From Candidatus Moraniibacteriota bacterium (lineage in GTDB: Bacteria; Patescibacteriota; Minisyncoccia; Moranbacterales; UBA11712): a stretch of DNA of 35,230 bases. Numbering within the stretch: the first letter of the stretch is position 1; the number at the start of each line of letters is the position of its first letter. The stretch covers positions 1 through 35,230 of the forward strand of contig JAUXSN010000028.1 of the NCBI GenBank assembly GCA_030679895.1, given 5' to 3'. The translations under genes and the position numbers were made by a program. Below are positions 1 to 35,230 of this stretch, in pieces. Below the pieces are notes generated by a model that made no database searches, was not told the origin of the DNA, and worked only from the letters and a program-made list of their open reading frames with translations.

Positions 1-1
1 G

Positions 2-679
2 ATCGGGGCGTATCAATACCTGATGTCGGCGGGAAACATTGGCAGCGCTGAAAGCGCCAAAGCCACCATTGGCTCCGCCCTCGGCGGCCTAATCCTCGGT
101 CTTTGCGCCTGGCTCATTCTCAACACCATCAACCCGGATCTTGTCAGCATGAAGGACCCTGCGGGATTGAATTGCGATGGGAGTGGTGGCGGTGGAGGTG
201 GCGGTGGAGGTGGCGGTGGTGGCGGTGGTGGCGGTGGAGGTGGCGGGACTAACCCTGATGCCGGAAAATGTGTTGAGGGCACTGGAAATTGCGCCGAAGC
301 AAACATGAGTTGCTTCGGCAGCGAGGCGAAAAATGCTTCAATTGTGTGCAACGCCGAATCGGGAGGTGTTGTCCAAGCCGGAGGTGATAAATGCGGAGGA
401 ACACCTGTTTCGTATGGGCTTATGCAAATGAATACTAGCTGTCATAATCTTGGTTTAGGTTGTGAGAGCGCCTTTACACGCACTGATACGGGAGCAAAAT
501 GTTGCATTGGATCAAACGGCTGCAGAAACTCGAATTGCCAAATATCAGATACTAGCCTGTATGAACAATGCAAGGCAAAGATGTCGGATCCGACAACCAA
601 CCTTCAGGCTGCCTGTGCGCTATGGAAAGCCGAGGGATGGAGGCCTTGGAGTGGGGCAAAAAAATGTGGTATTTCTTAA
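2..679 (+). CDS. VirB2/TrbC-like pilin segment fused through a poly-Gly run to a Cys-rich lysozyme/transglycosylase-like domain (5' partial)
   Basis: Frame is open to the window edge (IGAYQYLM before the listed Met). Hydrophobic GSALGGLILGLCAWLILNTINPDLV, then 21 Gly codons, then AESGG...SYGLMQMNTSCHNLG...ALWKAEGWRPWSG, resembling SLT/lysozyme Glu and GLMQ motifs. Confidence 0.65.
   Translation: MGAYQYLMSAGNIGSAESAKATIGSALGGLILGLCAWLILNTINPDLVSMKDPAGLNCDGSGGGGGGGGGGGGGGGGGGGGGTNPDAGKCVEGTGNCAEANMSCFGSEAKNASIVCNAESGGVVQAGGDKCGGTPVSYGLMQMNTSCHNLGLGCESAFTRTDTGAKCCIGSNGCRNSNCQISDTSLYEQCKAKMSDPTTNLQAACALWKAEGWRPWSGAKKCGIS
185..247 (+). repeat. In-frame GGN minisatellite encoding 21 consecutive Gly
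   Basis: Direct codon reading: agt(182-184), 21 GGN codons (185-247), act(248-250); built from ggtggcggtgga-like units. Confidence 0.95.
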
Positions 680-697
680 TCAAAGAAATTATACATT

Positions 698-1240
698 ATG
701 AAAAAAATACTTTATGTCGTCGTTCCGCTTATCGTTGTGACAGCCCTCCTTTTCGTCTTTCTTTTTCAGAGAAAACAAAAAGCCGAGCAATCCAATATTA
801 GTAACGATTCTTCCCTCCCTGCTTCTCTCCCTGCTCCGACTCCAGAAAGCACAGGCTTTGCTGATCCCATTACAGGACTGAAATTAACCGATGATAAAAA
901 ACTTTTAGAGGAAACTCCTTCAGGCCGGGTAAAGCTCAATAATTTCGCAAGAAATGCGGAGATAGCGGATAACGGAATCATTTATCCAATTGACAAGGAA
1001 AATTACAATATCGGCTACAATTCAACCAGCAAAGAATTTATTGTGACGCTTCTCGTAGCCAGCGATATCGAAAAGGCCAGGGCGGACGCTGAAAACGACC
1101 TGCTGGCTGTGCTGGGAATATCCAAGGAAGATGCCTGTAAAATTAACGTATATTTATATGTTTCGGCAGCGCTAACGGAAGACAAAAGCTTATCGCAAAA
1201 TCACGGCCTCAGTTTTTGCCCCGGAGGCCAATCTTTTTAA
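698..1240 (+). CDS. Membrane-anchored hypothetical protein
   Basis: N-terminal TM segment MKKILYVVVPLIVVTALLFVFLF, then a Ser/Pro linker and a soluble domain. Confidence 0.7.
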   Translation: MKKILYVVVPLIVVTALLFVFLFQRKQKAEQSNISNDSSLPASLPAPTPESTGFADPITGLKLTDDKKLLEETPSGRVKLNNFARNAEIADNGIIYPIDKENYNIGYNSTSKEFIVTLLVASDIEKARADAENDLLAVLGISKEDACKINVYLYVSAALTEDKSLSQNHGLSFCPGGQSF

Positions 1241-1251
1241 AAGCAAAAAAT

Positions 1252-1815
1252 ATGATTGCTCCGAACAAAACAATAAAAATTTTCTTCATCGCCGTCGCCG
1301 TCATCCTTTTGGCAATAGTTGTCTTTTTGATAATCGGCAGAAAGCAAAATCAAGCAACAACTGAAACAAGCACTACTTCTCCTCAAGCTGCAAACCAAAC
1401 AGTTCCCGCCCTGCCTCAATCTACCCAACCGCAAACGCCTTCCAATCAAATAGCGGTACCTGAAGGATCGTCCCCCATTGAAGAGCAAAGTTCTTATTCC
1501 TATGATATACTGGAAGGGGATCCGGAAATCTTAAGCTCCGTCCAAAGCGTGAAAAGCGATTTTACGCTCGATGATATCGGGGTTTCATTCCCTTCCGCCA
1601 CGACAAAATTGAAAAACGGAAACGATATTCTTATTTTGTCCGGTTGCCGGCCCCATGATTGCGGCGGAACGAATATTGTCATCGCTTACAACAAGGCGGA
1701 CAAAAAATCATATCTCCTGGTGGAGAAAATTGGCCCTACCGCCGGATACGTCATTGATGGCGATCCTCCGCAAGGGATAAAAAACCTGTTGATCTATTAT
1801 TTCAATCAAAAATAA
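1252..1815 (+). CDS. Membrane-anchored protein with Ivy (lysozyme inhibitor)-like domain
   Basis: Start likely at 1252 (MIAPNK), downstream of the listed 1216. TM anchor, low-complexity linker, then ILSGCRPHDCGGTNIVIAYN, matching the Ivy CKPHDC inhibitory-loop motif. Confidence 0.6.
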   Translation: MIAPNKTIKIFFIAVAVILLAIVVFLIIGRKQNQATTETSTTSPQAANQTVPALPQSTQPQTPSNQIAVPEGSSPIEEQSSYSYDILEGDPEILSSVQSVKSDFTLDDIGVSFPSATTKLKNGNDILILSGCRPHDCGGTNIVIAYNKADKKSYLLVEKIGPTAGYVIDGDPPQGIKNLLIYYFNQK

Positions 1816-1840
1816 TCCAGCTTCACTCCCGCCTGATTAT

Positions 1841-3016
1841 ATGTCAAAAAAAATATTCGCTATTTCCACGCTTTTTTTGGTGCTCGTCGTCGGGTCTATT
1901 TTTATCTATAATTTCGCTTTCAAAAAACCGGCCGCAAGCGATAAGGCAACAACCGGCAACGCCCAGGAAGGCGTGACGCCCGCCAAAACAACGGCCAAAA
2001 CTGATTCCCAGAAAGAAGACGCGAAAAACAATTCAACCATTTTCGCGGTTTCCGATGAACCTGTTTTTGGCGCCGCTTTGTCCGCCGACGGAAATTCTTT
2101 GTATTATTTTTTGAAAAGCAACGGCCAGCTTAATCAAGCCGATTTCGACGGAAAGCTTGGTAAGGTTCTTTCTACGGAACAATTCACGAATCTCAAGAAA
2201 ATAATCTGGAACAAGCCGAAAAATAAAGCCATTATCAGAACAGAGCCCGCCCCCGGAAAATCCAGGTTTCTGTATTTTGATATTTCCGGCAAAAGCGTAT
2301 TCGTTTTGAAAGAAAACCTCGACTCGGTTGCCTGGTCGAGTCTGGGGGATAAAATAATTTATAAATACTACGACCCAAAAACAAAAAAACGCACCGTGAG
2401 TACAGCCGACCCTGACGGAAAAAATTGGAGCAGCCTGACCGAATTCAACTATCAAGGGGTGGAAATCAGCCCTATCCCGGGTTCTTCCGATATTTCTTTC
2501 TGGCCCAGCCCCAACGCCTTCATTTCAACTTCCGTCAATTTGATTTCTTTTGGCGGAGGAAGCAAAAAAGAACTGCTCAAAGACCGCTACGGAGTCGACC
2601 TTCTCTGGTCGCCTGACGGAAAAATGTCAGCCTTAAGCTACACCGATCAAAAAGGAGGACATACGACTGATCTGGCTATTATGAATTCGAGCGGCGGCCA
2701 GCTTAAGACACTTGCCTTCCCGAGTTTTGTCTCCAAGTGCGCCTGGTCCGGTGATTCCCGGTTCTTGTTCTGCGCTCTTCCTGGAAACATTCCTGATTCC
2801 GCCGTTCTCCCCAATGACTGGCAGGAGAGTAAAATTTCAACCAGTGATACTTTTTGGAAAGTTGAAGTGGCTAACGGCAGAAAAGAGCGGCTTGTTGATC
2901 CGGAAAAAATCGGGGGATCCTATGACGTCCTTTCTCCTTTTTTGTCAAAAGATGAAAAAAACCTGTTCTTTGTGAACAAGGCGGACGGAAAGCTATATAA
3001 ATTAGTTTTGAACTAA
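1841..3016 (+). CDS. Membrane-anchored TolB/WD40-like beta-propeller protein
   Basis: N-terminal TM; repeated AWSSLGDKIIYKYY, LLWSPDGKMSALSY, CAWSGDSRFLFCAL blade-like motifs. Confidence 0.65.
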   Translation: MSKKIFAISTLFLVLVVGSIFIYNFAFKKPAASDKATTGNAQEGVTPAKTTAKTDSQKEDAKNNSTIFAVSDEPVFGAALSADGNSLYYFLKSNGQLNQADFDGKLGKVLSTEQFTNLKKIIWNKPKNKAIIRTEPAPGKSRFLYFDISGKSVFVLKENLDSVAWSSLGDKIIYKYYDPKTKKRTVSTADPDGKNWSSLTEFNYQGVEISPIPGSSDISFWPSPNAFISTSVNLISFGGGSKKELLKDRYGVDLLWSPDGKMSALSYTDQKGGHTTDLAIMNSSGGQLKTLAFPSFVSKCAWSGDSRFLFCALPGNIPDSAVLPNDWQESKISTSDTFWKVEVANGRKERLVDPEKIGGSYDVLSPFLSKDEKNLFFVNKADGKLYKLVLN

Positions 3017-4252
3017 CGTTTTATTTTTTATCGCCAGATAGCAGTTCACTGGGATTATTGTCCAGAATAAAAACGCCATATCATTTCTCCAGTACGTTGT
3101 GTCAATCAGGCCATGGATGAGAAAATAGATTATAATGGCAAGACATAATATTCCATACAAGCGATTATTTTCAATCGCTTTTTTGTTGTCCTTAAAAAAT
3201 TGAGCTAACAATAAAACAAATCCGACCAGCCCGATAAATCCCGCTTCGAGCCAAAAAGCCAGAAACACATTATGCGGTTGGGGAACCGCCCATTCGAGAT
3301 ACGGAGGAAAATATTTCTGGTACTCCAGATATTTGTTCTGGAAATTTCCCGGCCCGATTCCGAAAAGGGGATTGTCTTTTATCATGCGGCCGGCTGACTT
3401 CCATATCATTACCCGCGAATCCAGCGACGAGCGCCCGCCAAAATTCGCCAGTCCTTCCAGCTTCTGGCTTTTCGTTTGGCCGATAATAATGGCAGCTAAA
3501 AATATCAAAATCAAGAGGCCGATTCGATGTCTGAAAGTCCTATACTTAAGCCAAAATATTACAATTAGCACTATCGCAAGCGCAAGCCATGCACCGTAAG
3601 ATTTTGTGAGATATAAATTTAATAATATAAGCAACAAGCCAGAAATTATCGCACCAACTTTCCAAAGTTCGGCTTTTTTCTTGCTCGCTAACGCTTGCAA
3701 TTTCTCAAAGCCGAACTTTTCTATCTTTATTATTCCGATCAAAAAGGGAACCGCCAAAAACATCGCCAGCTGATTCGGCGAATCATAGAAAATCCGCAGC
3801 CGTCCGTCATAAGTCAAAAACCCGGAAATCTTATAAACAGCGCCGGCCGCCGAAACCGCTGCTCCGGAAAAAAACAAAGCGAGCAAAGTTTTGCCAAGCA
3901 GGCTATCATCTTTTTTTAGAGCATCATAAAAAATAATTCCAAAAATGATCGGAAAAACAAACCAGCCCTTGAGAATTCCGAGACCGACATAATAGTTTCT
4001 ATTAGCAATTACCGACAGCGTAATCCCGATTAGAATCAGAAGGATGGGCAATAAATATTTTTTGTTGCATTTCGTGTCCAGTATTTCGTGTTTAGCAGTT
4101 TTGCTTATTAGCCACAAAAATAAAAGTATTAAAATTAATATTTCAATCAAATTTAAAGACAGCCAAACAAATTTGAACTTTACAAAATAGAAAGGCAGAA
4201 GAAATAGAATCGCTAGAACTAAGCTTTTTTGAATACGTTCTATAAAAGGCAT
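3002..4252 (-). CDS. O-antigen ligase/polymerase-like membrane protein (Wzy/WaaL type)
   Basis: Polytopic; FGIGPGNFQNKYLEYQKYFPP...AVPQPHNVFLAFWLEAGFIGLVGF motif. Confidence 0.8.
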   Translation of the reverse strand: MPFIERIQKSLVLAILFLLPFYFVKFKFVWLSLNLIEILILILLFLWLISKTAKHEILDTKCNKKYLLPILLILIGITLSVIANRNYYVGLGILKGWFVFPIIFGIIFYDALKKDDSLLGKTLLALFFSGAAVSAAGAVYKISGFLTYDGRLRIFYDSPNQLAMFLAVPFLIGIIKIEKFGFEKLQALASKKKAELWKVGAIISGLLLILLNLYLTKSYGAWLALAIVLIVIFWLKYRTFRHRIGLLILIFLAAIIIGQTKSQKLEGLANFGGRSSLDSRVMIWKSAGRMIKDNPLFGIGPGNFQNKYLEYQKYFPPYLEWAVPQPHNVFLAFWLEAGFIGLVGFVLLLAQFFKDNKKAIENNRLYGILCLAIIIYFLIHGLIDTTYWRNDMAFLFWTIIPVNCYLAIKNKTLVQN

Positions 4253-4271
4253 AGGAACTTTTTGAAAGTTT

Positions 4272-5558
4272 TTAGCTTTTAGCTTCGGCGGGGCTAACTA
4301 TTTTTTCCAAAGACAAATTAACTCCAAGCGCCAATACTATTAATAAAATCACCAGCACCTGCGGAGAATAGAGCGGCGTATCGAAAATCCCATGGACCAG
4401 AAAATATACCAGGCTTGCCGAGAGGCCAAGGCCGATGGCGGAACCGCTTCTTACGCCGCGAAAAATAGAAAGAAAAATTAAAAGCAAAAATATCAGCCCG
4501 TTAAGTATCCCTGTTTCCGCCGCGATATCAAGGAAAAGATTATGGGCATAAATTGAAGAACGCTCGCCGATTGTCGGCTCGATTTCTGCCGCGTAGTTCC
4601 CCAGCCCGACGCCGATCAGGGGATGATCTTTGATTATCTCCACCGCCTCTTCCCAATTCTTCATTCTCTCGACATTTGACCCTTCTTTCAAATTAAAGGC
4701 CGAAGCCAGCCTCTCTGAAATAGCGCCTGAATAAAATAAAAAAAGGGCTAGCGCCGCAATACTTAACGCTATCAAAATTTTTTCCAGGTATCCGGAACGG
4801 CCGATACAAATAACGATAAAAAATATCGCTCCCGCTAAAACGCCCAGATAGGCTCCCCGGGAAAAAGAAAAAAGAACCGCCAAAAGCGCCATCGCCGACC
4901 CCAAACCGGCAAGAATCCTGAATCGTCCGCCTTTTCCATAAAAAAAATATCCCAGCGCGATAAAAAAACACATACTCACAAAAAAAGAAAAACTATGGGG
5001 ATCAGGAAAAAGGCCGAAGGCTCTCATCAGAGTTTTTCCGGAAACATTGACCAGCCAGCTGGGATTGCTTTCCACCAGTTTGCCAAAGGCTTGCCCCAAA
5101 AAATAGGGGGAGAGGATTCTCGCGTATTTCAGCTCGGCGTCAAGTCCGATGACAAATTGAAGAACAAACTGAAAAATCCCCAGGAGAGCCGCCAGCGTTC
5201 CGCTTATAATTGTTATTTTCAGCGCCTTTACCCTGAATCTATTCTCACAAAAAATATCGGTCGCCACCCAAAAAAGAGGGAAAACCGACAGAAAATAAGC
5301 CAATTTTCGAAATCCTCTTCCGCTATCCTCGCCGAGAATCACCGAAAGAATCAAAAAAAATAAAAACGCGGCCGAAAGCCACATTTCGGGTTTATTCAAC
5401 ATCCAGACTTTTTTCTTTGCCAAGCTTCTCACCAGCCACAGCAAAAAAATAATCGGAATTAAGATCCGGGTTACCGCCAAATCAGCGTTGTCGCCCGGAT
5501 TAAGAGCGAATTGGAAAGGCAGGATGAGAATTAGCCCGAGAAATAAGTATTCGATCAT
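4272..5558 (-). CDS. O-antigen ligase/polymerase-like membrane protein
   Basis: Polytopic; DHPLIGVGLGNYAAEIEP...YAHNLFLDIAAETGILNGLIF motif. Confidence 0.8.
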   Translation of the reverse strand: MIEYLFLGLILILPFQFALNPGDNADLAVTRILIPIIFLLWLVRSLAKKKVWMLNKPEMWLSAAFLFFLILSVILGEDSGRGFRKLAYFLSVFPLFWVATDIFCENRFRVKALKITIISGTLAALLGIFQFVLQFVIGLDAELKYARILSPYFLGQAFGKLVESNPSWLVNVSGKTLMRAFGLFPDPHSFSFFVSMCFFIALGYFFYGKGGRFRILAGLGSAMALLAVLFSFSRGAYLGVLAGAIFFIVICIGRSGYLEKILIALSIAALALFLFYSGAISERLASAFNLKEGSNVERMKNWEEAVEIIKDHPLIGVGLGNYAAEIEPTIGERSSIYAHNLFLDIAAETGILNGLIFLLLIFLSIFRGVRSGSAIGLGLSASLVYFLVHGIFDTPLYSPQVLVILLIVLALGVNLSLEKIVSPAEAKS

Positions 5559-6367
5559 CGCTTATTAAGATATACGTTCCTGATATATATGGGAAGCCGC
5601 AGCATCTTCACCAGCCTCGCCTGCCAAGGGCCGAAATTTTTCTTAAGGTAATAGTTTTGGGAAGCGTAATAATATCTTTTTTTGTCCCGCTGGCTTGAAA
5701 AACTTTTGCCGCTCCGGTGAAAAACTTTTGCCGCCGGGTCAACGGCTATTTTCCAGCCCTTCTTTTTTGCCTGAAGGCAAAGATCAACGTCTTCAAAATA
5801 CATAAAATATCCTTCGTCAAATCCTCCGAGATCCGAAAAGAGATTTTTTCTGATTATCATCGCGCCGCCGCTTATCCAATCAGCTTCAAATATCCCGCCT
5901 TCCCCAAGGAAAAATTTCTTATTAAATAATTTGGATTTTATGATGGAAAACGGAGTTTTTTTGAATCCCCAGCATTCTTCTTGAAAATGTTCCCGGCAAT
6001 TTACAAGAATGGGCCCCGCAATGCCGAATTTTCCGTCCGCCTCAAGAACATTCAGTATTTTTTCCAGGGATTCAGTCGTGATTTTCGTATCCGGGTTCAG
6101 GAATAAAATATATTCCCCGCGCGCCTCGCGAGAGCCCCTGTTGTGAGCTCTCCCAAAGCCGATATTTTTGTTTATTTCAATAATCTTGAATCTGCCCGCC
6201 GCTTGCGGCAGAGCGCTTAAAAAATAGCCGACTGGATCGGCGTCATTGTTTATAATAATAATCTCCGTAACGTCCTGATTTTTTTTCAGGAAAGAACCGA
6301 GGGAGTCAAGGCACTCCCGTAAACAGTCGCGGCTGTTATAATTCACGATTTGAATGGTAAGCTTCAT
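5555..6367 (-). CDS. Family 2 glycosyltransferase
   Basis: TIQIVNYNSRDCLRECLDSL..., NKNIGFGRAHNRG, ILFLNPDTKI, GGFDEGYFMYFEDVDLCLQAKKKGW; 4-nt overlap with the next gene. Confidence 0.9.
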   Translation of the reverse strand: MKLTIQIVNYNSRDCLRECLDSLGSFLKKNQDVTEIIIINNDADPVGYFLSALPQAAGRFKIIEINKNIGFGRAHNRGSREARGEYILFLNPDTKITTESLEKILNVLEADGKFGIAGPILVNCREHFQEECWGFKKTPFSIIKSKLFNKKFFLGEGGIFEADWISGGAMIIRKNLFSDLGGFDEGYFMYFEDVDLCLQAKKKGWKIAVDPAAKVFHRSGKSFSSQRDKKRYYYASQNYYLKKNFGPWQARLVKMLRLPIYIRNVYLNKR

Positions 6368-6418
6368 CCAGTTGATAACTCAAGAATTTGAAATCTTGGC
6401 TGCGAACGAATATTCTTT

Positions 6419-7870
6419 TTATACTACCGGCTCGTACTCGCGGACTTCTTCGCCCTTTTTGCTGACCAGACTCAAAAGTTCTCCCGTAGTAACCACCCGG
6501 AATACCCAAAGGAGAATAAAATAGACCAGACCGCTCGAAAAAGCCAGCGCAAAAAAATTGAAGCCGGAAAACAAGAATAGAAACGCCGCCATAGCTGCGC
6601 CGGAGGCCAGGATTGCCGGACTTTTTTGGAAAGATGGGACATACTTCAGCTTTTTCCAGCACAGGATGCCCGTAAGCATCACTACCAAAAATTCGGTCAG
6701 CGATGAAGTGACTGCCGCGCCCAGATATGAAAAGCGGGGAATAAGAACCAGATTTAGCGAAACATTAAAAACGGCGCAGAGAAACAAAATCTTCATCATC
6801 TTCTTTTGAAGGTTTCCGGCAATTATCACGTTGGTGAAAAAATTTCCGAAAAATATAAAGGCTACGGCAAAAGACAGGATTTTTAGAACAACGGCTGCCT
6901 CGGAAAACGCGGCTCCGCCGATAAGATTTATTATGTCCTTGGCCAAAAACAAAATCCCGATCACGAGCGGCACAACGAGGATCAAAAATACCTTGAAAGT
7001 CTTATCCGCCACCTGCAGAAATTTGTTTTGATCGTGAAAAATATAGCGGGACATTATTGGCATAATAAGACCGACAAGCATCGCCGGAAAAAAAGAAATA
7101 TTTTCCAAAACTTTGTAGGCGGCGTTATAAATTCCGACTTCGGCGTTGGTTTTCATAATTGAAAGAAGGATGGTGTCGAGCTTGAAATAGGCGAACGTGA
7201 TGACGGCCGATATGCCAACCGGATACGACTGCGCCAGAAATTTTTTCCAGACTTTCCAGTTGAATTTGAGAGAAAAAGCCAGATACTTTCGGGACCAGGC
7301 GAATATCACCAGAAAGCTCACCAGCATATTGACAAAAAGCGTTCCCACGATGGCCAGAAAACCGATATTTTTTCTTACAACCAGGATAATAATAACTACC
7401 TGAAAAATTCTTCCAACCAGCTCGCCGATGGCTACCTTGTCCATAGCCAATCTTTTTTGAAAAAGTCCGATTAAGACCGAATAGCTTGAAGAAAAGACAT
7501 AAGCCGCCGCGGCAATCATGATTCCGGATTTAACCGCGGATGAATAAGGAAAAAGAATGACAAAAAGAGGCGCCAGAAGAGCAATCACCACCGAAAAAAG
7601 GAGCCGCATAGAAAAAACATTTCCCAGAATTTCCAACTCATTGCTTTCCGGACGGGAAATTTCCCGGGTAGAGATCGAGTAAAGGCCCAGATCCGCCAGG
7701 GCGGAAAAAAAAGCAAAAAAAGCCAGAACGGTTGAATAATCGCCAAAACCCTCTTTTCCCAAATAGCGGGTGATGAAACTGATCCCGATCAAAGCTAAAA
7801 CGGTTCCAGTGATCTTGGCCGCTGACGATATTACAACGTTATAAGCGATGCGGCGAGGAAGAGAAGACAT
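6419..7870 (-). CDS. Polysaccharide flippase (Wzx/MATE-like)
   Basis: Polytopic; KEGFGDYSTVLAFFAFFSALADLGLYSISTREISR N-terminus typical of polysaccharide biosynthesis flippases. Confidence 0.85.
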   Translation of the reverse strand: MSSLPRRIAYNVVISSAAKITGTVLALIGISFITRYLGKEGFGDYSTVLAFFAFFSALADLGLYSISTREISRPESNELEILGNVFSMRLLFSVVIALLAPLFVILFPYSSAVKSGIMIAAAAYVFSSSYSVLIGLFQKRLAMDKVAIGELVGRIFQVVIIILVVRKNIGFLAIVGTLFVNMLVSFLVIFAWSRKYLAFSLKFNWKVWKKFLAQSYPVGISAVITFAYFKLDTILLSIMKTNAEVGIYNAAYKVLENISFFPAMLVGLIMPIMSRYIFHDQNKFLQVADKTFKVFLILVVPLVIGILFLAKDIINLIGGAAFSEAAVVLKILSFAVAFIFFGNFFTNVIIAGNLQKKMMKILFLCAVFNVSLNLVLIPRFSYLGAAVTSSLTEFLVVMLTGILCWKKLKYVPSFQKSPAILASGAAMAAFLFLFSGFNFFALAFSSGLVYFILLWVFRVVTTGELLSLVSKKGEEVREYEPVV

Positions 7871-7912
7871 TAAATTAATTTCAATTTCTAATCTGACTGC
7901 AGGCAGGCAGAT

Positions 7913-8419
7913 TTATAAAGTTTCTGAAGTATTTTCTTGTTCGATATTTTCCACCGGCCGTATAACAACTTTTCTTTCCTCTCCTTCCCCGATGCTTTCT
8001 GTTCTGATTTGATTGTTTCCGGAGAGAGCCAAATGTACCACTCGTCTTTCGTAGGCATTCATGGGACGCAAAACAACGGGCCTTTTTTCAACAACGGCCT
8101 GCCGAGCCAAGTTTTGGGCCAAATCTTCCAAGGAACCTATTTTCTGTTTGAGATAATCATTGACATCTATTGAAAAGCGCATTTTTTCTTCAGTTTTTTT
8201 TCTTGCTATGGCCCGTAAAATATGCTGAAGAGACCGAAGATTTGCCCCATATTGTCCGATCAGAAGATCCGAATCTTTTGTTTCAATATTAAAAATAAGA
8301 TTTTCTCCGTCAGATCCCGTTTCTTCGCGAACGCCAAGGATAAAATCATCGAAACTCATCTTCTTAAGAGTTTCGTCTATCAAACCTTTAATCATCTCCG
8401 TGTTTTCTGGTTTAGTCAT
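7913..8419 (-). CDS. jag: Jag/KhpB-like RNA-binding protein (KH + R3H)
   Basis: DSDLLIGQYGANLRSLQHILRAIA (KH) and RPMNAYERRVVHLALSGNNQIRTESIGEGEERKVVI (R3H); position next to yidC. Confidence 0.9.
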   Translation of the reverse strand: MTKPENTEMIKGLIDETLKKMSFDDFILGVREETGSDGENLIFNIETKDSDLLIGQYGANLRSLQHILRAIARKKTEEKMRFSIDVNDYLKQKIGSLEDLAQNLARQAVVEKRPVVLRPMNAYERRVVHLALSGNNQIRTESIGEGEERKVVIRPVENIEQENTSETL

Positions 8420-8432
8420 AACTATATGATGG

Positions 8433-9176
8433 TTAGTCGCGATAAAACGCCTTGTGTTCCGCCGGCTGCTCCGGAACTTTTGCCTTTTTCATAATCAGGT
8501 ATTGCTGGCCGATAGCGAATAATGTGTTGACGATCCAATAAACAGCCAGCCCTGCCGGGAATTTCATTCCGATAAAGAGTGTCATCAGCGGCCCCAAATA
8601 AACCATCTGCTGATTCATAATATTTGAAAAGTCGCCTTTTGAGGAAGACCCGCTCGCCGGCGGAACCATCATTTTTGTTTGGATAAACTGTCCGGCTGCC
8701 GCGACAACCGCCAGCGCGAAACTGGGCTTTGTCAAATCCAACAGACCGAAAAAATTGCTGCGAATTTGCTCCGGACAGCTGACGAAGGAATAGAGGTCCC
8801 GGCACCCGGAAGAAAAATTCAGTCCGGCGATAAAAGCCTGGTAGAGGGCGATGAAAAAAACTATTTGGATAACCAGAGGCAAACAGCCCGAAGCCGGATT
8901 GATCTTTTTTTCTTTATAGAACGCCATCAGCGCCTTTCCCTGTTTTTCCTTGTCTCCTTTATGTTTTTCCTGGAGTTTTTTTATCTCCGGCTGGAGTTCC
9001 TGGAGTTTTTTTTGAGATTCAATCTGTTTTTTCGCGATTGGGTATAAAATAAACCGGATCAGAACGGTCAAAACTATAATTGATACTCCCAAGTCATGGC
9101 CGGGGAGAATATTATAAAGAAATATAAGAGAGTTATAAATCGGCTGATAGATGATTTGGTGGAATAGTTGAATCAT
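8433..9176 (-). CDS. yidC: Membrane protein insertase YidC
   Basis: GVSIIVLTVLIRFILYPIAKKQIESQKKLQELQPEIKKLQEKHKGDKEKQGKALMAFYKEKKINP; PAGLAVYWIVNTLFAIGQQYLIM. Confidence 0.95.
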   Translation of the reverse strand: MIQLFHQIIYQPIYNSLIFLYNILPGHDLGVSIIVLTVLIRFILYPIAKKQIESQKKLQELQPEIKKLQEKHKGDKEKQGKALMAFYKEKKINPASGCLPLVIQIVFFIALYQAFIAGLNFSSGCRDLYSFVSCPEQIRSNFFGLLDLTKPSFALAVVAAAGQFIQTKMMVPPASGSSSKGDFSNIMNQQMVYLGPLMTLFIGMKFPAGLAVYWIVNTLFAIGQQYLIMKKAKVPEQPAEHKAFYRD

Positions 9177-9520
9177 GTCAATAATTTGGCTTTAAAAAGC
9201 AAACTTTCGGTTTTTTCTCGAATTAATTCGAGACTTAAATGCTCAAAGAGGCATTTTGAATTAACCAAAAAAACAATTTGAACTCCCGGCTTGATTCTTT
9301 TGGATAAAGGACGCACGGCTTCTCGCATCCAGCGCTTAACTTTGTTCCGTCTGGAAGATTTCTTGGAAAACTTAAGCCCCGCCGAAAATCCGATTTTGGT
9401 TTCTTTGTCAGAACCGGGCCGGAATTTCATTATTAAAACCTCGTTAGAAACCGTTTTCCCTTTTTGAAAAACAGCATTAAAGGCTTCTTTATTTTTTAGC
9501 CGATATTTAGCCGGGAGCAT
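9173..9520 (-). CDS. rnpA: Ribonuclease P protein component
   Basis: LPAKYRLKNKEAFNAVFQKGKTV...GFSAGLKFSKKSSRRNKVKRWMREAVR; ATGA overlap with yidC. Confidence 0.93.
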   Translation of the reverse strand: MLPAKYRLKNKEAFNAVFQKGKTVSNEVLIMKFRPGSDKETKIGFSAGLKFSKKSSRRNKVKRWMREAVRPLSKRIKPGVQIVFLVNSKCLFEHLSLELIREKTESLLFKAKLLT

Positions 9521-9529
9521 TCCAAAAAA

Positions 9530-9667
9530 TTAAACAGAAAGCTTCTTTCGTCCTTTTTTGCGTCTCCTCGCCAATACGGTTCGACCGTCTTTAGTCCTCA
9601 TTCTCTTCCGAAAGCCATGCCGCTTGGCCCTTTTTCTTTTTTTCGGCTGATACGTTCTTTTTGCCAT
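9530..9667 (-). CDS. rpmH: 50S ribosomal protein L34 (45 aa; not in the supplied ORF track)
   Basis: Reverse-complement translation: [45 protein letters not shown]. Confidence 0.97.
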
Positions 9668-9774
9668 CGCTTTAAATTATTTCTAACTGTTCTTGATTGT
9701 ATCAATAAAAAAGCGGCAGGTCAATTTCTTTTGCTCTTGCAATATTTACTAAAATTTTTTATGCTTTCAACAGG

Positions 9775-9795
9775 TTATCAACATAGTTATCAACA
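9775..9795 (+). promoter_or_regulatory. Two DnaA-box-like TTATCAACA sites upstream of dnaA
   Basis: TTATCAACA at 9775-9783 and 9787-9795, 12 bp apart, in the rpmH-dnaA intergenic region. Confidence 0.65.
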
Positions 9796-9854
9796 AATCG
9801 CGTATTTCTCTTTTTTAATTGTGATATAATAGAAAAACCTAATTATACTTTACA

Positions 9855-11237
9855 ATGACTAATAAAGAAATTTGGCAGGCAGTCCTGGGGGAAGTAGAGC
9901 TGGCTATTTCGCCTGCCAGCTTCACAACTTGGTTTAGAAACACGGCTATTCTGGATTTTGAAGGAAATTGCGTCGTAATAAGCGTGCCTAACGGTTTTGC
10001 GAAAGAATGGCTGGAAAATAAATACAACCAGTACATCCTGCGAGCGCTGAAGGGTTTCAAGGAAGATATTAAATCAGTCCGTTGCATCGTATCCACCAGT
10101 CAAAAAGCGCTTCCCCAGAGAGAGGTTGATTCCGTGTCCACCCTGCCGAAAAACAGCCTGGTTGATCTTCGCGAAGGCGCTCCCGCAAGCCGCCCCGGAG
10201 ACATCGGGCAAATAAACCTCAATCCCCGCTATAACTTTGAAAATTTCATTGTCGGATCCAATAACGAGCTGGCCCATGCGGCGTGCCTGGCTGTTTCCCA
10301 AAAGCTAGGCCGAACATACAACCCTCTTTTTATTTACGGCGGAGTAGGCCTTGGAAAAACCCATCTCCTTCAGTCGATCGGGAACTCCATTTTAAACGAA
10401 GATCCGTCCAGAAAACTTCTTTATTCCACCTCGGAACGTTTCACTGATGATCTGGTTGACCGCATTAAAACTAAAAATATTCGCGATTTTAAAAAGCCCT
10501 ACCTCGACGTTGATCTTTTAATCATTGATGATATCCAATTTATCGCCGGAAAAGAAAAAACTCAAGAAGAATTTTTTCACATATTCAACACTCTTTACCA
10601 ACTTAATAAGCAAATTGTTCTCTCAAGCGACCGTCCGCCGAAAGCCATCGCCACCCTTGAAGAAAGGCTGCGTTCCCGCTTTGAGGGCGGCATGATCGCG
10701 GATGTGTCCCGTCCGGATCTTGAAACCCGAATTGCCATTCTCCAACACAAAGCGGCCATAAGAGACTTTGAAATCGGAAATGAAGTTCTAAACTATATTG
10801 CTTCCAATATTCAGCATAATATCCGGGAGCTGGAGGGGGCTTTAAGCCGAGTAATGGTTTCTTGCGAGCTTAAGCAAATTGAGCCGACTTTGCCAAATGT
10901 TAAGAAAATTCTCTCCGACATTATCCATTCCGGCCGGAAAAAGGGCGTTAACTTCAAGCAAATTATCCAGGCCGTAGCTGATTTTTATGATGTTAATACC
11001 CAGGATTTGATAAACCGCTCCCGTCGAAAAGATATAGTAAGGCCTCGCCAAATAGCCATGTTTCTTATGCGGGAAGAGCTTCAAGCCTCTTTTCCGGGAA
11101 TAGGGAGCCAATTAGGCGGACGAGACCATTCAACGGCGATGCATTCTTATGAAAAAATCCGGCAGGAAATCGAGCAAAGCGATACTTTAGAGCAAGAAAT
11201 AAACAGCATAAAGAATAAAATTTACAATCAAGGATAG
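9855..11237 (+). CDS. dnaA: Chromosomal replication initiator DnaA
   Basis: IYGGVGLGKTHLLQSIGN (Walker A), LLIIDDIQF (Walker B), GGRDHSTAMHSYEKI (domain IV signature). Confidence 0.98.
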   Translation: MTNKEIWQAVLGEVELAISPASFTTWFRNTAILDFEGNCVVISVPNGFAKEWLENKYNQYILRALKGFKEDIKSVRCIVSTSQKALPQREVDSVSTLPKNSLVDLREGAPASRPGDIGQINLNPRYNFENFIVGSNNELAHAACLAVSQKLGRTYNPLFIYGGVGLGKTHLLQSIGNSILNEDPSRKLLYSTSERFTDDLVDRIKTKNIRDFKKPYLDVDLLIIDDIQFIAGKEKTQEEFFHIFNTLYQLNKQIVLSSDRPPKAIATLEERLRSRFEGGMIADVSRPDLETRIAILQHKAAIRDFEIGNEVLNYIASNIQHNIRELEGALSRVMVSCELKQIEPTLPNVKKILSDIIHSGRKKGVNFKQIIQAVADFYDVNTQDLINRSRRKDIVRPRQIAMFLMREELQASFPGIGSQLGGRDHSTAMHSYEKIRQEIEQSDTLEQEINSIKNKIYNQG

Positions 11238-11552
11238 GGCCGGGACACGAGATTCACTAAAACAGCAGAAAAAGCTGTGGATAAAACACTAATAACCACC
11301 GGAAAAGCCATATAAAAGCCCTAAGCTAACCTGGGGATTAAAGGTGATAAATATTCACATTAAAATAAAACCATCTTTTCTCCACAGCCTATCCCCAGGC
11401 CGCCATACAACTTATAACCACCTTACCTAAATTAAATCTCTCCCTAAACACTGCTTAAAAATCACTTTTCCCCACTTATTTCTCCCTCTACAACTACAAC
11501 TAATTAAATTAATAATTAATTATTATAACTAATAAAAAATAACTTAATTTTT
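11238..11552. other. Putative oriC-type region between dnaA and dnaN
   Basis: AT-rich; perfect DnaA box complement TGTGGATAA (11276-11284); inverted repeats GCTGTGGA(11274-11281)/TCCACAGC(11381-11388) and CCTGGGGAT(11330-11338)/ATCCCCAGG(11391-11399); coding strand switches around the locus. Confidence 0.65.
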
Positions 11553-12701
11553 ATGAAAATTCTCTCTACCACTGATAATTTTAAAAAAGGAATTCTAACA
11601 GCGGAAAAAATAATCGGAAAAAATTTAACCCTGCCCATTCTTTCTAATATTCTTTTGGAAGCGGAAAGGGGAAGGCTTAAAATTTCTGCCACTAACCTGG
11701 AAATTGGAATTGTTTGCCTAATGCGGGCTAAAGTGGAAAAAGAAGGAAAAATCGCCGTCCCCGGAAGAATTATCGGAAGTTTTATGAGTAATATCACTAA
11801 TAATGAAAAAATAGCCGCTGAAGTTAAGGATCATACGCTCTACCTGTCTTATCAGGGGAATAAAGCTTCAATTAAGGGACTTGACGCAAAAGACTTCCCT
11901 CTTATTCCTAAGCCTCAAACTGATCCAATTCTTGAGATTGAGAGTCAAAAATTTCAGGAAAGCGCGGCAAAAGTTCTTCCCAGCGCGGCTACCGCGGAAA
12001 CCAGGCAAGAACTTACGGGAGTTTTTATCGGTTTTGAAGAAGATAAGCTGATTTTAGCCGCAACGGACAGTTTTCGCTTGGCAGAAGCGGTAATAAAGCT
12101 CGAAAAAGAAAGTATAAACGCCAGTTATCAAAAATATATCGCTAAAAATAGCTCAATTATTGTTCCCGCCAAAACCCTTCAGGAAGTGGCGCGCAGCATT
12201 GGTCCGGAAAGCGGAAAGCTAAAAATATATATTGGCGAAAATCAGATTTTCTTTGAAATAGACGACACCCTTTTTATCTCAAGGCTTATTGATGGAAAAT
12301 ATCCGGAGTACAAACAAGTAATTCCGAAAGATTTTTTAGCCGGCCTTAGGCTCAAAAAAGATGATTTATTGCGGGCGGTGCGAGTGGCCAGCATCTTCTC
12401 TGACAGCAAAAGCCGGGAAGTAAAATTGAGAGCTAAAGAGGGCGAGAAAAAAATAAAAATAGAAGCTCAATCTATGGAATCAGGCGAAAATGTAACAGAA
12501 GTGGAAAGCGACGCGACTCTAAAGGGAAGCGCCGTAATCGCTTTTAACAATCGCTACTTGATCGAAGGGCTGAACGCGCTTTCTTCCGAAGAAATATATA
12601 TCGGGTTTAACGACTCTTTCGGTCCGGTAATTTTGCGCGAAATGGCTGGAGAAAAACCAAGGGAAGATTTTCTCCATATAATTATGCCGATAAGAAGTTA
12701 G
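11553..12701 (+). CDS. dnaN: DNA polymerase III subunit beta (sliding clamp)
   Basis: MKILSTTDNFKKGILTAEKIIGKNLTLPILSNILLEAERGRLKISATNLEIG; C-terminal IIMPIRS. Confidence 0.97.
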   Translation: MKILSTTDNFKKGILTAEKIIGKNLTLPILSNILLEAERGRLKISATNLEIGIVCLMRAKVEKEGKIAVPGRIIGSFMSNITNNEKIAAEVKDHTLYLSYQGNKASIKGLDAKDFPLIPKPQTDPILEIESQKFQESAAKVLPSAATAETRQELTGVFIGFEEDKLILAATDSFRLAEAVIKLEKESINASYQKYIAKNSSIIVPAKTLQEVARSIGPESGKLKIYIGENQIFFEIDDTLFISRLIDGKYPEYKQVIPKDFLAGLRLKKDDLLRAVRVASIFSDSKSREVKLRAKEGEKKIKIEAQSMESGENVTEVESDATLKGSAVIAFNNRYLIEGLNALSSEEIYIGFNDSFGPVILREMAGEKPREDFLHIIMPIRS

Positions 12702-12713
12702 GATCTTGACGCG

Positions 12714-13007
12714 ATGAAATCAATTAAAGATATTCTTCAGCGCAAAATTTTTTCCTCTCAAGGGGCGGGCAAGCGGGAATTGGATGAAAAAACGGTCATT
12801 AAAGTTTTCGAGGAAGCGGTTTTGAGTGAAATAAAAAACCTTTTTGCCGAAGACCTGCGGGAAATTTATCTTAAGAAAAAAATTATTTACGTGAAAACCG
12901 CTCATCCGGCCGTGGCGAGTGAAATTTGGAGGAAAAGAGAAAAAATTAAAAATAAAAGCAACCATATTCTTGGAAGCAAGGAAATAAAAGAGATTAAGGT
13001 GAAATAA
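12714..13007 (+). CDS. DUF721/DciA-like small protein
   Basis: 97 aa basic protein with DUF721-like pattern (LREIYLKKKIIYVKTAHPAVASEIWRKREKI) directly after dnaN. Confidence 0.6.
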   Translation: MKSIKDILQRKIFSSQGAGKRELDEKTVIKVFEEAVLSEIKNLFAEDLREIYLKKKIIYVKTAHPAVASEIWRKREKIKNKSNHILGSKEIKEIKVK

Positions 13008-13033
13008 GATTGGAAAGGATCGCGTCTAGCAAT

Positions 13034-13068
13034 AAAAATCTGCCTCGCCTAAGCGAGGCAGATTTTTT
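13034..13068. terminator. Bidirectional Rho-independent terminator
   Basis: AAAAATCTGCCTCGC-CTAA-GCGAGGCAGATTTTT perfect 15-bp stem with A/T tracts between convergent genes. Confidence 0.9.
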
Positions 13069-13091
13069 GAATTAGCGAAAAGCAACCGGCT

Positions 13092-15308
13092 TTATTTGCA
13101 TTCCTCAAGATTATCTTGAACATCAAACTCCTTGCTTTCGGCCCACTTCTGGACGCCTTTCTCCCAGGCGCTGAATTGCGGATCTTTCTGCGGCGCCTTG
13201 GGAATATCTCCCCGGGGATTATCTTTATCAACCCAATAAAGAATTGAATGAGCAGAGAAGAATTTTTTCTTTCGTTTCTTTTTATCAGAAGGGCAATTGT
13301 CGTTAGCAAGGCAATATTTTCCGTCTCCAATCTTGCAAACAGTGACTTCCTTTTCTTCGCCCTGAATATTGCCGTCTAAAACGGCCTTTCCGGTTTTAAC
13401 ATCTTTTGGATCAGGAAATTTTTCAATAGCGGTATTAGCCAAAGCTTTATCCATAAATTCGCGCCAAATAGGGGCGGCAGTGAAAACTCCGTCAGCCCCT
13501 TGAGCCATTGGGGAATTATCATTATTTCCCGTCCAAACGCCGGCGACGAGTGAGGGGGTATATCCCATTGTCCAGCCGTCCCGCCATTCATTAGTAGTTC
13601 CGGTTTTAGCGGCCACCGGGCGATCATCGAAACGTAAAGGGGAGTTTGATCCAAAGACGGGCGCGCGGAGATGGTTCGTTGAAAGAATTGCATCGATTTG
13701 AGCGCAGACATCCGTGTCCAGGACTTTTTCTCCGGCTGTGTTTTCGGCTTGTTCTAAAATATTGCCCTTGGCGTCTTCTATTTTGAGAATAGCTGTCTTG
13801 TCGTGCCTGACGCCTTCAGCGGCGAAAGAGCCAAAAGCGGCGGTATGGTCCACCAGCTTCACCTCGCCTCCTCCAAGGACCAGGGAGAGGCCATAGCGGC
13901 CGCGATTTTTGAGAGTAGTGATTCCCATGGACTGGGCGGTGTTGATAGAATTGTCTACGCCGGCGAGATAAAGGGTTTTGACCGCCGGAATATTAAGTGA
14001 CATCGCCAGAGCGTCTTGCATTTTAACCGGTCCGCGGAAGTCATCGGAATAATTTTTAGGAGTATAGGGATTATCTTTGGTTCCAAAGTTTGTTTCCGTG
14101 TCAAAAAGAATAGTGTTGGGGGTGTATCCTTTTTTAAAGGCGGTCGCGTAAACATAGGGTTTAAAAGAAGATCCCGGCTGGCGATCCCGGATGGCGACGT
14201 TGACGTTGCCGTCGATGCTTTTGTCAAAATAGTCTTTCGATCCCACCATGGAAAGAATCTGCCCCGTTCTGGGGTCAATGGCGACCAGGGCGGCGTTTGA
14301 GAAGCGATATTTTTTTCCGTTCTGATCAACAACGCGCCGGACAACCTCCTCGGCGATCTGTTGCTTCGGCCAGTCGAGAGTGGTATATACTTTCATTCCG
14401 CCCTCTTCCACCTGCTGCTCCCCGTATTTAGCCACTAATTGCTCCTTAACATAAAGAACAAAGTGAGGAGCAGCGATTCTTTCCTGAAAAGGCCTTATTT
14501 CCGCCATAACGTCGAATTCTTTGGCTGATTGGGCCTGGCCCTGGGTGACGTAGCCAAGTTTGGCCATCTGATTGAGGACATACTCCTGACGGGCTTTCAG
14601 ATCTTCCTGATGGTCTCCGTAAGGCGAATAAAAGGTCGGCGCTTTAGGAAGGGAAGCGAGAAGCGCTGATTCAGCCAGTCCCAAGTTTTTGGCGTCTTTT
14701 CCGAAAAAAGTTTGAGCGGCGGCCTGAATGCCATAGGCGTTTGATCCGTAAGGAATTTCATTAAGATACATCTCAAGAATTTCATCTTTCGAAAACTTCT
14801 GCTCCAACTCAACCGAAAGAATAACCTCCTTCACTTTCCGGGTGAAAGTTTTTTCGGGGGTGAGGACCGAATTCTTGATCAGCTGCTGGGTGATAGTTGA
14901 CCCTCCTTGAGAAGCATTCCGGCCCAAAACATCGTAGATAGCCGCTCTGGCGATGGCCTTGAATTGGACGCCGTGGTGATTATAGAAATCCTGATCTTCG
15001 GCGGAAAGGGCGGCGGCTTGGATGGTTTTTCCCATTTCAGAAAGAGAAACTCGGGTGCGCTTTTCTTCGCCGTGAATTTCATAAAGCAGATGCTCTCCGG
15101 TGCGGTCGTAAATTTTGGTAGACTCGATCACTTGCCGGTTGTTCAATTTTCCCGGACTCGGCAGATCCTTGGCGTAATAGGCGAAAACACCGATGGAAAG
15201 AAGAAGAACCAAAACAAAAAGCCAAATCGCCAGCTTTAAAAGCTTTCGCCACCAGCGCCTTTTCGACTTTTTTAAGGCATTTTTAGTGTTATCAATAAGT
15301 GTTTTCAT
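13092..15308 (-). CDS. Class A penicillin-binding protein (transglycosylase/transpeptidase)
   Basis: SAEDQDFYNHHGVQFKAIARA, QGGSTITQQLIKN, PGSSFKPYVY, AAKTGTTNEWRDGW. Confidence 0.95.
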   Translation of the reverse strand: MKTLIDNTKNALKKSKRRWWRKLLKLAIWLFVLVLLLSIGVFAYYAKDLPSPGKLNNRQVIESTKIYDRTGEHLLYEIHGEEKRTRVSLSEMGKTIQAAALSAEDQDFYNHHGVQFKAIARAAIYDVLGRNASQGGSTITQQLIKNSVLTPEKTFTRKVKEVILSVELEQKFSKDEILEMYLNEIPYGSNAYGIQAAAQTFFGKDAKNLGLAESALLASLPKAPTFYSPYGDHQEDLKARQEYVLNQMAKLGYVTQGQAQSAKEFDVMAEIRPFQERIAAPHFVLYVKEQLVAKYGEQQVEEGGMKVYTTLDWPKQQIAEEVVRRVVDQNGKKYRFSNAALVAIDPRTGQILSMVGSKDYFDKSIDGNVNVAIRDRQPGSSFKPYVYATAFKKGYTPNTILFDTETNFGTKDNPYTPKNYSDDFRGPVKMQDALAMSLNIPAVKTLYLAGVDNSINTAQSMGITTLKNRGRYGLSLVLGGGEVKLVDHTAAFGSFAAEGVRHDKTAILKIEDAKGNILEQAENTAGEKVLDTDVCAQIDAILSTNHLRAPVFGSNSPLRFDDRPVAAKTGTTNEWRDGWTMGYTPSLVAGVWTGNNDNSPMAQGADGVFTAAPIWREFMDKALANTAIEKFPDPKDVKTGKAVLDGNIQGEEKEVTVCKIGDGKYCLANDNCPSDKKKRKKKFFSAHSILYWVDKDNPRGDIPKAPQKDPQFSAWEKGVQKWAESKEFDVQDNLEECK

Positions 15309-15371
15309 GTTGCTTGTATTACGAAATTGATATCCACATATCTTTCAAAATACTACAGCTGTTTATTAAAT

Positions 15372-16022
15372 TCAAGTATTGCTATAGTTGACCAGCTCGA
15401 AGTTTTTTAGTAAATCCTTGAATTTAACGCTTCTTAATATTTTTAGTTCCTTTTCTCTCTGCTTATTATAACTCGAAATTGATTTCGGATCGAAATAGCC
15501 CGGATGGCAAAGAAGTTCCGTGACGCCTGAATAATCTTTTTGCAAGGCTTGAAACAAAACATGTTTGTATTCGACGTTCCACCACACAAGTCGGGAAGGC
15601 GTCCTTAAGCCAGCCTCCCTGATCGCAATTCTATTTTTATCGTTGATAGAGCGAATCGGCAAGTTATATTTTTTGGCCACCTCAATAATTTTTGGAAAAA
15701 TTTTCTGGATAAGATGGCAGTTTTTGTGGCCGTCAAGATGAGACGGCAATCTTCCGTAAAGCGACACGAATTTTCTTATTTGTCTTCCTATTTCTTTTTT
15801 AATTGCGGAATCCTCCAGATTTTCGGATAAGTCAAGGTGAAGGCCGATTGAAACCGGGTGCTTCCTGATGTCCTTTGATAAAGCGTGCTTTTCATCAACC
15901 AAGACCGATGTGCTCGTCACAATATTTCTGTCTGCGAGCTCCAAGATGCCCTTATTGAAATTTTCAGACAATCCGAAATCATCGGCATTTATAATAAGTT
16001 TTTCTCTTTTCGATCTCGGCAT
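15372..16022 (-). CDS. ChbG/YdjC-family carbohydrate deacetylase
   Basis: LIINADDFGLSENFNKGI, IGLHLDLSE, LPSHLDGHKNCH, ELLCHPGY motifs. Confidence 0.85.
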   Translation of the reverse strand: MPRSKREKLIINADDFGLSENFNKGILELADRNIVTSTSVLVDEKHALSKDIRKHPVSIGLHLDLSENLEDSAIKKEIGRQIRKFVSLYGRLPSHLDGHKNCHLIQKIFPKIIEVAKKYNLPIRSINDKNRIAIREAGLRTPSRLVWWNVEYKHVLFQALQKDYSGVTELLCHPGYFDPKSISSYNKQREKELKILRSVKFKDLLKNFELVNYSNT

Positions 16023-17439
16023 TTGTTTTATAGGATTTTATTATTCCCAATGAGTTCAAAAGCTTGATATGTTCGGAGTTCAGCGGATCATATTTACCGG
16101 CATCGAATTCAGAGATATTAATTTCTGTCTTTAACAAAAAATTCCAAAGCTTCATGTTCCCTTCACGGTAAATTATGTCCTTGGTGAAACAAATTCCGGG
16201 AGTGGAGCAGTCAGTGCCGCGAAAGGTCCGAACGCTTCTTTCCCAGGCTTCTCGAGCCGCTTCGGTCTTGGCTATGGCAGAATTTTCGCCGCCGATTAGT
16301 TTTAGTAGGAAAAAAATCGAATTGATTTCCTCATAAACCTGTCGGAAGTTTCTTTTTTCCCCGTCGCATCCCAGCGCCAGACAAACTGCCAGAAATCCGG
16401 GAAATCCGGAAAAATCGTCGAAGCTGTCGCGCACTAATTGCTCCTTTAAAGTAGCAAGGCCCTCCTCACTCTCCTCATACCTATCGAGACCCAAACTCAA
16501 AAGAGAAAAAGCACTTTTTTTTCCGTTAAATTGTCGCCTCACATGGGTTCCTATTTCGTGAACTATCAGCGCTCTTAAATCAGAGGAATAAAGATATTTT
16601 TTGTGAGGGATCCGAATCTTTTTTGTCGAAGGGTCGGTGCCTATGCTTATCGAACTGCTCTTAACAACAACCGCTTCCCATCCGGATATTCCTGCAAGAG
16701 ACACGGCTTTATTGAATATTTCGCAGATATTTTTGGCGTTATAAGGAGGTTTTCTGGCGAGAGCAGGTTTCAAAATGACCTGAAGCTCTCTTTGCAAATT
16801 TTTAAGTGTTTTTCCGAATAGGGATTTAGTTGGCAACTTGACGATTCGGTAATGCTTTGGGATTTTTCCCAGCCATTTTTCAATGAGCAATTCAAGCTTA
16901 GCGATTCCCCTTTTTGATATTTCCAGTCCTTTTCCCTTTTTTGCCTTGCGAAATTCTCTTTGCAGCCAGGCGGCCGTGTGCCCCTGAGCTTTTAAAGACG
17001 GATATCCGTATATTTTTTTGCAGCCAGAAATAAATCTGCTCCAATCCTTTGCTCGCGAGGCCTTCAAAATCTGAATTTCCGCAAGCTTCTCTTCTATTTT
17101 TTTCTGATAGGCGCGACGAATAAGGAGGTTTCTCTCATCGCTTAATATGGTGTTTAGCAAGCTCTTATGAGCCGCTTCCTTCGCATCCAGATGCTTTTTG
17201 TTGAGAAGGGGATAATCCAAAACAGGATTTTCAATTTTTCCTTCGGAAAAAAGCTTCCTTTGCTTTTCACGGAAATGATATTCTCCTTCAAAATATTCGT
17301 ATATTTGAAAAGAAGAAATCTTGGTAAATTGGGAAAACCACCCTTGGTCGAGGTGTTTTGGCGGACATTTTCGTGCAAATTTGTCATTTCTGGGAGTCAT
17401 TCCAAATTTTATTAAAAGGATGAAACATTCTAAAACCAT
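15979..17439 (-). CDS. DUF1704 (QEGLA-motif) family metallopeptidase; start possibly 17400
   Basis: LIVHEIGTHVRRQFNGK (HExxH, 16543-16560) and EEGLATLKEQLV (16453-16467) as in the DUF1704/flavohemoglobin-modulating QEGLA family. Confidence 0.8.
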   Translation of the reverse strand: MVLECFILLIKFGMTPRNDKFARKCPPKHLDQGWFSQFTKISSFQIYEYFEGEYHFREKQRKLFSEGKIENPVLDYPLLNKKHLDAKEAAHKSLLNTILSDERNLLIRRAYQKKIEEKLAEIQILKASRAKDWSRFISGCKKIYGYPSLKAQGHTAAWLQREFRKAKKGKGLEISKRGIAKLELLIEKWLGKIPKHYRIVKLPTKSLFGKTLKNLQRELQVILKPALARKPPYNAKNICEIFNKAVSLAGISGWEAVVVKSSSISIGTDPSTKKIRIPHKKYLYSSDLRALIVHEIGTHVRRQFNGKKSAFSLLSLGLDRYEESEEGLATLKEQLVRDSFDDFSGFPGFLAVCLALGCDGEKRNFRQVYEEINSIFFLLKLIGGENSAIAKTEAAREAWERSVRTFRGTDCSTPGICFTKDIIYREGNMKLWNFLLKTEINISEFDAGKYDPLNSEHIKLLNSLGIIKSYKTNAEIEKRKTYYKCR

Positions 17440-18184
17440 TTTTTTTCCTCAATTCTGATTTTATGAATGTTTTACTGACTTCGTTTGAGTCCGCGTTGAG
17501 AGGGGAGGGAGTTTTTGATAATTTTTTAGTAAACCATCGAGCGCCTGTATCTTTTTGAAAAATTGGAATTTTGAAAATCTTCGCATAGGTTGGTATTTTG
17601 TATTCCAACATACCTATATATTTCTTCTTCACAAGGCTATATTTTTCAAAAAAACTTCGGGTGAAGATTTGGAAGATAAAAAGGCAACAAAGAATCTTTT
17701 TGTCATAACCATATATTTTTTTTATGTGTTTTCGGAAATTGAGATAATTTTTCCTATGGATACTCCCGGGTTTTGTCCACATCCAACAATTTTCAAGGTC
17801 CTTATCAAGGCTTCTGAAGGCCGAAAAGTAAAGTTGGTTTCTTTTAGCATCGCGAAATATTTTTGCTAATTTGCCAAAAACCAGCATATCCCATTGAACA
17901 ACGGCGAGACTTTCCCAGGAAAGGTTTTTGCCTCGCTTTCTAAACCAATCCAGAAGTATTAAGTCTCCATTGATCCATTTCCACTTAGAATTTTTGAAAG
18001 GCGAAGCGTAGAAGTCATCCAGATATTCGCCTAAAATTTTTTTATAGCGATCCACTTTCTTTAAGTCGCCCCCGTATAATCCATATATTCTTAAACCAGG
18101 ATTATTTCTTTTTAAGAGCAGAAGATGGTTTTTGCAGATTAATGGTTTTTTATAAAACCAAAATAGAATTGCGAGCTCTTTCAT
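17384..18184 (-). CDS. Hypothetical, glycosyltransferase-like protein
   Basis: 266 aa inside a glycosyltransferase gene chain; LAVVQWDMLVF resembles a GT-A DxD region, weakly. Confidence 0.4.
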   Translation of the reverse strand: MKELAILFWFYKKPLICKNHLLLLKRNNPGLRIYGLYGGDLKKVDRYKKILGEYLDDFYASPFKNSKWKWINGDLILLDWFRKRGKNLSWESLAVVQWDMLVFGKLAKIFRDAKRNQLYFSAFRSLDKDLENCWMWTKPGSIHRKNYLNFRKHIKKIYGYDKKILCCLFIFQIFTRSFFEKYSLVKKKYIGMLEYKIPTYAKIFKIPIFQKDTGARWFTKKLSKTPSPLNADSNEVSKTFIKSELRKKNGFRMFHPFNKIWNDSQK

Positions 18185-18188
18185 GTTT

Positions 18189-19235
18189 TTATCTCCTTAT
18201 AATTTTCTTATAAAGCTGGATATACTTTTCCGCCATGACGGAACTGTCAAAGTTTTTTTCAGCGTATTTTCGGCATTCTTTTCTATCAAATCGGTCGATT
18301 TCTTTTGCTGCTTTAAGCCAATCTTCAAATTTGTTAGACATGCACAAGACTCGGGAATCCCTAAGGCGCTTGGGCAATAGTTGAATTTCTGAGCTTAGGA
18401 CAGGTGTGCCAGCGGCTAATGCTTCCATTACAATCAGCGGAAACAGTGTCAGCCTTGTTCTAATCAGAGACAAAAGAGCTTCGGCATTTTTCATGTACTC
18501 ATATAATTCGTGCTGGGGCATTTGGTCTTTGAATATGACTGTCTTGCCCAAATACGGTTTGATTTCCTTTTCAAAATACATTTTTCTTTCGGGGGTGTTT
18601 CCAATGCGCCCAATAATAACGAGTTTTTTTCCGGTTTTTTTGGCTATCCGCATAGCTAAATCGGCGCCTTTGTCTTCCCTTATCCTGCCCACAAATAGCA
18701 AAAATTTTCCCTTGTCTGTCGAATAACCCATCTTTGTTACGTCAATGCCGTTTTCAATCACTGCGGTGGCCTTGTTTTTTCCTGTTCTTCCGCTGGAGAT
18801 TGCAACAGTAAATATTCCGGCATTTTTGATTTGTTTGAATTCCGTGTTTTCAATTACATTGTGTAGCGTGAGAACGCAGGGTTTATTTAAAAATTTTGCC
18901 ACAGCATAGGCGCTTCTGTGAGCATGCAGATGAATGACATCGAAGTTATTTTGGTATTTTATAATTTCCAATTGGCTGGTGAAAATCAGATTTCTTCGAA
19001 ACACATCCGTTTGTTTCTTAAAATCGGGCATTCGCCAAAGGCTTTTTGGAAGAGTTGAAATATGTTTCGCATCAGTTTTCCAATCGGCCGGTGCGAACAA
19101 TGTAATATCCATTCCTTTTTTCGCGAGAGCGTTTGTCAGATGTTTGCACACGACTTCCGGCCCCCCTTCTTGCCCGAAGGGTGGAGCTATCATAGCTATT
19201 CTTATTTTTTGTGAATTGCGCTTATGAACCATCAT
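18189..19235 (-). CDS. Family 4 glycosyltransferase (paralog 1)
   Basis: IAMIAPPFGQEGGPEVVCKHLTNALAKKGMDITLFAPADW; FVGRIREDKGADLAMRIAKKTGKKLVIIG; IVMEALAAGTPVLSSE. Confidence 0.9.
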   Translation of the reverse strand: MMVHKRNSQKIRIAMIAPPFGQEGGPEVVCKHLTNALAKKGMDITLFAPADWKTDAKHISTLPKSLWRMPDFKKQTDVFRRNLIFTSQLEIIKYQNNFDVIHLHAHRSAYAVAKFLNKPCVLTLHNVIENTEFKQIKNAGIFTVAISSGRTGKNKATAVIENGIDVTKMGYSTDKGKFLLFVGRIREDKGADLAMRIAKKTGKKLVIIGRIGNTPERKMYFEKEIKPYLGKTVIFKDQMPQHELYEYMKNAEALLSLIRTRLTLFPLIVMEALAAGTPVLSSEIQLLPKRLRDSRVLCMSNKFEDWLKAAKEIDRFDRKECRKYAEKNFDSSVMAEKYIQLYKKIIRR

Positions 19236-19247
19236 GAGAAATGTTAA

Positions 19248-20300
19248 TTATATTTTCTTTAGTATTTTTTCGTAGAGCTCAATATATTTCTCAGCCATTG
19301 TGTCACTGTCGAAATGCATTTCGGCGTATTTGCGGCACTCTCTCCTGTTGAATTGTTGAGTATTTATCGTCGCGCTTACGAGGCTCCTTATATTATCGGA
19401 AAGAAATGCCGTTTTTTTGTTTTGTAAAAGTTTATCGAGCGGCGCTGTTTTTGTTCCGATAACGGGTGTTCCGCAAGCGAGTGATTCCGCCACTGACATA
19501 GGGCAAATTTCCGGCCTTCTTATTGGAAAAAGAAGCGCTTCCGCATTTCTGATATATTCAAATATTTGCTTGTTTGAAACTTCTTTCATAAGAATTATTT
19601 GTTTCCCGTCTACGAACGGCGCTATTTTGCTTTTATAGTAGCTTTGCCTTTTTTCCGAAAAACCGATTCGTCCAAAAATGAGAAGCTTCTTTTTTGCTCG
19701 TAGGGCGATTTGTATGGCTCGGTCAATTCCTTTTTGAGGATGGAGTCTTCCTATTGATACTAAATAACTTCCGTGCTCGAAAGACGGCTTGATTTCACTT
19801 ATTGGAACGCCGTTATAGATAAGAGCAGACGTACGGTTTTTACCCTTTTGATGTTTTGATAAAGCCACAGTGAATACCCCGGCCCTTTTTAGCATTTGAA
19901 AGTATGGGTTTGTTATGGGACTGTGAAATGAAAGCACGCACGGGTTTTTCGTATTCGAGCAAACTGCATAGGCGTGGCTTTGGAGATGCAAATGGACGAT
20001 ATCAAACTTATCTTGATAGTTTAGTACCTTTATTTGAGATGCATTACAATACGCTCTGATTGCAATTTTCGTGAGTTGGCTGAAATCATTCCTGCGCCTC
20101 AGGCTCTTTTGTAATGTTGGAATGTGCTTTGCCTTTGTTCTCCAGTCAGCCGGCGCAAAAAGGGTCACGTCAACACCTTTTTTTAAAAGGCCATTTGTCA
20201 GGTTCTGAACCATTACTTCCGGTCCTCCGGTGTCTCCGAACACTGGAGCAACCATAGCCACGCGAATTTTGCTCCTCCTTTTTTTCATAAGAGTCGTCAA
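19248..20300 (-). CDS. Family 4 glycosyltransferase (paralog 2)
   Basis: VAMVAPVFGDTGGPEVMVQNLTNGLLKKGVDVTLFAPADW; SIGRLHPQKGIDRAIQIALRAKKKLLIFG; SVAESLACGTPVIGTK. Confidence 0.9.
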   Translation of the reverse strand: MTTLMKKRRSKIRVAMVAPVFGDTGGPEVMVQNLTNGLLKKGVDVTLFAPADWRTKAKHIPTLQKSLRRRNDFSQLTKIAIRAYCNASQIKVLNYQDKFDIVHLHLQSHAYAVCSNTKNPCVLSFHSPITNPYFQMLKRAGVFTVALSKHQKGKNRTSALIYNGVPISEIKPSFEHGSYLVSIGRLHPQKGIDRAIQIALRAKKKLLIFGRIGFSEKRQSYYKSKIAPFVDGKQIILMKEVSNKQIFEYIRNAEALLFPIRRPEICPMSVAESLACGTPVIGTKTAPLDKLLQNKKTAFLSDNIRSLVSATINTQQFNRRECRKYAEMHFDSDTMAEKYIELYEKILKKI

Positions 20301-21256
20301 TTAAAGACCTCCATAAACTCGTTGAAATTTTTTTCCTTGATTGCTTCCGTTCCGACGATTTGCAGCAAATCGAAACCCGGAGTTGTATTGATTTCAATCA
20401 GTTTTGGTTTTCCGAAGTTGTCAAAAATAAAATCAATTGAATAATGAGCGTGGGGGAAAATCGACAGTTTTCGAACAACTTTCTCGGTTATTCTTCTGAC
20501 GGATTGGGGGATAAATTTAAGGGGAACCAAAATAGGGGTCGCGCCTTGGTGAAAATTCGTAAACAAAGATCCTTTTCGAGCAATTCGGGAAAGAGCATAA
20601 ATGGGCTTGTGATTCATAAAAACAATCCTTAAGTCGGCAACTTCTCTCTCTTTTGAAAATCCGGGAATGCCTTTCTCGCTTTTCACAAATTCCTGGAGAA
20701 GAAAAGGATAGGCCAACTTTGAATTTTTTAGCCTTGTCCTTTCTGTAATAATGATTCCGAATCCTCCCGATCCAAAAAATGGCTTAGCAACTGCTTTTTG
20801 CGAACGAATCTTCCCGATATTTTTCAGCAAATCAGCTTTAGACTTTATCACGAAAGATCTTGGCATGAATTCGCCAAAGATGAGATATTGGTTCAACTTG
20901 CTGTTGAGAAGTGTTTTGAAAAGCGGGTCATTAAAAATGGTTATTCTTTGCTGAATCTCTAATTTTAAATCTAGTAAGGAATAGTCGTATTTTCCTATTA
21001 CTTTATCAAAAATCAAATCCGGTTTGATCGGTTTTTTTACTTTTATCCACTTTCCATCACGGAATGTCCAAGTTTTTTTGAAGTGAAATTTTGACATATC
21101 AAACCACCCCAAGCTGGCACGATGGAATTCAACACCTCTTTTCCGACCCCTCTCATACAAATCCTCGAATGATTCGCGGGTTGGAATGGAATTTTCCAGA
21201 GGAATCTTTTTATTCCAATCGTCTCCCTTATAAATAACAACAGCTATCTTTTTCAT
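20297..21256 (-). CDS. ATP-grasp ligase (RimK/glutathione synthetase-like fold)
   Basis: VAKPFFGSGGFGIIITE, FLLQEFVKSEKG, VADLRIVFMNHKPI, HYSIDFIFDNFGKPKLIEINTTPGF. Confidence 0.85.
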   Translation of the reverse strand: MKKIAVVIYKGDDWNKKIPLENSIPTRESFEDLYERGRKRGVEFHRASLGWFDMSKFHFKKTWTFRDGKWIKVKKPIKPDLIFDKVIGKYDYSLLDLKLEIQQRITIFNDPLFKTLLNSKLNQYLIFGEFMPRSFVIKSKADLLKNIGKIRSQKAVAKPFFGSGGFGIIITERTRLKNSKLAYPFLLQEFVKSEKGIPGFSKEREVADLRIVFMNHKPIYALSRIARKGSLFTNFHQGATPILVPLKFIPQSVRRITEKVVRKLSIFPHAHYSIDFIFDNFGKPKLIEINTTPGFDLLQIVGTEAIKEKNFNEFMEVFN

Positions 21257-21270
21257 GGATTTTTTTATTA

Positions 21271-22680
21271 TTACTTAGCCATTCTGGCAGGATCTATAAG
21301 AAATCTGTGCAGATCGCGATGGCCGATTATTAATGGATTTTTCAAATGGGAGCGGTCTATGACAGAAACTTTTGTGAGAACCTCTGTGTTGTCAATGATT
21401 ATCTTTATCTTGACCATGGGTCGATAAGTCGTTCCGTGCGAAGAATGAATGATGGCCGTATCCTCAAGGTCTGGAATATTTTTGTCTTTGAAAAATTTTT
21501 CCCTATCTTGCTTTTCCAATCCTTTTATTTTTTCGTAATCAATACCAAGTTTTTCAAACTCGTTCATGGTCGATGAAAACCCCAGGGATTCAGCAAGGAG
21601 TTTATCCATAGAAGAAAAGTCGGCACCGCTGTCTATTTTTGCTTCAACTTCAATCTCCTTCTCGTCCTTTCCAATGAGTTTCACTTTTTCCTTCAGGCCG
21701 ATAATTCTTTTTCCCGAAATATCCTCGATTTCTTCTTCGATTTCACCTCCGAAAAGGTTCATGCCGACTGATACGCCCTTTTCGACCGTTTTTATTTTGA
21801 GCCCTTCAACACGGCGGAGGCGCCCCAGGAGGCCGTCGTGATTGGCTACCTGGATGGAAAGGCCCGGACGGGCGTTGAGTTCGAGGAACACCGGACCAAG
21901 GTCGCGGTCAATGGCCACGTCGGCGCCTAAAAACCCAAGCCCGGAAATTTCCTGGGTCCGAACGGCAAGAGTCAAAATAGTTTTCCAATAGGGGATCTTG
22001 ATTCCGGAAAGAAGCAGGCGGGTCCCGGGAACACATTCGATAAGCTTGTTTTTTCCGAAAACGGCCGTGGTAGTGACTCCTGTCGCCAAATCAATCCCCA
22101 CCCCGATCGCTCCTTGCTGAAGATTGGCTTTTCCGTCTGAAACTTTGGTCGGAAGGCGAAGCATGGCCATCACCGGAACTTTATTATAAATAATCACCCG
22201 GATGTCGGGGATGCCCTTATAAGCATAAGGCTTGAAAAGCTTCAAAAGCTTCATCCTCTCTTCAAAAAAAGCAATATCGGGAACGCCGGACAAAGAAAAA
22301 CTGCCATCAAGAATGTTTCTGATGTGGGTTTTAAGATCATCAACAGTAACCAGAGAGCCATCGGCCTTGATCCAAACATTGAAAAGATTCTTTTTCTTTC
22401 CGTAAACGACTAAAATTCCCTCTCCGCCGAAGCCTCTATTCGGCTTCAAGACAAAACTTTCCGGAAGGGCTGCCCAGTCAAAATTCTCCAGTTCGTCAAC
22501 ATTTTTTATCTTGCCGATTAATTCAGGAACAGGAATGTCGGCTTTTTTGAGCATCCGCTTGCTCCGGAGCTTGTCATCGGCCAGCCTTTTTGCCCGGCGA
22601 AGATTGTTGGGACGGATAAATTCCAAATTACGGGCGTTCATCCCCAAAATTTTTCGGCTGTTTCGAAAAAATTGAATCAT
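21271..22680 (-). CDS. RimK-related alpha-L-glutamate ligase-like ATP-grasp fused to C-terminal RimB/retropepsin-like domain
   Basis: N-terminal NLEFIRPNNLRRAKRLADDKLRSKRML...VLKPNRGFGGEGI...NLQQGAIGVGIDLATG...FLELNARPGLSIQ; C-terminal IIGLKEKVKLIG...AKIDSGADFSSMDKLLA...LIIGHRDL. Confidence 0.88.
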   Translation of the reverse strand: MIQFFRNSRKILGMNARNLEFIRPNNLRRAKRLADDKLRSKRMLKKADIPVPELIGKIKNVDELENFDWAALPESFVLKPNRGFGGEGILVVYGKKKNLFNVWIKADGSLVTVDDLKTHIRNILDGSFSLSGVPDIAFFEERMKLLKLFKPYAYKGIPDIRVIIYNKVPVMAMLRLPTKVSDGKANLQQGAIGVGIDLATGVTTTAVFGKNKLIECVPGTRLLLSGIKIPYWKTILTLAVRTQEISGLGFLGADVAIDRDLGPVFLELNARPGLSIQVANHDGLLGRLRRVEGLKIKTVEKGVSVGMNLFGGEIEEEIEDISGKRIIGLKEKVKLIGKDEKEIEVEAKIDSGADFSSMDKLLAESLGFSSTMNEFEKLGIDYEKIKGLEKQDREKFFKDKNIPDLEDTAIIHSSHGTTYRPMVKIKIIIDNTEVLTKVSVIDRSHLKNPLIIGHRDLHRFLIDPARMAK

Positions 22681-23333
22681 CGAGGCTTGATTATTTGCCT
22701 AAAGCGGAAGTATTCGATAAGACGAAGCCCGGTCCATTTGCCCAGGAAGATATTGGCGGGGAGGGTAAGCAAGCTGATCCAGGGATAATGCAAAATGTAT
22801 CTTATTAATATATCCCAACTGGCGATGTAATATCCGACAACGGAGATAACAAGAGTTTCGATAGCCAGCACCACGGCGGCTCGTCCGCCTTTTTCAATTT
22901 GAACAGCGACGAATTTCTCAACCAAAGTGATCATGATGAGAATCGGGAAAATGGAAACGCTGGCGAGACCCGTTCGGTTATAGATCCCGCCGATTATGAG
23001 AAGCGCCAAAATGGAAAATCCGACGATGGTGATCATGATGGCGACTCTGGGGAGATAAAGCAGCCGGAATTGTTTGAGGAGGAGGCGGGTGAGGGTTCCG
23101 AAAATAATGACGGTTATGAAAATCGTGATTCCATAACGGATTTCATTGGTGGCGAGGAACGCGAAAGTGATGATGGCCGGGGTATAGATGCCGAAAGCCT
23201 TGATTCCGACGACTTGCCGGAAAAAAGCGATCACGGTCACGATGATCGGCAGGATTAAAACTAGAATCAGCGTATCAAGAGGGACGCCGTTAGATAGGGC
23301 GAGGGATATAAATTGGTTCATCCCGTTAGGCAT
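22677..23333 (-). CDS. 7TM protein of the type usually fused to an inactive transglutaminase
   Basis: Polytopic; LDTLILVLILPIIVTVIAFFRQVVGIKAFGIYTPAIITFAFLATNEIRYG; ATGA overlap with the RimK-like gene. Confidence 0.75.
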   Translation of the reverse strand: MPNGMNQFISLALSNGVPLDTLILVLILPIIVTVIAFFRQVVGIKAFGIYTPAIITFAFLATNEIRYGITIFITVIIFGTLTRLLLKQFRLLYLPRVAIMITIVGFSILALLIIGGIYNRTGLASVSIFPILIMITLVEKFVAVQIEKGGRAAVVLAIETLVISVVGYYIASWDILIRYILHYPWISLLTLPANIFLGKWTGLRLIEYFRFRQIIKPR

Positions 23334-23400
23334 TAATATTTATACTTCTTTATCAGTCGAGAATCACCGAGACATCCAAACAGTGAATGCCTAACGGGAT
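23320..23400. repeat. 15-bp perfect inverted repeat spanning the 7TM start codon
   Basis: ATCCCGTTAGGCATT (23320-23334) / AATGCCTAACGGGAT (23386-23400), 51-nt spacer. Confidence 0.95.
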
Positions 23401-23404
23401 TCAT

Positions 23405-23455
23405 AAAAAAAATCCCCAAAACTGATTTAATATTACTTAATTTTAGGGGTTTTGT
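23405..23455 (-). terminator. Imperfect terminator-like hairpin downstream of ruvC
   Basis: Minus strand: AAAACCCCTAAAA...TTTTGGGGATTTTTTTT; stem has single-base bulges, with a U tract. Confidence 0.5.
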
Positions 23456-23487
23456 CAATCCAAAAGGCGAATAATAAAGCCGAACTT

Positions 23488-23976
23488 TTATAAAAATTTC
23501 GTTCTCCGCGAATTCAAGTGGCAAATCGCTATCGCAATCGCGTCCGCCGCGTCGTCCGGCTTCGGAATCGCCTTCAATTTCAAAATATTTTTTACCATAA
23601 TCTGAATTTGATTTTTGTCCGCTCGGCCGTAGCCGGTGAGGGCCTGTTTGACTTGAAGGGGCGTATAGGAAAAAAGGGGAAGAAGATTTTTTTTAATTTC
23701 ATACAAAATCACCCCCCGCGCCTGGGCGACGGTGATGGCGGTTTTCAAATTCTTGAAAAAAAACAAATCCTCAATCGCGGCCTCTTGCGGTTTATATTTT
23801 TTGATGAGCGAGCTGATATCGCGCCCAATTTCAACCAGCCGGTCCGCGTCGGAATTAAACTTCGAAGTATTCACGCAACCGCAGGCCACCAGCCGCGGAC
23901 TTTTTTTGTCTTCTTCGACAACCGCCCAGCCGGTTGTGGCTGTGCCCGGGTCGATTCCTAAAATTCTTAGATTCAT
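23488..23976 (-). CDS. ruvC: Crossover junction endodeoxyribonuclease RuvC
   Basis: LRILGIDPGTATTGWAVVE; AAIEDLFFFKNLKTAITVAQARG; VKQALTGYGRADKNQIQIMV; DDAADAIAIAICH. Confidence 0.97.
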   Translation of the reverse strand: MNLRILGIDPGTATTGWAVVEEDKKSPRLVACGCVNTSKFNSDADRLVEIGRDISSLIKKYKPQEAAIEDLFFFKNLKTAITVAQARGVILYEIKKNLLPLFSYTPLQVKQALTGYGRADKNQIQIMVKNILKLKAIPKPDDAADAIAIAICHLNSRRTKFL

Positions 23977-23982
23977 AGGTGA

Positions 23983-24720
23983 TTATTTAATTAAATCCCA
24001 AATTAAATCAAATTTCCTCTTTTCCGCCTCCGCGATTTCCTCCGATTCGATTTTGAGAGTGATAAGTTCTTTTTTTGAAGTGCAGATGGTCACGGCGTTT
24101 CTGTATATGAGAATAAAGTCCGAATGATGATATTTCTCCGGCAGGAATTTTACTTCTCTCATTTCTTTCGAGTTTCTTTCCGGAGTGAATATATTTTCCG
24201 CTTCGTCTTTAAAGTGCAAGCCTCGATAAACGGTTCTGTTTTTCACTCTCGTCGGGATATAGTGATTCACATCGTATTCCGGAGTAATCACTTCATAAAT
24301 TTTTTTGAGCGATCCGATAGCGCGGATTACGCCGTTCGTAGTTCCGAGTGAATCTTCAAGCGCAGTATAATATCCTTCCTCCCCCTCGTACAGGGTTATC
24401 TTTGGTTTTATCTGGGATCCTTTTTCTATTGCGGCAAGCTCCGGTAGAATTTCGGAAACTTCTTTGAGTTTTCTTTTTAGGTTCTGTTCGAACGTCGAAG
24501 GAGGGGAGACAACGAAGCGTAGACCCGATCGCATCTTAAAACTTCCCAGCAGGCCTTTCCCCTCGAGTGATTTCGCGATCAAATAAGCCGTTGGTCTTTT
24601 TATGCCGGCCATTTTCGCGATCCGCGCCAGCGGCGCCTCGCCTGTCTTGAGCCCGGCAAGGTACAAATTCGCTTCTTCGGCAGTTAGGCCGTAATTATTG
24701 AGCGTTTGCTGAATGTTCAT
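23983..24720 (-). CDS. TrmB-family HTH transcriptional regulator
   Basis: N-terminal LNNYGLTAEEANLYLAGLKTGEAPLARIAKMAGIKRPTAYLIAKSLEGKGLL winged-HTH pattern. Confidence 0.8.
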   Translation of the reverse strand: MNIQQTLNNYGLTAEEANLYLAGLKTGEAPLARIAKMAGIKRPTAYLIAKSLEGKGLLGSFKMRSGLRFVVSPPSTFEQNLKRKLKEVSEILPELAAIEKGSQIKPKITLYEGEEGYYTALEDSLGTTNGVIRAIGSLKKIYEVITPEYDVNHYIPTRVKNRTVYRGLHFKDEAENIFTPERNSKEMREVKFLPEKYHHSDFILIYRNAVTICTSKKELITLKIESEEIAEAEKRKFDLIWDLIK

Positions 24721-24746
24721 AATGTTGTAATTTCTGACAACATTAT
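24719..24746. promoter_or_regulatory. Perfect 10-bp inverted repeat at the TrmB-like start codon (candidate operator)
   Basis: ATAATGTTGT-aatttctg-ACAACATTAT. Confidence 0.6.
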
Positions 24747-24923
24747 ATATTACTTACCATAAAATGTCAAATATTACTATTTATAAAGCACAATAACGAT
24801 TCATATAATGTAAAGATATTGTTCCAAAATTAAACCAATCATTGATAATCCATTAATTTCATGGCATTATTAGACGTTAAATATTTTATCGGTTTTTGAG
24901 AGGGAGATAATTTAACCAAAAAC

Positions 24924-25697
24924 ATGTTGCTTGGCAATGCCACTATCCATAAAAATTACAACTCCCAAAACCTTGTTGATATGTGGGGCGATTTGATAGA
25001 TTGGAAGAAAAGGAGAGAGGGGGAAAATGGTTTTCTAATAGATCAACTCCGGAAACACAACGTTCGTAGAGTTTTCGATGCCGCTTTGGGCGACGGGTGC
25101 GATTCAATTTATTTACTCCAGAAAGGTTTTGACGTGACGAGCAATGAAATTGATAAAACGTTTTTAGCAAAAGCTCTTCAAAACGCGAAAGCCAATAATG
25201 TCCAGTTAAAAATTACAAGCCTTGACTGGCGCGAACTAGATAAAGAACTAGAGATAGAATCTTTTGACGCAGTTATTATTCTCGGAAATTCCCTAACCTA
25301 CTTGTTTACAAAAGAAACCCGGTTGAAAGCGCTTGAACAATTTCGCCGAATATTGAAAAAAAGTGGGATTCTGATTATTGATGAAAGAAACTGCCAGAAT
25401 ATATTGGACAATCGCGATGAAATCCTCAAGGGAAATTTCAATTATTCCGGAAAATATGTCTATTGTGGAGAAAAAGTTCATGGCCGGCCGATCGAAATAT
25501 CTGATGACAAAGTGAAATTCGAATACACAGACGAAAGGACGAATAAAATAGCTTACCTTGCCATGTATCCGTGGAAGCGCGATGAGCTCAAGAAGCTTTT
25601 GCAAGAAGCTGGTTTTGAACTAATAGAACAATACAGCGACTATCTGCCAAAAGAAAATCCTGATGCTGATTTTTATCAATACGTTTGCGTAAAATAA
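24924..25697 (+). CDS. Class I SAM-dependent methyltransferase (glycine/sarcosine N-methyltransferase-like)
   Basis: VRRVFDAALGDGCDSIYLLQKGFDVTSNEID; SFDAVIILGNSLTYL; LKKSGILIIDERN. Confidence 0.8.
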   Translation: MLLGNATIHKNYNSQNLVDMWGDLIDWKKRREGENGFLIDQLRKHNVRRVFDAALGDGCDSIYLLQKGFDVTSNEIDKTFLAKALQNAKANNVQLKITSLDWRELDKELEIESFDAVIILGNSLTYLFTKETRLKALEQFRRILKKSGILIIDERNCQNILDNRDEILKGNFNYSGKYVYCGEKVHGRPIEISDDKVKFEYTDERTNKIAYLAMYPWKRDELKKLLQEAGFELIEQYSDYLPKENPDADFYQYVCVK

Positions 25698-25712
25698 TTC
25701 TAGCGCGTTAAA

Positions 25713-25739
25713 ATACGGACTCAAATTTTGAGTTCGTAT
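25713..25739. repeat. Hairpin-forming near-perfect palindrome
   Basis: ATACGGACTCAAA-T-TTTGAGTTCGTAT: 13-bp arms with one G/T-type mismatch; no T tract. Confidence 0.8.
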
Positions 25740-25786
25740 GCAATGCACTGGTATCGCATATTCCTTAAAAAAGAGAGGGCACGTTG

Positions 25787-27253
25787 ATGAAAGTCGCTTT
25801 AATTAGAACGGCTATCGTTCCAGATAAAGAAAGACATCTGGCCTACGGTTCCAATATTTCTCCAATGGCAACTTCCGTGGCGCTTCTCGGTGCCTGCCTA
25901 AGGGAAAAATTTCCGGAGGTCAAAATTTCGATTCTCAACGAAAACTGGCCGCCGGAAAAAATCGCAAAAAGGGCCGCCAAATTCGATCTCGTGGGTTTTT
26001 CCACGACATATGCTACTCACGGACCTTCGTGCGAAATCGCACGCAAAATAAACCAACTTAATCCGGAGGTTGGAATCATCTTTGGCGGAATCGATGCCGC
26101 AAACAAAGGCTCGCTGATTCTCAAGAGCCATTTTTACATTAATTATGTTTGCGGAAACCAAGATAATCCATGGGGTGAAAATGTGATCACCACCCTCGCA
26201 TTGTCTGCGCCTGAAAATGTATCTAATATCTGGCTTCGCAAGCACGGCAAGGTTATCTTCACTGACTATAATTACGATCTGGGAAATTTACCGCTTTGGG
26301 ACTTCGGCCAGTTCAAAGAACACGATGAGCGCATCCAGCCATATCTCAAGCCGGCTGGCGATTGGGATCTTCCGCATCATTCCGTTTTTTCCTGGCGCGG
26401 ATGCCTAAAATCGCTTCGCCGCGGCAGATGCGCTTTTTGCACTTCCGCCGTTGACTCTCCAAACTTCATGCCTCCCGAAAATTTCTGGAGACAGATTCTT
26501 CATCTCCAGGAAAATGAATTCCCAGGCGTAAAGATGAATCTGTACCTCGGAGATAATCACACGCCACCGGGCTGGGTGAGAAAACTGGCGGAAAAAATGC
26601 CAGCCGGAATCAATGCTCGCTTTCGGGCATACGGTTGGCTACCGGAGATCATCAGCCTTAACCCAGCACAGCTTAAAGGTTTTGCTCAAGACCTTCACGC
26701 CATGGGTTTTTATAACCTGTTTTATGGAGTGGAAAGCTTTGACCGTGAGGTTCTCTCTTCAACCAACAAAGATTTTGTGTCCGTTCCAGAAATGGCCCGC
26801 GTGATAACTTCCTTATTTAATCAGGGAGGCGTTCGCGCTACCATCGCGATCATTGTCGGTCTCCCCGGAGAAAACGAGGAATCGCTCAAGACAACTTTAG
26901 CGTCCTTTCGGGAACTTTTTGCTCTAGTTCCCAACGGAGCAATCGAGCGGGTTTATCTTTCCCATCTTGTCGTTCTCCATGGCAGCGCAATAATGGAGAA
27001 TATGAAACGCAATTTGTCGCTCTGTGTTGATTACGAGCGGCTAACCGGAAAAGTTTTCGCCACAGATGACGACCCGCCGGTAGATCTGCTTACTGCTCTT
27101 CATCTCAAGTACTTCACCGGGATAACTCCGGCGATCGCCAACGTCTATCATGATCGCATCGTAGATGTATCGCTTGAATCCGGTATTCCTCGGCAACAAA
27201 TCGGAGGATTCGAGGAACGACATATCATCGATAACATCTTTAGCCAACTGTAG
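25787..27253 (+). CDS. B12-binding-type radical SAM protein
   Basis: N-terminal VGFSTTYATHGPSCEIARKINQLNPEVGIIFGGIDA; cysteine motif WRGCLKSLRRGRCAFCTS; YGVESFDREVLSSTNKDF; ATIAIIVGLPGENEESLK. ATG at 25787; listed 25784 is TTG. Confidence 0.85.
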   Translation: MKVALIRTAIVPDKERHLAYGSNISPMATSVALLGACLREKFPEVKISILNENWPPEKIAKRAAKFDLVGFSTTYATHGPSCEIARKINQLNPEVGIIFGGIDAANKGSLILKSHFYINYVCGNQDNPWGENVITTLALSAPENVSNIWLRKHGKVIFTDYNYDLGNLPLWDFGQFKEHDERIQPYLKPAGDWDLPHHSVFSWRGCLKSLRRGRCAFCTSAVDSPNFMPPENFWRQILHLQENEFPGVKMNLYLGDNHTPPGWVRKLAEKMPAGINARFRAYGWLPEIISLNPAQLKGFAQDLHAMGFYNLFYGVESFDREVLSSTNKDFVSVPEMARVITSLFNQGGVRATIAIIVGLPGENEESLKTTLASFRELFALVPNGAIERVYLSHLVVLHGSAIMENMKRNLSLCVDYERLTGKVFATDDDPPVDLLTALHLKYFTGITPAIANVYHDRIVDVSLESGIPRQQIGGFEERHIIDNIFSQL

Positions 27254-27273
27254 TTAAATTTACGAAGATTAAC

Positions 27274-27303
27274 AGCCGAGCTGGATCTCCAGCCCGGCTT
27301 TTT
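27274..27303 (+). terminator. Rho-independent terminator
   Basis: AGCCGAGCTGG-ATCT-CCAGCCCGGCT followed by TTTTT; one mismatch. Confidence 0.8.
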
Positions 27304-27304
27304 A

Positions 27305-27330
27305 TTTGGAAATCACAATTTGTGACTTCC
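27305..27330. repeat. Near-palindromic repeat, copy 1
   Basis: GGAAATCACAATTTGTGACTTCC (27308-27330); TTTGGAAATCACAATTTGTGA (27305-27325) recurs at 28306-28326 with 20/21 identity. Confidence 0.9.
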
Positions 27331-27337
27331 AGAATCA

Positions 27338-27366
27338 TTGAAAAATCCTCCATTTTATGCTAGAAT
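27338..27366 (+). promoter_or_regulatory. Promoter-like element
   Basis: TTGAAA (27338-27343), 17-bp spacer, extended -10 TGC-TAGAAT (27358-27366), directly upstream of the ATG at 27373. Confidence 0.6.
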
Positions 27367-27372
27367 TATAAT

Positions 27373-27648
27373 ATGAAAACCTCGAAAGAGCTCCAAAGTT
27401 TCATCAAAAAAAGGAAAGCGCTTGTTTGGTATGTGAAAGATGTGACGAAACTCAACGAGGAATCCATCGTTGAGCATATTTTGAATTTCGGTGACTGGGA
27501 CGATGTGCAGGAGATGATCAGGATTATGGGTACCAAGCGAGTGGCGAAGATATTTTGGGAAAAATCGAAACCTATGAAATGGGGAAGAACCAACTATCGA
27601 CCGGGTGTGGTGAATCTTTTCAATCATTATTTTGCAAAACATGCATAA
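27373..27648 (+). CDS. Small DUF6922-like protein, possible antitoxin partner
   Basis: 91 aa, directly upstream of and overlapping an AbiEii-like gene. Confidence 0.6.
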   Translation: MKTSKELQSFIKKRKALVWYVKDVTKLNEESIVEHILNFGDWDDVQEMIRIMGTKRVAKIFWEKSKPMKWGRTNYRPGVVNLFNHYFAKHA

Positions 27649-28252
27649 AGAAATTTTGACTCGAGAACAAATAAAGCTTTTGCCGCTTCTCAAAGAGTTC
27701 AAAGGAAAGTTTTATATGGTAGGCGGGACGGCTATTGCGTTTCACATCGGTCATCGTCGATCGATTGACTTCGATCTTTTTTCGGAAAAAAACTTCCAGA
27801 ATTTTCGGATAAGGAAAATATTTAGCCACTTCGTCAAGAAAGAAGACACACTGGTTGATCGCCCGGGAGAACTGACAATTCTTTTGCACGATGTAAAATT
27901 CACATTTTTTAATTTTCCGTACAAAATTCCCTGCTCTGAAAAATTTGAAAATCTGATTTGTATGCCGGATTTGCTCACCCTTGCGGCAATGAAAGCTTTC
28001 GCTTTGGGGCAAAGAAATAAGTGGAAAGATTATGTGGACTTGTATTTCATAATGAAGGATTTCCACACACTTTCCGAAATTTCAGAAAAAGCGAAACAAT
28101 TGTTCGGCACAAGTTTCAATGAAAGAATGTTCCGCGAACAGCTGGGATATTTTGTCGATGTCAACTATAATGAGAAAGTCGAATATATGAAAAATTTCAA
28201 AGTAAGCGATAAAGTTGTTGAAAAAGCATTGATAGAATTCAGCGTGAGCTGA
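27632..28252 (+). CDS. AbiEii/AbiGii-type nucleotidyltransferase (toxin-like)
   Basis: FYMVGGTAIAFHIGHRRSIDFDLFSEKNF, the GGTALA...GHRxSxDxDLF NTase signature. Confidence 0.88.
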   Translation: MQNMHKEILTREQIKLLPLLKEFKGKFYMVGGTAIAFHIGHRRSIDFDLFSEKNFQNFRIRKIFSHFVKKEDTLVDRPGELTILLHDVKFTFFNFPYKIPCSEKFENLICMPDLLTLAAMKAFALGQRNKWKDYVDLYFIMKDFHTLSEISEKAKQLFGTSFNERMFREQLGYFVDVNYNEKVEYMKNFKVSDKVVEKALIEFSVS

Positions 28253-28274
28253 AAATATAGCGATCAAATAAACA

Positions 28275-28302
28275 AAAAAGCAGGGATTAATCCCTGCTTT
28301 TT
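28275..28302. terminator. Bidirectional terminator (perfect palindrome)
   Basis: AAAAAGCAGGGATTAATCCCTGCTTTTT. Confidence 0.85.
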
Positions 28303-28305
28303 ATA

Positions 28306-28326
28306 TTTGGAAATCACAATCTGTGA
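28306..28326. repeat. Near-palindromic repeat, copy 2
   Basis: TTTGGAAATCACAATCTGTGA; 20/21 identical to copy 1. Confidence 0.9.
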
Positions 28327-28365
28327 TATTAATATTTGATGCTCCAAAACGGAATATCAAATTTC

Positions 28366-29082
28366 TTAGAGATTGTCATAAATTTCCTGAACGTCATCAA
28401 GCTCATCTAGTTTTCCTAAAAGTTTTTCATAATCAATCTTTGCTTCGACGCTGATTGAAATAGAAGAGAGGGGCATGAAAATCAAACCGGCGTTGTCAAT
28501 TTGAATTCCTTTTTGCTCCAGATTTTCTTTCATTTCTTTGAGATCGCGCGGAGCAGTGATGACTTGCAGAATCTCACATTGAAAAATAGTGTCGATGGCT
28601 CCGGCATCAATGGCTTTGAATTCAATATCATCGGCATCCTTCCCGGATGTGTTTATATATATCGCTCCGACATTTTTGAAGAGGTGTTGGAGGCTTCCGG
28701 CCGGGACCATTTTTCCGCCGGATTTTTCGACGGTGCTCCTGACTTCGGTAATAGTCCGATTTTTGTTGTCGGTCGCAGTTTTGATGAGCATAGCAATGTT
28801 TTCCGGTCCCATGGCTTCATACACAATCTCTTCAATCGCTGCCGCGTCCTTGAGCTCTCCTGTTCCGCGCTTTATCGCCCGGTCAATATTGTCTTTTGGC
28901 ATATTGACGGCGCGCGCTTGATCGATCGCGAGGCGCAATTTGAAATTCATATCCGGGTTTCCTCCGCCATCTTTCGCGGCCAGTGTCACCAGTCGAGCGA
29001 CTTTCGTAAAAACGTTAGCGCGCTTAGCGTCTTGAATGGCTTTTTTATGTTTAATGCCTGCAAAGTGTGAGTGTCCAGACAT
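28366..29082 (-). CDS. yebC: YebC/PmpR (TACO1) family protein
   Basis: MSGHSHFAGIKHKKAIQDAKRANVFTKVARLVTLAAKDGGGNPDMNFKLRLAIDQARAVNMPKDNIDRAIKRGTGE. Confidence 0.97.
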   Translation of the reverse strand: MSGHSHFAGIKHKKAIQDAKRANVFTKVARLVTLAAKDGGGNPDMNFKLRLAIDQARAVNMPKDNIDRAIKRGTGELKDAAAIEEIVYEAMGPENIAMLIKTATDNKNRTITEVRSTVEKSGGKMVPAGSLQHLFKNVGAIYINTSGKDADDIEFKAIDAGAIDTIFQCEILQVITAPRDLKEMKENLEQKGIQIDNAGLIFMPLSSISISVEAKIDYEKLLGKLDELDDVQEIYDNL

Positions 29083-29208
29083 AGAATGATTTAAATTAAT
29101 TAAACCTTATCTTAAATACTAAACTGTATCAGAGGTTATTTCAAGTCATAAAAAAGTTGATTTATTAGGCATTAATGCTGTAAATTAAAGATAGCTAATT
29201 TTGATTTT

Positions 29209-30075
29209 ATGAATAATAAAAAACAGAAAAAAACTAAGAAGGTTTTTAATCCGTCATGGGCTCATTGGCAAAAACTATGGGCAGAGGTAGAATCTCCGTG
29301 GCGGCCGAGCAAAAAGGATATTTTGTTTTGCGAAAAAATGATCAAAATGGTTTTGCGATATGAAAAAAATCCTAAAGCGTTGCTGCTTGGCTCAACTCCT
29401 GAAATTCGCGACCTTTTGGCTAAATATAAGATCGAGACAACCTTAGTTGATGTGAATTCTTCAATGAAAAAAGCGATGGATAAATTGCTGAAGCGAAAAA
29501 ACAGGAAAGAGAAATTGATTGTTGCGGATTGGGTGAAAATGAAGCTTCCAAAAAGTTATTTTAATTTGGCATTTAGCGATGGCTGTTTGACTAATATATC
29601 GCTTGCCACATGGAGGAATCTTTTTACTAATGTCAATCAAGCTCTCAAAAAGAATGGTTTGCTGTATTCAGGTAGCTGGGTTTACAGAGTTTTAAAACCA
29701 TTAAGCTTTGAAGATTTGATTGAAAAATATAAGAAAAATCCAAAATACTTTGAGGACTTCAAGAACAGGGTCCATTCTTTGCATAGTCTCTATTTGAATC
29801 CCGGACTTTATGACCGCAGAAAAAAAGAATATAACTTTTTTAAAGTTATGAAAGGCATAGAATTATTTGTGAAAAGAGGTGATATCAGCCAAAAAGATTT
29901 CAGAAACTTGCAATGGACAAAAATAGAAATGGGGCCATATATTGAAATTGCCTTTGACGATGCTGAAGAGCATGATAGCTATCTGAATAAATTTTATAAA
30001 ATTGTCGCTGTTTTTCAGGATAAATCTCATCCGCTCATGGCTTTCCGCCGCGATTATATTTTAGCTAAAAAATAG
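29209..30075 (+). CDS. SAM methyltransferase-like protein (paralog 1)
   Basis: ALLLGSTPEIRDLLAKYKIETTLVDVNSSMKKAM...LIVADWVKM...LKKNGLLYSGSWVY. Confidence 0.7.
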   Translation: MNNKKQKKTKKVFNPSWAHWQKLWAEVESPWRPSKKDILFCEKMIKMVLRYEKNPKALLLGSTPEIRDLLAKYKIETTLVDVNSSMKKAMDKLLKRKNRKEKLIVADWVKMKLPKSYFNLAFSDGCLTNISLATWRNLFTNVNQALKKNGLLYSGSWVYRVLKPLSFEDLIEKYKKNPKYFEDFKNRVHSLHSLYLNPGLYDRRKKEYNFFKVMKGIELFVKRGDISQKDFRNLQWTKIEMGPYIEIAFDDAEEHDSYLNKFYKIVAVFQDKSHPLMAFRRDYILAKK

Positions 30076-30086
30076 TTTATCTTAAT

Positions 30087-30962
30087 ATGGCAAAAAAGTT
30101 ATACAATTCTTTGTGGTTTCAGTTCTGGAAGATTTGGAATAAGATCGGTCCGCCTTGGAGACCATCTGTGAAAGAAATAAAATGGTGGGAAAAGAAAATT
30201 GTTGAGCTGAATAAGAGCAATAAAAATCTAAAGGCTTTGGTGCTAGGCTCTACCCCGGAAATTCGCGATATGCTCGCAAAAAACAAAATTGATACGACAC
30301 TTCTTGATGCCAACCAGTCAATGTATGAGGCAATGAACAAGCTGATAAAAAAGAAAAACAACAGAGAAAAGCTAGTTGTTGGAAATTGGCTCGAGATGGA
30401 GAAAGTTTTAGGGGAAAATAGATTTGATTTCGTAATCGGTGATGCACCCCACTGCAATTTGGCTTATAAAACATGGCCAAGGTTTTTTGATGGGCTGTAT
30501 AATGTTCTCAAGCCTGGAGGATACTTTATGGTTGGGAGCATAACTTTGGAATTCAATGAAAGGCAGACTATTGAGGATCTATTTAATAAATATAAAAGAA
30601 AGAAAAAATATTTCAAGAATTTTAAGAATAGGCTCTGGGAACTTTATCAATTGGCTGATGAGAAAGGAGTTTGGACGAATGAGGTAAGAGGGTTTTCTTA
30701 TGAGGCAGTTAGAAAATTATTAAAGCGGGAAGGAGCGAAAAGAAAAATAGGACTTAAAGAACTTGATGAAAATCTTTGGTTCTTGAGTGGGGATATCAAC
30801 GGAGAAGCTCTTGGCAATTATGTCGAAGTTATGCCAACGCTTGAGGAGCAGATCAATCTTCAGTCCAAATGGTTTTATCTCGATGAATTATATTTGATAC
30901 TCGATCATTCTGCTTTTAAAATCCGCCGGGCGATGATTTTAAAAAGCAAGAGGTTAAAATAA
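30087..30962 (+). CDS. SAM methyltransferase-like protein (paralog 2)
   Basis: ALVLGSTPEIRDMLAKNKIDTTLLDANQSMYEAM...LVVGNWLEM...LKPGGYFMVGSI. Confidence 0.7.
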   Translation: MAKKLYNSLWFQFWKIWNKIGPPWRPSVKEIKWWEKKIVELNKSNKNLKALVLGSTPEIRDMLAKNKIDTTLLDANQSMYEAMNKLIKKKNNREKLVVGNWLEMEKVLGENRFDFVIGDAPHCNLAYKTWPRFFDGLYNVLKPGGYFMVGSITLEFNERQTIEDLFNKYKRKKKYFKNFKNRLWELYQLADEKGVWTNEVRGFSYEAVRKLLKREGAKRKIGLKELDENLWFLSGDINGEALGNYVEVMPTLEEQINLQSKWFYLDELYLILDHSAFKIRRAMILKSKRLK

Positions 30963-30978
30963 TTACTAAAAATAAATT

Positions 30979-32349
30979 ATGGAACGAAAAAAAATAACCA
31001 CGGAATTTCCCGACGCAAAAAAATGGGGAGGTCAGATTCAAAATTGGATGGATGGATTGCCGACCGACATCTACGCGAGATACGATTCAACCGAATTAAG
31101 ATCGCGGGAAAAACAATTGGCGGAAATGATCGGAACTTCCGATGCGGCGCTTTTCAATTCAGGAATGGGCGCGATTGTGACGGCAATGGAGGCTGAAGAA
31201 TTAAAATCCGGTGACGTTGTTTTGTGCGGAAAGGATGTCTACAGTGAAACGGCAAAATATTTTAAGGATTTAAAAAAACGGGGTATAAGAATTATTTTAA
31301 TTGATTCCGGAAATGCCGAAGAAATTGAACAAGCTATTGGAAGAGAAAGGCCTCGCCTCATCGTGCTGGAGAGTACCGGCAACTCGCCGGAAATGCCAGT
31401 TTGTGATCTCAAAAGGTTGGGAAAAAACGCGAAAGAAGCAAATAACTTTTACCACGCTGAATTAAATCCGAAAAAATCTTTGAAGCTTTATCTTGAAAGA
31501 CATGAGCTACTGAAAAAATTGCCGGAGGATTTTCAGGAAGGATTGTTGCAAAATATTGAAGAATTCAGGAAGGGTCAAAATCCTTTTGTGTTTAGAGATG
31601 CTGTCAAGAAATTTGAGAAACTTCTACAGACACCCACGAGGTCAATCGCCGTAAAGGGCATTGCAGAGATAGCAAAATTTATCTCTAATAGAAGCAGAGA
31701 AAAATTGTCTCTCATTGTTGATAATACGTTATCCTCCCCTGCCATCCGCAATCCTTTTAAAGAATTGGAGGGAAGCGGTGTGGAGATGGTGGTCGTGGAG
31801 AGTGGAACTAAGCATTATCAAAAAGGACAGGACAAAATTACTCTAGGAATCGCTTATTCTAATAAGGGAGAAAAGATAGAAAGAATCAGAGCTGAAAGGG
31901 CAAAGCTCGGAACATATCTTCAGCCCGTGGCGGAGAAAGAAATCCCTACTGATATTGCCGAAGCTATGCCCGAAATCATGAAGCGTCACGGAGGAAATGC
32001 GCTCACGCTCGCACGAATACTAGAAAAATCCGGGAACGTTTTGGATGTTGGACATCCCAATTTGGAAAAACACAAAAATTCCGAAATCGCCAAAGAAATC
32101 GCGCCTGAAGGATTAGTCAGCGTTTTTTACATTCAGGTTCCTGATGCCGAAAAATTCGTAGGCAAAGTAAAAGAATTAGGCGGGGATAGCATCGGAATCG
32201 GCGGAAGCTTCGGCCATCCCAAGACCTGGCTGTTTAATCTGGGAGAAAATAATGTTCGCATTGCAGCTGGGAGCGAAAGTCCGGAAGAATTTGAGAAAAT
32301 TTTAGATATTTTTAAACAAGCGGTGGCACAAATTAATGAAGATAAATAG
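30979..32349 (+). CDS. Cys/Met metabolism-type PLP-dependent enzyme with internal insertion
   Basis: DAALFNSGMGAIVTAM, SLIVDNTLSSPAIRNP, VVVESGTKHYQKGQDKITLG (PLP Lys). Confidence 0.8.
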   Translation: MERKKITTEFPDAKKWGGQIQNWMDGLPTDIYARYDSTELRSREKQLAEMIGTSDAALFNSGMGAIVTAMEAEELKSGDVVLCGKDVYSETAKYFKDLKKRGIRIILIDSGNAEEIEQAIGRERPRLIVLESTGNSPEMPVCDLKRLGKNAKEANNFYHAELNPKKSLKLYLERHELLKKLPEDFQEGLLQNIEEFRKGQNPFVFRDAVKKFEKLLQTPTRSIAVKGIAEIAKFISNRSREKLSLIVDNTLSSPAIRNPFKELEGSGVEMVVVESGTKHYQKGQDKITLGIAYSNKGEKIERIRAERAKLGTYLQPVAEKEIPTDIAEAMPEIMKRHGGNALTLARILEKSGNVLDVGHPNLEKHKNSEIAKEIAPEGLVSVFYIQVPDAEKFVGKVKELGGDSIGIGGSFGHPKTWLFNLGENNVRIAAGSESPEEFEKILDIFKQAVAQINEDK

Positions 32350-33226
32350 TTTTGCAAAACACGAAGAACGCTGGCAAAAGATGGCTAAATTATGGAGTCT
32401 TTATTCCAAATATTCTAGGCCCAGCCCAGAAGATATAAGGCATTTCAATGAATATTTGCAATTTGCGCTTAAAGGAATTTCAGAGCCACTTGTTGTTTTG
32501 TTGGGGGCAACGCCTGAAATAAGAGATCTGCTTTTAAAATACAGCAAAAAGCAGAAAGCAAAAATAATTTGCGTTGATATGACAAAGGACATGTTCATGG
32601 CTATGTCTCATCTTACACACCACAAAAACTCAAGGGAACAATTTGTTCTAAGTAATTGGCTCTCAATATCTAAAAAGATGAAACCAAAAAGCGTGGATGT
32701 TGTAATTGGTGATTTTGTGATAGGTAATGTTGGCGAACACGAAAAAAAATTTCTAAAAGAAGTATCATCTATTTTAAAATCAAATGGTTTTTTTATAACC
32801 AGGGCTTACTATCACACGGACAGAGTTCAAAAGGTACCAAACTTTGTAAAAGAACTAAGGCGATTGGCACAAAGAGTTAAGAGGGGAAAGTATACTATTA
32901 AAGATGCCAAAGAATATTTTATGAATAACACTATGTATTCGACTTGGTATCTAAGAAAAGATAATAAAGTTTCTTTGAGTTACCGGCAAAAAGAGTATGA
33001 AAACATAAGAAATGATACTAGATTCCTAGGAAGAACAGAGGGGAAAATATTTAAATCCTTCTGGAAAGCATGGTGGCCACTTAGAGATAAATATTGGACC
33101 GATCTTCCAAAAAATGAGCTGCAAAGTATTATTAGAAGGCATTTTATCATTCGGAAAACGCTATTTTCACATGATTATGAACGGGCGGAATTTTGTCCGA
33201 TATATTTGTTGAGAAAAAAGAAATGA
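32336..33226 (+). CDS. SAM methyltransferase-like protein (paralog 3)
   Basis: VVLLGATPEIRDLLLKY...IICVDMTKDMFMAM...FVLSNWLSI...LKSNGFFITRAYY; overlaps the preceding CDS by 14 nt. Confidence 0.7.
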   Translation: MKINSFAKHEERWQKMAKLWSLYSKYSRPSPEDIRHFNEYLQFALKGISEPLVVLLGATPEIRDLLLKYSKKQKAKIICVDMTKDMFMAMSHLTHHKNSREQFVLSNWLSISKKMKPKSVDVVIGDFVIGNVGEHEKKFLKEVSSILKSNGFFITRAYYHTDRVQKVPNFVKELRRLAQRVKRGKYTIKDAKEYFMNNTMYSTWYLRKDNKVSLSYRQKEYENIRNDTRFLGRTEGKIFKSFWKAWWPLRDKYWTDLPKNELQSIIRRHFIIRKTLFSHDYERAEFCPIYLLRKKK

Positions 33227-33555
33227 AAATTAGTGGAAAAGTAATTCGAGGGAAAGGCAAGGGCAAGGAGTTAGGCTTTCCTACGGTTAATATTGAACTT
33301 CATAAAAAAATTGAAAGCGGGGTTTATGCAGGAAAAGTGAATTATGATGATAAAGAATACAAAGTGGGGATATTTGTTAATAAGGATAGTAACTTATTGG
33401 AGGCGCATCTCGTTGGTTTTTCAGGCAATTTATACGGAGAAGACATTGAGATTGAGATCAGGAATAGAATCAGGGATGTTATGAAATTTGAGAATGATGA
33501 GGAACTAAAGAGGCAAATTAAAAATGATATTAAAAATATATGTTCACAGGAATAA
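33223..33555 (+). CDS. Stand-alone riboflavin kinase domain
   Basis: MKISGKVIRGKGKGKELGFPTVNIEL...ESGVYAGKV...EAHLVGFSGNLYGEDIEIEIRNRIRD; ATGA overlap with the preceding CDS indicates start 33223, not 33193. Confidence 0.85.
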   Translation: MKISGKVIRGKGKGKELGFPTVNIELHKKIESGVYAGKVNYDDKEYKVGIFVNKDSNLLEAHLVGFSGNLYGEDIEIEIRNRIRDVMKFENDEELKRQIKNDIKNICSQE

Positions 33556-34142
33556 TCAAAAAACTTTCTAAAGCTGAAAAAGTAACTTGGCAAAAGGGCA
33601 GTCTTTTTGTTGAGATCAAAATTCCAAAGGGGTGGAAAGTTAAACTCGGCGAGAGTATTTCTGTTAACGGAGTCTGCTCAACAGTCAAAAAAGTTAGCAA
33701 AAATAATTTTACGGTTGAATATATGCCGGAGACAGTCGAAAAAACGACAGTTGGTGATTATAAAAAAGGAACAGAATTAAATCTAGAAAGAAGTTTACGG
33801 ATGAATGATCTTCTCGACGGACATTTAGTCCAGGGGCATGTGGATACGACCGGAAAAATAGTCGAAATAAAAAATGCGAAGCAATCTAAGATAATAAAAA
33901 TCCAAGTGCCCAAAGTTTTCATGAAGTTTCTGGCGCCTAAGGGGTCGGTTTCGGTTGACGGGATCAGCCTCACGATCGTTGATTCAAAAAAAGACTGGTT
34001 TACTGTCTCTCTGGTCAGCTATACTTTGGAAAATACCAATCTCGGAAAAATTAAAGTCGGCGCAAAAGTGAACATTGAAACAGACGCGATCGCTAAATAT
34101 ATATTTAATATTTTAAAATCTAGCGGGTATGCTAAATGCTAA
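33540..34142 (+). CDS. ribE: Riboflavin synthase alpha chain
   Basis: MFTGIIKKL; LGESISVNGVCSTV; GHLVQGHVDTTGKI; GSVSVDGISLTIV; SYTLENTNLG; NIETDAIAKY. Confidence 0.95.
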   Translation: MFTGIIKKLSKAEKVTWQKGSLFVEIKIPKGWKVKLGESISVNGVCSTVKKVSKNNFTVEYMPETVEKTTVGDYKKGTELNLERSLRMNDLLDGHLVQGHVDTTGKIVEIKNAKQSKIIKIQVPKVFMKFLAPKGSVSVDGISLTIVDSKKDWFTVSLVSYTLENTNLGKIKVGAKVNIETDAIAKYIFNILKSSGYAKC

Positions 34143-34587
34143 AAAAGGAAAAGTTAGAAAATTTGATGGATCGAAGCTGAAGATAGGCGTCATTGTTTCG
34201 CAGTTTAATAACAATATTACCGAGCCGATGCTCGATGGCGCGCTCAAGACTCTCGAGGAAAATAAAGTTAAGGCGGATAATATAAAAACTGTTTGGGTCC
34301 CTGGGTCATTTGAAATTCCGCTGGCGTGCCAAAAATTGGCGCAAGCAAAAAAATACGACGCGCTGGTGACGATCGGGTGCGTGATCAAGGGCAAAACGGA
34401 TCATTACTATTATATTTGCAATGAAGTTTCAAGAGGAATTATGGATGTGATGCTGAAGTTTGATATTCCCATCGGGTTTGGGGTGCTCACAACCCAAAAC
34501 TTGAAGCAGGCCGAAGCCCGCTCTCGCGGCAAAGAAAACAAAGGCCGCGAAGCGGCGGAAGCGGCGCTGGCGATGATGAAATTGTGA
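34129..34587 (+). CDS. ribH: 6,7-dimethyl-8-ribityllumazine synthase
   Basis: IGVIVSQFNNNITEPMLDGAL; VWVPGSFEIPLACQKLA; ALVTIGCVIKGKTDHYYYICNEVSRGIMDVML; PIGFGVLTTQNLKQAEARS. Confidence 0.96.
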   Translation: MLNAKKGKVRKFDGSKLKIGVIVSQFNNNITEPMLDGALKTLEENKVKADNIKTVWVPGSFEIPLACQKLAQAKKYDALVTIGCVIKGKTDHYYYICNEVSRGIMDVMLKFDIPIGFGVLTTQNLKQAEARSRGKENKGREAAEAALAMMKL

Positions 34588-34679
34588 AAAATTTTAAACG
34601 CTCTCAAGACATCGAGTGGGCGCTGGAAAAAGGAAAATTTTATATCACCCAATCCCGGCCGATCACGACATTGAAATAA
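34587..34679 (+). pseudogene. C-terminal remnant of a PEP synthase/PPDK N-domain protein
   Basis: Frame read just after ribH: KNFKRSQDIEWALEKGKFYITQSRPITTLK*; the DIEWA..GK.YI.QSRPIT ending is characteristic. Confidence 0.65.
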
Positions 34680-34719
34680 TTCTCAAAAAAGTGGGTTAGC
34701 AGGACAGTGACAGGCGCAT

Positions 34720-35230
34720 CTATTCCTTTTTCTTGTCCAGGAAGCCGATGATTTTTGCCGGTTCAGTCCGGTCTTTTTCAATGAGGCGCTTAATTACCTC
34801 AAAAACGACTTTGAATTTTCCGTCGTATTTTTTCTCCATTGCTTCAATTCTCAGACAAAGAATGCGATTGCTGATAACCATTTCTCTTATTCTCACAAAA
34901 GTTTTTATTATCTGAATGTTGACTTGGATTGCTCTTTCGCTGCTTAGAATGCTAGATAACATAGCAACCCCATATTCAGTGAAGGCATACGGCAAGTATT
35001 TTGAATGCTGCCCTTTCTCTAAGATTCCAAACTGGAATCTTAGAGAATCATACTCGATTTTGGAAAGCCGGAACATAAATTCATGCGGGAAGCGATTGAT
35101 ATTTCTTTTTACCGCCTTATTGAAATTTCCTGTTGTAATTTCATACAAAGCAGCTAAATCCCTATCAAACATCACTTTCTTTCCTCGAATCAGAAAGATT
35201 CGATTTTCAATTATTTCGCTCGGTATAATT
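34720..35230 (-). CDS. ORF6N-domain DNA-binding protein (5' partial at window edge)
   Basis: Frame continues past the listed GTG start to the edge: IIPSEIIENRIFLIRGKKVMFDRDLAALYEITTGNFNKAVKRNINRFPHEFMFRLS, the canonical ORF6N start. Confidence 0.88.
   Translation of the reverse strand, partial: IIPSEIIENRIFLIRGKKVMFDRDLAALYEITTGNFNKAVKRNINRFPHEFMFRLSKIEYDSLRFQFGILEKGQHSKYLPYAFTEYGVAMLSSILSSERAIQVNIQIIKTFVRIREMVISNRILCLRIEAMEKKYDGKFKVVFEVIKRLIEKDRTEPAKIIGFLDKKKE

Follow-up and report, generated by a model that had tools for sequence, protein, structure and literature searches.

A compact Rlo-like ligase–retropepsin core with additional ATP-grasp and MATCAP genes in a Moranbacteria contig

In Pseudomonas, the Rlo system influences biofilms, the shape of the cells and their tolerance to antibiotics (PMC12239564). 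Its retropepsin RloA cleaves runs of at least eight glutamates, and an rloA triple mutant is rescued by loss of rloB or rloC (PMC12239564). RloB matches were 96% proteobacterial in the study of Lormand et al., 2025 (PMC12239564). RimB and RimK, together with active RimBK hybrids, make and cut poly-α-L-glutamate (Little et al., 2025; PMC11957791), and animal enzymes of the MATCAP/TMCP family act both as detyrosinases and as deglutamylases (Nicot et al., 2023; PMC10499314). The chemistry published for all three families (ATP-grasp ligases, retropepsins and MATCAP) concerns poly-glutamate chains (PMC12239564, PMC11957791, PMC10499314).

The gene string and its borders

The window analysed here is a stretch of 35,230 nucleotides of a Moranbacteria contig (Patescibacteria, candidate phyla radiation), from a tiny genome. 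It carries eight consecutive minus-strand ORFs, whose coordinates agree with those of the initial annotation (Table 1). The spacing between the ORFs ranges from −44 to +14 bp, and the four reported overlaps (22677/22680, 20297/20300, 17384/17400 and 15979/16022) are confirmed. The start codon at 20300 is TTG, while 17400 is an in-frame ATG within a longer ORF opening at 17439. Pfam supports the family labels of seven of the eight genes, namely the YdjC, MATCAP/DUF1704, two GT4, two ATP-grasp, retropepsin and 7TM assignments; HMM searches thus bear out ATP-grasp, retropepsin and DUF1704 alike. The exception is the 'GT-like' protein, whose label finds no backing in Pfam or PDB.

Table 1. Features of the gene string and its borders
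Feature	Coordinates	Strand	Evidence
Candidate sigma-70 promoter of the cluster	23430..23458	-	TTGACA-17-TAATAT, 10/12 matches
RloB-like 7TM membrane protein without extracytoplasmic inactive-transglutaminase domain	22677..23333	-	PF14402 (7TM_transglut) 1.4e-30
RloC-type ATP-grasp (residues ~17-292) fused to RloA-type retropepsin (~326-466)	21271..22680	-	PF14397, PF05618
RimK-like second ATP-grasp ligase, 'GSHl' subtype A	20297..21256	-	PF08443 32.2 bits (cut-off 21), GSH-S_ATP 4.4e-9
GT4 glycosyltransferase a, accessory	19248..20300	-	PF00534 6.9e-20, PF13439 7.8e-11
GT4 glycosyltransferase b, tandem paralogue of a	18189..19235	-	PF00534 9.1e-17
266-aa protein, probable passenger	17384..18184	-	no Pfam or PDB match
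MATCAP/DUF1704 zinc carboxypeptidase family member, HExxxH and EEG motifs	15979..17400	-	PF08014 1.4e-26
YdjC/ChbG-type deacetylase, accessory	15372..16022	-	PF04794 1.7e-40
Class A penicillin-binding protein (PBP), 3' border of the variable interval	13092..15308	-	PF00912 1.7e-63, PF00905 1.2e-17

A class A PBP gene locates 63 bp downstream of the string on the same strand and is probably on the same transcript. The string as initially annotated ended one gene before it. At the other end, sigma-70-like sites of the candidate promoter's quality occur 17 times in the region, where chance alone predicts 14.7. A sister locus (L200) has the same −35 and spacer, with TAAGAT as its −10.

The Rlo-like core compared with described systems

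On the basis of its sequence, the core represents a divergent relative of the rlo operon of Pseudomonas. As in P. aeruginosa rloABC, a 7TM RloB, an ATP-grasp RloC and a retropepsin RloA are encoded together, with the 7TM domain (PF14402) adjoining the ATP-grasp gene (PF14397). The window's RloB-like protein, however, has only 218 aa. Against the RloB model, which has 508 residues, it matches only at 305–507 and scores 81 bits where the cut-off is 900; the C-terminal membrane part alone is covered, and comparison with this model revealed that the inactive transglutaminase domain of the Pseudomonas protein is absent. The AF2 model is all-helical (pLDDT 86), and a fold search gave no significant solved match, only weak RnfA/NqrD-like ones (E >= 0.58). 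Homology of RloB with CapC/PgsC, a poly-γ-glutamate synthase subunit, is not supported: comparison of the RloB profile with a CapC protein gave a probability of 0.1. PF14102 (CapC/PgsC) is not found in the genome, which sets the locus apart from PgsBCA/CapBCA.

The fusion protein contains, in one ORF, an ATPgrasp_ST domain (PF14397, 1.1e-68) and a Zn_protease retropepsin domain (PF05618, 3.6e-7). It also matches RloA3 (1.6e-8) and TIGR02291 (1.6e-90), the latter placing the RloC domain in an α-L-glutamate-ligase-like family. By alignment to PDB 9g58 (numbering offset 20), the KxDSG, YRP and DRS positions of the retropepsin domain correspond to K46, D48, R114 and R137 of RloA, and the catalytic Asp and the poly-Glu-binding Lys/Arg at these four positions are present. 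In contrast to the secreted RloA of Pseudomonas, this domain has no signal peptide of its own and sits C-terminal to the ATP-grasp domain. The window further differs from rloABC by extra ligases, MATCAP, GT4 and YdjC genes, and by its patescibacterial host. RimB/RimK also pair a poly-α-L-glutamate ligase with a retropepsin eraser, and a fused form is known in RimBK. The RimBK hybrid has an N-terminal protease followed by a RimK ligase, whereas the window's protein runs from ligase to protease, its ligase is of the RloC type and it has a membrane partner; it is not a RimBK.

Conserved and variable genes among relatives

We surveyed 143 genomes around the window, with 112 RloB loci and 88 complete intervals from RloC::RloA to the next class A PBP gene. 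The compact fused Rlo form is present in 123 of the 143 genomes, and RloB is immediately followed by RloC::RloA in 111/112 loci, an order that is not due to chance. The ligase–peptidase core noted in the initial annotation is real as well as conserved, and it is kin to the published Rlo/Rim systems. One to four additional ATP-grasp ligase genes precede the PBP gene in 84/88 complete intervals. Among ORFs of at least 150 aa, ligase-type ORFs (ATP-grasp, some with a Mur domain) make up 168/234 between the RloC–RloA gene and the PBP gene versus 12/736 flanking ORFs, in genomes that are related to each other, so that a p-value is not literal. In other Patescibacteria classes, an ATP-grasp gene lies within three genes of the rlo core in 34/35 loci outside the order, where rlo loci mostly have no ruvC/pbp linkage. 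The conserved theme across loci is ligases and peptidases.

The window's second ligase exceeds the curated cut-off for the RimK ATP-grasp domain (PF08443), and its closest solved relative is a RimK α-L-glutamate ligase (6.7e-7); it falls outside the RimK subfamily TIGR00768 (39.6 against a cut-off of 143.4). GSHl subtype A has a GT4 as the immediate next gene in 15/23 cases. In some relatives, an ATP-grasp–Mur ligase fusion occupies the slot between the core and the PBP gene.

The MATCAP protein reaches 93.8 bits with PF08014 (cut-off 27) and matches human MATCAP (7z5g) by sequence at 5.1e-4. Residues H294, E295, H299 and E326, numbered in the longer ORF that opens at 17439, are invariant in 11 relatives. 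When its model was searched with Foldseek, the leading fold matches were other zinc peptidases, DUF885 and ACE among them; no match fell below E = 0.001, and human MATCAP was absent from the best 50. It shares a Pfam family with the bacterial QEGLA/DUF1704 proteins but lies outside that equivalog (TIGR02421, 86 bits against 338). PF08014 is found in 25/143 relatives, and MATCAP is absent in most core-bearing relatives. In 17 of the 25, it lies inside or beside the RloC::RloA–PBP interval. The link between DUF1704 and ATP-grasp genes cited in the initial annotation holds here. In one relative, RloC, RloA and MATCAP are fused in a single ORF of 944 aa, and a further MATCAP, away from rlo, adjoins two RimK-like genes. 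An iterated HMM places MATCAP in 22/88 intervals, a count including longer HExxH proteins. Because both of the longer proteins that were scanned failed Pfam, we use the PF08014-based count.

The two GT4s share 45% identity (blastp 5.7e-113) and resemble MshA/BshA-type enzymes in a profile search. The deacetylase is a member of the YdjC superfamily only, scoring 130.7 bits against 227 for the ChbG equivalog (chitin-disaccharide deacetylase). GT4 genes occur in 14/88 intervals and YdjC in 10/88, both together only in the window, and the accessory set of the window's genus-mate differs. Thus the neighbourhood survey retains the RloB/ligase pair and does not support the suggested merger of the core with a glycan module as a conserved trait; the full eight-gene composition is a combination of one lineage. 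Since GT4 and YdjC are not found together elsewhere, we discarded the idea of a mycothiol- or bacillithiol-like logic that would combine GT4, deacetylase and ligase. For the 266-aa protein, Pfam gave nothing up to E = 10 and PDB nothing credible; it carries no glycosyltransferase signature, and that reading is unsupported. Its homologues are scattered in unrelated neighbourhoods, and it is a probable passenger.

Among ten genomes of related orders that have no rlo, eight carry ruvC and the PBP gene within two genes of each other and one more within six. Since these genes were already neighbours there, the rlo–PBP adjacency reflects ancestral synteny and is no evidence of function. As an argument for a functional partnership, the PBP was rejected on this ground and on the missing link outside the order, where a PBP gene is nearby in only 1/36 rlo loci.

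A possible writer and eraser of acidic peptides

Gene content, fusion and conservation are demonstrated by the comparisons above. From the sequences, we give about an even chance to a membrane-associated writer/eraser, built on the Rlo-like core, for an acidic oligopeptide made by ATP-grasp enzymes. Judging from their families, the RloC domain and the RimK-like ligase would extend the C-terminus or carboxyl group of an acceptor residue by residue in the cytoplasm; by analogy with the RimK, RloA and MATCAP literature, glutamate is the most likely amino acid. The 7TM RloB may anchor the ligase or handle the product at the (inner) membrane. Conserved catalytic residues and published relatives suggest that the fused retropepsin cleaves poly-acidic stretches internally and that MATCAP trims C-terminal residues, so that the chain would be edited or recycled. 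In this lineage, the two GT4s and the YdjC deacetylase might conceivably act on a sugar part of the acceptor. No run of seven Glu codons is encoded in the genome, and any poly-Glu substrate would therefore need to be made by enzymes. The fused compact form, the extra ligases and the occasional tubulin-tail-type carboxypeptidase suggest that the product is an acidic peptide, and such loci supply minimal enzyme sets, one of them reduced to a single protein, that may allow its biochemical identification.

The ligases could instead work on the cell wall, attaching amino acids to precursors of the peptidoglycan stem or cross-bridge before the neighbouring class A PBP polymerises them. The PBP gene directly downstream in 88 loci, the shape, ampicillin and osmotic phenotypes of P. 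aeruginosa rlo mutants, the ATP-grasp–Mur fusion of some relatives, and archaeal pseudomurein peptides, made by ATP-grasp and Mur ligases (PMC11915815), would all fit. However, the adjacency is ancestral (ruvC and PBP genes within six genes in 9/10 rlo-less genomes) and nearly confined to the order, and several loci for Mur ligases are already present in the genome, which leaves cell-wall modification unlikely. A side chain built on a soluble cofactor or glycoside would resemble methylofuran, whose poly-Glu is made by the glutamate ligases MyfA/MyfB (PMC8141765); the pairing of GSHl subtype A with GT4 and the MshA/BshA-like GT4s agree with such a coenzyme. We regard it as quite improbable, given the membrane partner RloB in 112 loci, the absence of cofactor-core genes from the interval and the almost nil co-occurrence of GT4 and YdjC.

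Modification and export of a surface glycan by all eight genes, as the initial annotation envisaged, would account for the presence of ligases beside two GT4s and a YdjC deacetylase in what is probably one operon. Its ligase–peptidase part stands, whereas the glycan genes vary and occur in a minority of intervals; relatives exist with the full core and zero glycan genes, the third 'GT' lacks support, and polymerase, flippase and acceptor genes are absent from the eight-gene set. We consider this model very unlikely. Equally little speaks, in our estimate a shade less, for a graspetide-like or other RiPP, with ATP-grasp enzymes crosslinking a ribosomal precursor that peptidases release. Graspetide loci with zincin peptidases are on record in the candidate phyla radiation (PMC8939145), and the off-cluster MATCAP beside two RimK-like genes also has an ABC exporter-like set next to it. 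Yet no convincing precursor ORF lies between the tightly packed cluster genes, RloC falls in TIGR02291, and the core travels with RloB, not with a peptide gene.

Returning to the writer/eraser, we tentatively raise a further reading, rather doubtful at present, in which the locus would be a self-contained bacterial counterpart of the tubulin-tail code: ATP-grasp enzymes write acidic or capped tails on a membrane-linked acceptor, and MATCAP and the retropepsin erase them. The likeness to MATCAP/TMCP acting opposite TTL/TTLL ligases consists in shared membership of the peptidase family, including the HExxxH and EEG motifs, and in a location beside ATP-grasp ligases with weak TTL matches. In contrast to the tubulin system, there is no tubulin, and the bacterial subfamily has a long helical N-terminal region. 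If true, the opposition of MATCAP and ATP-grasp known from microtubules would also exist in the candidate phyla radiation, and these loci may reveal the ancestral MATCAP target before tubulin. In the 944-aa RloC–RloA–MATCAP fusion the two are even joined in one protein.

Gene content of the cluster

All eight minus-strand ORFs of the initial annotation were found at their positions, densely packed with gaps of -44 to +14 bp, and a ninth gene on the same strand, encoding a class A penicillin-binding protein (PBP), lies 63 bp downstream. By HMM search, curated models confirmed seven of the eight proposed family labels, whereas the 266-aa protein matches no known family. Judging by its named relatives, the organism belongs to Candidatus Moranbacteria (Patescibacteria).

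Features of the cluster and the window flanks
Feature	Coordinates	Strand	Assignment	Basis
Eight-ORF cluster	15372-23333	minus		
Gene 1 (5' end)		minus	7TM_transglut (RloB-type) membrane protein	curated models
Gene 2	21271-22680	minus	single protein, RloC-type ATP-grasp domain and RloA-type retropepsin domain	curated models
Gene 3		minus	RimK-like ATP-grasp protein	curated models; closest solved relative RimK
Genes 4 and 5		minus	GT4 glycosyltransferases, paralogues of each other (45% identity)	curated models
Gene 6		minus	266-aa protein without known family	
Gene 7		minus	MATCAP/DUF1704 metallopeptidase	curated models
Gene 8 (3' end)		minus	YdjC-type deacetylase	curated models
Inverted repeat	23320-23400		perfect 15-bp repeat ATCCCGTTAGGCATT, 51-nt loop	
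ruvC-rloB intergenic region	23403-23458		promoter-like TTGACA-17-TAATAT overlapping terminator-like hairpin CCCCTAAAA/TTTTGGGG-T8	
Gene pair	24924-27253	plus	glycine/sarcosine N-methyltransferase-like gene and radical SAM protein	
Methyltransferase-like group	29209-33226		three related proteins (288, 291, 296 aa) around a PLP-dependent cystathionine-synthase-like enzyme	translations judged by eye
Glycine-rich ORF	23-679		218 aa, internal run of about 24 glycine residues	

Conserved core and variable accessories

RloB was found in 123 of the 143 genomes searched around the window. Its absence in several genomes of the order is due to contig breaks, and three such loci (L180, L186, L199) keep cluster genes beside the PBP gene. 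The ligase-peptidase core proposed initially held in the gene-neighbourhood survey: the fusion of ligase and retropepsin (RloC::RloA) is the next gene after RloB in 111 of the 112 loci examined, the one exception being truncated by a contig end. A downstream same-strand PBP gene was reached in 88 loci, and in 84 of these the interval holds between one and four additional ATP-grasp genes, either RimK-like, GSH-synthetase-like or fused to a Mur ligase. Ligase-type ORFs (at least 150 aa) account for 168/234 inside the interval versus 12/736 outside, the latter 12 being Mur-ligase-type; the genomes are kin, so the Fisher value is not literal.

The PBP is a tempting functional partner because P. 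aeruginosa rlo mutants show cell-wall-like phenotypes (PMC12239564). In ten control genomes from other orders without RloB, however, ruvC and the PBP gene lie within two genes in eight and within six in one more. This adjacency is older than rlo or independent of it, and we therefore do not count it as functional evidence. Outside the order (Woesebacteria, Collierbacteria, Dojkabacteria and others), ruvC is nearby in 9/36 rlo loci and the PBP gene in 1/36, yet an ATP-grasp gene persists within three genes in 34/35. The conserved unit is thus RloB, RloC::RloA and additional ligases.

MATCAP belongs with the rlo set, though it is not always present. PF08014 occurs in 25/143 genomes, and in 17 of these, from several families and one other order, the gene is inside or beside the rlo interval. 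Our own model detected a MATCAP-type gene nearby in 8/36 loci outside the order. One 944-aa ORF (L244) combines ATPgrasp_ST (2.5e-74), Zn_protease (5.6e-9) and MATCAP (8.4e-12), and an off-cluster MATCAP adjoins two RimK-like ligases in one genome.

The glycan module, initially read as merged with the core, did not prove a regular part of the set. GT4 occurs in 14/88 intervals and YdjC in 10/88, and only the window has both. One RimK-like ligase subtype pairs with GT4 in 15/23 cases. In the available stretch of the window's genus-mate, two GSH-like ligases and one RimK-like ligase follow the core. The glycan genes are accessories, and relatives of the 266-aa protein occur solely in unrelated neighbourhoods.

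The variable slot of relatives also holds two related proteins without a Pfam match, L082:8649-9440 (263 aa) and L174:3787-4593 (268 aa), each with a GT4 gene, and a recurring 853-aa protein (L049:4464-7025) in which an ATP-grasp domain is joined to the middle and C-terminal domains of a Mur ligase. Some RloB versions carry a PKD domain ahead of the 7TM part, with no transglutaminase match (L243:8473-10026, 517 aa; L250:1072-2706, 544 aa).

Peptidase active sites and the putative product

The window retropepsin domain retains equivalents of P. aeruginosa RloA K46, D48 (catalytic), R114 and R137 (alignment to PDB 9g58, consistent with a numbering offset of 20). Among published alanine mutants, R114A and R137A cause the greatest damage (PMC12239564). 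The window MATCAP matches human MATCAP at the sequence level and has HExxxH and EEG motifs as in the human enzymes; H294, E295, H299 and E326 are retained in 11 relatives. Among the top 50 Foldseek hits of its structure model (mean pLDDT 83), human MATCAP is not listed; the best are other zinc peptidase folds, none below E = 0.001.

Judged from sequence, the cluster is not an rloABC operon by strict definition because the RloB transglutaminase domain and a secreted RloA are both absent. The RimBK hybrid, too, is distinct: its domains stand in another order than those of RloC::RloA, and its ligase is of a different type. Most likely, the cluster works like these systems. RloA and RimB cleave poly-glutamate (PMC12239564, PMC11957791), poly-alpha-L-glutamate is the product of RimK, and RimB-RimK hybrids with protease activity occur (PMC11957791). 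Loss of RloA proteases is rescued by losing rloB or rloC (PMC12239564), and MATCAP-family enzymes remove C-terminal tyrosine and posttranslational poly-glutamate from tubulin (PMC10499314). No run of seven glutamates is encoded in the window's genome, so a poly-glutamate chain would need enzymatic synthesis. Together with this literature, it suggests that a membrane-associated system would write an acidic peptide, which an endopeptidase and a carboxypeptidase would edit. Beyond the observed gene content, fusion, motifs and conservation, we infer glutamate as substrate, the acceptor, the role of RloB and the trimming of one product by both peptidases.

Lormand et al. (PMC12239564) assigned 96% of RloB hits to Proteobacteria. 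In the literature searched, whose coverage is incomplete, we found no account of the wide Patescibacteria spread, the near-universal RloC::RloA fusion, the extra ligases or the MATCAP fusion.

Upstream DNA and window flanks

The inverted repeat, with an RNA fold z-score of -4.8, overlaps the start annotated for RloB. One further element with identical ends lies elsewhere in the genome, and a sister locus has a similar repeat at another position. The window's repeat resembles a small palindromic element of the dispersed kind rather than a regulator. The promoter-like site between ruvC and rloB has the same -35 and spacer in sister locus L200, which also carries a similar hairpin. The plus-strand gene pair lies beyond a TrmB-type regulator upstream of ruvC, and its radical SAM protein weakly matches B12-binding radical SAM families. 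The glycine run may reflect a genuine low-complexity linker or else a repeat introduced by sequencing or assembly.
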